NCBI GenBank assembly: GCA_943331105.2
Contig: CALQKH020000003.1
Location: 248,001 to 312,000, forward strand
Origin: Akkermansia muciniphila
Lineage (GTDB): Bacteria; Pseudomonadota; Gammaproteobacteria; Burkholderiales; Burkholderiaceae_C
Reading direction: 5' to 3'
DNA length: 64,000 bases
The notes under the pieces are model-generated. The model was given only the letters and a program-made list of their open reading frames with translations, was not told where the DNA came from and ran no database searches. Below are positions 1 through 64,000 of this stretch, piece by piece. The translations under genes and the position numbers were made by a program. Position 1 is the stretch's first letter. Each line of letters opens with the position of its first letter.

Positions 1-214
1 GGACAGCAAGTATCGACTGGACGTGAAGAGTGTTCGAAACCTTGAACTGCGGACCCAAGCCTTTGCCTATTTGTTTGATGTGCTGGCTGTTCTGACGGTG
101 GTGTATGTCTCGCGACAAAGGGCGATGCGGATCATCAGCTTCAGGCTCGCCAGTGAAGAAGAAAGGACCGCATACCATGACTGGCTCAAAAACGACTTCA
201 ACGACCCTCGATGA
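1..214 (+). CDS. brnT: BrnT-family toxin, C-terminal part (gene starts before the window)
   Basis: Open from the left edge in the frame that ends at the TGA at 212-214; about 70 residues are visible. The end of the protein carries a strand-turn pattern with RIISFRLAS followed by an acidic/polar helix, which is how BrnT ribonuclease toxins finish (family knowledge: BrnT cleaves RNA and is neutralised by BrnA). The next gene, a BrnA-like antitoxin, starts inside this one at 177, the usual toxin-first BrnTA overlap. The catalytic half is outside the window, so activity cannot be judged. The assignment rests on the tail motif plus the partner. Confidence 0.62.
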   Translation, partial: DSKYRLDVKSVRNLELRTQAFAYLFDVLAVLTVVYVSRQRAMRIISFRLASEEERTAYHDWLKNDFNDPR

Positions 215-515
215 ATTGCGCGCAGCCTCGGCCCAAGGCAAAAGCAAAACGCAGAAAAGCCAAGTTCAGGCCTCAGCGCCCTATGTATGGGACGGCCAAA
301 ATGAAAATGAGCGCCCACTGGCGCGTGAAGAAATGCAGGTCGGCATTGAGACCTACCGCCGCCAAAGAGGACGCCCCACCGGCAGCGATAAGGAATCCAC
401 CACCATCCGGATAGATCGCGATGTGCTGGCCGCCTTTCGCGCTGGCGGCCCTGGCTGGCAAACCCGCATGAACACCGCGCTGCGCGATTGGCTCAAGATG
501 CAATCGCCAATTTGA
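177..515 (+). CDS. brnA: BrnA-like antitoxin
   Basis: A 112-residue protein whose last third has the ribbon-helix-helix pattern TTIRIDRDVLAAFRAGGPGW followed by QTRMN and ALRDWL, typical of BrnA antitoxins, which bind BrnT and repress their own operon. The first 65 residues are polar and disordered-looking. The ATG at 177 is chosen because AAAGGA (162-167) lies nine bases upstream and because this start overlaps the toxin gene by 38 bases, as is usual for brnTA. An in-frame upstream extension exists but has no ribosome site. Expected role: antitoxin and autoregulator of a type II toxin-antitoxin pair. Confidence 0.8.
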   Translation: MTGSKTTSTTLDELRAASAQGKSKTQKSQVQASAPYVWDGQNENERPLAREEMQVGIETYRRQRGRPTGSDKESTTIRIDRDVLAAFRAGGPGWQTRMNTALRDWLKMQSPI

Positions 516-546
516 GACTCAGACCTTCTAAAACAGTTTTCAACTT

Positions 547-558
547 GTTGACGTCAAC
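547..558. repeat. 12-bp perfect palindrome
   Basis: GTTGACGTCAAC reads identically on both strands and lies in the 81-base gap between the convergent brnA and DUF429 genes. It could be a protein-binding site, but there is no flanking U-tract, so it is not a convincing terminator. Its role is unknown. Confidence 0.3.
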
Positions 559-596
559 CGAATACTGGTTCCCACAGAGTCCGTATTGGATCTGCA

Positions 597-1412
597 TCAA
601 CAGGTAACGATCCACCCCTCCAGCGGGTCGCAGTCGGGCAAGCCATATTGCGGGTGCCCGGCTTCGTGCTGCAGCTGCGCCCAGGCCGCTTGCATCAGGC
701 ACAGGGTGGCGTCCAGCGCATCTCCGCTGGCATCATCGGCCAAGCGGCCCAGCAAGGCGTTGCTGGCCACCAGGCGCAGGCCCAGGCGGGTTTGGCCGCG
801 CTCCAGGGCGCTCAGCAGTTCACGCCGGGCCAACAGACGCTCAGGCGTTTGTTTGGCTTTGTCGTCGCTTTTGTAGCTGGTGTTGCCCAAAACCTCTCGG
901 GCCAGCAGGCCGGGGTAGGCTTCCAGCGCCACACGGCGGGCATCGCCCACGCACAGGCCAGGCAGGTGCACGCCTGCTTGGCGCAACAGGGGCACGCCCG
1001 CGTGCAGCATGTAGGCCACGGGTGGGTTGACCCATTTCATGGAGGGGCTGGAGCCTGCGGGTCGGTCGGCGGCGCGGTGCGCAAACTTGCCGCCTGCGGG
1101 GCGGGCGTTGCAAAACGCCGCAAACTGTTCGCGAATCTGGGCACGCTCCAGTGCGCAGTAATTGTCCATGCAGGCAGCCCAGTCGGTGGGCCAGCCGAGC
1201 GTTTCGACCAGCTCGCGTGGCAGGCCAAAAGGCAGGTCAAAGCCGCCCACCCAGTCGGCAGGCTGCGCCAGCCATGTGCCAAAGGCCGTCAGGGTGTCAA
1301 AGGTGAGCAGGGCTTGCAGCTGCACCCTGCCCTGGCGGGCCTGGCCCTGCGCCAGCACGATGGGCTTGCGTTTGGAGGGGCTGCTGGAGAAGTCGCAGCC
1401 AATGAGCTGCAT
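597..1412 (-). CDS. DUF429 family protein (RNase H-like fold)
   Basis: A 271-residue soluble protein. It opens with IGCDFSSSPSKRKPI, has GGFDLPFGLPRELV near residue 60, and ends with a DALDATLCLMQAAWA helix. The early D-x-S, the middle D-x-P-F-G and the late D-A-x-D acidic residues are the arrangement of DUF429 proteins, predicted RNase H-fold nucleases of uncertain substrate. The ATG at 1412 lies four bases after the BLUF gene stop, so it is probably the last gene of a folE-BLUF-DUF429 transcript. No membrane segments. The family call is good; the biochemical role is not established. Confidence 0.72.
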   Translation of the reverse strand: MQLIGCDFSSSPSKRKPIVLAQGQARQGRVQLQALLTFDTLTAFGTWLAQPADWVGGFDLPFGLPRELVETLGWPTDWAACMDNYCALERAQIREQFAAFCNARPAGGKFAHRAADRPAGSSPSMKWVNPPVAYMLHAGVPLLRQAGVHLPGLCVGDARRVALEAYPGLLAREVLGNTSYKSDDKAKQTPERLLARRELLSALERGQTRLGLRLVASNALLGRLADDASGDALDATLCLMQAAWAQLQHEAGHPQYGLPDCDPLEGWIVTC

Positions 1413-1416
1413 GTTG

Positions 1417-1839
1417 TCAGGCGCGGCCGATGATGGACGCGGTGGCCATCAGCTCTTCAAGTAAGGCCAGTGAGACTTTGCCCGAGACGTTGTACGGGTC
1501 CAGCTCGGCCCGTTCGGAGTATTTGAGCAAGATGTTGGTGTTGACGCGTGATGCGTCCACCTGGCCCATGGTCCAGCCGCCAAAACGACGCTCTGAAATT
1601 TCTTCGTAATGCAGCAAAACCACATCTTTGTGACGCGCATCTTTTTGGATGTGGCCATACAACTCGCTCACAGCGCTGCGTCCGCCTTCGATGGCTTGCA
1701 AAAAGATACCGCCGCCATAACAAAGGATGCCAGTGATGCCGGTGCTGGGGTTGAACTGGCGCGAGCGCGCCAAAATGGCTTCGATGGTTTCAGGACGTTC
1801 ATCCACCACACGGCTGGCGTAAAGCAGGCGTACCAACAT
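1417..1839 (-). CDS. Short BLUF-domain blue-light photoreceptor
   Basis: A 140-residue protein that is almost only a BLUF domain, which binds FAD and senses blue light. Key residues are visible at the expected spacing: Tyr7 in LVRLLYAS, Asn30 in RQFNPSTGITG, Gln48 in IFLQAIEGG, and Trp89/Met91 in RRFGGWTMG. The last 45 residues form the helical cap of stand-alone PixD-like BLUF proteins; there is no output domain, so it likely signals through a partner. The ATG at 1839 is chosen because AAGGA (1846-1850) sits six bases upstream inside the end of folE; a TTG three codons earlier is the alternative. The stop of folE is two bases before this start, so the two are translationally coupled. Confidence 0.92.
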   Translation of the reverse strand: MLVRLLYASRVVDERPETIEAILARSRQFNPSTGITGILCYGGGIFLQAIEGGRSAVSELYGHIQKDARHKDVVLLHYEEISERRFGGWTMGQVDASRVNTNILLKYSERAELDPYNVSGKVSLALLEELMATASIIGRA

Positions 1840-1841
1840 GG

Positions 1842-2576
1842 TCAATCCTTTTTGGGAATCAATGACAAAAATTCGCGGCGCAGGTTCGGGTCTTTGAGAA
1901 AGGCACCGCGCATGACCGAGTTGATCATCTTGCTGTCCATGTCTTTCACGCCGCGCCAGCCCATGCAGTAATGGCTAGCTTCCATGACGATGGCTAAACC
2001 ATCGGGCTGGGTTTTGCGCTGGATCAAGTCGGCCAGCTGCACCACCGCTTCTTCTTGGATCTGGGGGCGGCCCATGATCCATTCGGCCAAACGGGCGTAT
2101 TTGGACAGGCCAATCACGTTGGTGTGTTCGTTGGGCAACACGCCAATCCAGATCTTGCCGATCACCGGGCAAAAGTGGTGGCTGCAAGCGCTGCGCACGG
2201 TGATGGGGCCAACGATCATCAGCTCGTTCAGGTGCTCGGCATTGGGGAATTCGGTGATCTCGGGGGCTTCGACATAGCGGCCCTTGAACACTTCTTTCAG
2301 GTACATCTTGGCCACACGGCGGGCGGTGTCGCCGGTGTTGTGGTCGTTGACAGTGTCGATCACCAGGCTGTCCAAAACACCGGCCATTTTGGTGGTCACC
2401 TCATCCAACAGTTTTTCCAATTCACCCGGCTCGATGAACTCGGCGATGTTGTCGTTGGCGTGAAAGCGCTTGCGGGCAGCGTGGATGCGCTCGCGGATTT
2501 TGACGGATACGGGTACGCCTTCGTCTTCGGGCGTGGCAGCAGAAGCAGTCATGGCGTCTGGAGATTTCATTAACAT
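1842..2576 (-). CDS. folE: GTP cyclohydrolase I
   Basis: Makes 7,8-dihydroneopterin triphosphate from GTP, the first step of folate and pterin synthesis, in the cytoplasm. About 244 residues. Visible motifs are RVAKMYLKEVFKGR, the zinc and active-site stretch ACSHHFCPVIGKIWIGVLP, GLSKYARLAEW, and the second zinc cysteine in ASHYCMGWRGV. The C-S-H-H form replaces the more usual C-E-H-H. The start is uncertain: ATGs at 2576, 2570 and 2552 and a TTG at 2582 are all in frame with no clear ribosome site; 2576 is taken as the longest ATG. It lies downstream of clsB with a 62-base gap and is tightly coupled to the BLUF gene. Confidence 0.95.
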   Translation of the reverse strand: MLMKSPDAMTASAATPEDEGVPVSVKIRERIHAARKRFHANDNIAEFIEPGELEKLLDEVTTKMAGVLDSLVIDTVNDHNTGDTARRVAKMYLKEVFKGRYVEAPEITEFPNAEHLNELMIVGPITVRSACSHHFCPVIGKIWIGVLPNEHTNVIGLSKYARLAEWIMGRPQIQEEAVVQLADLIQRKTQPDGLAIVMEASHYCMGWRGVKDMDSKMINSVMRGAFLKDPNLRREFLSLIPKKD

Positions 2577-2638
2577 GCGCAAGATCGTAACAGCGATTGA
2601 TCAGCGCACAGCGATCAGGGGTTTGCTTTTTGAGCCGC

Positions 2639-3865
2639 TCAATAACGGTGACCGGTGATGAAAAGCGCCAAGCGCATGAGACCAAAAGCCACGCGGTCTC
2701 GCCAACGCTGGTGCCAATAACGGCGCTTGAAAGACTCGGCCACGGGTGTGCTTTGGGTGGCGATCACGTCGCTCAAACGCTGGTGCAAACTTTGGGCGAA
2801 CACGCGATCCGCCACCGCCACATTGGCTTCACGCGCCAACAAGAGGCTGAGCGGGTCCAGATTGGACGAGCCCACCGTGGCCCAGGGACGCTCATGGTGG
2901 GCATCGACCACCGCCACTTTGGCGTGCAAAAAACTGGCGTCGTACTGGTAAATCTCAACACCCGCCGCCAACAAAATACCGTACACGGGACGGGCCGCAT
3001 GGTATTGCATGAAGTACTCGTAGCGCCCTTGCACCAGCAATCGAACACGCACACCACGCGTGGCAGCATGGACCAAAGCTTGGCGCAGCCTGCGGCCTGG
3101 CAAAAAATAGGCGTTGGCGATGAGCACCTCGTGACGCGCCAGACCGATGGCTTTGAGGTAAGCCCGCTCAATTTGATTGCGGTGCAGCACGTTGTCACGC
3201 AACAGCAAAGCCGCCCGGATGGAGGGCAAAGACCCATCCGGCAAGGGCGGCGACTGTTTCCATGGCAGGGGCAAACCCGCCGCTTTGAACGAACGCCAAG
3301 CTTGTGGAATTCGGCGATCGCGCGCGTGCTGTGCGCCCTGCAAACGCCACCAAAGCTGCGTCATGCTGTCCTGGATGAGGCCGACCAACTCGCCTTGCGC
3401 GCGGACCGCAAAATCAAGCCGAGGTCGGGCCAAGGTTCCGTGGTGCGGGTCGTACCAATCGTCCAAAATATTGATGCCCCCGCAATAAGCAGTGTGACCG
3501 TCAATCACACACAGCTTGCGGTGCAGCCGACGCCAACGGCTGGGAATGAGCAAACCCAAAGTGCCCAAGGGTGAGTAGATGCGGCATTCCACGCCCGCTT
3601 GCGTAAAGCGCGTGCGCCAGTCATCGGGAAGCTGGGGTGTGCCCACACCATCCACCACCAACCACACCCGCACGCCGCGCAAGGCCGCACGCTCCAGCGC
3701 CTCGGCCACCCTAACGGCTGCCCCATGCACATCAAAAATGTAGGTTTCCAAGAGCACATGCGATTGCGCTTGGTCCAAGGCCTGCGTCAAGCTTTCGAAT
3801 AATGCTTGTCCACCTTCGATCAATTGAATATGGTGGCCGTCGCGCAAGGCAGGGTTGTGCCGCAT
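2639..3865 (-). CDS. clsB: Cardiolipin synthase B-type phospholipase D
   Basis: A phospholipase D superfamily enzyme of 408 residues with two HKD motifs: LHRKLCVIDGHTAYCGG in the first half and LHAKVAVVDAHH followed by VGSSNLD in the second. Length and motif spacing match the ClsB (YbhO) branch, which makes cardiolipin at the inner membrane from phosphatidylglycerol. The ATG at 3865 is preferred because it lies two bases after the TGA of the upstream EEP-family gene; an in-frame TTG at 3880 would overlap it. The EEP-ClsB pairing matches ybhP-clsB of Escherichia coli, which supports the name. Confidence 0.93.
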   Translation of the reverse strand: MRHNPALRDGHHIQLIEGGQALFESLTQALDQAQSHVLLETYIFDVHGAAVRVAEALERAALRGVRVWLVVDGVGTPQLPDDWRTRFTQAGVECRIYSPLGTLGLLIPSRWRRLHRKLCVIDGHTAYCGGINILDDWYDPHHGTLARPRLDFAVRAQGELVGLIQDSMTQLWWRLQGAQHARDRRIPQAWRSFKAAGLPLPWKQSPPLPDGSLPSIRAALLLRDNVLHRNQIERAYLKAIGLARHEVLIANAYFLPGRRLRQALVHAATRGVRVRLLVQGRYEYFMQYHAARPVYGILLAAGVEIYQYDASFLHAKVAVVDAHHERPWATVGSSNLDPLSLLLAREANVAVADRVFAQSLHQRLSDVIATQSTPVAESFKRRYWHQRWRDRVAFGLMRLALFITGHRY

Positions 3866-3867
3866 GC

Positions 3868-4623
3868 TCAATCGTTCCAAGCAAATTCAGCCACCAAGGG
3901 CAAGTGGTCCGACATGCGTTGCCAAATCCGGCCCGAGGGCACCATGGCGTTGACCGGCGTGAGGCCACGGGCATACACATGGTCCAGTTGGTTCAAGGGC
4001 AGACGCGAGGGGTAAGTGGGTGTGGGCTTTTCGCGCCATTCACGAAATCCGGCTTGCGCCATGCGCTTTCCCAGGCCCGTGCCCCAGTCGTTGAAGTCAC
4101 CCGCCACCAAAACCGGTTCATGCACTGGGATGTCTTGCTCAATGTGTGCCAGCAGCATCATCACCTGACGCACGCGGCTGGCGGGCACCAGCCCCAAATG
4201 CACCACCAGCACATGCACCACACGGTCAACGACCTCGACCTGGGTGTGCAAAAAACCCCGCTGTTCAAATCGGTGGTCTGACATGTCGCGGTGTTGGTGC
4301 GTCAACACAGGCCAGCGCGAGAGCATGGCATTGCCGTGCTCGCCGTGGCGTGTGATGGCATTGGTGCGGTAAATGGCCTCGTAACCTTCGGGCGCCAAGT
4401 AGTCGGCTTGGGGCATGCTGGGCCAATGGGCAAAAAATCGCTCCTCACGGCGATGAATGCTGCGCACCTCTTGCAAACAAACAATGTCCGCATCCAACTG
4501 CTCTACAGCATGACCCAAATTGTGGATTTCCAGACGCCGCGTGGGTCCCAAGCCTTGTACGCCCTTGTGGATGTTGTAGGTCGCCACCCGCAACACCGGG
4601 TGTTCGTGTCGCTCTGGCTTCAT
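3868..4623 (-). CDS. Endonuclease/exonuclease/phosphatase (EEP) family protein, YbhP-like
   Basis: A 251-residue metal-dependent hydrolase-fold protein. Motifs of the EEP (DNase I-like) superfamily are in order: RVATYNIHKGVQG near the start, IVCLQEVRS, the histidine in VLVVHLGL, the GDFNDW metal/catalytic loop, and SDHLPLVAEF at the end. The ATG at 4623 overlaps the nudB stop as ATGA; upstream in-frame starts lack context. The neighbours are clsB just downstream and nudB just upstream. The known neighbourhood role (ybhP next to clsB) suggests a phosphodiester or phospholipid-related reaction, but the substrate is unproven. Confidence 0.85.
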   Translation of the reverse strand: MKPERHEHPVLRVATYNIHKGVQGLGPTRRLEIHNLGHAVEQLDADIVCLQEVRSIHRREERFFAHWPSMPQADYLAPEGYEAIYRTNAITRHGEHGNAMLSRWPVLTHQHRDMSDHRFEQRGFLHTQVEVVDRVVHVLVVHLGLVPASRVRQVMMLLAHIEQDIPVHEPVLVAGDFNDWGTGLGKRMAQAGFREWREKPTPTYPSRLPLNQLDHVYARGLTPVNAMVPSGRIWQRMSDHLPLVAEFAWND

Positions 4624-5093
4624 GGGGTCGCTTCCGCCAGGTAGCGCGGCAACATCAATATGGCTTCTGCATTGGAGGCCGAAAAACAATGGTCGGCAGC
4701 AGCCTGCCAATCGAGCCATTGCCATTCGGTGTGCTCTGTGGGACTCAATGTGATCGGCATTTTTTGGGACACACGCAAACCAAACACGCGCTCGGTGTTG
4801 CGGCTGACTTCAGGGTGGTAGCGCCAGCGCCAAGCCGGGTAGATGTCGTACACGTTCTCAAGTTGCCAATCTTGCAAGAGGCAGTGAGGGTGCCGTGCAT
4901 CGAGGCCGGTTTCCTCTTGAACCTCGCGAATGGCCGTTTCGGACCAGGTTTCGGCCCCGTGGTCTTTGCTGCCCGTGACCGACTGCCAAGTGCCTGAATC
5001 AGCACGGCGGATCAGCAAAACCTCGCGCCGGGGGGTGTAGATCACCACCAACACAGATTCGGGGATTTTGTAAATGGTTTCGTTCACAGGCAC
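4620..5093 (-). CDS. nudB: Dihydroneopterin triphosphate diphosphatase (Nudix)
   Basis: A Nudix hydrolase of 157 residues very like NudB, which removes pyrophosphate from dihydroneopterin triphosphate, the product of FolE, in folate synthesis. Family features are VLVVIYTPRREVLLIRR, WQSVTGS, the Nudix box from Gly41 with the core REVQEETGLD (56-65), and the late pattern SRNTERVFGL followed by TEHTEWQWLDW. The box has one more residue than the standard spacing between Gly41 and Glu48, a form I associate with betaproteobacterial NudB. The start is GTG at 5093, 35 bases from the divergent ABC-type gene. First gene of nudB-EEP-clsB; folE follows, so two folate-pathway enzymes lie close together. 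Confidence 0.9.
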   Translation of the reverse strand: MPVNETIYKIPESVLVVIYTPRREVLLIRRADSGTWQSVTGSKDHGAETWSETAIREVQEETGLDARHPHCLLQDWQLENVYDIYPAWRWRYHPEVSRNTERVFGLRVSQKMPITLSPTEHTEWQWLDWQAAADHCFSASNAEAILMLPRYLAEATP

Positions 5094-5128
5094 ATTCTAG
5101 GCAGCACGGGCCTTGGTAGGATCGCACC

Positions 5129-5752
5129 ATGTCAACGACAAGCCAAGCTGATCCTTTGCCCCCGCTGCTTTGCAGCCACAACTTGAGCGGTGGCCCCTCG
5201 GGTGAAACCGTCATTCATGACCTGACTTTCGCATGGTGGCCTGGTTTGCATTGGGTATGCGGTGACGAGGGCAGCGGCAAAACCAGCCTTTTGCGTTTGC
5301 TGGCGGGCGACTTGCCTGCGCTCCAAGGGACTGTAGACAGGCCATCGGATGGGGTATTTTGGGCTGATTTGAAAGGCAGCGAGCACGACCAAACCACCGT
5401 GCAGGCTTGCTGGGGCGCCTTACAAGCGATCTATCCCAAATGGCAGCACACGCTTGAAAAAGACCTGATCGAAGCCCTCGACATGGAGCGGCACCGGCAC
5501 AAGCCCTTGTTCATGCTGTCCACAGGCAGCCGTCGCAAAGTCATGCTGGTGGCCGCCTTGGCCTCTGGTGCGAGCGTGACCTTGCTGGACCAACCCTTTG
5601 TGTCTTTGGACCAAGTCTCTGTTCGGGTGATCAAAGACTTTTTGTCTGAAGCCGCTGAACACCCCAGCCGCGCTTGGATCGTGGCCGATTACGAAGTGCC
5701 ACAAGACTTGTCGCCCATCAGCGTGCTGGATTTGAGCCGACAAAAGCCCTGA
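5129..5752 (+). CDS. ABC-type ATPase subunit with altered Walker B (LLDQP)
   Basis: A 207-residue nucleotide-binding protein without membrane segments. It shows Walker A GDEGSGKTS (about residue 45), a signature-like LSTGSRRKVML, Walker B VTLLDQPFVSLD, and a D-loop-like SLD. Size and the LSTGSRRKV signature recall the compact CcmA/YadG type of ATP-binding subunit. The glutamate that normally follows the Walker B aspartate is glutamine here, a change that usually blocks or slows hydrolysis. No permease gene is next to it, so the transporter, if any, is unknown. It is transcribed away from nudB and converges on katG. Whether it powers the nearby secretion genes cannot be told from sequence. Confidence 0.75.
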   Translation: MSTTSQADPLPPLLCSHNLSGGPSGETVIHDLTFAWWPGLHWVCGDEGSGKTSLLRLLAGDLPALQGTVDRPSDGVFWADLKGSEHDQTTVQACWGALQAIYPKWQHTLEKDLIEALDMERHRHKPLFMLSTGSRRKVMLVAALASGASVTLLDQPFVSLDQVSVRVIKDFLSEAAEHPSRAWIVADYEVPQDLSPISVLDLSRQKP

Positions 5753-5777
5753 CAGCATCAGCGGTCTGGCAGGGCTT
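5744..5777. terminator. Inverted repeat between convergent genes, possible shared terminator
   Basis: AAGCCCTG (5744-5751) and CAGGGCTT (5770-5777) form an 8-bp stem around an 18-base loop, starting at the end of the ABC-type gene and ending seven bases before the katG stop. There is no strong T-run on either strand, so termination activity is uncertain. Confidence 0.4.
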
Positions 5778-5783
5778 GCAGGA

Positions 5784-8405
<2,622 letters not shown>

Positions 8406-8837
8406 ATGGGCAATAAACTTTACGTCGGCAACTTGCCGTACACCGTTCGTGACGAAGACCTGCAACAGGCATTCGGCGAATTCGGCGCCATCACCAGCGC
8501 CAAAGTCATGATGGAACGCGACACAGGTCGCTCCAAAGGTTTCGGTTTTGTGGAAATGGGCAGCGATGCCGAAGCCCAAGCCGCGATCAACGGCATGAAT
8601 GGCCAATCTTTGGGTGGCCGCAGCATCACCGTGAACGAAGCCCGTCCGATGGAGGCACGTCCTCCCCGTACCGGCGGCTTCGGTGGTGGTGGCGGTTACG
8701 GCGGTGGCGGTGACCGTTCCGGCGGTGGCGGCTACGGTGGTGGCGGTCGCTCCGGCGGCGGCGGCTACGGCGGTGGCGGCGATCGCTCCGGCGGTGGCGG
8801 CTACGGCGGTGGTGGTGGCGGCCGCGGCGGCTACTAA
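8406..8837 (+). CDS. Glycine-rich RRM RNA-binding protein
   Basis: A 143-residue protein with one RNA-recognition motif. RNP2 is KLYVGNLPY (residues 4-12) and RNP1 is KGFGFVEM (about 45-52); the domain spans roughly 3-80. After a short PMEARPPR linker the tail is built from GGGGYGGGG and GGDRSGGGG-type repeats and ends GGRGGY. This is the single-RRM glycine-rich family found in cyanobacteria and many proteobacteria, often induced by cold and thought to act as RNA chaperones. The ATG at 8406 has GAGGAG (8394-8399) six bases upstream. It is followed by a strong terminator and seems to be a single-gene unit. Confidence 0.93.
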   Translation: MGNKLYVGNLPYTVRDEDLQQAFGEFGAITSAKVMMERDTGRSKGFGFVEMGSDAEAQAAINGMNGQSLGGRSITVNEARPMEARPPRTGGFGGGGGYGGGGDRSGGGGYGGGGRSGGGGYGGGGDRSGGGGYGGGGGGRGGY

Positions 8838-8913
8838 GCCCTGCAAACCCCGCCAACGGCAGCAATGCCGTTGCAAAACTTCGGGTTCAGCCTCACGGCT
8901 TAACCCCAACATC

Positions 8914-8948
8914 AAAGGCTTCAAGACTTCGGTTTTGAAGCCTTTTTT
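8914..8948 (+). terminator. Strong intrinsic terminator with TTCG tetraloop
   Basis: AAAGGCTTCAAGAC (8914-8927) pairs with GGTTTTGAAGCCTTT (from 8932 to 8945) around a TTCG loop at 8928-8931, about 14 base pairs with one G-T pair, followed directly by a T-run to 8948. It serves the RRM gene. The same hairpin may also stop transcripts of the convergent M50-adaptor gene ending at 8952. Confidence 0.9.
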
Positions 8949-8951
8949 GTT

Positions 8952-11057
8952 TCAAAATCCACCTTCTCTGACCAGAACCGACATGACTTGTCTTAGATAA
9001 CGCGCCAACGGACTGGCCCAATCGGCATGAATCATCAACTTGCCGCGCCATGACAAGTCCTGCATGTCCTCTGGCATGTCTTGCAACTCCAGCGTGACGC
9101 GGTAGACAGCACGTTCGGGCACCAACACCCCATTTTTTTCGCGGGTGACCACGTGCCCGCCCAGTACACTGGCCAGCTCTCGCCGAGGCAAAGTTCGCGC
9201 AGCGTCTTGATCGATGGCCACCACCTTGAGGTGCAGCATCTTGCCCGTCACGCTGTCCACCCAAAAAGTAGCCCGCTGTCCCACTTGCACCCGGTCCGCG
9301 TCGTCTTCTTCCAACCAGGTTTCAACCCGCCAGCTTGTGCCTTGTTTGACCAACACCCCCAGCTGCTCTTTCTTGCTCACCCATTGGCCTGCAGCCAAGT
9401 CAGGGTCGCTCATGAAAAAGTGGCCCGCATAAGGCGCGCGCGGTTGAAACTGACTGCGCTCAGCCTGCGCGCCTTGCCACTCGGCTTGGGTGGTGGCCAG
9501 TGTCTGCTCGGTCACACGCCAGCGTTTGCGCATCTCTTCGTCAAAACCTGCAATGGCCGCTTGTTGCCGCTGCTGATCCAGGCGCACCGACAACACGTTT
9601 TCACGCCCCACCAAGTCCGGCACTTGCAAAGTGACCAAGGAGCTGCCTGCTGGGGCCAAGGCCCCATGAGCCCAATGCAAGGCTTCCACGCGCGCGCCCA
9701 CAGGCGCATGGATTGGCCAGGTATCCACCGGCCTGAGCACCGCACTGGCCGTGATGCGTCCAGGCCAGGGCAAGGCCAATAACAAGATCAGCAGCAACAA
9801 AGCCAAAACACTGTGACGGGTGCGCCGCTGCATGCGAATGCGTGGCCACAACTGTTGCCACACGCGCAGCTCCGAACGGATAGGCCAAAGGATGAACCAG
9901 GCAATCTCGACTGCAAACAACAGCAAGCCCAAGACTTTGAAAAAGAACACATACACCAGCACGGCAATGCCCAAAAACAGCACCAGCCGGTAAATCCAAG
10001 TCGCCCAAGCAAACGCGATCATGGTGCGTGCCGCCGATGGCGCAAAGTGTTCAGGGGGCGCATCGCCCAGGCCAAACAGCCACTCTCGCAATTTCCAGCG
10101 GGCCAGGGCAAAACTGCGGCCATGCAGATTGGGCATGTCCAGTGCGTCCATCACAATGAAGTAGCCGTCAAAACGCATGAACGGGCTGGCGTTGATGGCC
10201 AACGTGGCCACCCAACTGGTGGTTGACAACACAAACGCCGCCGATTGCAAGCCCCCCTCGGGCAACAGCGCCCAAGCCAGGGTGGCCCAGACCGCCACCA
10301 CCAACTCGGTGGCAATGCCGGCACTGGCCACACGCAGTCGGTCAAATCGGTTGGTCAAGCGCCAAGTCTCGTTGGTATCGGTGTAAGCCACAGGCCACAT
10401 CACCAAAAATGCCACGCCCATGGCCGGCACCCGACACCCATAGTGCTTGGCCGTGAAAGCATGGCCCAACTCATGCAAAAACTTCACGCAAAACAGCGCC
10501 ACCCCATAGGCCATCAAACCTTCCAGGTTGAAGGTATCGACCAACGAAGCCGTGAACACATCCCAGCGCCGCACCACCTGAGTAAGTCCGGCCAACAAAG
10601 CCACCACCGTCAACCATGCAAAGCTGGACGACCCAAACCAACGCGCCAGCGGCAACCAGTGCGACAACCAGGCATCGGGCTGGATGAGCGGCACCCTGAA
10701 AAACAAATAGTGATGCAACAACCACTTCAAGGGCGTGCCCTGCACACGGGCCAACTGCTCGGCCATTTTGCGCGGCCCATCGGGACCAACACTGCGCACC
10801 AAATGGTGCTGCACCAAAAACTGCACCACCTGCAATACATCGTCAGAGGTCAAGGCCAAAGTGGTTTTGGCCGAGACATCCGCCGCGATCTGGGTCGGAT
10901 CGTCCATGAACCAGCGTTGCATGATTTGCAAGGTCGGCCAATCGATCCGAAAGAACTGGTTGCGCACCGGGTCGTGCAGCGTCCAGCTCGGTTGGCCATC
11001 GGGCAAGCTGGGGCCCGGTATCAAGTCCAGTTCTTCGCGCAGACGCGGCAGGGCCAT
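8952..11057 (-). CDS. M50 site-2 protease fused to HlyD-like periplasmic adaptor
   Basis: A 701-residue inner-membrane protein with three parts. Residues 1-110 are soluble, with a winged-helix/PqqD-like look (FFRIDWPTLQIMQRW). Residues 140-430 hold several membrane segments and an M50 site: His195, Glu196 and His199 in FLHELGHAFTAKHYG, and the third metal ligand Asp297 in NASPFMRFDGYF. Residues 430-701 form a periplasmic adaptor: beta-barrel and lipoyl-like halves (HAPVGARVEALHWAHG), a helical stretch, then VETWLEEDDADRVQVGQRATFWV. The start lies three bases after the upstream adaptor stop. It is the last gene of the LEPR-XLL-type export operon; family context suggests it takes part in maturing or exporting the giant protein. 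Which bond it cuts is unknown. Confidence 0.85.
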   Translation of the reverse strand: MALPRLREELDLIPGPSLPDGQPSWTLHDPVRNQFFRIDWPTLQIMQRWFMDDPTQIAADVSAKTTLALTSDDVLQVVQFLVQHHLVRSVGPDGPRKMAEQLARVQGTPLKWLLHHYLFFRVPLIQPDAWLSHWLPLARWFGSSSFAWLTVVALLAGLTQVVRRWDVFTASLVDTFNLEGLMAYGVALFCVKFLHELGHAFTAKHYGCRVPAMGVAFLVMWPVAYTDTNETWRLTNRFDRLRVASAGIATELVVAVWATLAWALLPEGGLQSAAFVLSTTSWVATLAINASPFMRFDGYFIVMDALDMPNLHGRSFALARWKLREWLFGLGDAPPEHFAPSAARTMIAFAWATWIYRLVLFLGIAVLVYVFFFKVLGLLLFAVEIAWFILWPIRSELRVWQQLWPRIRMQRRTRHSVLALLLLILLLALPWPGRITASAVLRPVDTWPIHAPVGARVEALHWAHGALAPAGSSLVTLQVPDLVGRENVLSVRLDQQRQQAAIAGFDEEMRKRWRVTEQTLATTQAEWQGAQAERSQFQPRAPYAGHFFMSDPDLAAGQWVSKKEQLGVLVKQGTSWRVETWLEEDDADRVQVGQRATFWVDSVTGKMLHLKVVAIDQDAARTLPRRELASVLGGHVVTREKNGVLVPERAVYRVTLELQDMPEDMQDLSWRGKLMIHADWASPLARYLRQVMSVLVREGGF

Positions 11058-11060
11058 GGC

Positions 11061-12395
11061 TCAAAGCCCCAAGTAAGCGCGCACCGTGGCCCAAGGGCGC
11101 CGGAACATCCAATACGCCAGCGGCACCCACCCCCCCTGAAGCTTGGCCGTGCCCTTCAGACCCACGCGGTGTGCGGTCTTGCCCGACAGCGCCGCACGCA
11201 CGCGGTAGGCATACGCCCCATCGGGGCGCTGCACCGCTTCGTGCGCCATGTAGCGCAAGGTCGCTGTCACTGGCGACAGAGGGCTGGCACTCAGGTACAA
11301 GCTCACCTCATCGCCCACCTCCAGACGCACCGCATCGGCCATCGGGACCCAAGCCTCCACCTCCACATCGTCCAAAATGGCGATCCGCAAAATGCGCTCT
11401 CCCGTGGCCACGGGTTTACCGATCCACTCCGACGGATCGTCCATCAACACCACCCCTGCTTGCGGCGCCAACACACGGGCGCGCGTCAGCTGCTCTTGCA
11501 GATAGTCAATCTCGGCCCGGCGCTCCTCAATCTTGCCCAGCAGCAAACCCAACTGGGGTTTGGCGCGCGCATCGCTCAGCGCCATCTGGCTGGTCTGGCG
11601 GTAATCGGTCTGGGCTGTGGCCAACGCTTGCACCGCCACATCCCGCCGCGACTGGATGACCATTTCGTCAAAGCTGAACAGCGGTTGTTGGGCTTGAACC
11701 GGCTGATTGGGCTGGATGTGAAACACATCAATCACCCCGTCCAGTGGCGCGCGAATGACCAAGGGACTGGAGGGCACCAACTCACCCGGCGCCAACACCG
11801 TCAAACGCACAGGCCAGCCCATCACGGCCAACAACAGCAACACCACCAGCAAACGCCGCTGCCGCCACCAAGGGCGGTCCGCCTGCCAAGCCAAAGCTTT
11901 GGACAAGCGACCCCGCCAACCCCGCAAACGGGCCATGCGCGGCCGGTGCATCGCCGCAAAGGCGTGCCACCAAACCTCAGACCATTCGTGCATGGCCTCT
12001 GTGGCCACTTGCGACCAAGACTCGTCGGACACAAAAACCGCACCACCCGTCACACCCGGTGCGCTCGAAGCCAGCCACAGCCCGTTTTCTGGCCACCACT
12101 GCGCCCACTGATCGGCCAACTCTGGGGGCAAATCCAGTGCACTGAACAATCGCGGGCCATCGCTGCCCATGGTCTGCAGATGGCGGGCCACCGCGTCCAA
12201 CCACTGCGCATAGGGCACATTGGCATCCACCTGCACCACGCCCGACAGACTCCACACGCCCTCATCGGCCAACCAAAGCGCCGCCTGGCGGTAGTGCGCC
12301 AGATCGAGCGTGTCGTTGACCAACAAAAACCCGAGTTCGCGGTCAGACCCGGCCTGCCGTGATCGGCGAGCCAGCTCAGACAAAGCGCCCATCAT
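11061..12395 (-). CDS. Membrane-anchored HlyD-like adaptor with N-terminal soluble (GAF-like) domain
   Basis: A 444-residue protein. Residues 20-155 look like a GAF-type cytoplasmic domain (LGFLLVNDTLDLAHYRQAALW, residues about 21-41, with a second half around GLWLASSAPG). One membrane segment lies at about 181-197 (LLVVLLLLAVMGWPVRL). The rest is a membrane-fusion adaptor: lipoyl-like RAPLDGVIDVFHIQPNQPV, a coiled coil around LLGKIEERRAEIDYLQEQL, the returning ARVLAPQAGVVLMDD strand, and a beta-barrel. Its ATG overlaps the stop of the giant-protein gene as ATGA (12395-12392) and it is followed after three bases by the M50 fusion. The likely job is to link an inner-membrane complex to the outer-membrane factor. 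The GAF assignment is tentative. Confidence 0.82.
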   Translation of the reverse strand: MMGALSELARRSRQAGSDRELGFLLVNDTLDLAHYRQAALWLADEGVWSLSGVVQVDANVPYAQWLDAVARHLQTMGSDGPRLFSALDLPPELADQWAQWWPENGLWLASSAPGVTGGAVFVSDESWSQVATEAMHEWSEVWWHAFAAMHRPRMARLRGWRGRLSKALAWQADRPWWRQRRLLVVLLLLAVMGWPVRLTVLAPGELVPSSPLVIRAPLDGVIDVFHIQPNQPVQAQQPLFSFDEMVIQSRRDVAVQALATAQTDYRQTSQMALSDARAKPQLGLLLGKIEERRAEIDYLQEQLTRARVLAPQAGVVLMDDPSEWIGKPVATGERILRIAILDDVEVEAWVPMADAVRLEVGDEVSLYLSASPLSPVTATLRYMAHEAVQRPDGAYAYRVRAALSGKTAHRVGLKGTAKLQGGWVPLAYWMFRRPWATVRAYLGL

Positions 12396-15300
12396 CCGGC
12401 GCGCACCCGCACGGGCGCAGACTCACGCACAGCTGCAGCCTCACGGGCTGGAGCAGCCTCACGCACAGGCGCCTTGTGCGCCCCATCGGCCACACGCACC
12501 AAAGTGATCTGACGCTTGCCCGCCATCTTCAGCTTCTCGGAGAAACTGTCGCGGCTTTGCGCTTGCGGCGCCGTTTGCTCACCAATGAACATCTGGAACA
12601 TCGCCACCGCTTCGCGGCCATCGTCGTCACGCGCCAAAACCTTCAAATCCAGCTTGCCCTTAAAGCCCGCAGGTGGCGTGACGATGAAGACACCGGTGGC
12701 CGGTTCAAACTGCACCCAACTGGGCAAATTGCTGTCGTCCGATTGCTTGGCTTGGAGCCTGATCACGGCATCCTTGCTCGAATGGATGAATGCGTCAAAA
12801 GGCAGGCTGATCCGGGTCGTGACGTTGGTGGACTGAATGAACTGATCCGTCACGCCCTGGAAAAGATTCAACCCCACTGGCGCTGTCTCGCTCACAGGAA
12901 TCTGGTAACCAGAGCCACTGGTCACCGCATCGGGCATGGACATGGGAGGATCGGCACGACCCAAAGTCTGAGCCAAAGGCGTCAGCGCCGAAGCGAAAGA
13001 CTGCGCAGGCACGACCACCGGGAGTGGCGCGACCAGCGCAGCAGGCGGTGCTGCGGGCACAGAGGGTGCCGGTGGCGTGGGTGGCAAGGCAGCGGGCTTG
13101 AGGCCGTCATCGTCACCTGGCCCAGAAGGGTTGGCCCCCAAAAGGTCATAGATGCGGCCATTGCCATCATCCAAGATGGTACTGGTGTCGCTGCCGCTCT
13201 TGCCACCGGTGACCGTCGCCGTCAAGCGGAAGTCCTCTGGCCCTTCAAAGTTGCTATCAGACACGGTAGGCACCCTGACAAAGAAGGACGTGATACCCGC
13301 GGGCAACATGATCTTGCCGTTGACCACGGGCAGATCAACCACTGAACCATTGTTCAGGTAATAGGCCGTGATGGCTGTGCTGTAGTCATTGTCTGTGGCG
13401 CGCTCATTGCTCAACACCAGACTGATCTCGGTGGGGCCGTTTTTGGCCGCTTCCAGTTCGATTTTGAATACCGCGTTGGAGCCCTCGCTCACATCATCGA
13501 GGCCGGAAACAGTGATGGCACGGTCGTCGTCAAACCCCGCACCTGGGCCGGTGCCCTCGTTGGCATCGGTGATGTCACCATCGCCGTTGCGGTCCATGCG
13601 GCCCGTGCCGTCATCGGTGATCGTGTCGGCCGCTGTGCTTGTGGTGGCACTGTTGGTGGCGTAGCTCGCTGTGAGCGTGAAGGTCTCTGCTCCTTCAAAC
13701 GGGCTGTCTTGCTCGCTGGCGATGTTCACCCGCACCAAGATCGTCCCTGAAACCGGTACCGTCGGGCGGTCACCACCCGAGCCATTCCAGCTGTAGGTCG
13801 TCCAGCTCGTTCCACCATTGGTGGAGTACTCAAAACTGAACCCGCTGATCGTGGCGTTGGCCGTGCTCGCATCGCTGTCATTGCCCAGCGCCAAATTCAC
13901 AGCGTACCCGACCACACCCGTCACCGTGAACGTTGCATACGGTGAGGCTTCGTTGAACACCACCCCACCGACCACACTCAGCGTGCGGTCGTCGTCATAA
14001 GCACCACTTGTCGCATCGCCAGGAATCAGCAACGAACCATCGTCGTAGATCGTCCCTGAGGCTATCGAGGTGGTCACCGTCAACGCCACGCTCGTGTTGG
14101 TGGTTGCAGCCGTGATGGTTGCCACCACCGTCTCCGCGCCCTCAAAAACCGTGTCTCCAACCGGGTCCACCGTGAAAAAGCTGGATATTTGACCGGCAGC
14201 AATGCTCAACACGAAATCGCCAGAGCCATTAGGGCTGATCAGCGCTCCTGCAGCATCCTTCAACAAGTAATCACTTGGGTTTGCGGCTCCGCTCAAACGG
14301 ATCGTGACCGAGGAAGCTGTTGGCAATGCATCACCGATCAGGTTGACCCTGAAGATCATGGCCGTTGTTTCGCTGCCATCGCCCTCGGATATGCCCGCAG
14401 GACTGACTTCAATCGCCACTGTGGGCAGCAAAGTGACGCCCGTGATGGTGAAAGTGAGGTCACTGGTGCTGGTACCACCGTTGCCATCGCTGATGGTGTA
14501 CGACACCGTTTGTGTGGCCGACTCTCCTTGGTTGAGGTAATCAAAAGCCCCGTTGGCATTGAAAGTGAAAGCACCCGCGGCGTTGATTGAGACCGTGGCA
14601 CCTGAAGCCAGCGTCAACAGCGTATTGCCAGTTGCAGCAACGCCTTGGCCGCCAATGCCGATGACTGTGAGCGCATGGCCGTCTGGGTCTGTATCGGCAT
14701 CCGGATTAGTGATTGAATTGCCTGCGATAGGGGTCGATTCATTGGCCGTGTAGGCATTGGGGCGAGCCACGGGCGCATTGTTCGCTACAGTGGCGGGTAC
14801 CCTGATGTCGTCGTTGCTGCTGTCACTGCCGTCATTCGGGTCGGTGTAGGACGCCAGCAAAACCGCGCCAGCTGCCAGACTGTTGAATGGCGAGGGCAAT
14901 GCCGCTTGAAAGACACCCGTGTTGGCACCCGTTTGCGTCAACGTCACGGTGGCACCGTTGACAGTGGCCGTCACGGTTTTGCCTGCAACAGAACTGGCTT
15001 CGTCCAGGTCGGTCACCCGCAGGTGAGCAGGGGCACCGGCGCTGTAGTTGGCCCCAGCATCCGCGCCAGCAGACGTGATGAACTGGGTGATGGAGGGCGT
15101 ACCCAAGTCCCGTGCCGTCACGATGAAACTGCCAGTGGCCACATCGCTGATGGTGTTTTCGTAGCCTTCGGCCGCTGTGGCCGTGATGGTGTACTCACCG
15201 ATCTGGTTCAGAGTCTGCCAAACATATTCGAAAATTTTGTAGGTATCGCCTGCAGCTGGACTCCCCACGACGCTCGCAGAAACAGGCGTCACCATGCCCA

Positions 15301-18300
15301 GGTCACCGGTCACACCCGGGCCATCGATCGACAATTTCAAGCTGGTGATGTCGTAGGCACCAAAAGGATCCATGACCTTGACGCGAAGGTAAACCGTGCC
15401 ACCGGCGTCTATGCTGCCAGTGCTAATCTGGTTGCCACCCACCGAGAAAGGTCGGTCAAAGAAACCGATTTCCTGCACACCCGCAACCACGCCATTATTT
15501 TCTGTGACGCCATCGTTATCGCTGTCTACGCCATCCACATCGACCACCTGGATGACATTGGTCACCGGCAAATCGATCCGAGAAGGGGTCGTGCTGCTGT
15601 CGTAGTCGATTTGGAAGCTGGAACTGGCCACATTGTTGGTGATGACCAATTTGACGCTGGCCCCCTTGGGAATCGTCAAACCAGAACTGAGTTCGCCACT
15701 CCACGTCAAGGTGCCAACGCCGGATGTGGAAGTGGTTTCGCTGTAGGTGGCAGAGCCCAAAGAGGCTATCGTTACCTCTGACCCACTGGCTGAATAAGTC
15801 AATGCCGCAGTGATGCCCGCATAGGTACCGCTGGTCAGACCCGTTTCGGCGCGCACGAAGGTGGTGACATTCACCAACCCGGACGCAGGAAGACCGATGG
15901 CAGTGGCCATCGGGATGGCTTGGGTGAAAGTGCCCGGTGCAGCAACACCGCCGGAGGCAGGCGAAATAGAAATGTTGTCAATATAGACATCATCAGAGTT
16001 GCGGGAAGATGCCAAAGTGAAGCGAATAAAACGTGTCCCAACAGGCAAGGTGCTCTGAGAAACGGCCACAACGCCGTTCTGGTTCCCAGAGATGGCTGAA
16101 TTACTGGGGTAGCTCGTGAAATCACTCTCAGTGCCGCCTGAGTTGCGAAAGCCCTTCACCGTACCCGCGAGCACCCAACTGCTGCCGTTGGCCGAATACT
16201 CCACCCGCAAGCCTGTATCTCCGCTGTCCAAGCCACGCAATTGGTAATCAAAATCAATGCTCGATGCTGCCGTCAAGGCTGCAAACTCGCGCGTCAGGGA
16301 TCTGGGGGAACCACTCGAGCCTCCGCCATTGAGCTGCAAAGCAAAATTACCTGTGGTGGTGATGTTGGGCAAGATCCGCACGTTATCTGACGTTGCATCT
16401 TGCGTGCTGTCTGACTCGATCCAACTGCCTATCCAACCTGTACCGCCATTCAGCGCAGCGGAAGAAAAACTTTCTTCGCTGGAAGACGTGCTGGCAGACA
16501 CAACAATGGCCGCAGTCCTGTCGGTATCTGTGTCCGAATGACTGGCATCACCTGGTGCATGCCGATCTAGATCGCCCGTACGATCACCACTGACCGCATC
16601 GGCTGACAAATACAAACTCTTGATGAAAGTGACCGTTGCGGTGTCGCGGTTTGGCAGGGTCCCCGGAGTGGTCGGGTTGTCGGTCGATGTACCGGTGACC
16701 GGGTCGGTGTAGTCGACCTGCAGAACATGGCCCAAAGCCGTTCTCAATTTACCTGAGTTGTTCGCTGCATCCGTGGCCAATGTGGTGGTGAGCAAGGTGC
16801 CTTGAAAAACACCGTTGACGCTGTCCGTTCTGGTCAGCGTGACTACTTCGCGCTCATTGGTGGTGGTGTTGATCACGGTCACCTGCAAGCTGGTGCGTGA
16901 AGCTTGATCGGCATCCGTGACCCGAATCCCCAGCGTGCTGCCCTCAGTGAAGTTCACACGTGTGCTGTCAAAGGTCGAATTGAAAAAATCCACCCTGCCA
17001 TCGGTTGGCGTTGGCGGCGGTGCTGCTACGCCAACCGCAGTTTTCAAATTGGTGTTGGTACCCGATGTGTAGGTGGTTGGCGTGATGCCCCAATTGATGG
17101 CGTTGTCAATGCCCAGTGCACTGCCCGTTTGACCTGAGGTCGGATCACTGTAGGTGACTTGAATGGTTTCACCACTCAACAGTTTCAATGTGCCGTTGTT
17201 ATTGGTGGTGTCCGTGCCGTTGGTGAGCAATGTGTTTTGAAAAATGCCCGTGTTGGCGCCTGTTTCAGTCAAGGTCACTGACTCAGTTTCACTTGAATTG
17301 GTTTTCGCCACCGTGACCGTCACTGTTTCAGCGGCAGCAGCGTTTTTGTTTTGATCGCCATCCACCACCCGCAAACCCAGGGTGTTGCCGCTCTCGAAAC
17401 TGGCCGCTGTGGCCGAAAAATCAGACCGCATGAAGAAAACTTCACCATCTGTCACATTGACGTTAAGTGGTATTACATTTTCCTTGGACTTGGAAACCCC
17501 TGTTCCCGTCATGTTCACGCTGTTGGTGATGGTGTAATCCGAGTCCGACAAAGCTTTGTTGATGGAGCTGCGCACGGTCACGCGGTAAGTGATTTCAACC
17601 GCAGCGCCCCGCTGAAGACCATCGTTCGTGCCGGCGGTGCGGGGATCAAAGTCACTGATGCTGTAACCCACGCTGGTGAACAACGATGGCGTGCCTGTCA
17701 GCGAGGTATTGGCCGTCGTGCCGTCAATACCCGTGCCATCGCCTGCATAAATGGTCTGCAAGCCCCCTTCAATCTTCCACGCCCTGGTGCCATCGGGCCT
17801 GAAAACGGTCAACACCATGCTGTCCTGAACATAGGTGGCACTGTCGGTCGGCGTGACCGCGTCTTTGAGGACCACATTGAACAAGTCAATCACGGCTCGG
17901 TTGGTCAAGCGCACGGTGTACTTGACCTCTTCACCCAACTCTACGGTGGTGTTGGTATCGGCAGGGTTGTTCTCAACCGACTCTTTGCTGAGCACGTAAT
18001 CAGGGAAGGGGGTCACCGTGGTGCCCATGTCCAAGTAGGGTGTACCCGGTCCAGCAATGGAGGGGTCTTCACCCCAAGCGGCTGTTAACAGCGTGCCGTC
18101 CAAGGTGTAAACAGTCAAGCCTGTTTGGTCTTTGTCTGAAGTGTCGAAAAGCCGGTAAGACTGTAATTTGTTAACCGCAAAACGGGTGCGCGCCGGGTCA
18201 TTCGCAGTTGCAGCAGTGACGGTGCCAGAGATCAAATTACCCGCACCATCTCTGAGCTGAACCGTCGTGCTGTCCACATAGATCCAAGCATTGTTAACAG

Positions 18301-20239
18301 GCGTCAACCAAACAGGGCTGGCGTTCAGGTCACCCGAAGCCAATGTGCGCGTGACGTTGTCTGCACCTGGGCCCCACGCCACCACAAATTTATCGGTGAG
18401 GTAGGACTCTGGCACCAAGGAATAAGACCAATCGTGCGTGGCATTGTCTATGGCGTCCGCATCGATCACACTGACGGCATAAAACCTTTTGAGGGCGCCA
18501 CCGGGAGAGACGGTATCGGTGGTGAAAAAACGCGCAGCAGACGCAGGCATCAAAAAGTAAGACGACTTGGTTGTGCTGTTCGACGCCCAAGTGGTGCCGC
18601 TGGAGCCTGTGGTCGCGATCGTGCCGCTGCCAAAGGCTGTCTCGTACTGAATGTTGGCGCCCTCGGGGTTGTAAATGACCACATAAGCTGGGTTGGCCGT
18701 GAGGGTGGTGCCCACAGGGGCGTAATAACTGCTGGCCCACTGCTCGTCAGCCGTCAGTGCAAACCATCGGTTTTCATAAGAAGAAGCCACATCGCCGGCG
18801 ATGAGGTAGACACCGACGCCTTTGTCTGCTGTGACTTTGGCGCCTGCATTCAAACCGCCATTGACAAAGTAGCTTTGGCCTTCATTGAGGATGACCGTGA
18901 TGTCGGTCGAGCCATTGCCGTCTTTGTCTATGTTGACGACGGTGTTGTCTTGGGTGGCCATGATGTGGGCCGAGGTGTATTCAAACAGCTTGTTGGTGCC
19001 CACGGCGACGGTTTCGATGTTTTGCCCCACTGGCAAGGTGTAGACCTTGCCGGCGTTGCCCGAATCGATGACGTTCACCGCACCCGCCAAAACAGTGCCC
19101 GGTGTGGACGACCATCCTGCGCGAGTCACAGAGATGGCTTTGGTCGATCCCACTTTGTCACGACCATCAAAATCCACCGTTGCAGGCGTTGTGGGATTGA
19201 CTGCGTTGCTCAAAATGATGCTCTGGCCAGTGACACGGATACCCGTTCCGCTGACAGCGGCCTCAGTGTTGTTTTGGATGCCATCGCGGCTGGTGTCCAC
19301 AAACCAACCATTGTTGTAAGTCCATACCCGGGTGGTCGCTTGGGTGGGGTTGCTGATGCTGGTTTCGTAACCATCCTCCCACTGGTCATACACCACCACG
19401 GTGCCGTTGCTGGTGGCCGTGATCGCAATGACCGTTTGAATATTGCCTGTGACCTGGGTGTTGATCGCCTTCAAGGCCGTTTGAATATTGGCTTCAGCCA
19501 AAGGCACATAGTGGGTTTGCGAAATCGCATACGGCACGGAGGCCTCGCCCCAAACAGTCTGCCCATTCACCTGAAGGGCCAAGCGGTCATCTTCGCTGCC
19601 AGCGGTCACGGCGTTGCCTGCCGGGTTCACCACCAGCGATGCAAACGCGTGGCCCTCGTCGCCTGTGCTGTCTTGCCCGGGGTTCAGCCAGGTGTCCATG
19701 GCGTGGCCCAATTCTTCGATCAACACCAAGCCAATGGTTTGGCTGTTGGCTTCTTTCGCCACCCAGTCGGCATTCAAATAAATCACTTGCTTGCCCGACA
19801 AGCCTTGGTCTGCAAATGCACCGGCAATGCCCTGCATTTGCGACGCACTGAGCAACTCCACCGGAAGGCTGATTTCACCGCTTTGAATGGCTACAACCAT
19901 GGCGTCATAAGCCGAAGACCACTGGTCACTGGGCACGGCATCTTGGCGACCACAGTCAAAAATAGCAAACAGTTGCTGCTTGGCCTCGGGTCGGGCTAAA
20001 AAGTCGACCACCATTTTTTGAGCGTCAGCTTGGGCTTGGGCCAAGGCAACCGGTGCGGCCGGTGCCAACAAGTCAAACAACTTGGCGGTCGCTGCATCGG
20101 ATTCGCGACTGGTTTCAATGACCGCATCCACCACCTGCAACGCATCCGCCACCGCCGCCCCGTCAAACATGAAGCGCTGCTCCAGCGCCATCAAGCCGCT
20201 GGCGCGGCGGGTCAGTCCAAGGTTCTTACTTTTTGACAT
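12392..20239 (-). CDS. Giant LEPR-XLL-like surface protein with Ig/Calx-beta-type repeats
   Basis: A 2615-residue protein, probably exported and cell-surface. The N-terminus has LEQRFMFDGAAV (19-30), a variant of the LEPR-x-(L/M)FDGA motif of large type I-like substrates; there is no Sec signal. Residues about 70-205 are a globular region with IEELGHAMDTWLN and GDEGHAF, resembling a dead zinc-protease domain. Then come a region like IgGFc-binding N-terminal domains (about 250-640), a DUF11-like repeat, Ig/cadherin-like repeats of the type VDFFNSTFDSTRVNFTEG, and Calx-beta-like repeats. The C-terminus has an LPSWVQFEP module and a basic Ala/Arg/Glu tail. No RTX nonapeptides are seen. AAGGAA (20246-20251) precedes the ATG, which lies one base after the upstream stop. 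Confidence 0.88.
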   Translation of the reverse strand: MSKSKNLGLTRRASGLMALEQRFMFDGAAVADALQVVDAVIETSRESDAATAKLFDLLAPAAPVALAQAQADAQKMVVDFLARPEAKQQLFAIFDCGRQDAVPSDQWSSAYDAMVVAIQSGEISLPVELLSASQMQGIAGAFADQGLSGKQVIYLNADWVAKEANSQTIGLVLIEELGHAMDTWLNPGQDSTGDEGHAFASLVVNPAGNAVTAGSEDDRLALQVNGQTVWGEASVPYAISQTHYVPLAEANIQTALKAINTQVTGNIQTVIAITATSNGTVVVYDQWEDGYETSISNPTQATTRVWTYNNGWFVDTSRDGIQNNTEAAVSGTGIRVTGQSIILSNAVNPTTPATVDFDGRDKVGSTKAISVTRAGWSSTPGTVLAGAVNVIDSGNAGKVYTLPVGQNIETVAVGTNKLFEYTSAHIMATQDNTVVNIDKDGNGSTDITVILNEGQSYFVNGGLNAGAKVTADKGVGVYLIAGDVASSYENRWFALTADEQWASSYYAPVGTTLTANPAYVVIYNPEGANIQYETAFGSGTIATTGSSGTTWASNSTTKSSYFLMPASAARFFTTDTVSPGGALKRFYAVSVIDADAIDNATHDWSYSLVPESYLTDKFVVAWGPGADNVTRTLASGDLNASPVWLTPVNNAWIYVDSTTVQLRDGAGNLISGTVTAATANDPARTRFAVNKLQSYRLFDTSDKDQTGLTVYTLDGTLLTAAWGEDPSIAGPGTPYLDMGTTVTPFPDYVLSKESVENNPADTNTTVELGEEVKYTVRLTNRAVIDLFNVVLKDAVTPTDSATYVQDSMVLTVFRPDGTRAWKIEGGLQTIYAGDGTGIDGTTANTSLTGTPSLFTSVGYSISDFDPRTAGTNDGLQRGAAVEITYRVTVRSSINKALSDSDYTITNSVNMTGTGVSKSKENVIPLNVNVTDGEVFFMRSDFSATAASFESGNTLGLRVVDGDQNKNAAAAETVTVTVAKTNSSETESVTLTETGANTGIFQNTLLTNGTDTTNNNGTLKLLSGETIQVTYSDPTSGQTGSALGIDNAINWGITPTTYTSGTNTNLKTAVGVAAPPPTPTDGRVDFFNSTFDSTRVNFTEGSTLGIRVTDADQASRTSLQVTVINTTTNEREVVTLTRTDSVNGVFQGTLLTTTLATDAANNSGKLRTALGHVLQVDYTDPVTGTSTDNPTTPGTLPNRDTATVTFIKSLYLSADAVSGDRTGDLDRHAPGDASHSDTDTDRTAAIVVSASTSSSEESFSSAALNGGTGWIGSWIESDSTQDATSDNVRILPNITTTGNFALQLNGGGSSGSPRSLTREFAALTAASSIDFDYQLRGLDSGDTGLRVEYSANGSSWVLAGTVKGFRNSGGTESDFTSYPSNSAISGNQNGVVAVSQSTLPVGTRFIRFTLASSRNSDDVYIDNISISPASGGVAAPGTFTQAIPMATAIGLPASGLVNVTTFVRAETGLTSGTYAGITAALTYSASGSEVTIASLGSATYSETTSTSGVGTLTWSGELSSGLTIPKGASVKLVITNNVASSSFQIDYDSSTTPSRIDLPVTNVIQVVDVDGVDSDNDGVTENNGVVAGVQEIGFFDRPFSVGGNQISTGSIDAGGTVYLRVKVMDPFGAYDITSLKLSIDGPGVTGDLGMVTPVSASVVGSPAAGDTYKIFEYVWQTLNQIGEYTITATAAEGYENTISDVATGSFIVTARDLGTPSITQFITSAGADAGANYSAGAPAHLRVTDLDEASSVAGKTVTATVNGATVTLTQTGANTGVFQAALPSPFNSLAAGAVLLASYTDPNDGSDSSNDDIRVPATVANNAPVARPNAYTANESTPIAGNSITNPDADTDPDGHALTVIGIGGQGVAATGNTLLTLASGATVSINAAGAFTFNANGAFDYLNQGESATQTVSYTISDGNGGTSTSDLTFTITGVTLLPTVAIEVSPAGISEGDGSETTAMIFRVNLIGDALPTASSVTIRLSGAANPSDYLLKDAAGALISPNGSGDFVLSIAAGQISSFFTVDPVGDTVFEGAETVVATITAATTNTSVALTVTTSIASGTIYDDGSLLIPGDATSGAYDDDRTLSVVGGVVFNEASPYATFTVTGVVGYAVNLALGNDSDASTANATISGFSFEYSTNGGTSWTTYSWNGSGGDRPTVPVSGTILVRVNIASEQDSPFEGAETFTLTASYATNSATTSTAADTITDDGTGRMDRNGDGDITDANEGTGPGAGFDDDRAITVSGLDDVSEGSNAVFKIELEAAKNGPTEISLVLSNERATDNDYSTAITAYYLNNGSVVDLPVVNGKIMLPAGITSFFVRVPTVSDSNFEGPEDFRLTATVTGGKSGSDTSTILDDGNGRIYDLLGANPSGPGDDDGLKPAALPPTPPAPSVPAAPPAALVAPLPVVVPAQSFASALTPLAQTLGRADPPMSMPDAVTSGSGYQIPVSETAPVGLNLFQGVTDQFIQSTNVTTRISLPFDAFIHSSKDAVIRLQAKQSDDSNLPSWVQFEPATGVFIVTPPAGFKGKLDLKVLARDDDGREAVAMFQMFIGEQTAPQAQSRDSFSEKLKMAGKRQITLVRVADGAHKAPVREAAPAREAAAVRESAPVRVRAG
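12581..12815 (-). other. C-terminal LPxW module of the LEPR-XLL-like protein
   Basis: About 78 residues with the order ISLPFDAF, then SNLPSWVQFEPATGVFIVTPP, then a closing strand VAMFQMFIG. It resembles the short cadherin/putative-Ig modules that carry Leu-Pro-x-Trp. Counterparts lie at the C-termini of the bactofilin-like protein and the FhaB-like protein in the other operon. A 62-residue basic tail follows. Confidence 0.65.
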
Positions 20240-20251
20240 ATCACTTTCCTT
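20237..20251 (-). promoter_or_regulatory. Ribosome site and start of the giant-protein gene inside the end of the adaptor gene
   Basis: AAGGAA (20246-20251) lies within the last codons of the upstream adaptor gene, six bases before the ATG at 20239. The adaptor stop (20243-20241) and this ATG are separated by one base, so translation is probably coupled. This fixes the start at 20239 rather than a longer reading to 20278. Confidence 0.75.
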
Positions 20252-21041
20252 CGGGCGGGTTGAGCAGCGCCTTGCCACTCATGCCGGCCATCAATTCGGG
20301 GTGGCGGCCACTGATGGTGGCGGCCACTTTCACCGTCTGGCTGACCGGGTCCACACGCGCTGCAATGCGCGTAAAACGGGCCGGATAGCTCTTGCGGGTT
20401 TCATCGATTTGCACTTGAAATGCTCTGCCCACCCGCAGCCACTGCAGCCAAACGGAGGGCACCAAAAATTCCAGCTCCAGCACGCTGTCGTCCAAGATGT
20501 CCAGCATGGCCTGGCCCGGCTGCACATATTGCTGCTCGCGCACCCTTTGTTCGGCCACACGGCCCGCAAACGGTGCGCTCACTTGGCACTTGTCCAGCAC
20601 CGCTTGGTGCGCACCCAGTTCGGCTTTGGCTTTGTTGGCCGCCGACTTGGACAGATCCAGCTCCAACTGGCCCACCACGTTGAGTTGCTCCAGCCGCAAG
20701 TTCGCTTGCAAGGTCTGCGCAGCCCCCTCCAGCTCCGCTTGGGCTTTGTCCAATTGGGCTTTTTGCAATGAGCAGTCAAACTCCACCAGCATCTGCCCAG
20801 CCTTGAACACGCCACCCTCGGAAACCCCAATGGCCGATACCTTGGCACCGATTTCGGCAGCGATGGTCGTGTAACGGCGCGGCATCAATTGCGCGCGGAT
20901 CTCCTGGCGAACCACGAGCGGGGCCGTCACCGGGGCCGCGGCCCGAGCCGCAAGCGCAGTGGCAGGCGCCGGGGGGGGCGCCACTTGGGCATGCGCCCAA
21001 GCCAAACTCAAGCCCAGCAGGCCCACTGCAGCTGAGCGCAT
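20241..21041 (-). CDS. Periplasmic HlyD/RND-type adaptor subunit
   Basis: A 266-residue membrane-fusion adaptor. MRSAAVGLLGLSLAWAHA is a cleavable signal peptide (cut after about residue 18). After it come the opening strand LVVRQEIRAQL, a lipoyl-like half VSAIGVSEGGVFKAGQMLVEFD, a coiled coil around LQKAQLDKAQAELEGAAQTL, the returning half CQVSAPFAGRVAEQRVREQQYV, and a beta-barrel to the end. It lacks a membrane anchor and is shorter than RND adaptors (about 380 residues). The ATG at 21041 shares one base with the stop of the outer-membrane factor gene (TGATG). Likely role: periplasmic bridge between the outer-membrane lipoprotein channel and the two membrane-anchored adaptors encoded downstream. 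Confidence 0.85.
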   Translation of the reverse strand: MRSAAVGLLGLSLAWAHAQVAPPPAPATALAARAAAPVTAPLVVRQEIRAQLMPRRYTTIAAEIGAKVSAIGVSEGGVFKAGQMLVEFDCSLQKAQLDKAQAELEGAAQTLQANLRLEQLNVVGQLELDLSKSAANKAKAELGAHQAVLDKCQVSAPFAGRVAEQRVREQQYVQPGQAMLDILDDSVLELEFLVPSVWLQWLRVGRAFQVQIDETRKSYPARFTRIAARVDPVSQTVKVAATISGRHPELMAGMSGKALLNPPEGK

Positions 21042-22585
21042 CACTTGCCCGCCTTGGTGCCTTGGGCGATTTGCTGCCATGGCGCCTTGGAACGCGTGAT
21101 CTGCTCGGTCAGCTCATTCAGGGGCAATTCATGCGTGCTGCCAATTTGGGGCTCCAGACCCAAGGTGGCCAGCATGCGGTTTTCTGCCACTTGCACCTGA
21201 GCCAATGCCTGGTAGCGGCGCAACAGGCTCAAGATGGACGCGGTCTCGGTGGTGACCACATCCAACTTGCTTTGGGCCTGCACCGACTGGCGTGTGCGCA
21301 TGATTTGGGCAATTTTGTTGTCGGTGTCATAGATGGCATCGGCCCGATCAAACTGGCTGCGCGCATTGATCACCTGCAAGCGCGACAAGTGCACCTGGGT
21401 CAACACGGCCGCCTGGGTGGCCACACGGCGTTGGTCGGCCAGGGCCACACCGGCTTCGGACAGCTTCATCTGCGTGCCGGCCGTCAACAGGTTCATCAAG
21501 TTGAAGGACAACTGCACACCGGCTTCGTTCCAGTTGTTGCTCATCAGGTAGCTGTCGGTGTTGTACTTGGCGCCGTAGTTGAAGCTCAAGTTGGGGAACA
21601 TGCGCAAGATGGTGCGGCGTGTTTCTTCTCGGGCAATGCGGCTGTTGTAGTGTTGCTCGCGCAAATCGGGGTTGTTGAGCAGGGCCACTTCTTCCAGCTT
21701 GTCCACCGCCACTTTGGTCACTTCGTCATCGATGTTTTTCAGGTCGGTGGTGGCAATCTGAATGCCCTGACCCGCAGGGGCATTGATGAGCGCGGCCAAG
21801 TCCACTTGCGCAGACGACAACTCTTGGTTGATGTTTTCCAGCAAGCGCAGGTTTTCCAGCAACTGGCGCTGGTAGCGTAGGGGCTCCAGCGGGTTGCGCA
21901 CGCGCTCACCCGAGGCTTTGCGCGAATCGGTCAGGGCTTCTTCGGCCAAGGCGATGGTTTTTTGCACATCGGCTTTGAGCAACTGGGCGCTGGCGGCACG
22001 CCAGTAGGCGGTGCGCACGTCTTGCATCAGCAAGTGCATGGCTTTACGGCGCTTTTCGCCGGCAATCAAAAACCGGTCGGCCTGCTGCTTGGCGCCGTAA
22101 TAACCCAGGCCCAGGTCCAACATGCTCCAGGTCAAACCCAGGTCATTGGTCGAAAAGCTGCGTGCCGAGGTGGTCGCCGGAGCACGTGAGCGGTCAGGTG
22201 TTTCTGATGGGAATGTGCTGCTGTAAGTGAAGCGGGCACTGTCACGCTCGGTGTAACCCGCCTGGGCCATGATTTTGGGCAGCATGTCGAACTTGCTGAC
22301 ATCCATCTGCCCCCGGGCCAAGGCCTCTTCCATCATGCGCGAGCGGCGGTCCAGGTTGTATTTCAGGGCACGCGCCAAAGCCTCTTCCAGGGTCAAAGGG
22401 CCATTCAACGGCGCCACATCTTTGCGAATGCTTTCCCCGTCTTTTTGGATTTGCGAGGCCATTTCTTGGGGTGCCACGGCCACAGGCTGCACGCTGGCAC
22501 AGCCCACTGCCGCCGCGCAGGCCAATGCAAGCAGGCTCAGGCGAAGTGGACGGTGGAATTGGGGGGTAAGGGTGGGCGTGTGCAT
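21041..22585 (-). CDS. TolC-type outer-membrane factor, lipoprotein
   Basis: A 514-residue outer-membrane efflux/secretion channel. The N-terminus has a lipoprotein signal with the cleavage site AAVGC, making Cys29 the lipidated residue. Two TolC repeats follow: LTLEEALARALKYNLDRRSRM with long helices and SMLDLGLGYYGAKQQADRF in the first half; EEVALLNNPDLREQHYNSRI and LSFNLMNLLTAGTQMKLSEAG in the second. The ATG at 22585 has an AGGAAA-type ribosome site (about 22594-22600). It is the first gene of the five-gene export operon, divergent from the sensor kinase. It should form the exit duct for the giant protein encoded two genes downstream. Confidence 0.92.
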   Translation of the reverse strand: MHTPTLTPQFHRPLRLSLLALACAAAVGCASVQPVAVAPQEMASQIQKDGESIRKDVAPLNGPLTLEEALARALKYNLDRRSRMMEEALARGQMDVSKFDMLPKIMAQAGYTERDSARFTYSSTFPSETPDRSRAPATTSARSFSTNDLGLTWSMLDLGLGYYGAKQQADRFLIAGEKRRKAMHLLMQDVRTAYWRAASAQLLKADVQKTIALAEEALTDSRKASGERVRNPLEPLRYQRQLLENLRLLENINQELSSAQVDLAALINAPAGQGIQIATTDLKNIDDEVTKVAVDKLEEVALLNNPDLREQHYNSRIAREETRRTILRMFPNLSFNYGAKYNTDSYLMSNNWNEAGVQLSFNLMNLLTAGTQMKLSEAGVALADQRRVATQAAVLTQVHLSRLQVINARSQFDRADAIYDTDNKIAQIMRTRQSVQAQSKLDVVTTETASILSLLRRYQALAQVQVAENRMLATLGLEPQIGSTHELPLNELTEQITRSKAPWQQIAQGTKAGK

Positions 22586-22750
22586 GGGGATTTTTCCTAT
22601 TTTTGTGGACTGGTTCAGGCTTTTTACCTTCGCAGTAACTCACATGGTAAATTTGATAAAAGTACGATAAAACATTTAACTGTAGCTAATCTAAATAAAT
22701 CCAAACAAATTCAATAAAAACAAAACTCGAATTTATCTCTGTGCCCATTC
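22586..22750. promoter_or_regulatory. AT-rich divergent promoter region with 10-11 bp spaced direct repeats
   Basis: GATAAAA occurs at 22655-22661 and 22666-22672, exactly 11 bp apart. CTAAATAAAT (22691-22700), CCAAACAAAT (22701-22710) and TCAATAAAAA (22711-22720) are three adjoining 10-bp units. Repeats spaced by one helical turn are the usual form of OmpR/PhoB-type operators, and an OmpR-type regulator gene lies nearby, so this is a good candidate site controlling both the export operon and the kinase/regulator pair. No reliable -35/-10 pair could be assigned. Confidence 0.5.
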
Positions 22751-24709
22751 ATGGTTAACCCAACACCCCCAGCTGATCTCAAAAAAAATGCGTTCATTAA
22801 TTTTGTTTTTCGCTGGATATTGAGTTTTTTTTGCTTATTCATGCTGTCGGGCCATGTGCTGGCCAGAGACCACGTCAGTCAGCGGGCCTGGCTGGACGAT
22901 CCCAGCGCGCAGCTGAGCTGGGAAGAGGTACAAACGCTTCCACTTGAGCCTTTCAGCGGCATGCTCAGCCGAGGTTTTGGTCACTCGGCCATTTGGCTCA
23001 AGCTGCGCATTGACCCTTTCAAAACTTCGCCTTCTCAACAAGACCCCGATCGTCTGGTGATGCGCATCCGCCCGGTGTATTTGGATGACATACAGGTTTA
23101 TGACCCCCTGGCACCGAACGGTTTGGCGGGCCAAATCGGCGACTTGCAGCACCCAGGCCATCAAACTTTTCGGGGCTTGGACATGATGCTGCCCATTGCC
23201 CGTGGCGAGCAATCTCGTGACATTTGGTTGAGATTGGCCTCGACCAGCACACGGCAAATCGAAGTCGGTGTGTTCAACGTCGAGGACCTGTCGGGGCGCA
23301 TCCTGAAGCAATCGCTGGTCTTTGCGGGTTATTTGGGTTTGGTGGCCCTGCTGGCGGTCTGGGGGCTGGTCTATTGGGTTTTCGGTCGCGAGGCCTTGAT
23401 CGGTGCTTTTGGCCTCAAACAAGTGTTTGCTTTGCTCTTTGCCACCGCCTCACTGGGGCACCTGCGGGCCTTTTGGCCAGACCCATGGCCGGCTTCGCTG
23501 CTCAACCAGCTGACCAGCATTTTCAGCATCATGGCCGTGAGCACCGCCGTTTTTTTCCATGTGCTGCTGATCCGGGATTTCAAGCCACCTGTCTGGCTTA
23601 GGCGATTGCTCTGGGCATTGTTGGCCCTGCTCCCGGTCAAGCTGCTCATCTTGGCCCTGGGCTGGCCCACCTTGGCGCTGCAGATCAACATGCACGAAGT
23701 CTTGTTGACCCCCCTGTTTTTTTTGCTCTCCGTTTTGCTGTGCAAGGGCTGGGATCAAGCCACCCCCGAACACCCGGCGCTGTCCAAACCGGTGGTCGTT
23801 GGGTTTTACATCACCATGACCAGCTTTTTATTGGTCGCCGCTTTGCCCGCCCTGGGCTGGGTCTCGGGCACCGAAATCGGGCTTTACATTGTGCAGGCGC
23901 ACGGCTTGCTGACTGCCTTTTTGATCCTGCTGATGCTGCAGTACCGTGCCCATGTCATCAAACGCAATCAGAGCCAAACCGCCCTTGCATTTGAGCGTTC
24001 ATTGCTGCAATCGCAGCAAGACAGGCGAATGCTGGAGGAACAAGAAAAGTTGCTCACCATGCTGGCCCATGAGCTCAAAACTCCGCTGGCGACCATGACC
24101 ATGAGGCTGGATGCCAGTGCCAGCGGCAGCCCCCAAATCAGGCAAGCCATCCGTGAAATGAACAACGTGATCGAACGTTGTTTACAAATTACACAATTTG
24201 GCGACCGCAGGTTGGTGGCCCGAACTGCGCCTTTGGACTTGGTCAACACCTTGGACCAGGCCATCGCAGCCTGCACGCAAGCCCAACGCATCGAGCTGCA
24301 AGCCCATGGCCCCATCAAGGCAGATTCAGATTCCCAACTGGTTTTCATCATCCTGCACAACTTGATTGAAAACGCCTGCAAATACGGCGCCCCCAACGAA
24401 GCCATCAGGGTGACAGCGCATGTCCCGCCAACCGCCATACCGCCCATTGCGCTCATAGAAGTCATCAACCCGCCGGGCCCTTCGGGCTGGCCCGAAGCCG
24501 ACAAACTGTTTGAAAAGTATTACCGAAGCCCCCACGCGCGTCGTCAAGCCGGAACGGGACTCGGCTTGTTTTTGGAGCGCCAACTTGCCCAGGTCCTGGG
24601 TGGCCATGTCGACTACGAGCCCCAAGACGGGTGCATCCGTTTTGTTGTTCGCATCCCTTTAGAAGCAATCAACGCCACGCCCGTCAGTCCTGAATCCCAT
24701 TTGGGTTGA
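22751..24709 (+). CDS. Sensor histidine kinase with 7TMR-DISM input domain
   Basis: A 652-residue inner-membrane kinase. After an N-terminal hydrophobic signal (about 21-38) there is a periplasmic 7TMR-DISM extracellular domain (about 40-180, with GHSAIWLKLRI and DIWLRLAST), then seven membrane segments (about 188-397), a short coiled coil, and a HisKA domain with the phospho-acceptor His440 in LTMLAHELKTPLATM. The ATPase domain has the N-box HNLIENACKYG (Asn541) and the G-box AGTGLGLFLERQL. The extracellular domain family often binds carbohydrate-like ligands. The gene is followed by the response regulator and is divergent from the export operon. No ribosome site is seen before the ATG at 22751. 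Confidence 0.93.
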   Translation: MVNPTPPADLKKNAFINFVFRWILSFFCLFMLSGHVLARDHVSQRAWLDDPSAQLSWEEVQTLPLEPFSGMLSRGFGHSAIWLKLRIDPFKTSPSQQDPDRLVMRIRPVYLDDIQVYDPLAPNGLAGQIGDLQHPGHQTFRGLDMMLPIARGEQSRDIWLRLASTSTRQIEVGVFNVEDLSGRILKQSLVFAGYLGLVALLAVWGLVYWVFGREALIGAFGLKQVFALLFATASLGHLRAFWPDPWPASLLNQLTSIFSIMAVSTAVFFHVLLIRDFKPPVWLRRLLWALLALLPVKLLILALGWPTLALQINMHEVLLTPLFFLLSVLLCKGWDQATPEHPALSKPVVVGFYITMTSFLLVAALPALGWVSGTEIGLYIVQAHGLLTAFLILLMLQYRAHVIKRNQSQTALAFERSLLQSQQDRRMLEEQEKLLTMLAHELKTPLATMTMRLDASASGSPQIRQAIREMNNVIERCLQITQFGDRRLVARTAPLDLVNTLDQAIAACTQAQRIELQAHGPIKADSDSQLVFIILHNLIENACKYGAPNEAIRVTAHVPPTAIPPIALIEVINPPGPSGWPEADKLFEKYYRSPHARRQAGTGLGLFLERQLAQVLGGHVDYEPQDGCIRFVVRIPLEAINATPVSPESHLG

Positions 24710-24765
24710 TTTGTAAAACCGGACGTTTGAATTTTTATGATCTATCGGTTTTATCAATTTATCAA

Positions 24766-25476
24766 ATGCTCCACACCATGACGCCATCGCCTTTGCTTCA
24801 AATAATGGTGGTCGAAGACAACGACAGTTTGCGAGAGGCCACCGTTGACTTCTTGATTCAGCAAGGCCACCAGGTCACCGGGGTGGTTTGTGCAGAAGAT
24901 GTGGACGACACCCCTACACGCGACCTGCCTGATTTGTACCTGATTGACGTCAACCTGCCAGGCGAGGACGGTTTCAGCTTGTCCGCCCGCATTCGAAAAA
25001 GCCAACCTAGAACCGGCATCGTGATGCTGACCGCTCGCTCCCAGCTCAGTGACCGGTTAACTGGCTGGGATTGCGGTGCCGACAATTACCTGATCAAACC
25101 CGTCGAAAAATCTGAACTATTGGCTTGTTTGAATAACCTGGGGCGACGCCTGAAACAAGCTGCACCCGCACGCCAAACTGGCTTGGTACTTGACCGTCAA
25201 ACCCTCTCCCTGACGGGGCCGCAGGGACGGGTATCACTGACCTTTGCTGAAACCCAGCTCCTGGCAGCGCTGAGCAGGGCCGCTGGACAAAAACTGGAGC
25301 GCTGGCAAGCCATGCAACTGGTGGACAGCAAGGACAAAGGCCTGTTACCCGCCAATTTGGAAATGCGCATCAGCGCACTGCGCAAAAAACTCACCGCATG
25401 CGGTGCCCCTGCAAACGCGATCCAGACCTTGCGCTCGTTTGGGTACAGCCTCAGCTGCGAAATCCAGCTGACCTGA
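24766..25476 (+). CDS. OmpR/PhoB-family response regulator
   Basis: A 236-residue DNA-binding regulator. The receiver domain has the acidic pair in MVVEDND, phospho-acceptor Asp61 in DLYLIDVNLPGEDG, Thr89, and Lys111 in NYLIKPVEKSE. The C-terminal winged helix follows (TFAETQLLAALSRAAGQ, ISALRKKL, then IQTLRSFGYSLS). The ATG at 24766 is taken; an ATG at 24778 is equally possible and an upstream TTG near 24706 is unlikely. It is the partner of the histidine kinase just upstream, 56 bases away. Its probable targets, by position, are the divergent export operon and perhaps the two-partner secretion operon; this is inference. Confidence 0.93.
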   Translation: MLHTMTPSPLLQIMVVEDNDSLREATVDFLIQQGHQVTGVVCAEDVDDTPTRDLPDLYLIDVNLPGEDGFSLSARIRKSQPRTGIVMLTARSQLSDRLTGWDCGADNYLIKPVEKSELLACLNNLGRRLKQAAPARQTGLVLDRQTLSLTGPQGRVSLTFAETQLLAALSRAAGQKLERWQAMQLVDSKDKGLLPANLEMRISALRKKLTACGAPANAIQTLRSFGYSLSCEIQLT

Positions 25477-25489
25477 GACTTCGCAGCCG

Positions 25490-25515
25490 GCCGTGACACC
25501 TTGCGGCGTCACGGC
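25490..25515. terminator. Hairpin between convergent response regulator and FhaB-like gene
   Basis: GCCGTGACACC (25490-25500) pairs with GGCGTCACGGC (25505-25515) around TTGC, with one A-C mismatch. It lies between the two convergent stops (25476 and 25524). There is no clear T-run, so it may act as a weak bidirectional terminator. Confidence 0.55.
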
Positions 25516-25523
25516 CATCGGGT

Positions 25524-28500
25524 TCACTCTGTTCTCTCGGAGATCACCACCAGCACACGTTGAGGCCCCAGCACCATCACCACTTGCATGGGGAATGCAC
25601 CATCAGGCACAGCCGAAGCGTCAAAGCGCAAAGCAGCGACATCGAGCTTCAACCATGTGGGCAGTGGCGATCCGTCCGGCAAACTGGCCAGCACTTCAGG
25701 CGCTTGCTGGGCCATTTCGCGAACAGACGCTGGCAACTCGAAGCTAAAGCCCGTCCCCGCCGTGGCCATGCCCCGAGGCAAGGTGACCGCCGCGATCAAT
25801 GAGGATGCTGTGGTGGCCGAGCTGTTCACATCGACCATCACCCCCGCACTGGTGCCCCCACCCACTGATGCAGAGCCCCCCGCAGAAGTGGAGGACGAGG
25901 ATGAATCAGTAACAGCAGCTGCAGGAGCTGCAGGAGCTGCAGCCACCGATGTACCGCCCACACCAAAGGCCACCACTGCCGAGGTCACCACCAAGGGCAC
26001 AGGGGTATTGGCATTGCTCAGTGCGGTGCCAGGTGATGGCACTGCGGTTGATCCACCCGAAGACTTGGTTGACAACACCATGGCTTCTTTGACCGCATCG
26101 CCTTCAATGACGTAACGGCTGGCCAGCACCGTCGTGCCCATGAACATCCTGTTATCCGGGTGGGTCAAAATGACCTCGCCGTCACCGGCCGTCAAGTTGG
26201 CAACACCCTTGACCAGCAATGAACCGCTTTGGGTGATGTTCCCGCCCCCACTTTGGGCATCCAAGACGCCAGCAACTTGGGTATTGCCCAAGTTCAAATG
26301 ACCCGTACTGGCCAAAGCCAAATTGCCTTGGGCCGTGACAGTTCCCAAGCTCAGTGCATTGCTGTCCTTGATCGAGACGTTTTGCGCTTGCGCATTCACC
26401 AAGCCCATGAAGTCGTTACCTGCACTGGCCAGTTGAATGTCAGCGCCTGCACCGAGGTTGGTCAAGCCAGAGACCGTCAGGGCGCCACCGCTTTGCAGGA
26501 TCGCGCCATCCGTGGCCTCCAGGGTCAAATTGGCAACGCTTACCGTGCCGGTCAGCGTGATGCCGCTGTCCGCTGTCGCGTCCAGGTTACCCGTGGTCGT
26601 CACATTGCCCAGCGTTAAGTTGTTCGTGTCGTTCAGTGTGACGTCGTTGGCGCCCAGCACGTTGACCGTGCCCGCAAAGTCGTTGGCCGCGCCGCCGAGC
26701 GTGATGTTGGCCGGTGTCACCACACCGTTGACCACATCGCTGGCGCTCAGCGTCGTCGCACCGTCCACCGTGATGGTGGTATTGGCCGCTTGCGTGATGT
26801 TGCCATCGGTGCTGCTGGCGTTGAGCGTGCCGCTGGCATCAATGTTGCCCAGCGTCAAACCGCCCACACCGTCCACCAGCGTGATGTTGCCACCCGTGGC
26901 GTTGACCGTGCCCGCAAAGTCGTTGCCCGACGCATCCAGCTGGATGTCGTCGCTGGCCATGAGGTCAGTCGGCCCGGCAGTCACCGTCAGTGCACCACCT
27001 GTTTGCGTGATGCTTCCAGACACGGCCTTCAGGCTCAGGCTGGAGACCTGAATGTTGCCGCTGAGGAACAGGTTCTGGTCAGACTTGGCATCGAGTTTGC
27101 CTGTGGCCGTGACATCACCAAGGTTGAGGTTGCTGACCGTGACCAAATTCAGGTTGCGCCAAGAGCCGCTGTTCATGCCCGTGAAGCTGGTCACACCGCC
27201 CCAGGTGTTGGTGCCAACCAGGTTGGCATCCTGGTTTTGCACGTTATCCGCACGCCACGACAAGTTACCGTCGACGCGCAACTGCCCCGCCGTTTGTGAT
27301 ACACCTGCCTGAGTGCTCACCGTCAGGTCGCCGTTCACACGCAGAGAACCGCCTGTTTGCTGATAGCCTCGAAGTGCGCCGTTGCCGGTGAGGGTGAGCA
27401 AGCCTTTGGTCATTTGCAGACCACCGCCGCCCTGCAGGGACGCTACGGTGACAGGATCGGTCAGTGCGCTGCCCGTGGCGCGGCCGGTGTCAAAGTTCAC
27501 GGTCGAGCCCGTCGGCAGCACCACGGCCGCCACGTTGGCTCTGTCCGGAATAGCCCCTGTCTGGCTCTGGCCAGTAGCCACCCAGTTGACCGGGTTGAAC
27601 CAATCGCCGCTTGCGCCTCCCACCCAGGTGGCCGAAGGCAGCTGGGTCACCGTGCCGGTGGTCGCAGACGTGAAGGTATTGAGCACGTAGTTGGCGGCCG
27701 AGGTGCCGGTCAGGCTCACGCTGTTGACGGTCACGGCTTTACCCGTGCCCACGTTCTTGCTGTCCAACACAGCATTGACCTGCACCCGCATGTCGTCGGC
27801 GACGGGGTTGACATAGCTCACAGCCACAGCGGCCGTAGCGCTGCCGTCATACACCCTGCTGGCACCGGCAATGGTCAAGTCCAGGTAACGCGGCGTGATG
27901 GTCAAGGTGCCATTGACGCCCGAGAAGCTGTACTTGGTCGATGTCAAACCGCCCGTGTTGGCGGTGATGACGTAGCTTCCCACACCCGTGAGGTTGTTGG
28001 TCGTGCTGATGCCCAGGCCCAGCGTGCCAGTGACGGCGTTGCTCAAGCTGTCCCCGGTCAGGAAGCCCGTGACCTCTTGCGTGAACACCGGGTTGGCAGT
28101 GCCGTAGACGCGGGTGCGGTTGACCGGTGCGACCACCAAAATCGACTGCGAGACCGCCAGCGTGCCGTTGGCGTAAGACAGGGTGTAGTTGCCCAGGCCC
28201 GAGCCCAACGCAGCCGTTGGGACGATGGCGTAGGAGCCTGGCGCCTTGGTAGCTGGAACGGTGGCATTGCCGTCCACCTGCAAGGTCACGCCCGTCACCG
28301 CGTCAGTGCCCAACAGCCCAGTGGCTGTGAACGCACTGGTTCCCAGTTGCAAGACCGAGCCAAAGTCCATGCTCTGGTTGCTGGCCGTGAGGGTCAACGC
28401 GACAGGGTCGATTCTTCCGTTGCTGGCACTCACGCTGGTGGATCCACCGCTGATGACATAGTTGCCGGCCTGCGCGCCAGTCAAACGCAGGTTGCTCAAT

Positions 28501-31500
28501 GTGTAGTTCACATTGGACAGCACATTGCCGCTGCCATCGCGACTCACGTTGGAAGAGCCAAAAGCACCCACGCCACTGACCGACAAGTCACCGCTGTTGA
28601 CGATCCCACTGGTGACGTGCGCGGCAATGACGCCGGTGTTGGCCGCTGCACCGCCCTGACCGTCAATCGACATGCCCAGCGACACATTGTTCATGGACGT
28701 TGTGCCGTCGTAGTTCTTGTTCACACCGCCTGCAGCCGACACAGTCACGGGACGCTGCGTGATAGTAGCTGTGGTCGTGGGCTGGTAAGTGATGTTGTAG
28801 TTACCGGCATCCGCACCTGTGAATGCAGCGGAGATATTGACTGTCTTCCCCAAGCCCGCATTGGCATCCGCAAAGGTCGCACTGGAGGTGTTGAAGCTGA
28901 CTTGATCAGCCGTGCCACCATTCGACAACAAGCCCATCGCCGCACCGATGGTGGGCCGTGTCAAGGTTGCGGCATTGCTGCCGTTGTAGACCTTGTCGCT
29001 GGCGGTAAAGCCTGAAATATGCAGCGGCGCTGGTGTGATGTTGGCCACCGTGGCGGTGCCGGTGCTGGCGACGCTGTAGTTGGCCGCGTCGGTCCCGGTC
29101 AATGAAACACTGGTGACATCAATGCTCTTGCCAGTGCCAACGTTTTTATCGTTCACACTGGTGCCAGAAGCGTTGTTCTGGAAATGCGCAGTGCGAGAAA
29201 TACCCAGGTTATCACCCGCGATGCGATCATCGGAAGTTGTCACCGTGGCCTCAGACGACGCGTTGTAGGTCTTGCTCACACCGGTATAGGTGACACCCAA
29301 GGCTCGCGGTGTGATCTGACCATCGCTGCCCGAGACCGTATTGGAGGTCAGGTAGTAGTTACCCACATCTGTGCCGCTGAGCGCGATACCGCTGATGGTA
29401 TAGCTCTTGTTGGCGGTAACGGTGGCATTTTTGTCGACAAAAGCACCGCTGCCACTGATGGTGAGGATGTCGCTCACGGGCGGTGATGCGCTTGAAGACA
29501 CCACTCCGCTGGAAGTCAGGCTCAGACCCGTCATCGAAGTGTTGCCATCGTAGACTTTGGTCTTGGCTCCGGTATTGACATCAGCCGCTGTCAAAGTGAG
29601 CGCCTTTTGAGAGACCGTCAATGCACCCACCAAATTCAAGGCATTGAAGTTGGTGCCGGTACGGCTGAAGTTCACCCCGCCGAGTTGATAGGCCCCGACC
29701 TTGGTCGCACCTGCAGTGCTCACCTGAGGTCGGCTAAAAGACAGCGCAGTGCCTGCAGCAATGTTGCTGTTAAAAGCGCTGTCCAAAGTCAGGCTTGTAT
29801 CGCTAGCGATAGCGGCGACGGATCGGTATTCAGACCCCACTTTGATCACATCACCCACACGCAACTGAGAGCTGAAGCTGCTCCCCACACCTGCCAGCGT
29901 TGTGCTGCTGGTGCCGATGGTTCCTGTTCCAGCATTGAGGTTGAGTGGTGACAGTGAGAAACTGGCCGTGGTGCCGGCACCGTCGTTCATGCTGACGGAG
30001 CCACTGGCGATCGCCAAATTCGGCGCGATAGCGAACGAAACACCCGACACGTTAGATGCAAGCGCTGCGTTCAAAGTTAGTCTAGTGCCGTCTGTGATCG
30101 CGGCTACAGAACGGTACTCAGCGCCAACTTTGATCACATCGCCCACGCGGAACTGCGTGTTAAAACTGGTGCCGGTACCGGTCACGTCGACGCCCGAGGT
30201 GCTGATGGTGCCACTGGCACTTGTTGCACTGCGGCTGAAGGTGTAATTGGCACCCGTCACGTTGCTGGTCAAAGCGCTGTCCAGTGTCAAAGTCGTGGAA
30301 CTGCCGATGGCTGAGACGGTTCGGTATTCCGATCCCACCTTGATCAAGTCACCCACACGCAAGTCGTTCGTGAAACTCGTGCCTGTTCCCGTGATGCTGG
30401 TGGTGGTGCTGCTGATTGAGCCCGCACCGGTTGCGGTCAAAATACGCTCACGACTGAAGTCAAAGGCTGTTGCAGAAGCAGTCAGCGCTGAACCCAAAGT
30501 AAGAGTTGTGTTGTCTGTGATGCTGGCAACGCTGCGGTATTCCGATCCGACTTTGATCACGTCACCCACCTGCAATTGGGTGGTGAAACTGGTACCCGTG
30601 CCCTTGAGGGTTGTCCCGCTGGCTGTCACGGTACCCGTGCCTACTGCCGACAACAGGTACTTTGCGCTGGAGACGTTGTATCCCGCCGCTGCGCCATAGG
30701 TGGCGCTTGTGGGCGCAACTTTCACCAACAACTGATCGGCAGGCACGATGGTGAAATCGCCCGCCACTCGGGTGATGGTGTAGTTGTTGGCTGTACCACC
30801 AGTGACGGTCAGGCCACCAGCGTAAGACCCTGCGTTCTCGCCGGTACCCGTACGTGAAACCGTCGCAGCGGTAGCCAATGCGCTGGTCGACTCACCGTTC
30901 ACAAAGCCGCTGTAGCTCATGGTGAAAGTTGGATCAGATGCGATCACGAACTTGGCATCGTCGTTGGCACGAATCGTCAAACTGGCAGGGTTGATCGTGC
31001 CGCCACCAGCGGTCCAGGTGAGGCTGTAGTTGCCTGCGTCGGCACCGGCCAAAAGGACGGTACCTTGGTTGATATCTTGCGCGGTGACAGCACCACTCAC
31101 CACATTGCCCACGCGGGCCACGTTGGCGCTGGCAAACACGGGGGTGCCGGCAACGGTCACCGTGTCCGTGCCCAATATGCCACCCAGACTGCCGAAACCG
31201 GCGCTGCCTGTGGGCAAGCTGGTGTTGCCATCGTATGTTTTGGTGATGCCGCTGGCACCTGCCAAGGTCAAGGGCGCCGGTGTGATGTTGGCCGTGCTTG
31301 TACCTTGCGGGGTGATGGTGTAGTTGCCTGCATCCGTGCCGCTGATGGTTTCGGTCAGCGTCACGATTTTTCCGGAGCCCACGTTCTTGGTGTCAAACAG
31401 ACCAGTGGCGCTCACAGTGATCACATCGCCAGAAATCATGCCACCGCTTTGAAGTGCGCTGCTCACGCCAGCCACACTGATGGTGGTCGCTCTTGTCGCG

Positions 31501-34500
31501 TCGTACACCTTGTTGCTGACCGTGATGCCCGAGATGGTCAACGCCTTGGGCGTGATCGTAGCGGTAGTGGTCAAGGTGCCGGACACGCCCAAGCTGTAGT
31601 TGCTGGCCAAGCCTGTGCCGTTGGTCAAGCCCAAACCGGTGATGTTCACCGTTTTGTTCAAGCCCGCGTGCTTGTCAGAAAAACTGGGGGTCGCAGAGCC
31701 GCCCAAGGTCAGGGTTTCAGTACCTACCAGGCCCGACAAGGTGCCGCTGCTGGCAAGGGTGGCGGCCGTTGTGCCGTCATAAACCTTGTCACTCACCACC
31801 AAGCCCGTCAAGCTCAGCACCTTGGCGGTGATGGCTGCGGTGCTGGTGCCCGTGGCCACGGTCACGTTGGGCAAGCTGTAGTTGGTGGCTTTGCCTCCTT
31901 CGGTGCCGTCGGCCAGTTGGTAGCTGACGGTGTAAGCCTTGTTGCTGCCCGCATTGGCATTCGAGAACTGAGCTACGGGTGTGACGCTCAGGGTCTGGGT
32001 GCCCAAGTAGCCGGTCACAGTGCCAGCCGAGTTGATGGCGGCGATGGTGTTGCCGTCATAGACCTTGTTGTTCACCGTGGTGGGTGACGAAAGCGTCAGC
32101 GTGATCGGGTTGAGCGTGCCACTGCCGTTGGTCCAGCTGAGGCTGTAGTTGCTGGCCCGCGTGCCCGACAGGGCCAGGGTGCCCTGCTGGATGGCCTGCG
32201 ACTGCACCACACCAGAGGCATCGCGCAGCACGTTGGCGCTGGCAAAGGCCACACCGCCGGCGAGGGTCACATTGGCCGCGTCGGCCGCGATCACGCCGGA
32301 AAGGGGGGTGCCGGTGTAGCCGAGCACGCCAGAAGCCATGCCGCTGCTGGCATCATAGGTTTTGCTGATGCCCGTGGCACCGGTGACGGTCAAGGCTTTT
32401 TGCTGCACCGTCACGCCAAAGGTGCCGTTCAGCGGCAGGTCGTAGTTGCTGAAGTCGGCGCCATTGACGGGCAAGGTGTAGGTGTAGCTCAGGGCCGCCG
32501 TGCGCGAGCCGGCGTCGGCGCTGCTGAGAACGCCGGTGCCGCCCACCGTGAAGTTTTGCGTGCCGACCATGCCGTTCAAGGTGGCAGAGTTGACGGTCAC
32601 TGCCGTGGTGCCGTCATAGGTCTTGCTGGCAATCACAGGAGTGACCGTCACGAACTTGGGCGTGATGCTGGCGCTGGCGCGTGCCTGCAAGGTGTAGTTG
32701 CCGGCATCGACTCCGGCCAAAGACAAACCACTGAAGGTGACGAAGCTCGCACCCACCACATTGGCGCTGTTGAACACCCCCGATGTGATGCTGCCATCCA
32801 GGGTCACGGTGTCACCGGTGTAAACCTTGCCGTCGTTGGCGGTGTTGGCACCTGCAGCCACGGGCGGCAGCAGGGCTGCCGTGCCTGAATAGGCGGCGGT
32901 GGTGGTGGCGTCATAGGCCTTGTTGGTCACGGTCATGCCCGTGATGCCAATGGTCTTGGCGTCGATGATGCCGTTGATGCCACTGATGCTGTCGCCACTG
33001 GCCAATTGGTAATTGCCCGCGTCGGCGCCGCCCAGGCTCAGGCCTGTCAGGGTGTAGCTCTTGCCTGTGCCCGCGTTCTTGTCGTCAAAACCGCCACCTC
33101 CGGCGCTCACGGTGACCACATCGCCCGTGATCAGTCCAGTCCCGGCAATCACGGCGTTGGCGTCGTCGCGCACTTGTCCCAAACTGACGTTCAGGTTGTT
33201 GAAGCCGGTGGTGGTGTCGTACACCTTGCGCACGCCGGCGTTCACGTCCACGGCGACTTGTCGTTGGGTGATACCGCCCGCCAAGTTGAGGGTGGTCGCG
33301 CTCAGTGCGTAGTCGCTGGCCACCGAGCCCTTGTTGCCGGTCACCGATGTCAAGGAGATGCCTGAAATCGTGAAAGTCGAGGCGCCTGCCACTGTGGCCG
33401 AGTTGAATTGACGTCCGGTCTGCGTCACTGCGGCGGCTGTGTCACCGTCCACAAAGCCGTCCAGCACATAAGCGGGTGTGAAGCTGTTGTGCGTGGCCAG
33501 GCCGTCGTAGACCTTGCTCACCGAGGTGTCTGTCAGGCTAACCGTCAAGGGCGCTGGCGTGATGGTGACGGTGTTGTTGGCATTTGCGCTCAAGCTGCGG
33601 GCCGAGCCCGAAGTGACCGCGGTGTTGCTGCCTGGCAAGCTGTAGTTGCTGGTTTTGTACACCACGGTGCTGCCATCGAGCACATTGCTCAGCGTGATGG
33701 TGGCCACGTGTTTGTTGCCCGCCACGCGTGCAGAACTGCTGGTGAGCGCGCTGAAATTGAGGTACTCGCCCTGGACCAGATTGCCAAGCGCCACATCGGT
33801 CAGACCGGTGGTGCCGTCATACACCTTGGTGGCAGAGATCGTCAGCGGACGGGGCGTGATGGTGCCGTCGTTGCCGCTGATGGTGCCAGTGGCCAACGCG
33901 TAGTTGGCGCTGTCAGCGCCCGTCAGGCTGACTTCAGCCAGGGTGTAAGTACGTCCGGTGCCAGCATCCGCGCTGGAGAAGTTGCCACCAACACCCATAA
34001 TGCCCACATCGTCACTGCCCACTTTGCCTGTGGTGGCAGTGGATGCGGCCAATGCGATAGACGCGCCAGAAACACTGGTGGTGCCATCGTAAACCTTGGT
34101 CGGCGCTGCGCTGGAGGCAGCACTGACGGTGCGGGGCGTGATTCTGCCGCTGACGAACGCCGAAGTGATGTCCAGCGCATAGTCTGACGCTTGCGACCCG
34201 GAAGTCCCACCGCTGATCGTGCCCAAGCTGACGCCACTGAGCGAAATTTGATTGGCATCCACGACATTTTTGCTGTTGTAAGCAGCCGATGAAAATGTCA
34301 CTGCAGCCGATTCACTGGTCAACAAGCCATCGGTTGCAAATGTGGCGCTGAAGTTGCCTGCTGCAGCCGTGTCACCGTTGTAAACCTTGGTGGTGTTGAG
34401 CGATCCTGTCACTGAAACGGTCACGGACTTTGGCGTGATGGTCACGGTGTTGCCATCCGAACTGGAAGCCGTGCTCGGCAAGCTGTAATTGCTGAGCAAA

Positions 34501-37500
34501 CCCGCATTGTTGGCACCGTCAGCCAAGACCAAGGTGCTCAGGAATTTGCTGGCGGTGGCCACGCGCGCGTTGTTGGCCGTCGCGCTGACCACCGTCAATC
34601 CTTCGCCTGCGACCAAGTTGCCCAAAACCACGTTGCTGGCCGCAATGGCCGTGGTGCCGTCGTACACCTTGCTGGCAGAAGCCGTCAAGGAACGGGCCGT
34701 GATGTCAAATTGGTTGTCGGCGCTGCGAACCAACAAATCCGGTGCTTGGTAATTGGCAGCGGCAGCGCCGCCCAATGTCAAGGTGTCCACAAATTTGTTG
34801 GCGGTGCTCACGTTGGCATCGTTCACGTTGGCCGAGGCCACGGTCACGACATCACTGCCCACCTTGTTGCCCAAGACCAATTGGTCTTTGATTTGCGTCG
34901 TGCCGTCGTAGACTTTGGTGCCCGACAAGGTCAAGGTGCGCTGCGCAATGTTGACAGATCCGGTCACCAAGACCTTGTTCAGCGAACTGGCGCCGACCAA
35001 TGTGTTGGAACCCAACACACCGTCAATGCCACGGACACCCGCATTGGTGTTGTTGGCCTTGGGGTTCAAAGTGAAGCCAATGTTCTTGGTGGCATCGGCA
35101 ATCGAGTTCCATGACAACTCAGAAGCGCCCTGCACCAGTTGCGTCACACCGGATTGACCTGTCACCAAATAACTGACTTGCGTGACGTCGTAAACAGGCG
35201 CATTGCCGTAGACACCACTGGCACTGCCCACCTTCACCAGCAGGGTGCTGTCGTCCACGATGAAATAGTTGCCCTTGGCATAGGTGATGCTGTAGTTGGC
35301 CGCTGTCACGCCCGAGGCGGTCAAAGCCTCGGTGTACACACCCAACGATTGGGGGTCTGTGCCGGTGGCCCCGTCAGGGCCGTTGGTGCTGCGTGCAATC
35401 GACAAGCTGCCGCCCAAGACCCCCGCTGTGGTCGCCGTTTCACCGCGTGCAAAACCACTGTAGCTGGCACCGGCATAGCCCGTGGCATCGGCCTGACCCA
35501 GGAATTTGCCATCTTGGTTGGCGGTGACTGTGAGCGCACGCGGCGTCACGGTGGCTTGCGAAGTTTGGCCATAGGCGATGGCATAACCCAAACCACTGGT
35601 GGCGTTGGTGTCCATCTCCATGGTGTAGGTGCCCACATTGAAGTGGCCGGTGGCATTGCGCGCCACCACAGAGCCCCCTTGTTTGAGGGTGATGGAGGGC
35701 GCATTGGAAACAGCCAACGCACGGGTGTCACCGTTCATCAGGTTGGTCGCACTCAGGTCGAGTACAAAAGCCTCGCCATAGGTTTGGCTCTCGGCTGTGC
35801 CACTCAAGGTGATGGTTGGGCGTTCGCGGTAAATGGCGTGCAAGCCTGTGCCCAAGGGCGTCAGGTAGCCGGTGGTCACTTCATCGCTGGCATAGCGGAA
35901 TCGCCCGCTGCCGCTGCCAACCAGGGCCGTCAGCCCTGTGCTGCCCGAGACGCTGCCGGTGTACAAGGTGGCGCGTCCCCCTGTGCCAACCGCAATCGTT
36001 TTGCCTGTGGCCAGTGTGATGTTGCCGCCACTGCCGTCGTAAAAGGCTGCGCCTTCGGCCACCGCTTTGCCTTTGCCGGCGTTCAGCGTGACCGCATCGA
36101 TGGCGGTGCTGGTGGTGTCGATGTTTTCACTGAGGGTGATGTCGCCGGTGACGGTCTCGATCAGGATGCGGCCCGAGGCGTTGACGCCGGTCGGGTTGAC
36201 CGTGCCGATGGTGACGCCATTGGCGTCCACATAGCTCAAGCTGCGCACGCGGGTGTCCGCAGTGCCTGCGGCCAGCACGGCCACATTGTTGTTGGCATTG
36301 GTCAGTGTGAAGCGACCCGTGCCCAACAGGCCCAGGCCATTGGCCACCAATTCGCCATCGGCACTTTGGGTCACCTCGCCCGTGGCGGTGACCACGATGC
36401 GGTTGTTGGCGACCGTGGCGTTGCCTGCTGCGGTCAGGGATTCGTTGATGGCAACAGCATGCCCCATCAAGGCGATCGTCCCTTTGACCGTGGTGGGCGC
36501 AAAGATACCGATGTTGCTGGTGTTGCCCGCCTTGCCCAGCGTCAGACCACCCAAATTGGCCACGTTGTTGACGGTGATGTTGGCCATGCTTTGCAGGCCC
36601 ACCAAGTGGTTGCCCGTCAGGGCACCATCCCAGTTGAAGTTGCCGGCAAACCGGCTGCCGCTTGGTTCGATGGTCAACGTGCCTGTGGTGTTCAGGGTCA
36701 AAGGACGTGTGTGAATGAACTCCAGCGCATCCGCGCGCAAGGTGATGCCAGAGCCTGCACCCGCCGTGATGGTGGTGGCCGGCGAGGCCGAGCCTGTGTT
36801 GCCGTCGCTGCTGCCAATGGTGCCGCCGTCCAGCGCTTGCAAGGTAATGGCCGAGTTGCCGCTGGTGCCGGTGGTGGAGATGCTCGAGCCCGGGAAAATC
36901 ACCATGGCCCGTGTCGCACTCGCACCCGCTTTAGCCGTCATGGTCAGGGCGCCACCGGCGCGCAGCACGGCGTTGTTGCCCACAAACAAGCCAAACAAAT
37001 TGCCCGAATTGATGGTGGTCAGGTTGCGACCGTCCAGCGACATGGAGCGCCCGGCGATCAGGCTGTTGCCGCCTGTGATTTGAATGCCGAGGTTGCCGTT
37101 GGTTTGTGCCCAACCTTGCACCACCACGTCGCCGCCCGCATTGATGCCCGCTGCCGAGCCCGACAGCAAAATGCCATCGTTGACGTTCGATCCCACCGTG
37201 GGTTTGGAGCCGCCTCGCGCCAGCAAGGTCACATTGCCTTTGCCTGTCGCTGTGGACGAGGCATTCAAGCCGCTGGTCCACAAGATGCCCGCGCCGTCAA
37301 AGTTGAGACCGCGGTCCAGGTCCGCGTCCAGCAACAAGTTACCGGTCGTGGTGGTCAGGCTGGCGTTGTTTTGGTTACGGATTTGTCCACCGTAAATGCT
37401 GATGTCGCCCGCCATGCTCATGCCGCTGTTGACCGAGACCAAACTGGTGTTGGTGTCCTTACCGATCACCAGGCCACCCAGGTTGGCCACGTTCTGGAGG

Positions 37501-40500
37501 ATCAGGTTGCGCGAACCGGTCACACCGGCTGTGCTGGCACCCACCCAATGGGCGCCGCTCATGGCGCCTTGCAGGTTGAAGGTGTAGCCAAAGCTGTCGT
37601 CAAACGGCCGCGCGGTGAACACCCCCGTGGTGTTCACCGTGGTGGTGGTGCCGGGGGTGTAAACACCACCAAAGTCGATGCGGTTGCCCACAAAGGTCAC
37701 GTTGCCGCTGCCGGCATTTACGGCAATGGAGCCGCCGGTGGCGTTGATGTCCCAGCTGGCGTTGCTCACGACATAGGTCTTGCCCGCGGCATAAAAGTCA
37801 CCGCCGCCGGTATTGAACGTGCCTTGCAGGTCCATGCCGTTCCAGTTGGCGCTGTAAGAGCCCACCGAGGCACCGGCACCCACCGTCAAGCCGTTCCAGG
37901 TGGTGCTGGCATTGGCCGCTGCGCCACCGTTGCCGCCCATCCAGATGTGACCGCCTTTGGTGGTCATGGTGGGGTTGTTGAAGAAGCTCACGCCACCGTT
38001 GCGGGTGCCATCGGCGTCCGACCAGAAGACCATGTTGAGCTTGCCGGTGTTGGCACCACTGGCCGTGATGTTGGCGATGGTGGTCAGCCGATTGTTGGAC
38101 TTGAGCGTGAGTGTGGCATCGCCGCCGCCGGTTTTGCTGATGGGCGAATTGATGTTGATGCCATCCGCCCCGTTGCTGAAGCCCTGCATGAAGATGTCGC
38201 CACTGCCCGTGACGGTCAGGGGCTGGCTGACGTTGACCGAGCTGCCGTAAGCCGTGATGGGGCCGGCCACGTTCATGTTGATGCCGACCACGTTGGCGTT
38301 GCCGTCCAGGTTGACCGCTGCCCCTGTGTTGCTGGGTTTGCCGATCGTCAGGCTGGCCATGGTCTTGCCGTTTTGGTTCCAGTTGAACCACTGGGTGAAC
38401 ACGTTTTGACCAAACGAATTGGAGAACGGCACCCACAGCACATCGCCACTGGTGGCGATCTTGGGGTTGACGCCCCCAAAGTTGTACGTATCAAAACGAA
38501 TGGTCAGGTCGGTGTCGGCCGAAAGACCGGTGTAAGTTGGGGAACTGCCCCACCACTGGAAATGAGACTGGCGCAAGAACAATCGGGCACCCTCTCCCCC
38601 TTGTCTGGTGGAGCCCAGCAGGTTCAAAGGCCCGCCGTTGGTGATGAGGTCCGTGCCGTTGCGGATCAGCACCGCCCACTCGTTGCCGTAACCATCGAGC
38701 GTGATGCCGCCACCCGCACCACTGGCGATGAGCTTTTGATAGCCGTTCCAGCTGCCGCCATCTGTGGTACCGCCCAGGTCGATGCCATGGTTCCACCCAC
38801 CGCCGGTGGTGGTGTTGCTGCCTTTGATGGTGATGGCGTCTGCACCGGCAAAGGCCGAACGGATGTCCACCGCATTGTTGGTCATGACGCCCGCTTTGAT
38901 CGAGCCAGAGCCTGTGTCTCGGGAAATGCCCTCGATGTAAATTTTGCCCACACCCGCGTCGGCGGTGAATGGACCTTCCCAAATGCCCACGCCCCAGGCG
39001 CCCATGCCATTGGCTGAAGCACCGGCCCAACTGCGGCCTTTGAGGGAGATGTCTTTACCGCCCGAATACAAGGTCAGGCCTTGGTCCACACGAATGCCTT
39101 CGGCCCGACCGCTGCCCACACCCGATGCGTAGCCCGTGCCGGCGGAATTACCCCCACCCATGGTGATCTTGGCGCCGCCGGTCATGGTGTTGTTGCTGGT
39201 GCCCGTGAACACCTGCCGGGGGATATTGGCAGCGGTGGAGGCCCACTCGAGCTTGGCCGCTGCCCAGCCACCACCTTCGCTGACATCAAGGCGGAGATCG
39301 TAGCTTTGGCCTGCGGTCAAGTTAACCGTGCCCGTTCGGGAGGCGTTGTTGCCGGCCAAATCATTGATGCCGGTGACCGGCGCGCCATTGATGGTCAAGC
39401 GGGCGCCATCGTCGGTGGTGCTGTAGAAAGTGTAGGCACCGGTGGTGGGTGCCACGAAGGTGTGGCTGTAGGTCACGGTGAAGTTGTCCACGCCGATGGC
39501 TGCCTCATAAGGGCTGCCTCCCTTCCAGTCAGCATCGATGGCCGCAGCCGTGGTCACGAATTTGAGGTTACCCGCCGCCGTGGTGGTGCGACCGGCGTAA
39601 CCGCTGACACTGAAAATGTGCCGGCGTGTATCGATCTTCAAGCCCTGGTAAATGTCGATGCCACCAAAGCCATTGCCGTCGCTGTCGGCGGCCAGAGTCA
39701 CCTCGCCTGCGTTGGTGCTGATGGTCTTGGGGCGTGTGTCACCGTAGATGGAGCCGCGTGCGATCAGCGAGATGGGCGCGTTGAGCAGTGTGCTGGTCAG
39801 GTCGCGGCGCAAGGTGATGTCGCCGCCATAAACGGTGATGGGACCGGCCGCAAACAGGTCGGCCTCCAGAATGATGTTTTTGGTTTCGGTCAGCTTGCCG
39901 ATGCTGATGCTGCTGTGCTGGGTGCCCAGGTCCCACATGTTGCCCAGCGTGAAGTTCTTGGTCGAAGTGGCGCTGCTGGAGCTGAAACTCACGGCATTGG
40001 TGCCATAGGCCTTGACGGCACCCGTCACACCGGCGTCGGCGTTCAGGATGGAGTCGCCCTCCACAGTGATGCGACCGGTGTAGCTGGCAGCATTGTCGGT
40101 GGCTGCGCCGATGCGGATGCTGCCCGAAGACGCGCCTGGGCCAAAACGGATGGCGTTGTTGTAGGTGGCGGTGCTGCGTGCCTGCTGGAAGGCCTGCATG
40201 TAAATGTCGCCGCTGGTGGACAGGAAGCTGAACCCCGAGCTGGCGCTTTCGATCTGCATCACCAAGCCGGTGGAATCGTCCTTGGGGGTGTTGGCGTCGC
40301 CTTTGATCGTGATGTTGCCGGTGTTGGTCTTGATCAGGCTGCGGTCGGAAGCTCGTGAGAGGAAAACCACCGCGTGCGTCCAGCCATCGCTGCGTGTGGC
40401 CGAGACACGGCCGTCGAGCAAGACCGAGCCACTGTCGCTGACGATGGCCGAGCTGAAGCCATTGGCCACACTGGCGGAATTGCTGACATTGCCATCCGTA

Positions 40501-43500
40501 GAGTGGGCATTGGTGCCGAACCACAGACCTGTGCTTAACCAAGCGTTGGCGGTGCTGACACCATAAATGTTGATGGCGCCACTGGTGCTGTGGACCAACG
40601 ACTGGTCGTGGATGTAGGTGCCAAATACGCGCTGGCTGCCATCGAGCCCCACCGGGTCGGTCGACGTGACCTCGCCGCGCAGGGTGATGGCGCCAGTGGT
40701 GCTGACCAGTTGGCCCCCGCTCAGGTCCAGGCCATAGCCGCCGTTGTAGTTCTTGCCCCAGACCTTGCCGGTCAGGTCGATCTTGCCCGCGCCGGTGGTG
40801 ATGGTCGACTTGTCGAGTTTGATGCCCCCGCTGTAGGCCACCCAGCTGCCGCCGGTGTGCCAGCCCAAGCCGCTGAGGGACACATTGCCGCCGCCGGTGC
40901 TGATGTTGGTGTTGGCCACATGCAGCGCGATGGTGTTGCCCGACCAGGTGGCCGCATCGCCCTGGCCGACGGTCAAGCCGTTCCAGGTGCTGGCGGCCTG
41001 GTTGCCGCCGCCCATCCAGACATGACCGCCGTTGGTGGTGATGGCGGCATCGTTGATGGCGATCGTGCCAGCCTGGGTCTGGCTGTTGAAGCGCGTCCAG
41101 AGCACCATGTTGAGCTTGCCGCTGCCGGCCAGGAACTGGCTGCGGTTGGAGGTGCTGGGCGCATCGATGACGATGTTGCCACCGGACGCAGTGCGCAGCA
41201 GCACGTTGGCGGTGCCAGTGCCGGTGTAATTCAGGCTGGCGCTGGCGGTGCTGCTGCCCCAATTGATGTTGCCGCCGTTTTGGGCAATCACCGTCACATC
41301 GCCCGGGGTGGTGATGTTGCCGCCCACGGTGATGCTGCCACCGTACAGGGCCAAAGACTGGTTGGTGACCACTGGACCCAACAAAGTCAGATTCGCGGTG
41401 TTGGTGTTTTTGCCAAGGGTCAGGGTGTTGGGCGCCACGGTGATGCCGGGCAAGCTGGTGGCCGCATTGAAGCTGTTGGCGACCGAGGTCAGCGAGACAT
41501 CGCCTGTGGCACGGATCGCCGAACCCGCGCCAAAGTTGATGGAATCGGACAACACCGAGACATTGGCGGTGCTGCTGGTCACGCCCACGGCCACGCCGTT
41601 GACCGAAGGGGTGCCCGCGCCGCCAAAACTTCCGATGTGGGTGGTGCCCACAAAAACGACATCTCTGCCTGTCGAGCTTCCACCATCACCAGAGATTGAA
41701 ATGTTGCCGGCCCTAGAAAGGACATAAGCCGTGCTGTTGGTCGTGACCACGCCTTGTCCATTGACGGTAGCGGCTGTGCCAGAGAGTGTGACACCGCCGC
41801 CGCTGGCGCCCAAAGACTGGATCAGCACATTGCCATTATCTTGCGCATCCAGGATCAAGCCGGCATAGCCCGCGGAGGTGGTGCCGGTGATGTTGATCGC
41901 AGGTCTGGTGGTGCTGGTGCTGGACGAGGTGATGGCGTAGTTGGCAGGGACGCCCCAGGCGAACTCGATACCGTGCGAGGAGTTGCTTTCGCCCACAATT
42001 TCGACCGTACCGGTGCCGCTGTTGATGGCAAAACGCCCTTGACTCAGGATGCCCGAATAATTGGTGCCAGATGCCAGCCATGTGCGACCACGCATGAGGA
42101 TGTCACCGCCACCCGAAGACAGGGTGATGCCCAAAGTACCTGCCAAACCGCCAGTACCGATCGAAATGCCGCCCATCTGGTTGGCGTCGACCACGCCCCG
42201 GTAGGCATAACCGTCGGGAATGCCGTCGCTGTTGGTGTCCAGACCACCGGCCAGCACAATGCGCCCGCCGTTGGTGGTGATGCTCACGCCGTCGCGCAGG
42301 CCAATCTCGTTGTTGATCGCCGTATTGGTCCGGTCGGTGGTGTTGGACCACACAATGACATTGCCGCCGTTGGTGGTGACATCGGCAGTGGCGTCGTTGA
42401 GCCAGACGAAACCCGAGCTCTTGAGCAGGACATGCGCATTGGCCGCGGTGGTGCTCAGGGCCCTGTTGACCCAGAGCTCTTTGCCATAAATGGCAATGGG
42501 ACCTGCAATGCCAATGGCGCTGTTGATGGTGACACCGGCATCACTGGTGCCATCTGAACCGGTGGCGCTTTTGCCAATCGTCAGCCCGGTCTCGTTGCCA
42601 GAAAAAGTGACGTTTTGCAGCGTGAAGATCGACGTGAAGTCGTTGCCAGAAGGCGCGATGGTGACCGTGCCGGCAGTGCTGAGGGTCGTGGCTGCGGCCA
42701 GATTGACCGAGTTGCCGGTGAGGGTGATGTTGCTGGTGCTGCCGGTGATGCCACCGCCATTGCCCAGGGCGCCGCTGAGGTTCAGGCCCCCGCTGGCATT
42801 GTTGGCGTTCACGCCGGTCAAGCTGATTGCGCCACTGGCAGCAAAAGCTTTGAAGTTGCCAGCGTTGAAACCGAAGTAACCAGATGCTGCGGAGGTACCG
42901 CTGACGCTGATGCCGCCCGTGCCAGTGGCAACCAGCGTGGCGGTGCCTTGGTAGCCGGCAGCCGGAGACGTGAAGGTGGTCACGCCCGTGATCGAGATGG
43001 CGGTCGTGGCATTGCTGCTCGACTGCAACACGGGACTGACTGTCGACCCGTAGTAGTTCAGTTCAATGCCGTGGCTGGTGGAACTTTGTCCGTCCAGCGT
43101 GATGACACCGGAACCTGCGTTGATGACCTGGCTGCCAGATGCACCGGAGTACCAGGAAATGCCTGGCGCAGTATTGGCCGTTTTGCCTTTGATGGTGATG
43201 TCACCGCCGCCGCTGTACATCTTGATGTCGTTGGCATAAGTGGTGTTGTTGGCGTTCCAGACCCACGCACCCAACTGCACGCCGCTGGGCGCGAGCGTGC
43301 CCCAGGCCGCAGTGCGGTTGGAGAAGGCATAGCCCGTGGGCAAGCCGCCACTGCTGGCAGTACCGCCAGCCAGGGTGATGGTGCCGCCGCCGGTGCTCTG
43401 GTTGGTCAGGCCATTGGCCGAATTGAGCACCACGCCCGACTGGAGGCCGATGTAGTCACCGTTGGCACTGGCCGCCCCGTCCGAATCCGTCCAGAAGGTG

Positions 43501-46500
43501 ATATTGCCGTTGTGGGTCTGAAAAGTCAGCGAGGCGTCGGTTTCGATGCGGCCCGTCGCCTTGAAGAGCAAGGCCGCATTGGCCGCCGTCACGGTGACAC
43601 CTCTGCTCAACCAGATATTGCCACCATAGAAGCTGACTGGGCCTGCCACAGTCAGCGCATTGCCCAAGGACAAGTCGAGGTTGTTGGTGCTCTTACCGAG
43701 GGCAAATCCACTGAGCGTGGTGCCAAAGTTCCAGTCGTCGTCAAAGCTCAAGGTTCCGCTGTCACCCGCGCGCAGATGGGTGAAGCTGCTGCCGGCCGAT
43801 TGGATGGTCAGGGTGCCGTTGGACTGGATGCGGATGCCGCCTGAGGTGCTCAGGTTGCTGCGCTGAAGGATCGAGTTGCCTTCAATGAGGATGTTGCCGC
43901 TGTAGGCGTTGGTGCCGTCAAAGCCGATGCGGATGCTGTTGGCCACGTTGCCCGGCGTGAAGCGGAGGGCGTTGTTGTATTGCCCATTGGCCGCATTGCT
44001 GGTGACGCCCTGCAGGCTGATGGCCCCGGACTGCGACACCACCTGAAGGCTGTTGGTGGTGTTGTTGTTCTGGAACTGCAGACCGCTGACGTCGTTGTTA
44101 CTGAAGTTGAAGGCCGCGCTGCCATACAGTGAGATCGCTCCCGAATTGCTCTTGATGGTCACGTCACCATTGGCAGCAGTCCCGCCGACCAAGAGGCCAA
44201 GGCGCCAACCGGTGGAGGTCCCCGCGGCACTGTCGTCACCGGTGCCGGTGATGTTCATGGCACCACTGCCCGTCTGCAGGGTCACGTTGCCGGCAGTGGA
44301 CGTGTTGCCGATCAAGGCGCCAATGCCAAGGACATATTTCCCCTTGAGGGCGCCCCCGATCGTCAGGCTGCCGGTGGTGGTTTGCAGACTGCTGCCCCGG
44401 TCGACCCAAACGCCGAAGTTGGTGGTGCCATTGCCGACACCGGTGTCAAAGCTCAGGCCGCCCATCTTGATGCTGCCCGCGCCGGTGCTGATGCTGGTGT
44501 TGCCGATGTAGATGCCCTGAACGTTGGCGCTCCAGGTGGCCGCTGTATCGCGGCCGACGGTCAAGCCATTCCAGGCAGAGGTGTCGGCGTTGCCGCCACC
44601 CATCCAGACGTGGCCGCCGTTGGTGTTGATGGTGCCGCCGGTGATGCTGATCGCGCCGGCATTGCCTTCGGTGTTGTAACGGGTCCACAGCACCAGGTTC
44701 AAGGCGCCTGAACTGGAGGTGATGGTGGGACTGTTGAGGGTGATGTTGCTATTGGTGATGTGCCCCGTTCGCAAGGTCAGTGTGGCATCGCCACCGGCGG
44801 TCTTGTTCAGTGTGACACCCGCGTTCCAGGTGATGGTGCCGGTGACCTCATTGAGCACATCGGTGCCGGTGTTGAGCGTGGTGCGGTAGCTGTCGGCCAC
44901 GGCCTGGGTGATGGTGCTGTCTGTGGGGTCCAGGTACCACAAACCGCTGCGGCCTTGGTTGGCACCGGCATTGACCGATCCACCTTCCACCATCAATTGG
45001 TAGCCCGAGGTCTCGACCTGGCCACCGGCGCCGCCCAGGTCGCCGCCACGCGCGGTGATCGTCCCGGCAAAGCGGGTCACGGTGCCCTGGCGGTGTGCAT
45101 CGCTCCAGAGCACCACCTTGCCGCCGTCGCCCTGCTGTGTGGCGCTGGCGTCGATGCTGGCGCCTTCGGTCATGGTGACGGTGGTGGCTTGGTAAACGCC
45201 GTTGCGCCCTTGCCAATCGCCGCCCACCAGCACCGTGCCGCCGCCGGTGACGCCCGAGGCGACAATTTTGCTTTGGTCCAGCAACTCGAGGTGGTCGCCC
45301 AACACGTGCGCCGTACCGCCTTGGCTTTGGCGGCCGCGCACGCTCAGGGTGCTGTTGCCCATCATGGCCAAACGACCTTGGCCTGGCGCATCGGGCAAAG
45401 GCTGGGGTTGGGGTTGGTCCGGCTGAACGTCAGCCGCTGCACGCAAAGCGATGCGGCCACCCTGGCCGCCACTGGCATCCAGGCTGGCGTTGTTCAACTC
45501 GATGTCACCACCGGCTTGCACATCGATGTCACCGCCTTGGGTGGGCACAGCCACCGGGGCTGGGCTGGTGGCAGGGCTGGCACTGGCGGCAGGCGCAGGT
45601 GCTTCGGCCTTGGCCGAGACGTCAATCTGCCCTTGCAACTGAACCTTGCCTGTGGCCTTGATGTTCAGCTGGCCGCCTTTTTGCGTGCCGCTCAGATCGA
45701 TGCGGCCGGTGTCGGTTTGCGTGAATTGGGTGGCTTGAATTTGGATGCTGCCTGCACTGAGGGCTGCTTCGGACGTGGCTGTGCCGCTGTTGGCAGTTGA
45801 ACTGTTGCTTGTGGTACCAGACGTGCTGGACGTGCTGGACGTGCTGGACGTGCTGACGGCACTGGCGCTCAAGGTGCCGCTGTTGATGACTTCGGGGGCT
45901 GTGATCTCGATGCTGCCTGCAGGGCCGGATTCGGCAGCGGTCGCGCCCACTGAGGCGTTGGCTTGCACCGCACCGGTGTTGTCGACTTTTTTGCTGGCGG
46001 ACAAAACGATCCGGCCGCCTTGCTTTTGCAGACCACTGGCTTCGACGGTGCCGCTGTTTTTGACCACGCCGCCAATCAGGCGGTCCATGGATTGCGCGCT
46101 CAAAATGATCAGGCCGCCCGGGGCCTTCACGGCCCGCTGGTTGTCGACCAAGGCCTGGATTTGGCTGGGCTCCACACGGATGCTGGTCAGGCGGTTGTTG
46201 CTGTCAAAGTGCAGGTCAATCGCTTCGCCTGCGGCCAAGGCCACCGTGCCCATTTGGGCAATGATGGCGCCTTGGTTGCGCACTTCGGGCGCGAGCAAGG
46301 CGATGTAGCCCCCCAAGGCGGCTTTGATTTCGCCTTCGTTGACGACACTGCCTTTGCTGCCGTTGCGTTCATACCGGTTTTTACCGGCCATGAAGTCGGC
46401 GTTGCTGATGCCGTGCGTGGTGGCCACGATACCGCCCACATCGACCCGGGCATCTTTGCCAAAGTAAACCCCGGCAGGGTTGGTCAAGATGACCTGGCCG

Positions 46501-47078
46501 TTGGCCGAGATGCGGCCAAAAATTTGACTCGGGTCGTTGGCCATGACACGGTTGAGCGTGACGCTGCTGGCCCCGGGTTGCTGAAACTGAACGTGCGCGT
46601 CTTTGCCCACGTTGAAAGTTTGCCAATTGATCGCCGCGCGGTCCGTGCCTTGCTGGATGACCATGTGGGCACCCGAGGTGTGGATGTTGGCTTGGCCGGC
46701 GCTCAGTTGTCCGCCGGTGGGCAGGGCTGTGGGCACAGGCTGCGCCGCCGCCCAACCGCCCGTGGTCAGCAGTGCGGTGGTCATCAACGCGCGGGGGCCG
46801 TCGATGTCGCTCAGGTTGTGCAGCGCCGCCATGGGGCTGAACGGTGTGGGCACGGCCTCTTGCAGGCGCGCCACGGGTACCAAGCGGATGTGGTCGCCTT
46901 GCCACAGGGCCTTGGTGTTTTCTGATGCCACAGCCTCGGTCGGTGCACCTGCACGCTGGGTGCGACGGGCACTGGAGCGCTCCTTGCCTTGTCCGCTGAC
47001 CGCTTCGCTCACGGCCACCCAAGTCAGGCGCACTTTGCACCAAATGACACGGAAAAAACGGTTGAGACAGGTATTCAT
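25524..47078 (-). CDS. Giant FhaB-like two-partner secretion exoprotein with YDG/MBG repeats
   Basis: A 7184-residue TpsA exoprotein. Residues 1-25 (MNTCLNRFFRVIWCKVRLTW and on) form an extended signal-peptide region; the hydrophobic part ends near AAAQP at about 112. The TPS secretion domain follows (about 120-360) with INWQTFNVGKDAHVQF, NRVMANDPSQIFGRI and ILTNPAGVYFGKDARVDVGG. Next is a long Gly/Thr/Ser/Asn-rich beta-helix region to about residue 3700, then MBG and about 19 YDG units, a stretch with WVGGASGDWFNPVNW, more beta-helix, and a C-terminal LPTWLKLD module. There is no VENN motif and no toxin-like tail, so it looks like an adhesin or matrix protein, not a contact-dependent toxin. 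It is the last gene of the TpsB operon, ten bases after the coiled-coil gene. Confidence 0.93.
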   Translation of the reverse strand: MNTCLNRFFRVIWCKVRLTWVAVSEAVSGQGKERSSARRTQRAGAPTEAVASENTKALWQGDHIRLVPVARLQEAVPTPFSPMAALHNLSDIDGPRALMTTALLTTGGWAAAQPVPTALPTGGQLSAGQANIHTSGAHMVIQQGTDRAAINWQTFNVGKDAHVQFQQPGASSVTLNRVMANDPSQIFGRISANGQVILTNPAGVYFGKDARVDVGGIVATTHGISNADFMAGKNRYERNGSKGSVVNEGEIKAALGGYIALLAPEVRNQGAIIAQMGTVALAAGEAIDLHFDSNNRLTSIRVEPSQIQALVDNQRAVKAPGGLIILSAQSMDRLIGGVVKNSGTVEASGLQKQGGRIVLSASKKVDNTGAVQANASVGATAAESGPAGSIEITAPEVINSGTLSASAVSTSSTSSTSSTSGTTSNSSTANSGTATSEAALSAGSIQIQATQFTQTDTGRIDLSGTQKGGQLNIKATGKVQLQGQIDVSAKAEAPAPAASASPATSPAPVAVPTQGGDIDVQAGGDIELNNASLDASGGQGGRIALRAAADVQPDQPQPQPLPDAPGQGRLAMMGNSTLSVRGRQSQGGTAHVLGDHLELLDQSKIVASGVTGGGTVLVGGDWQGRNGVYQATTVTMTEGASIDASATQQGDGGKVVLWSDAHRQGTVTRFAGTITARGGDLGGAGGQVETSGYQLMVEGGSVNAGANQGRSGLWYLDPTDSTITQAVADSYRTTLNTGTDVLNEVTGTITWNAGVTLNKTAGGDATLTLRTGHITNSNITLNSPTITSSSGALNLVLWTRYNTEGNAGAISITGGTINTNGGHVWMGGGNADTSAWNGLTVGRDTAATWSANVQGIYIGNTSISTGAGSIKMGGLSFDTGVGNGTTNFGVWVDRGSSLQTTTGSLTIGGALKGKYVLGIGALIGNTSTAGNVTLQTGSGAMNITGTGDDSAAGTSTGWRLGLLVGGTAANGDVTIKSNSGAISLYGSAAFNFSNNDVSGLQFQNNNTTNSLQVVSQSGAISLQGVTSNAANGQYNNALRFTPGNVANSIRIGFDGTNAYSGNILIEGNSILQRSNLSTSGGIRIQSNGTLTIQSAGSSFTHLRAGDSGTLSFDDDWNFGTTLSGFALGKSTNNLDLSLGNALTVAGPVSFYGGNIWLSRGVTVTAANAALLFKATGRIETDASLTFQTHNGNITFWTDSDGAASANGDYIGLQSGVVLNSANGLTNQSTGGGTITLAGGTASSGGLPTGYAFSNRTAAWGTLAPSGVQLGAWVWNANNTTYANDIKMYSGGGDITIKGKTANTAPGISWYSGASGSQVINAGSGVITLDGQSSTSHGIELNYYGSTVSPVLQSSSNATTAISITGVTTFTSPAAGYQGTATLVATGTGGISVSGTSAASGYFGFNAGNFKAFAASGAISLTGVNANNASGGLNLSGALGNGGGITGSTSNITLTGNSVNLAAATTLSTAGTVTIAPSGNDFTSIFTLQNVTFSGNETGLTIGKSATGSDGTSDAGVTINSAIGIAGPIAIYGKELWVNRALSTTAANAHVLLKSSGFVWLNDATADVTTNGGNVIVWSNTTDRTNTAINNEIGLRDGVSITTNGGRIVLAGGLDTNSDGIPDGYAYRGVVDANQMGGISIGTGGLAGTLGITLSSGGGDILMRGRTWLASGTNYSGILSQGRFAINSGTGTVEIVGESNSSHGIEFAWGVPANYAITSSSTSTTRPAINITGTTSAGYAGLILDAQDNGNVLIQSLGASGGGVTLSGTAATVNGQGVVTTNSTAYVLSRAGNISISGDGGSSTGRDVVFVGTTHIGSFGGAGTPSVNGVAVGVTSSTANVSVLSDSINFGAGSAIRATGDVSLTSVANSFNAATSLPGITVAPNTLTLGKNTNTANLTLLGPVVTNQSLALYGGSITVGGNITTPGDVTVIAQNGGNINWGSSTASASLNYTGTGTANVLLRTASGGNIVIDAPSTSNRSQFLAGSGKLNMVLWTRFNSQTQAGTIAINDAAITTNGGHVWMGGGNQAASTWNGLTVGQGDAATWSGNTIALHVANTNISTGGGNVSLSGLGWHTGGSWVAYSGGIKLDKSTITTGAGKIDLTGKVWGKNYNGGYGLDLSGGQLVSTTGAITLRGEVTSTDPVGLDGSQRVFGTYIHDQSLVHSTSGAINIYGVSTANAWLSTGLWFGTNAHSTDGNVSNSASVANGFSSAIVSDSGSVLLDGRVSATRSDGWTHAVVFLSRASDRSLIKTNTGNITIKGDANTPKDDSTGLVMQIESASSGFSFLSTSGDIYMQAFQQARSTATYNNAIRFGPGASSGSIRIGAATDNAASYTGRITVEGDSILNADAGVTGAVKAYGTNAVSFSSSSATSTKNFTLGNMWDLGTQHSSISIGKLTETKNIILEADLFAAGPITVYGGDITLRRDLTSTLLNAPISLIARGSIYGDTRPKTISTNAGEVTLAADSDGNGFGGIDIYQGLKIDTRRHIFSVSGYAGRTTTAAGNLKFVTTAAAIDADWKGGSPYEAAIGVDNFTVTYSHTFVAPTTGAYTFYSTTDDGARLTINGAPVTGINDLAGNNASRTGTVNLTAGQSYDLRLDVSEGGGWAAAKLEWASTAANIPRQVFTGTSNNTMTGGAKITMGGGNSAGTGYASGVGSGRAEGIRVDQGLTLYSGGKDISLKGRSWAGASANGMGAWGVGIWEGPFTADAGVGKIYIEGISRDTGSGSIKAGVMTNNAVDIRSAFAGADAITIKGSNTTTGGGWNHGIDLGGTTDGGSWNGYQKLIASGAGGGITLDGYGNEWAVLIRNGTDLITNGGPLNLLGSTRQGGEGARLFLRQSHFQWWGSSPTYTGLSADTDLTIRFDTYNFGGVNPKIATSGDVLWVPFSNSFGQNVFTQWFNWNQNGKTMASLTIGKPSNTGAAVNLDGNANVVGINMNVAGPITAYGSSVNVSQPLTVTGSGDIFMQGFSNGADGININSPISKTGGGDATLTLKSNNRLTTIANITASGANTGKLNMVFWSDADGTRNGGVSFFNNPTMTTKGGHIWMGGNGGAAANASTTWNGLTVGAGASVGSYSANWNGMDLQGTFNTGGGDFYAAGKTYVVSNASWDINATGGSIAVNAGSGNVTFVGNRIDFGGVYTPGTTTTVNTTGVFTARPFDDSFGYTFNLQGAMSGAHWVGASTAGVTGSRNLILQNVANLGGLVIGKDTNTSLVSVNSGMSMAGDISIYGGQIRNQNNASLTTTTGNLLLDADLDRGLNFDGAGILWTSGLNASSTATGKGNVTLLARGGSKPTVGSNVNDGILLSGSAAGINAGGDVVVQGWAQTNGNLGIQITGGNSLIAGRSMSLDGRNLTTINSGNLFGLFVGNNAVLRAGGALTMTAKAGASATRAMVIFPGSSISTTGTSGNSAITLQALDGGTIGSSDGNTGSASPATTITAGAGSGITLRADALEFIHTRPLTLNTTGTLTIEPSGSRFAGNFNWDGALTGNHLVGLQSMANITVNNVANLGGLTLGKAGNTSNIGIFAPTTVKGTIALMGHAVAINESLTAAGNATVANNRIVVTATGEVTQSADGELVANGLGLLGTGRFTLTNANNNVAVLAAGTADTRVRSLSYVDANGVTIGTVNPTGVNASGRILIETVTGDITLSENIDTTSTAIDAVTLNAGKGKAVAEGAAFYDGSGGNITLATGKTIAVGTGGRATLYTGSVSGSTGLTALVGSGSGRFRYASDEVTTGYLTPLGTGLHAIYRERPTITLSGTAESQTYGEAFVLDLSATNLMNGDTRALAVSNAPSITLKQGGSVVARNATGHFNVGTYTMEMDTNATSGLGYAIAYGQTSQATVTPRALTVTANQDGKFLGQADATGYAGASYSGFARGETATTAGVLGGSLSIARSTNGPDGATGTDPQSLGVYTEALTASGVTAANYSITYAKGNYFIVDDSTLLVKVGSASGVYGNAPVYDVTQVSYLVTGQSGVTQLVQGASELSWNSIADATKNIGFTLNPKANNTNAGVRGIDGVLGSNTLVGASSLNKVLVTGSVNIAQRTLTLSGTKVYDGTTQIKDQLVLGNKVGSDVVTVASANVNDANVSTANKFVDTLTLGGAAAANYQAPDLLVRSADNQFDITARSLTASASKVYDGTTAIAASNVVLGNLVAGEGLTVVSATANNARVATASKFLSTLVLADGANNAGLLSNYSLPSTASSSDGNTVTITPKSVTVSVTGSLNTTKVYNGDTAAAGNFSATFATDGLLTSESAAVTFSSAAYNSKNVVDANQISLSGVSLGTISGGTSGSQASDYALDITSAFVSGRITPRTVSAASSAAPTKVYDGTTSVSGASIALAASTATTGKVGSDDVGIMGVGGNFSSADAGTGRTYTLAEVSLTGADSANYALATGTISGNDGTITPRPLTISATKVYDGTTGLTDVALGNLVQGEYLNFSALTSSSARVAGNKHVATITLSNVLDGSTVVYKTSNYSLPGSNTAVTSGSARSLSANANNTVTITPAPLTVSLTDTSVSKVYDGLATHNSFTPAYVLDGFVDGDTAAAVTQTGRQFNSATVAGASTFTISGISLTSVTGNKGSVASDYALSATTLNLAGGITQRQVAVDVNAGVRKVYDTTTGFNNLNVSLGQVRDDANAVIAGTGLITGDVVTVSAGGGGFDDKNAGTGKSYTLTGLSLGGADAGNYQLASGDSISGINGIIDAKTIGITGMTVTNKAYDATTTAAYSGTAALLPPVAAGANTANDGKVYTGDTVTLDGSITSGVFNSANVVGASFVTFSGLSLAGVDAGNYTLQARASASITPKFVTVTPVIASKTYDGTTAVTVNSATLNGMVGTQNFTVGGTGVLSSADAGSRTAALSYTYTLPVNGADFSNYDLPLNGTFGVTVQQKALTVTGATGISKTYDASSGMASGVLGYTGTPLSGVIAADAANVTLAGGVAFASANVLRDASGVVQSQAIQQGTLALSGTRASNYSLSWTNGSGTLNPITLTLSSPTTVNNKVYDGNTIAAINSAGTVTGYLGTQTLSVTPVAQFSNANAGSNKAYTVSYQLADGTEGGKATNYSLPNVTVATGTSTAAITAKVLSLTGLVVSDKVYDGTTAATLASSGTLSGLVGTETLTLGGSATPSFSDKHAGLNKTVNITGLGLTNGTGLASNYSLGVSGTLTTTATITPKALTISGITVSNKVYDATRATTISVAGVSSALQSGGMISGDVITVSATGLFDTKNVGSGKIVTLTETISGTDAGNYTITPQGTSTANITPAPLTLAGASGITKTYDGNTSLPTGSAGFGSLGGILGTDTVTVAGTPVFASANVARVGNVVSGAVTAQDINQGTVLLAGADAGNYSLTWTAGGGTINPASLTIRANDDAKFVIASDPTFTMSYSGFVNGESTSALATAATVSRTGTGENAGSYAGGLTVTGGTANNYTITRVAGDFTIVPADQLLVKVAPTSATYGAAAGYNVSSAKYLLSAVGTGTVTASGTTLKGTGTSFTTQLQVGDVIKVGSEYRSVASITDNTTLTLGSALTASATAFDFSRERILTATGAGSISSTTTSITGTGTSFTNDLRVGDLIKVGSEYRTVSAIGSSTTLTLDSALTSNVTGANYTFSRSATSASGTISTSGVDVTGTGTSFNTQFRVGDVIKVGAEYRSVAAITDGTRLTLNAALASNVSGVSFAIAPNLAIASGSVSMNDGAGTTASFSLSPLNLNAGTGTIGTSSTTLAGVGSSFSSQLRVGDVIKVGSEYRSVAAIASDTSLTLDSAFNSNIAAGTALSFSRPQVSTAGATKVGAYQLGGVNFSRTGTNFNALNLVGALTVSQKALTLTAADVNTGAKTKVYDGNTSMTGLSLTSSGVVSSSASPPVSDILTISGSGAFVDKNATVTANKSYTISGIALSGTDVGNYYLTSNTVSGSDGQITPRALGVTYTGVSKTYNASSEATVTTSDDRIAGDNLGISRTAHFQNNASGTSVNDKNVGTGKSIDVTSVSLTGTDAANYSVASTGTATVANITPAPLHISGFTASDKVYNGSNAATLTRPTIGAAMGLLSNGGTADQVSFNTSSATFADANAGLGKTVNISAAFTGADAGNYNITYQPTTTATITQRPVTVSAAGGVNKNYDGTTSMNNVSLGMSIDGQGGAAANTGVIAAHVTSGIVNSGDLSVSGVGAFGSSNVSRDGSGNVLSNVNYTLSNLRLTGAQAGNYVISGGSTSVSASNGRIDPVALTLTASNQSMDFGSVLQLGTSAFTATGLLGTDAVTGVTLQVDGNATVPATKAPGSYAIVPTAALGSGLGNYTLSYANGTLAVSQSILVVAPVNRTRVYGTANPVFTQEVTGFLTGDSLSNAVTGTLGLGISTTNNLTGVGSYVITANTGGLTSTKYSFSGVNGTLTITPRYLDLTIAGASRVYDGSATAAVAVSYVNPVADDMRVQVNAVLDSKNVGTGKAVTVNSVSLTGTSAANYVLNTFTSATTGTVTQLPSATWVGGASGDWFNPVNWVATGQSQTGAIPDRANVAAVVLPTGSTVNFDTGRATGSALTDPVTVASLQGGGGLQMTKGLLTLTGNGALRGYQQTGGSLRVNGDLTVSTQAGVSQTAGQLRVDGNLSWRADNVQNQDANLVGTNTWGGVTSFTGMNSGSWRNLNLVTVSNLNLGDVTATGKLDAKSDQNLFLSGNIQVSSLSLKAVSGSITQTGGALTVTAGPTDLMASDDIQLDASGNDFAGTVNATGGNITLVDGVGGLTLGNIDASGTLNASSTDGNITQAANTTITVDGATTLSASDVVNGVVTPANITLGGAANDFAGTVNVLGANDVTLNDTNNLTLGNVTTTGNLDATADSGITLTGTVSVANLTLEATDGAILQSGGALTVSGLTNLGAGADIQLASAGNDFMGLVNAQAQNVSIKDSNALSLGTVTAQGNLALASTGHLNLGNTQVAGVLDAQSGGGNITQSGSLLVKGVANLTAGDGEVILTHPDNRMFMGTTVLASRYVIEGDAVKEAMVLSTKSSGGSTAVPSPGTALSNANTPVPLVVTSAVVAFGVGGTSVAAAPAAPAAAVTDSSSSSTSAGGSASVGGGTSAGVMVDVNSSATTASSLIAAVTLPRGMATAGTGFSFELPASVREMAQQAPEVLASLPDGSPLPTWLKLDVAALRFDASAVPDGAFPMQVVMVLGPQRVLVVISERTE
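25527..25752 (-). other. C-terminal LPxW module of the FhaB-like protein
   Basis: The last 75 residues begin FSFELPASV, continue with SLPDGSPLPTWLKLD, and end in a strand VLVVISERTE. The core matches the bactofilin-like protein's SLVNGDALPAWIQVD almost position by position. It is the very end of the exoprotein, where a cell-surface retention or assembly domain would lie. Confidence 0.7.
25914..25943 (-). repeat. Tandem 9-bp repeat in the FhaB-like gene, Ala-rich linker
   Basis: GCAGGAGCT-type units occur about three times in a row, coding for a short Ala/Pro-rich linker near the C-terminal module. Units are multiples of three, so copy-number change would alter length but not reading frame. 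Confidence 0.6.
27840..34930 (-). repeat. Array of about 19 YDG-type repeats
   Basis: The motif K-x-Y-(D/N)-G-(T/N/S) is encoded near 34901, 34662, 34373, 34083, 33812, 33511, 33214, 32908, 32615, 32350, 32055, 31777, 31498, 31229, 29546, 29263, 28984, 28712 and 27848. Most are about 280-305 bases apart, that is about 95 residues, the size of a YDG domain. MBG-type units flank the array. The break between 31229 and 29546 holds an MBG unit and an unrelated four-copy repeat. YDG/MBG arrays are beta-sandwich stalks in bacterial surface proteins. Confidence 0.85.
29740..30660 (-). repeat. Four copies of a GTGTSF...VGDVIKVGSEYRSV module
   Basis: Four tandem copies of a 65-95 residue unit, each with GTGTSF or a close variant, (L/F)RVGDVIKVGSEYR, and a (T/S)LTL strand about 15 residues later. 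The DNA cores start near 30533, 30318, 30111 and 29821 and are close direct repeats of about 45 bases. They interrupt the YDG array and resemble small beta-barrel modules found in varied phage and surface proteins. They look like a later internal duplication. Confidence 0.75.
45821..45856 (-). repeat. Tandem 9-bp repeat coding for a Ser/Thr linker
   Basis: ACGTGCTGG is repeated four times in a row on the plus strand; on the coding strand it specifies a Ser-Thr-Ser linker between the secretion domain and the beta-helix. In-frame units are prone to slippage, so linker length may vary between strains. Confidence 0.7.
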
Positions 47079-47088
47079 GGCGAACTCA

Positions 47089-47874
47089 TCATTTGAATTG
47101 AACAGGCTGCATAAAGCCTTGAAGGCCTTTTGCCAAAACCTGTTCGGTACTGCTTGAATCGGTGACTGACACAGCCAAATCGGCAGTGGCGTTCACAAAA
47201 GGGGGCGTGAAACCCACCGGCGAAATGACGACCGAGGGCGTTGTGACACGCGCCACACCCTGTTCACCCACCTCACCCGCTTCGGCAGAGGTCATGGGCG
47301 GTGGTTCGGATGCTGCCGGCTCTGACGAAGCCAAGGGCTGCGTGGCAACACTGGCCAATGCAGCCTTGTTTTGCATGGTTACAGGCAGAGTGGCAGTTGG
47401 CTGTGAATCACGCGGCTGCGTGGTGCTGGGCTGGACCCGCTCACTCGACAGCGCACGTGGCGAGCGCAGACGCCACAACATCAGCAACATCAATCCCCCC
47501 AGACCGGCCAATCCCCAAAGCACCTTGACCAGTTGCTGGTGGTGCAGACGGTGATCGGCTTGATTTTGTTCGTGGTGGGTTTGCAGGGTTTGCAAGCGTT
47601 CGATCAAATCAGCTTGCTTGCGTTCCAGTTGCTCAATTTGCTGCTGCACCCCTCGCACCTGCACCGACAGCTTGAGGTCGGCTTGGGTGCTGTTTTGGCG
47701 CAGGCGAGCCAACTGGCCACCGAGCTTTTGAAGCTGCAAACGGATTTCTTGTGCTTGCGCCAAAGAGCGTTGTGAAGCTTCGTCCTGCGACCAAACGCCA
47801 CCACTCAACAGGCTCAGCGCCACAACCAGAAAGCTGAGGCGCAACCAGGGCATGAGACGCAAAAAACGCATCAT
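47089..47874 (-). CDS. Membrane protein with periplasmic coiled coil and Pro/Ser-rich cytoplasmic tail
   Basis: A 261-residue protein I do not recognise as a named family. The N-terminus is a signal peptide ending near GGVWSQ (about residue 29). A coiled coil runs from about 38 to 110 (LRLQLQKLGGQL, GVQQQIEQLERKQADLIERL). One membrane segment lies at about 117-134 (KVLWGLAGLGGLMLLMLW), followed by positive RLRSPR, which puts the Ser/Pro/Thr-rich tail (135-261) in the cytoplasm. The ATG overlaps the stop of the bactofilin-like gene (ATGA, 47874-47871) and the FhaB-like gene starts ten bases later. Position suggests it links the cytoplasmic scaffold to the periplasmic side of the secretion machinery; this is inference. 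Confidence 0.78.
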   Translation of the reverse strand: MMRFLRLMPWLRLSFLVVALSLLSGGVWSQDEASQRSLAQAQEIRLQLQKLGGQLARLRQNSTQADLKLSVQVRGVQQQIEQLERKQADLIERLQTLQTHHEQNQADHRLHHQQLVKVLWGLAGLGGLMLLMLWRLRSPRALSSERVQPSTTQPRDSQPTATLPVTMQNKAALASVATQPLASSEPAASEPPPMTSAEAGEVGEQGVARVTTPSVVISPVGFTPPFVNATADLAVSVTDSSSTEQVLAKGLQGFMQPVQFK

Positions 47875-48707
47875 GGGGCGTCAGGCGGAATTTTGAAGGT
47901 TTGGTTTTCTGAACCCGCTTGCACACGGATCGACAGGCTTTGTCCGGCTTCGGTGAGTTCTTTCAACTGGGTTTTGCCGAGCACCAGAGAGGCCAATTTG
48001 AGGTCCACTTGAATCCAAGCCGGCAGGGCATCGCCATTGACCAAACTGACCACAAGATCGTTGGGGTTTCTGCGCAGTTGCTGCAGGATGTTGACGGGCA
48101 GATGCAGCTGAACCGTTTCTGGCGCAGGCGTCTGTACCGAGGGTTTGCGCCTTTCTTTGCGCTGGATCTGACCGCTGACGTCGCTGCCGCGCTCCATCGA
48201 TAAATTGCCATAAATCAATTGACCGTCGACGGTGCCGCCGCCACGGACCACCACGTCGTCGGCCTCTATGTGACCTTGTACATGCCCGTCCACGTCCATT
48301 TGCGCCACATGCAACTGGCCGCTGAAGAGGCCCGTCGTTTCAACTTTGAGTTGCTGCAGGCGCAGCAATCCTGAAATTTCGCCAGCCAGCAAGACGGTGC
48401 GGCGGCTGACCGATTCGGTCGTGGCGTGCACCGAGCCTGGCGCCCGCACCACCACATCGTCGGCGCTGAAACCACCTTCGAGGTGACCCGCCACATCGAG
48501 TTGCCGACACTGCACATGGCCCATCACTTTGGCGCCTTCGCTCAGCTTGACGGTGTCGGCGGTGACATCGCCCTGAACAGAGCCCTTGATCAGCAAGGCG
48601 CCCTGCCCAGAAACATGGCCTTCCACGTGGAATCCGACGCCGACCACCATCACGTTGTCTTGGGCGGGTGAGTTGGCAGCGCTATCGGCGGTGTTTGCAG
48701 TGGTCAT
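47871..48707 (-). CDS. Bactofilin-like protein (two repeats) with C-terminal LPxW module
   Basis: A 278-residue protein with no signal or membrane segment. Residues about 18-85 and 100-180 are two bactofilin-like right-handed beta-helix runs, for example VEGHVSGQGALLIKGSVQGDV, KVMGHVQCRQLDVAGHLEGG and VDGHVQGHIEADDVVVRGGG. Bactofilins are cytoskeletal scaffolds that polymerise at membranes and recruit partners. After a basic linker (QRKERRKP) the last 80 residues form a separate module, LHLPVNIL with SLVNGDALPAWIQVD, like the C-terminus of the FhaB-like protein. It sits between a SapC-family gene and the coiled-coil gene. It may organise the secretion site inside the cell; this role is inferred from family and place. 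Confidence 0.83.
   Translation of the reverse strand: MTTANTADSAANSPAQDNVMVVGVGFHVEGHVSGQGALLIKGSVQGDVTADTVKLSEGAKVMGHVQCRQLDVAGHLEGGFSADDVVVRAPGSVHATTESVSRRTVLLAGEISGLLRLQQLKVETTGLFSGQLHVAQMDVDGHVQGHIEADDVVVRGGGTVDGQLIYGNLSMERGSDVSGQIQRKERRKPSVQTPAPETVQLHLPVNILQQLRRNPNDLVVSLVNGDALPAWIQVDLKLASLVLGKTQLKELTEAGQSLSIRVQAGSENQTFKIPPDAP
47874..48118 (-). other. C-terminal LPxW module of the bactofilin-like protein
   Basis: About 80 residues ending in IPPDAP, with SLVNGDALPAWIQVD in the middle. It shares that core with the ends of the FhaB-like and LEPR-XLL-like proteins. Why a cytoplasmic-looking protein should carry a module of secreted proteins is unexplained. Confidence 0.65.
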
Positions 48708-48738
48708 GTCAGTGTCTCAGTTCAAGGCGGTTTACAAA

Positions 48739-49614
48739 TCACTTCTTGCGGAGGGCTTGTTTTTTGTCGTTGTCAACCGACTCGTCGGTCTTCACGCGCT
48801 CCAACAACGGCAACAAATTGCGCAACGACAGCATTTGAGCGTTCATGGCGGTCAGCTCACCGCCTTTGAACCAAGACAAGATCTTGTCGTCGGGCAGTTC
48901 CCGCATTTTTTTCTCGTCAATGATCCACACGCCTTCCACCACCGCGTTGCGGCCATCACCCAAACGCACTTCCAGGTTTTGCTGCATCAGCAAACCCGCT
49001 TCTTCGAATTTCTGGACAACGGCTTCCGTCAGTTTGGCTTGCCCTTGGAATTCGGCCAGAAGGTTCATCACGCCCTTGATCACTTCGGTCGGTTGTCCTT
49101 TGTCGTCAAACAAGGCATCACCTTCTTTGCCCAGTTGTGGCGCTGACAAATCGGCCGCCAAGCTCAACTCTTTGTTGTTACCCTCGGCCAAAATGAACGG
49201 GTAACGCCGAACACTGGCCGGAACGTAGCGCGCGTTCCAAACCCCTTTGGCATCGACAAAAGCGTTCAGGTTTTGGGTCAGGCCGGTCATGGCCAAAGCC
49301 AGCCACTGCCCGCCGTTGCCTTTGGAAAAAACAATGGGGTACTCGAGACAAGCTTCTGGAAACTCTGTCACCAGCAAGGGCACGGCCTGTGTGTTTTTTG
49401 CAAACATGGCATCGCCCGGTTTGATGCGCAGGTCTTTGTGCGTGTCACGGTCTAAAACCACAGGTTGTTTGTAAAAAAAGGCGGTGACTTGCTGTTCGTT
49501 GCTCATGGGACGGGTTCTTTGTGTATTTGAGGAAGCACTGGGGGACTGAGACCAACTTGCGCTGCTGAGCAGCATCACCGTAGACAGGAAAAATGAAGAT
49601 CTTTTGAAATTCAT
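48739..49614 (-). CDS. SapC-family protein with an added signal peptide
   Basis: A 291-residue protein. The N-terminus, MNFKRSSFFLSTVMLLSSASW, looks like a Sec signal peptide. The body, from about residue 40, matches the SapC family: TAFFYKQPVVLDRDTHKDLRI, LLVTEFPEACLEYPIVFSKG and VPASVRRYPFILAEGNN. SapC proteins are named after a gene linked to S-layer export in Campylobacter; the molecular role is unclear. Many family members start near the MSNEQQ that here is an internal Met (ATG at 49504), so the leader may be a lineage addition or the true start may be there. No clear ribosome site precedes either. The gene lies eight bases after tpsB. Confidence 0.8.
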   Translation of the reverse strand: MNFKRSSFFLSTVMLLSSASWSQSPSASSNTQRTRPMSNEQQVTAFFYKQPVVLDRDTHKDLRIKPGDAMFAKNTQAVPLLVTEFPEACLEYPIVFSKGNGGQWLALAMTGLTQNLNAFVDAKGVWNARYVPASVRRYPFILAEGNNKELSLAADLSAPQLGKEGDALFDDKGQPTEVIKGVMNLLAEFQGQAKLTEAVVQKFEEAGLLMQQNLEVRLGDGRNAVVEGVWIIDEKKMRELPDDKILSWFKGGELTAMNAQMLSLRNLLPLLERVKTDESVDNDKKQALRKK

Positions 49615-49622
49615 GGAGGGTT

Positions 49623-51302
49623 TCAGAAAGACTTGGTTGCGCTCACCCAGAAGCGGTCAACTTTGAGCGTGCCATCGCTGTCATTGCCCGTATTGATGTT
49701 GGCCTGCGGGTTCCGGCCATTGCGTCTTGACCACGTCAATTTGGTCACAATGCCCATAGGCGCTTGCCAATCGGCACTGAGGCCGTGGCCATAAAGATCC
49801 ATGGTGGTTTTTTGATCACTGCTCGTCAGAGGCAGTTGCACCACACGGCTTTGGTCAACAAAAGCGGTGAGTACCAAAGCACGGTCCAGGCGCCAACGCC
49901 ACTCGGTGCTCATCATCTGACCGCGGTCACCGCCCATTTCGCTCGGGCCGTAAGCACGAACACTTTGAGCACCACCGACAAAGAATCGCTCAGAACTGTC
50001 CAAAACTTGGGTCGCGTGTTGGGTCTGCATCGAGACCAAAAGCGAGTGGCTTGGGGCCAGCGTTTGCTGTCGGCTCAGACTGAAGTTGAGCTTTTGAAAT
50101 GATGGGTTGATGGTGCTGAGAGCGCTGTGCTGACGCATGTCTGCCAACTTGCCCCAAAGCATTTGTACTGAAGCACTGTTGGCACCGCCACCGCCCAAAT
50201 CGTCGAAACGGTTGCCTGAGAAGCCTGTGCGAAGGGCATAACTGGCGTAATCAGACCTGACCACCGAGTCCTCGGTGAAAAAGGTTTTGTTGTCCAACCC
50301 CATGGTCCAGTAAACGTTTTGCATGCGGCTGCGCAGCACGGGGTAACTGAGGTCAAGTCCCATGGTGACGGATGAGCCTTTTACTTGGGCGTTGGCCACC
50401 GACGTCTGACGAACTTTAAAATTCATCGAGGACAAACTGGCGCCCAGACGCAAGCCATCGTGTCGATCAGGGACAGTCAACGACACCCTGCCAAAGTTGA
50501 TGCCTTCGGTCACCATGGCGCTCACGTTGAACAATTCACCCCGGCCACCCGGGCTGTTGACGTTCAGGTTGGCTGTGACGCGGTTGGTGCCTGTCGACAA
50601 GGATCCCGCATTGTCCAGGCCCACGCTGCCGTAGATGAAGGGCTCATCTGTAGTCTGCAAGACCAGCAAGGTTTCGCCGTCGGATTGACCAGGAGCCAAA
50701 GTGCCTGCAACACTCACCCCCGGCAAATCGTCCAGCAACAACAGTGCACGGTCCATGGCGTCTGCACGCAATATTTTTCCGGCTGCTTGCGCTGAATTGA
50801 TGAAGGCCTCGATTTCTTTGCGGTCGACCAGTTTGGAAGGTTCACCTTCGATGCGAACACCGGCAAAACGTGCCTCAATGATCTGGATTTTCACAACTTG
50901 CTCAGTGATGTCTTGTTCGGGCAAGTAGGCCCGCACGACATAGCCAGCTTGTCGGTAAGCGGCACCCACAGCGTCCGTGGCCGATTGCAAACCCTCGAAG
51001 CTCAACTCACGGTTGACAAAGTCTGAAAGCGCAGCCGCCAAAACATCTGACGAAAGCAGCGTATTGCCTTGAAACCTGAACTCGCGCACTTTGATGGTGG
51101 CACCGTCTTTGGATTTTTGAAGTGGCGGCGCCAAAGCAGGCTGAGGTCGCACAGCTTGCGGCAAACTGAACTCTCGCGTCTGTTCAATTTGTTGCCTCAA
51201 ACTACCCGCGTCCACTGGAATGGCCGTGTTTTGAGCATTAGCACCCATGGCCGAAACCATCAAAGGCAACAACAAATAAGAGGAATATGTCTTGCAGGTC
51301 AT
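49623..51302 (-). CDS. TpsB two-partner secretion pore (ShlB/FhaC/HecB family)
   Basis: A 559-residue outer-membrane transporter. A signal peptide ends near GANAQ (about residue 23). A POTRA_2-type region spans about 55-150 (VREFRFQGNTLLSSD, AYRQAGYVVRAYLPEQDI, KIQIIEARFAGVRIEG), a second POTRA follows, then a 16-strand barrel with FVGGAQSVRAYGPSEMGGDRG, the VRGY-type barrel motif with Ala for Gly. It ends in Phe, as TpsB proteins do. It should export the giant FhaB-like protein of the same operon. The ATG at 51302 gives a clean signal peptide but has no ribosome site; a longer start with a basic leader (KLKKRKR) is possible. Confidence 0.93.
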   Translation of the reverse strand: MTCKTYSSYLLLPLMVSAMGANAQNTAIPVDAGSLRQQIEQTREFSLPQAVRPQPALAPPLQKSKDGATIKVREFRFQGNTLLSSDVLAAALSDFVNRELSFEGLQSATDAVGAAYRQAGYVVRAYLPEQDITEQVVKIQIIEARFAGVRIEGEPSKLVDRKEIEAFINSAQAAGKILRADAMDRALLLLDDLPGVSVAGTLAPGQSDGETLLVLQTTDEPFIYGSVGLDNAGSLSTGTNRVTANLNVNSPGGRGELFNVSAMVTEGINFGRVSLTVPDRHDGLRLGASLSSMNFKVRQTSVANAQVKGSSVTMGLDLSYPVLRSRMQNVYWTMGLDNKTFFTEDSVVRSDYASYALRTGFSGNRFDDLGGGGANSASVQMLWGKLADMRQHSALSTINPSFQKLNFSLSRQQTLAPSHSLLVSMQTQHATQVLDSSERFFVGGAQSVRAYGPSEMGGDRGQMMSTEWRWRLDRALVLTAFVDQSRVVQLPLTSSDQKTTMDLYGHGLSADWQAPMGIVTKLTWSRRNGRNPQANINTGNDSDGTLKVDRFWVSATKSF

Positions 51303-51420
51303 ATAAAAAAGAAAAAGTCGTTTTCTCTTTTTTAACTTAAAGACGTTTTCAGAGCCAAAAAATCCCAAATAAACAAAAATTGATATTTTTGTTAAACATA
51401 AGGATTCAAGTCCTGCGCCC
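51303..51420. promoter_or_regulatory. AT-rich promoter region of the two-partner secretion operon
   Basis: A sharp AT-rich interval between aspS and tpsB. It contains a perfect inverted repeat, AACAAAAAT (51372-51380), TGAT, ATTTTTGTT (51385-51393), and the spaced direct repeat GTCGTTTTC (51317-51325) / GACGTTTTC (51342-51350). Such regions are typical promoter and silencer targets; no specific sigma box was assigned. Confidence 0.5.
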
Positions 51421-51438
51421 ATTTGCAGGGCACAAACA

Positions 51439-51464
51439 CCAACGCCACCCGAAGGTGGCGCTGG
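51439..51464 (-). terminator. Hairpin after aspS
   Basis: On the minus strand GCGCCACC-TTCG-GGTGGCGT forms a stable stem with a TTCG loop (51442-51461), extended by a mismatched CCA/TGG outer stem. It lies about 25 bases after the aspS stop. The following T-content is modest, so it is a probable but not perfect terminator. Confidence 0.65.
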
Positions 51465-51487
51465 CATGGGGTTGGTTAGAACTCGGC

Positions 51488-53305
<1,818 letters not shown>

Positions 53306-53349
53306 GTTGTACTTTCTGAAATCGCAAAAACAGTTCGGTGAAAAAGGGG

Positions 53350-54021
53350 TTAGGCAGCAGGAGGCTTCAAGGCGTCTGCGCTTGGCTTGGGGCCACGGAT
53401 AGGGGGCACCATGACGCCCATGGAAATGATGTACTTGAGGGCATCATCCACGGTCATATCGAGTTCGACCACGTCGGCTTTGGGCATCATCAAAAAGAAC
53501 CCCGATGTCGGGTTGGGCGTGGTCGGCACATACACACTGACCATGGGCTGGTTCATGTGGGTGGCAACCTCACCGCCTGGGGTGCCCGTTAAGAAGGCCA
53601 CGGTCCATGAGCCTTGTCGGGGGTATTGGACCAACAGCGCCTTGGAAAAGGCATGGCCGCTGCCCGAAAACAAGGTGTCGGCCACCTGTTTGACGCTGGT
53701 GTAGATGCTGCGAACCACGGGGATGCGGTTCATCATGCCGTGCCATTTGCGCAACCACCATTGGCCAAACATATTGGCCACAAACACACCCGTGGCAAAA
53801 ATGAAGACGGCCACAATCGCCACACCCAAACCGGGCACACCACGCAGGTATTCGGCATTGGCATGAATTCCTGGAATCAGGGTGTCTGCTGCATGCAACA
53901 CGGCCAAGAAAATGGCGTCCAGCATGCCCACCAGCCACATGATGACCCAGACGGTGATGCCCATGGGCAGCCACACCAGCAAGCCGGTGATGAAGTATTG
54001 TTTGAAGCTGCGGTTTTTCAT
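53350..54021 (-). CDS. DUF502 integral membrane protein
   Basis: A 223-residue inner-membrane protein. Two hydrophobic segments lie at about 8-35 ([20 protein letters not shown]) and 58-85 ([21 protein letters not shown]). The soluble part has [27 protein letters not shown] [19 protein letters not shown], and [13 protein letters not shown], all typical of DUF502. The function is unknown. The ATG at 54021 is preferred over a TTG-type start further up. It lies between the fmdB-type gene (43 bases upstream) and aspS (44 bases downstream), an order common in related genomes. Confidence 0.9.
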
Positions 54022-54064
54022 GTGGGCGATCGGTGGGGCAAGGATCAATGAATTTCAGGCAACG

Positions 54065-54400
54065 TCAATGACAGGCACAAGAAGCAGCGCAGGCCCCTGC
54101 ACTGCTGGAGCTTGTCGAAGAACCGGAAGTGTCACCACCCGAGGGGGCAGCAGTTGCGGGCGCGGCCACAGCATCGGCTGTGGTTGCAGCGGCGGGCACC
54201 GCAGTGGCCGCCGAACCACCGCCCTTGAAGTCGGTGGCGTACCAACCCGTGCCTTTGAGTTGAAAACCAGGGGCTGTGAGTTGTTTGTTGAATTTGGGCG
54301 CACCGCAAACCGGGCAATCGGTCAGGGAATCGTCGCTCATTTTTTGCAGGACATCCTTGGCATGGCCGCAGGCGTCGCATTTGTAAGCGTAAATGGGCAT
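54065..54400 (-). CDS. FmdB-type zinc ribbon protein
   Basis: A 111-residue protein whose first 50 residues are a zinc ribbon: MPIYAYKCDACGHAKDVLQKM and LTDCPVCG, giving the paired cysteines of the FmdB/CxxC_CxxC_SSSS regulatory family. Typical members have GTGWYATDFK next, as here. The rest is an Ala/Thr/Ser/Pro-rich linker that ends CAASCACH, adding three cysteines and a histidine beyond the family core. The role is unproven; some members are called putative regulators. First gene of fmdB-DUF502-aspS, with a good -10 box upstream. Confidence 0.88.
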   Translation of the reverse strand: MPIYAYKCDACGHAKDVLQKMSDDSLTDCPVCGAPKFNKQLTAPGFQLKGTGWYATDFKGGGSAATAVPAAATTADAVAAPATAAPSGGDTSGSSTSSSSAGACAASCACH

Positions 54401-54437
54401 TGAAAAAGCCTTTGAAGGTGATGCAAGAAAACCTTCA

Positions 54438-54443
54438 ATTATA
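54438..54443 (-). promoter_or_regulatory. Candidate -10 box of the fmdB-DUF502-aspS operon
   Basis: A perfect TATAAT on the minus strand, 38 bases before the fmdB-type ATG, which predicts a transcript start near 54431. No good -35 hexamer stands at 16-18 bases, so the promoter may depend on an activator or an extended element. Confidence 0.45.
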
Positions 54444-54485
54444 GGCTCGACCGAGCCATCATGGCCCGGTCACCGCCGGTTTAAC

Positions 54486-54499
54486 GGCCCGCTCGGGCC
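54486..54499 (-). terminator. Short GC-rich hairpin after the symporter gene
   Basis: GGCCC-GCTC-GGGCC forms a small perfect stem seven bases past the symporter stop. There is no U-tract, so this is only a possible terminator. Confidence 0.3.
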
Positions 54500-54505
54500 A
54501 ATGGG

Positions 54506-55981
54506 TCAACGACCCGTCGGCTCTTGGACAGCATGGCCCAAAGCACTGGCTATCGATTGACCCCGATTAGGGAAAATCGCCGGTAACAAAGAACCCAGCA
54601 ACATGCCCACGATGGAAGCCATCAATCCCAGCAAGTTGGCAGGTATCAGGGTATCGGGTATCCAAAAGTTGAACACCAGCCAAGTGCCCACGCCCAACAC
54701 CACCGAGAACAAAGCGCCTTGGGTGTTGGCACGACGCCAGAAAGCCCCGGCTATCAAGGGCACAAATGCGCCGGTCAAGGTCACGTTGTAAGCGTTTTGC
54801 ACCATTTCATACATGGTGCTCGTGCTGTTCATGGCAAACAACAAGGCACAGGCTGTGAAGCTGACCAATGTCACCCGCAACAGCAGCAAAAACTGACGAT
54901 CGCTCATGTGGGGCACAAAAGGCTTGAGCACGTTTTCGGTGAAGGTGGCTGTTGGGGCCAACAAAGCGCCGCTGGCGGTGGACAAAATGGCCGAGAGCAA
55001 AGCGCCAAAGAACAGGATTTGCGCCCACATGGGCATTTGCCCCAAAACCAAATCGGGCAGGATGCGCTGAATGGCCCGAGCGTCTTCCGAATCAAACAAG
55101 CTTTTCAGTTCAGGGTGAGCGATCAGGGCAGCGTAGGCGATGTACAAGGGAATAAAGGCCATCACGAAGTACATCAGGGAACCGATAAGGGTGCCGCGAA
55201 CTGCGGTTTTTTCGTCTTTGGCACTGGTCATGCGCTGAAACACGTCTTGCTGTGGGATAGAGCCAAATGCAAAGGCAAAGAAGGCTCCCGCCATGGCCCA
55301 CCAAGCCGCAGCGTCCATGTCCGACGGGAACATGTCGAACTTGCCGTCGGCTGCTGCTTGCGCAATGACTTTGTCAAAGCCACCGGCGTTGTCTCCTACC
55401 AACAAGGCCACCGCCATCAGCCCCACCACGATCACCACCGTCTGAAACAAGTCGGTGAAAGCCACCGACCACATGCCGCCAAACACGGTGTAGACCAGCA
55501 CGACGGCAGCGCCCATCATGATGGCGTGGTTCAGGTCAATGGCACCCGACGACAAGACATGAATGACCAATCCCAGCGCCGTCAGTTGCGCCGAAGTCCA
55601 GCCCAAATAAGACACCACAATCGCCACACTGGTCAAAACCTCCACCGACTTGCCGTACCGGACCTTGTAAAAGTCACCAATGGTCAATAGGTTCAATCTG
55701 TAAAACAGCTTGGCAAACAACAAAGCGGCCAACACCAGGCAAACAGAGGCGCCAAAAGGGTCACCCGGAATGCCATTCAAGCCGTCTTTGGCGAATGTGG
55801 CCGACACGGACAACACCGTTTCAGCACCAAACCAGGTGGCAAACACCGTGGCCACATTCATGTAAAGCGGCAAGCTTCTGCCTGCCACCAGATAGTCCTT
55901 GGCCCCATGGACCCTGCGTGCTGCAAACAGACCAATGCCAATGGTCACTGTCAAATAAGCGATCACAAAAGTCAGCAACAC
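54506..55981 (-). CDS. Sodium:solute symporter (SSS family)
   Basis: A 491-residue inner-membrane transporter with about 13 membrane segments. Family features are GAKDYLVAGRSLPLYMNVATVFATWFGAETV-type sequence near the start (residues about 26-56, key Gly/Arg/Trp), FGGMWSVAFTDLFQTVVIV near 165, and FGSIPQQDVFQRM near 240. The substrate cannot be told. The GTG at 55981 is supported by GGAGGG (55989-55994) seven bases upstream and by the family N-terminus. It starts 25 bases after ubiB and may be co-transcribed with it. Confidence 0.9.
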   Translation of the reverse strand: MLLTFVIAYLTVTIGIGLFAARRVHGAKDYLVAGRSLPLYMNVATVFATWFGAETVLSVSATFAKDGLNGIPGDPFGASVCLVLAALLFAKLFYRLNLLTIGDFYKVRYGKSVEVLTSVAIVVSYLGWTSAQLTALGLVIHVLSSGAIDLNHAIMMGAAVVLVYTVFGGMWSVAFTDLFQTVVIVVGLMAVALLVGDNAGGFDKVIAQAAADGKFDMFPSDMDAAAWWAMAGAFFAFAFGSIPQQDVFQRMTSAKDEKTAVRGTLIGSLMYFVMAFIPLYIAYAALIAHPELKSLFDSEDARAIQRILPDLVLGQMPMWAQILFFGALLSAILSTASGALLAPTATFTENVLKPFVPHMSDRQFLLLLRVTLVSFTACALLFAMNSTSTMYEMVQNAYNVTLTGAFVPLIAGAFWRRANTQGALFSVVLGVGTWLVFNFWIPDTLIPANLLGLMASIVGMLLGSLLPAIFPNRGQSIASALGHAVQEPTGR

Positions 55982-55988
55982 CTTCGTA

Positions 55989-55994
55989 CCCTCC
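55989..55994 (-). promoter_or_regulatory. Ribosome site fixing the GTG start of the symporter
   Basis: GGAGGG on the minus strand lies seven bases before the GTG at 55981, which supports this unusual start codon over internal ATGs. Confidence 0.75.
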
Positions 55995-56006
55995 AGATTT
56001 CAAAAA

Positions 56007-57584
56007 TCACATGAACAGTTGCAAATGCATGGCAAGTTGCAAAACCGCCAAGGAAACCACAAAACCAAGCCCAGCGTAAATCAGGGTTTGCAGCAGTTTG
56101 TTGGTTCTGCGCTGCTCTGCCAACAAGTGCTCGATCTGCGTTGCATCGTTCGAACGCGGTTGCTTGAGGTAATCGCTCAGCAAACGCGGCAACTGAGGCA
56201 ATAACTTGGCGTAATGCGGGGCCTGGGCTTTGAGCTCCTCCCAGAGCTTTTTGGGTCCGATTTGCTCCAACATCCAAGTTTCCAGAAAGGGCTTGGCCGT
56301 GCTCCACAGATCAAGCTCAGGGTCCAGATCGCGACCCAAGCCTTCGATGTTGAGCAAGGTTTTTTGCAACAACACCAACTGCGGCTGGATTTCAACTTGG
56401 AAACGGCGTGAAGTCTGAAACAGGCGCATCAACACCATGCCCAAAGAAATTTCCTTGAGCGGGCGATCAAAGTAAGGCTCGCAGACAGCGCGAATGGCCG
56501 ACTCCAGCTCATCGACCCGCGTCTCGGCGGGCACCCAGCCCGACTCGATGTGAAGCTCGGCCACGCGCTTGTAGTCACGGCGGAAAAAAGCCGTGAAGTT
56601 TTGCGCCAGGTACTCCTTGTCGTACTCGGTGAGCGTGCCCACAATGCCAAAGTCAAGTGATATGTAACGGCCAAAGGTCTCGGGGGCCAGGCTGACCTGG
56701 ATGTTGCCCGGGTGCATGTCGGCATGGAAGAAGCCGTCGCGGAACACTTGTGTGAAAAACAGCGTCACGCCATCGCGGGCCAGCTTAGGGATATCCACAC
56801 CCGCTTCACGCAAGCGGTCAACCTGGCTGATGGGCACACCGTGCATGCGCTGCATGACGATGACCTCGGGGTGGCAAAAGTCCCAGATCATCTCGGGGAT
56901 CAACACCAAATCCAAGCCTTGCATGTTGCGCCGCAACTGCGCGGCGTTGGCCGCTTCTCGCACCAGATCCAGCTCGTCGTGCAGGTATTTATCAAATTCG
57001 GCCACCACCTCACGGGGTTTGAGGCGCTTGCCATCGGTGCTCAAGCTTTCGACCCAACCCGCCATCATGCGCATCAGGCCCAAGTCTTTGTCGATGACGG
57101 GCAACATCCCCGGTCGCAAAACTTTGACCGCCACCTCGCGTACTTCGCCCGATTTGCCGCGCAAGGTGGCGAAGTGCACCTGCGCGATCGATGCGCTGGC
57201 CACCGGTTCACGCTCAAAGGTTTCAAAAATATCATCAACCGGGCGGCCAAATGCTCGCTCAATCGAGTCCACAGCAATCGCCGAGCTGAAAGGTGGCACA
57301 CGGTCTTGCAGCTTAGCCAGCTCTTCAGCGATGTCGGGGGCCAGCAAATCGCGTCGGGTGGACAGCACTTGGCCAAATTTCACAAAAATTGGGCCCAAAC
57401 GTTCCAAGGCTTCACGCAAACGCACGGCACGGGGCGAACGCAAGTCACGTCCGACCGAAAGCACACGGGCCAGCAGCCGAATCCAGGGTTTTTGAAAGCT
57501 CGACAACACCAACTCGTCCAGGCCGTAGCGCAAGACGATGAAAACGATGAAGGCACCGCGCCCGAAACGGCCCCAGCGCATCAT
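56007..57584 (-). CDS. ubiB: UbiB atypical kinase/ATPase of ubiquinone synthesis
   Basis: A 525-residue ADCK/UbiB-family protein needed for ubiquinone synthesis. Motifs are the family KxGQ-type [20 protein letters not shown], the Ala-rich nucleotide loop [12 protein letters not shown], the invariant lysine in [10 protein letters not shown], catalytic-loop HADMHPGNI and the metal-binding LDFGIVG. Two hydrophobic segments at the C-terminus ([19 protein letters not shown] and the one before the end) anchor it to the inner membrane. The ATG at 57584 overlaps the ubiJ stop by four bases (ATGA). It belongs with ubiJ and ubiE just upstream. Confidence 0.95.
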
Positions 57585-58153
57585 GCTGCGCTGCCCGTGC
57601 GCAGCCCGGTGCCAGGGCGCTGGGCGACAAAACTGCGCAAGGCCGTCATGGCCTGACGGGCAGCTTGTGCCAAGGTGTGAGCAGGGGCATCCCCGATCAG
57701 GCGCGCCAGATCCTCCTCGGCGTCCCAACGCACATGGTCGATCAACCAGTTGATCTCAGCAGCCAGTTGAACATCGCCTTCGATCCGCACTTTGGGTTTG
57801 TCACCCCGTGCCAGGGCCGAAGCCAAAGAAACAGGCGACTCTTCGGTCACCGTCAGGCGCAGGTCAAAACCCTCAAAGTGCCCCCGCGCAAGCAAGCCCG
57901 CGGGGGTTGGTGTCAGCTGCAGCTGCACACGCTCCCAAACCAGCTCGATGCGCTGGCCTTTTTGACGGGCCAAACGGGCCATGGCTTCAGGCTCACTCAT
58001 CAAGACATGGTTAAGAAAAAGCACCATGCGGTTGACCGCTTCGTCAACCACCCATTCAGGCGGCTGAAAAGAGGTGTTGAATTTGTGGGCCATTTGGGCG
58101 GCCAGGTCGGGTAACGCCTGAGCGGCCCATGAAAAAGGGGACTGTGTTGCCAT
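57581..58153 (-). CDS. ubiJ: Ubiquinone biosynthesis accessory factor UbiJ (SCP2 domain)
   Basis: A 190-residue protein with an N-terminal SCP2-like lipid-binding fold ([61 protein letters not shown]) and a helical C-terminus. The order ubiE-ubiJ-ubiB is the known ubiquinone accessory cluster; here a Tim44-domain gene lies between ubiE and ubiJ. UbiJ is thought to hold lipid intermediates for the Ubi complex. ATG at 58153; its stop overlaps the ubiB start. Confidence 0.88.
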
Positions 58154-58201
58154 AGTCCCCGATTATTCCCGAAAGTGCTGGCCCACAAAGGGGCCCGGGC
58201 T

Positions 58202-59224
58202 TTATTGAAGCGCTTGCACGCCTGCGACCAACCAACCACCGCCCTGCTTGGATTTGGTCATGTTCCAAACTTCACGGAATGGACTGGGTCCCGATGACGC
58301 GTCTTCACGGATCATGCCGTTGAACTCGACGCTGGCCATGTAGTCGTCGGCCTGCTCTTCAATGCCCAAAAGCTGGGCGTCCAACATGACCACTTCGGTT
58401 TTGTTGGGTTGTCCAGGGAACTGGGCTTCACGCTCAGACAATTGGTTGCGGATCTCAACCACCATGGCGTCGGTCATCATGGAACGCAGGGCGCTGATGT
58501 CCGAACGGTCCCAAGCATCTTGCAAGGTCACAAAGTTGCGCTTAGCGGCAGTGATGAAGCTCTCGACATCAAAGCCTGCAGGGATGCCCCAGGTTTGTGA
58601 ACCGCTCAGACTGTCACTGGCGCTGGCATTCAGGCCAGAACCAATGCCCGAGCCGATCATGGAGCCGGTAGATTGTGATGCGGCTGAACTGTCAAAACGG
58701 GTGTTTTGCGCTTCCCAAGGACGCGCCGACGAGTCGTTACCAACGTTGTTGGGGCTGTACTGCTTGTAAGTTGAAGGGTTGTCGGCCGAGGCTCCAGCAC
58801 CTTGGTAAGCCAAGCCACCCGACTGAGCACCGCCCCCGCGGCGAGCTCGAAGGATCATACCGATCACGGCAACGACGGCCACACCGATCAACAAAGCCAT
58901 CAAGATGTTGCCAAAGGCTTCACCCATGCCGAGGGAGCTGGCCAACCAGGCCAAGCCCAAGCCCGCGGCCAAACCACCCAGCATGGCACCCCAAGGCTTC
59001 TTGGGCGCGGCGGCAGCAGGTGCTGCAGCGGGTTTGGCTGCGTTGGTGGGTGCAGCATTTTGAGCCGGAGCAGCCGGTGTTTGCGGTGCGGCGTCGCGCT
59101 TGGTCACTTGGTTGGATTGCTGTCCAACAGACTTGCCGCCACCCATGCGGCGTGCGGCCTCTGCGTTCAGACTACCCAAGGCCATCACGCCAGCGAGCAT
59201 CAGGGTTACAAGTTTGCTATTCAT
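58202..59224 (-). CDS. Tim44-domain protein with N-terminal signal
   Basis: A 340-residue protein. MNSKLVTLMLAGVMALGSLNAEA looks like a signal peptide. A low-complexity Ala/Pro/Lys stretch follows (about 35-75), then hydrophobic segments around 80-125 (MLGGLAAGLGLAWLASSLG and ILMALLIGVAVVAVIGMIL). The C-terminal 150 residues are a Tim44/MBA1-type fold (FVTLQDAWDRSDISALRSMMTDAM, VVMLDAQLLGIEEQADDYMASVEF). Bacterial members are of unknown function. It lies between ubiE and ubiJ, a common place in Burkholderiales. Confidence 0.85.
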   Translation of the reverse strand: MNSKLVTLMLAGVMALGSLNAEAARRMGGGKSVGQQSNQVTKRDAAPQTPAAPAQNAAPTNAAKPAAAPAAAAPKKPWGAMLGGLAAGLGLAWLASSLGMGEAFGNILMALLIGVAVVAVIGMILRARRGGGAQSGGLAYQGAGASADNPSTYKQYSPNNVGNDSSARPWEAQNTRFDSSAASQSTGSMIGSGIGSGLNASASDSLSGSQTWGIPAGFDVESFITAAKRNFVTLQDAWDRSDISALRSMMTDAMVVEIRNQLSEREAQFPGQPNKTEVVMLDAQLLGIEEQADDYMASVEFNGMIREDASSGPSPFREVWNMTKSKQGGGWLVAGVQALQ

Positions 59225-59259
59225 GGTGTCTCCAACTCAGGAAATACAGTTTTTGGACG

Positions 59260-59991
59260 TCAACATTTAATGCCCATATGTAAGGCTACCACCCCAGCGG
59301 ACAAATTGTGAAAATCAACATGACCAAATCCGGCATTTTTCATAAGGTTTTTCAAATCCTCTTGACTGGGGTGCATGCGGATCGACTCAGCCAAGTAGCG
59401 GTAGCTGTCAGCATCACCCGCCACCATCTTGCCCAATTGAGGCAAGATCTTGAAGCTGTACCAGTCATAAGCTTTCTCCAAAGGCTTTGCCACTTTGGAA
59501 AATTCAAGGACCAGCAATTTGCCGCCCGGCTTGAGCACACGGCACATTTCCCTCAAGGCCACATCCTTGTGCGTCATGTTGCGCAGGCCAAAAGCGACAC
59601 TGACAACGTTGAAGTGGCCATCCGGAAAAGGCAGTTTTTCGGCATCGCACACCAATGTCGGTAAGACCAGGCCGTGATCGACCAGGCGATCGCGCCCAGT
59701 CGACAGCATGGCTTCGTTGATGTCGGTGTGCACCACGCGGCCTGAAGCGCCGACTTTTTTAGCGAAAGCCATCGACAAGTCGCCCGTGCCGCCAGCGATG
59801 TCCAGCACCTGATCGCCTTCTTTGAGGTTGGCCACCTGCACGGTGTAGGCCTTCCAAACGCGGTGCAGGCCCATGGACATCAGGTCGTTCATCACGTCGT
59901 ACTTGGAAGCGACCGAGTCGAACACGCCACGCACATGCTTGGCTTTCTCTTTTTCGTCAACGGTTTTGAAACCGAAGTGGGTGCTGCTCAT
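59260..59991 (-). CDS. ubiE: Demethylmenaquinol/2-polyprenyl-6-methoxy-1,4-benzoquinol C-methyltransferase
   Basis: A class I SAM-dependent methyltransferase of 243 residues. [20 protein letters not shown] is the family start. Motif I is [15 protein letters not shown]; next come [24 protein letters not shown] and ending [16 protein letters not shown]. It C-methylates the quinone ring in ubiquinone (and menaquinone) synthesis at the membrane. The ATG at 59991 is preferred; a longer start to 60027 overlaps DUF971. It follows DUF971 by ten bases. Confidence 0.96.
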
Positions 59992-60001
59992 GCCTGCCCC
60001 C

Positions 60002-60421
60002 TCAATGCTTGTGACCGCAGCTGCCACCTGCTGCGGCTTCGATCATGGGCGCATCACGGCTCATGCCGGCGGCTTGCAGGCGGTCTTCGTATTGCTTCCA
60101 GAGCGCCGCTTCTTGGTCACCCAAAAAGTACAGGTATTCCCAAGTGAACAGGCCCGATTCGTGCCCGTCGGTGAAGGTGGGTTTCACGGCGTAATTGCCC
60201 ACAGGCTCGATTTCGGCAATACCGACTTCGCGCTTGCCGGTTTGCAGCACTTCTTGCCCAGGGCCGTGGCCTTGCACTTCGGCCGAAGGCGAGTACACGC
60301 GCATCAGCTCAAAAGGGATGCGGAACTGCGCCCCGTCTGAAAACCCGATTTCCAGCACCCGGGTCTGACCGTGCAAGGTCAGCGACTCGGGGTGGGGCAT
60401 GTCTTTTTTCAATCCGGCCAT
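60002..60421 (-). CDS. DUF971 (GBBH-like N-terminal) protein
   Basis: A 139-residue protein with [39 protein letters not shown] and [21 protein letters not shown], which is the DUF971 domain, related to the N-terminal part of gamma-butyrobetaine hydroxylases. It ends GGSCGHKH, possibly metal-binding. The function is unknown; it sits between an oxidoreductase and ubiE, as often in Burkholderiales. Confidence 0.88.
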
Positions 60422-60438
60422 CTTGTTCTTTCAGAGGG

Positions 60439-63400
60439 TTACACCAACACGCGCTCGATGCCGCCTGCATTGGCAGCGCTCACGTACTCGGGCATCCATT
60501 CTTCGCCCAGGATGTGCTTGGCCATCTCGACCACAATGTAGTCGGCTTCGAGCAGGCCGTTTTTCATGTCGTCGCCAAAGCGCGACAAACCTTGCAGGCA
60601 GCTGGGGCAGCTGGTCAGGATTTTCACATTGGCCTGAGGCGCCAAGGCACCGCTGCTACGAAGAGCAGCTTCGCCCTTGAGCAACTCCTCTTCCTTGCGA
60701 AAGCGCACTTGCGTCGAAATGTCGGGGCGCGTCACACCCAAAGTGCCCGACTCGCCGCAGCAGCGTTTGCTCTCAATCACGTTGTCCCCCATCAAAGCCT
60801 TGACGGTCTTCATGGGCTCTTGCTGCTTCATGGGGCTGTGGCAGGGGTCGTGGTACAGATAAGCGCCCCCCTCGCCCAGCTTCATGCCTTTTTCCAGCAA
60901 GAACTCGTGGATGTCGATGATGCGGCAGCCGGGGAAGATCTTGTCGAACTGGTAGCCCTGGAGCTGGTCGTAACAGGTGCCGCAGCTCACCACCACGGTC
61001 TTGATGTCCAGGTAGTTGAGCGTGTTGGCCACGCGGTGGAACAGCACCCGGTTGTCGGTGATGATCTTCTCGGCCTTGTCAAACTGGCCAGAGCCTTTTT
61101 GCGGGTAGCCGCAGCACAAGTAGCCCGGTGGCAACACGGTCTGCACACCCACATGCCAGAGCATGGCCTGGGTGGCCAGGCCCACTTGGCTGAACAAGCG
61201 CTCAGAGCCACAACCCGGAAAATAAAACACCGCTTCTGATTCAGACGTGGTGGCCTTCGGGTTGCGAATGATGGGCACGTAATCGTTGTCTTCGATGTCC
61301 AGCAAAGCCCGCGCCGTCTTTTTGGGCAGGTTGCCCGGCATCTTTTTGTTGATGAAGTGGATCACCTGCTCTTTGATCGGCGCAGTCCCCACGCTGGCTG
61401 GCGGTGCACTGGTCTGCTTGCGGGCCACGCCCTTGAGCAAACCGGCCACAAAACGCTGCGCCTTCATGCCCACGCCCACCATAGCGGCACGCGCCAGCTT
61501 GATGGTTTCGGGGTTGGTGGCGTTGAGCATGAACATGGCCGCTGCGTTGCCGGGACGGAAGCTCTTTTGGCCCATCTTGCGCAGCAGGTTGCGCATGTTC
61601 ATGGACACATCGCCAAAGTCGATGTTCACCGGGCACGGCGTCAAACACTTGTGGCACACGGTGCAGTGGTCGGCCACGTCTTCAAACTCTTGCCAATGCT
61701 TGATCGAGATGCCGCGGCGGGTTTGCTCTTCGTACAAAAAGGCTTCAACCAACAAGGATGTGGCCAGAATTTTGTTGCGCGGGCTGTAGAGCAAATTAGC
61801 GCGCGGGACATGGGTGGCGCACACGGGTTTGCACTTGCCGCAGCGCAAGCAGTCTTTCACGCTGGCAGCAATCGCACCGATGTCGGACTGCTGCATGATC
61901 AGCGACTCGTGGCCCATCAGGCCAAAGCTGGGGGTGTAGGCGTGCGTCAGGTCGGCGGCGTGCACATCGTCGCCCAAACCGGCCAGGGCCGCACCGCGCA
62001 GCAGCTTGCCTTTGTTGAAGCGTCCTTCAGGGTCCACTTTGGCTTTGTAAGCGGTGAAGTTGGCCAACTCGGCGTCGGTCAAAAACTCCAGCTTGGTGAT
62101 GCCAATGCCGTGCTCACCCGAGATCACGCCGTCCAGGCTGCGGGCCAGCACCATGATGCGGGCCACTGCCTCGTGGGCGGTCTGCAGCATTTCGTAGTTG
62201 TCTGAGTTGACCGGGATGTTGGTGTGCACATTGCCGTCACCCGCGTGCATGTGCAGCGCCACCCACACGCGGCCTTTGAGCACGCGCTGATGGATGGCCA
62301 TGACCTCGTTCAGGATCGGCAAAAAGGCTGAGCCCGAGAAGATATTCTGGAAAGCCGGGCGAATTTGCGTCTTCCAGCTGGCGCGCAGGCTGTGTTCTTG
62401 CAGCTGAGGAAACAGCGCGTCGACATCGGTCAACCAGCCTTGCCACTGCGCACGCACATCGCGCACCACCGCCAGGGCTTGCGCCACACGGTCTTCCAGC
62501 AACTCGGCAGAAGGGATGTCGCCGGCGTCGTCTTGTTTGCCCAAAGGCAAATGACCACGCTCCAAGAAGGCTTCGATCTCGCGGCACAGCTTGAGCTTGT
62601 TGCGCAGGCTCAGTTCGATGTTGATGCGCTCAATGCCATCGGTGTATTCGGCCATGCGCGGCAGCGGAATGACCACGTCTTCGTTGACCTTGAAGGCATT
62701 GGTGTGGCGCGATATGGCTGCGGTCTTTTTACGGTCGAGCCAGAATTTCTTGCGGGCCTCTGGGCTGATGGCGATGAAGCCTTCGCCGCTGCGCGAGTTG
62801 GCAATGCGCACGATCTCGCTGGTTGCCTTGGCCACGTCGTCGGCGTTGTCGCCCGCGATGTCACCGATCAGCACCATTTTGGGAAAGCCGCCACGCTTGC
62901 TCTTGGTGGAATAACCTACGGCCCGCAAATAGCGGTCGTCCAAGTGCTCCAGACCGGCCATCACGGTGCCGGTGCGCTTTTGCTCGGCAAACATGAAGTC
63001 CTTGATCTCGACGATGCTGGGCACCGCTTCACGGGCGTGGCCGAAAAACTCCATGCACACCGTGCGGGTGTGGGTGGGCATGCGGTGCACCACCCAGCGG
63101 GCGCTGGTGATCAAACCGTCGCAGCCTTCTTTTTGCACGCCGGGCAGGCCGCTCAAGAACTTATCGGTCACGTCCTTGCCCAAGCCTTCCTTGCGGAAGG
63201 TTTTGCCCGGAATCACCAAAGTTTCAGTGCGGATCGGGGTCTTGCCGTCGGCCTTGAAGTAACGCAACTCGAACGTGGCGACCTCGGCGTCGTGGATCTT
63301 GCCCATGTTGTGGTCCATGCGCACCACATCCAGCCATTCGGCGTCAGGCGTCACCATGCGCCAGCTGGCCAGGTTGTCGAGGGCTGTGCCCCACAAAACC

Positions 63401-64000
63401 GCCTTTTTGCCACCCGCGTTCATGGCGATGTTGCCGCCAATGCAGCTGGCTTCGGCCGAAGTGGGGTCCACGGCGAACACAAAACCACCGCGCTCGGCCG
63501 CATCGGCCACGCGCTGGGTGACCACACCGGCCTCGGTGTAGATGGTGGGAATCGGGTGCGCAATGCCTGGCAGGTCGACCATCTCGACCTCGGTCATGGC
63601 TTCGAGCTTCTCGGTGTTGATGACTGCACTCTTCCAAGTCAGAGGGATCGCGCCCCCCGTGTAGCCTGTGCCACCGCCCCGTGGCACGATGGTCAAACCC
63701 AAATCGATACAACCTTTGACCAAACCAGCCATCTCGACTTCTGAGTCTGGCGTCAACACCACAAAGGGGTATTCCACGCGCCAGTCGGTCGCGTCGGTCA
63801 CATGGCTCACGCGGGACAGACCGTCAAACTTGATGTTGTCCTTGGCCGTCAGGCGTCCCAGGGTCTTCTGCACTTGGCTGCGCAGCTTCGCCATGCGGGT
63901 AAAGCGGTCGCTGAACTGGGTCACTGCCTGAGTGGCCATGGTCAATAATTGGCCCACCAAGGCGTCACGTGCAGCATCGGCCTCGGGTGTACGGCGTTTT
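60439..64000 (-). CDS. Fused FAD-binding/Fe-S oxidoreductase (GlcD-GlcF type, DUF3683 family), N-terminus outside window
   Basis: A large oxidoreductase of which at least 1187 residues are visible; the frame is open to the right edge, with [14 protein letters not shown] just before the first visible Met, matching DUF3683-type proteins. The flavin domain has [19 protein letters not shown] and [14 protein letters not shown]. Two Fe-S motifs are [17 protein letters not shown] and [17 protein letters not shown]. Two CCG domains follow ([36 protein letters not shown]). The family oxidises 2-hydroxy acids and feeds electrons to the respiratory chain; the true substrate is unknown. The protein is a GlcD/GlcF fusion. 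It is first in the visible run to DUF971 and ubiE. Confidence 0.92.

Follow-up and report, generated by a model that had tools for sequence, protein, structure and literature searches.

A candidate type I-like export operon for a giant LEQR-motif protein, with an M50 protease and three adaptors and no ABC exporter among its genes

We propose that a five-gene operon on the minus strand of the window (the whole 64,000-nucleotide stretch of DNA analysed) serves as a dedicated type I-like route, free of an ABC exporter, for the export of a giant protein, which would act through a leader, an M50 protease, a conduit and a motor; we assign this reading a probability of roughly 0.6. The operon runs from 22585 to 8952 in the order outer-membrane factor, soluble adaptor, giant, membrane adaptor and M50-HlyD protein. 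With the starts chosen here (an internal ATG for P0004 and an ATG for the giant P0003), the successive junctions are a 1-base overlap, a 1-base gap, a 4-base overlap and a 3-base gap. The initial annotation had described a tight five-gene operon of an outer-membrane factor lipoprotein, a soluble adaptor, a giant, a membrane adaptor and an M50-adaptor fusion, and both its layout and these identities were confirmed by the open reading frames, the junction lengths, the translations and Pfam. The features are as follows.

21041..22585, minus strand: P0005, outer-membrane factor (TolC/OEP family), predicted lipoprotein, 514 aa (Pfam OEP, E 1.2e-32)
20241..21041, minus strand: P0004, soluble periplasmic adaptor of the RND_mfp type, 266 aa from an internal ATG (TIGR01730, Pfam)
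12392..20239, minus strand: P0003, giant and presumed substrate, 2615 aa from ATG, with the motif ALEQRFMFDGAA near its N-terminus (translation)
20130..20200 (approximate), minus strand: leader region of the giant, TRRASGLMALEQRFMFDGAAVADA (translation; kept in relatives)
12392..12800 (approximate), minus strand: conserved C-terminal part of the giant, an Ig/CADG-like domain with an SxSExLxxA-type motif (93 C-termini aligned)
11061..12395, minus strand: P0002, membrane adaptor, 444 aa (Pfam HlyD_3, HlyD_D23; model and structural matches)
8952..11057, minus strand: P0001, RRE-like domain, M50 site-2 protease and HlyD/MacA-like adaptor in one protein, 701 aa (Pfam, model and structural matches)
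22751..25476, plus strand: P0006, 7TMR-DISM histidine kinase, and P0007, response regulator, divergent from the operon, a possible regulator (Pfam)

A comparable gene arrangement recurs at the loci fetched from many other bacteria, and because M50 relatives at 32-93% identity keep the same partner genes, the operon is more than a chance grouping. When 250 genomes were surveyed, with at most four candidates scored per genome so that copies can be missed, 68 matched at E 0.001, and the 57 at E 1e-20 or better were counted, the 11 weaker ones being left out; a later survey scored at most two candidates per genome and can likewise miss copies. The relatives were divided by identity and score into classes A and B, a split that was partly checked against the fetched loci. 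Class B comprises 32 + 80 = 112 loci, the two sets overlapping in source (for example L038/L129, L039/L160 and L042/L167). The tree omits 60 of the loci L123-L202 (80 in all) and, because of a coverage filter, 4 of the 17 class A proteins, and partial or poorly aligned proteins were dropped from A1, A2, A4 and A5. An adaptor of the P0002 type was found in 109 of the 112 class B loci, and an outer-membrane factor homologue in 25/32 and 12/80, many of the stretches stopping before the position where it would lie.

All three adaptors of the operon carry HlyD_3 and HlyD_D23, in agreement with the earlier view that they are present in triplicate. P0002 is predicted by its model to consist of a GAF fold (residues 1-150), a single transmembrane helix and a HlyD/MacA-like part; in PHROGs it had one weak match, to a family of unknown function, and P0001 and P0003 had none. 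Judged by eye, P0005 has a lipobox-like LALACAAAVGC and P0004 a probable signal peptide; the longest frame for P0004 would start at 21080 and give 279 aa.

P0001 combines an RRE-like domain (2-89), an M50 domain (about 176-369) and a HlyD/MacA-like adaptor (430-685), and Pfam recognizes in this one protein both HlyD_3 and, at 38 bits (cut-off 27.2), Peptidase_M50. It has the HExxH zinc site, the downstream Asp and the M50 fold of a site-2 protease, and H195, E196, H199 and D297 are invariant in 33 sequences and, separately, in 80 sequences. Its N-terminal domain is predicted to have the RRE/PqqD leader-binding fold, the model displaying a winged helix of three strands and three helices; Pfam found no PqqD domain in P0001, and the assignment is model-based. 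Among the Foldseek matches listed (50 per model), all were adaptors, the adaptor parts resembling MacA and MexA; therefore, the non-adaptor domains were read from a second structural comparison, which covered the chains already ranked by Foldseek. RRE/PqqD domains belong to RiPP pathways, where the client is a small peptide, whereas the domain in P0001 shares one chain with a protease and an adaptor, and its putative client is a giant protein. P0001 also differs from RiPP intramembrane metalloproteases and RseP in its C-terminal adaptor part, and it scored below the NCBIfam cut-offs for daptide HExxH (NF041824, 300 bits) and YydH/LiaK (NF058609, 225 bits). The combination of M50 peptidase, HlyD and PqqD was not found in the open-licence PubMed Central literature.

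The giant carries LEQRFMFDGAA close to its N-terminus, as had been noted previously, and Big_9 and Cadherin_4 repeats (Pfam), with a single Cys and no strongly hydrophobic window in its sequence; an upstream GTG at 20278 would extend it to 2628 aa. It shares with the LEPR-XLL proteins (NF012209, LEPR-8K) a short N-terminal LExR motif on a very long repeat protein, the open frames of that type, among the longest met in this analysis, reaching 15,379 codons in one survey and 19,427 in another. However, its motif differs and it scores below the NF012209 model, which had no match in its genome at E 0.001, whereas the class A giants do reach NF012209; the leader is linked to the LEPR-XLL family by its pattern and by the intermediate L231. 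Four positions (L, R, F and D) are built into this pattern, and near-copies are present among its 35 rows. No description of the export route of LEPR-XLL-type proteins was found in open-licence PubMed Central.

The LEQR motif is a member of a family of leaders whose occurrence follows that of the M50 gene from genome to genome, an association seen in two genome draws, with p-values computed as if genomes were independent and distances estimated from frame lengths. The leader profile A3 detected the leader in its own genome at 59.8 bits (E 8.5e-16), this leader being itself an A3 row, and the profile was partly built from the same loci, since 12 of its 25 matched genomes supplied rows. The exceptions are G064 and G197, without an A3 leader match, and G457, which is LEPR-positive with no M50 match. 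Of the 36 stretches in which all four export genes and a giant were recognized in a standard order, 27 have the giant inside the run of export genes or immediately ahead of it. No giant was recognized in 17 of the 112 class B loci; several of these are contig ends, but the stretches of the giant-less loci L056, L057, L059, L062, L065 and L067 are not short.

Like canonical type I systems (HlyB-HlyD-TolC, LssB/LapB type), the operon encodes HlyD-type adaptors and a TolC-type outer-membrane factor (Pfam) and a large substrate that is almost devoid of cysteine and has no Sec signal. It differs in that no ABC exporter is encoded with them, as the Pfam scan of its genes confirmed, in its three adaptors, in the lack of RTX repeats in the giant (no GGxGxD, and no HemolysinCabind in the Pfam scan) and in a signal that seems to sit at the N-terminus instead of the C-terminus. 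The Pfam scan of the window, which excluded the ORFs at 59260-63960 and P0008, showed a single ABC transporter ATPase, a lone 207-aa ORF at 5129-5752 on the strand opposite the operon; it was rejected as a missing motor, as it reached no NCBIfam family cut-off and no ABC family recurs in a constant place beside the loci. A conserved sixth gene was likewise dismissed: the largest cluster of neighbouring genes occurs at only 11 of the 112 class B loci, and the second largest (10 loci) includes ABC cassettes. A blastp search with the six ABC_membrane proteins of the same genome as queries revealed exporter-like ORFs above 150 bits near just two of the 112 class B loci (L159 and L161). Linkage to an exporter in most relatives, which would have counted against the initial annotation, was thus not found; its suggestion that a site-2 protease and adaptors replace or complement the ABC protein gains from this result and is refined here by the RRE/PqqD-fold domain predicted on the M50 protein and by a leader that tracks the M50 gene.

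An exporter encoded elsewhere could nevertheless move the giant, with the operon adding adaptors, an outer-membrane factor and a processing protease. A conventional type I exporter (LssB, PrtD or HlyB at curated cut-offs) exists somewhere in 26 of 28 class B genomes, and the present genome has two of the LssB type (802 and 793 bits). However, each of these adjoins its own HlyD, outer-membrane factor and large candidate substrate, G071 and G128 have no LssB, PrtD or HlyB over the cut-off (G128 being a single contig, 100% complete), and the giant has no RTX motif. We therefore consider a distant exporter unlikely.

Type I-like loci without an ABC transporter are not entirely unprecedented, given a published sister locus that is type I-related, carries a secondary SecA and has no ABC transporter (Kamneva, Poudel and Ward 2015, PMC4452313). 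That locus shares with class B the M50-HlyD protein, the GAF-HlyD protein and further HlyD proteins, sometimes has an outer-membrane factor and, as in class B, lacks an ABC transporter; the text of the paper mentions neither LEPR, nor a giant, nor PqqD. The M50 proteins of classes A and B are homologous along their length, and the present operon encodes both the M50-HlyD and the GAF-HlyD protein, by homology and GAF fold, but no secondary SecA_DEAD. SecA_DEAD is present at 17/17 class A loci and adjoins 0/112 class B loci, which have their own soluble adaptor and outer-membrane factor and a giant with an LEQR-MFDGAA leader. The present genome encodes one SecA_DEAD protein. The possibility that class B genomes carry a second SecA was considered and set aside: 8 of 28 had one above 200 bits, seven of which also carry class A, and the other second matches reached at most 24 bits, one of them counting as 25 together with its neighbours.

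The known roles of M50 proteases are mainly in processing and signalling, and the giant might cross the inner membrane by another route, the M50, GAF and adaptor proteins serving in processing, sensing and surface retention or release rather than transport. The GAF fold and the two-component pair next door would suit such roles. However, the giant has no Sec-type hydrophobic signal, the module always has adaptors, with an outer-membrane factor where the stretch is long enough, and a SecA-type ATPase is in place in the sister class; we regard this alternative as quite unlikely. That the adaptors and outer-membrane factor serve small-molecule efflux, with the giant a chance or regulatory neighbour, would fit a soluble adaptor above the RND_mfp cut-off (TIGR01730, 123.6 bits against 94.9) and the likeness to MacA and MexA, but is highly improbable given an operon without an RND, MFS or ABC pump and a giant that, in 27 of the 36 stretches counted above, keeps its place among or just ahead of the export genes and whose leader tracks the module.

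Two further roles for neighbours were also rejected or set aside. Relatives of the two-component pair beside the fetched loci are scattered and weak, arguing against a conserved regulator, and P0008 (7184 aa), considered as a part of the same system, lies near a POTRA-containing transporter of the ShlB/FhaC type and looks like two-partner secretion.

In the ABC-free export that we favour, the giant would be synthesized in the cytosol with no Sec-type signal peptide. Its leader MALEQRFMFDGAAV would be bound by the RRE/PqqD-like domain predicted in the M50-HlyD protein, perhaps with help from the membrane adaptor's GAF domain, the domains lying on the sides of the membrane that these steps presuppose. 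The intramembrane M50 site may then clip the leader, an inner-membrane passage may be formed or opened by the membrane portions of the GAF adaptor and M50 protein, and the HlyD parts, soluble adaptor and lipoprotein outer-membrane factor would constitute the conduit to the surface. The unfolded chain could be driven by a shared cellular motor, for which housekeeping SecA is our first guess, since a dedicated SecA paralogue is part of the sister system; proton-motive force together with folding outside may be the alternative.

More broadly, we are evenly divided on whether Pseudomonadota possess a secretion system that needs no ABC exporter and no dedicated ATPase, in which a fused RiPP-type leader-recognition domain, site-2 protease and trans-envelope adaptor read a short N-terminal LExR leader and a triple-adaptor conduit exports giants, the SecA-linked 2015 locus being its powered sister with LEPR-XLL giants as hitherto unrecognized substrates. 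The tie between the leader and one compact module makes the question of LEPR-XLL export directly testable. If the proposal is true, secretion across two membranes can do without an ABC exporter and rest on adaptors and a protease, and the leader recognition of peptide natural products would have been reused for giant proteins.

The tightly joined five-gene operon described in the initial annotation was recovered by reading its translated frames, and Pfam and NCBIfam agreed with that annotation in finding no ABC exporter within it. The window features discussed here are:

8952-22585, minus strand: five-gene operon
12392-12800, minus strand: C-terminal stretch of its giant, P0003, with SNLPSWVQFEPATG
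25524-51587, minus strand: second giant, P0008, a 7184-aa ORF
25524-25750, minus strand: C-terminal stretch of P0008, with LPDGSPLPTWLKLD

In the Pfam/NCBIfam scan, the operon products were an OEP-family lipoprotein (the outer-membrane factor, OMF), a soluble adaptor scoring above the RND_mfp cut-off, the repeat-rich giant, an HlyD protein whose N-terminal part received no assignment (P0002, the GAF adaptor) and an M50 protease carrying an HlyD part at its C-terminus. The same genome encodes six ABC_membrane proteins, including a cyanophycin-associated ABC transporter on contig C22 and two LssB-type type I exporters (802 and 793 bits), each with an HlyD, an OMF and a large candidate substrate of its own alongside. 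The latter form two complete conventional type I loci on contigs C8 and C6 (L082 and L083); one candidate substrate has RTX repeats and is cut by a contig end, and the other has eight DUF7507 stretches.

When the M50 protein was searched against 250 same-family genomes, 68 matched at E 0.001 and 57 were counted (E 1e-20 or better). Close, full-length relatives of the window type (class B) occurred in 28 of these, distant relatives (class A) in 36 and both in 7; Limnohabitans sp. 2KL-51 has an M50 protein 93% identical to that of the window, whose host is thus probably Limnohabitans or close to it. Stretches were fetched for 32 loci of class B and 17 of class A, and for 80 named class B loci out of a larger number of matches, giving 112 class B loci in all. 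A SecA-like ORF adjoins the M50 gene in 17/17 class A loci (one ORF is cut by the stretch end) and in 0/112 class B loci (32 same-family and 80 among the matches listed); the class A SecA that was scanned carries SecA_DEAD, P-loop_SecA and SecA_PP_bind domains. A class A M50 protein could be aligned to 663 columns of the class B profile (E 8e-52), and a tree built from 66 M50 proteins has a single branch (100/100) parting 13 class A rows from 53 class B rows. The module was also found on MAG contigs labelled Akkermansia muciniphila (L127, 66% identity) and Chitinophaga pinensis (L160, 60%), which are probably misbinned; G051, which belongs to the same family as the window's source genome, encodes an M50 protein identical to that of L160.

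The GAF adaptor gene was present in 32/32 same-family class B loci and in 77/80 among the matches listed, and a giant was recognised in 24/32 and 71/80, respectively; several of the 17 loci without one, counted over both sets, are contig ends and others are not. All four export genes lay inside the fetched stretch in 25/32 loci, plus 11/80 among the matches listed. Across these 36 stretches (partly from the matches listed), the order was OMF-adaptor-giant-GAF adaptor-M50 in 15 and giant-OMF-adaptor-GAF adaptor-M50 in 12, with another order or no recognised giant in 9. At one locus (L165), the giant lies beyond the M50 gene on the opposite strand, and in Pseudomonas sp. P818 (L147:1943-8700, plus strand) it occupies two consecutive frames, which may reflect a frameshift, a sequencing error or two proteins. 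No other gene family had members at more than 11/112 class B loci (80 of these among the matches listed). The lack of a linked ABC exporter extends to relatives, an exporter-like ORF above 150 bits lying near only L159 and L161 among the same 112 loci.

A leader, L-E-[QPAS]-R-x-[MV]-F-D-[GA]-A after a basic stretch, was common to 35 class B giants in a motif search that took L, R, F and D as given. For the curated LEPR-XLL model NF012209, which P0003 does not match, the pattern used was present in 21/30 fetched loci, mostly as LEPRLLLSAD-like leaders; L231, in genome G128, has the intermediate LEPRLLFDGAA. NF012209 matched 35/250 same-family genomes versus 0/14 control genomes, and all 35 fall within the 57 module genomes (Fisher p 5e-28, with genomes taken as independent). 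An M50 gene lies on the same contig as 34 of the 42 matches, always on the strand of the match (34/34) and within about 12 kb in 31/34; the other eight matches are on contigs without one. Of 398 genomes drawn from across the phylum, 89 had an M50 match above 150 bits, and these included 39/40 NF012209 genomes (outside the window's family, 37/38, among 86/386 with such a match), the single exception being G457, which is 86% complete. A3, a profile built from class B leaders, matched 25/250 genomes, every one class B, and 13 of these 25 gave it no row, yet G154 is close to the row-giving G028. NF012209 matched 26/29 class A-only and 4/21 class B-only genomes and A3 0/29 and 19/21, respectively; module type and leader type change together. 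The longest open frame observed in this analysis, of 19,427 codons, opens with a LEPR-type leader (G309:C115:112865-112924).

P0003 has one cysteine, no strongly hydrophobic 19-residue window and no GGxGxD. Both ends are conserved among its relatives and the middle is not; the C-terminus consists of an Ig/CADG-like domain followed by a short GRxGLSEQLRxA-type motif (93 C-termini aligned). Residues ~160-225, after the leader (VLIEELGHAMDTWLN...GDEGHAF), resemble a metalloprotease-type helix but lack HExxH. The N-terminus of the neighbouring P0008 is filamentous-haemagglutinin-like by eye, and upstream lie a bactofilin, a SapC protein and a ShlB/FhaC-type POTRA transporter, so that this region is apparently a two-partner secretion locus. 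The C-termini of these unrelated giants are similar by eye only.

The class A locus matches that of Kamneva and colleagues 2015 (PMC4452313), in which M50, GAF-HlyD and HlyD proteins are reported to accompany a secondary SecA_DEAD protein without an ABC transporter; the authors suggested SecA as the ATPase and the M50 protein as the pore. A type I-like locus that lacks an ABC transporter and has M50 and GAF-HlyD proteins is already known from that text, which does not contain the words LEPR, giant or PqqD. In open-licence PubMed Central, no paper was found on the SecA-less class, its LEPR-type giant link or the RRE domain. The kind of locus to which the window operon belongs is known, yet barely described.

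Most economically, the operon is read as an export module: the RRE domain of the M50 protein would capture the giant's leader, the M50 protease would clip it, and the adaptors and OMF would form a conduit. This reading builds on association, conservation and predicted folds. Its weakest point is the motor, and SecA_DEAD and type I ABC exporter searches of the 28 class B genomes found no dedicated one. Housekeeping SecA would be our first guess, by analogy with the SecA paralogue of class A. Twenty of the 28 class B genomes have a single strong SecA_DEAD match only; a second match above 200 bits occurs in eight, seven of which are also class A carriers (the eighth is G116). At least two matches were found in 34/36 class A genomes (the exceptions are 76% and 79% complete), a count that may take in weak helicase-like matches, so the SecA linkage of the class A loci is the firmer evidence. 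Proton-motive force or an ABC protein may drive export instead. LssB exceeded its curated cut-off in 21/28 class B genomes and PrtD in 10/28; four genomes had neither, and HlyB was above cut-off in two of them (G173 and G208). Because G071 and G128 have none of the three above cut-off, G128 being a single contig and 100% complete, a conventional type I ABC exporter is not universal among class B carriers, though 26/28 have one.

LEPR-XLL proteins are mentioned in passing in PMC10868602 and PMC9611531. The latter describes Lake Baikal transcripts resembling the LEPR-XLL protein of Limnohabitans sp. TS-CS-82, a hint that giants of this type are expressed in nature.
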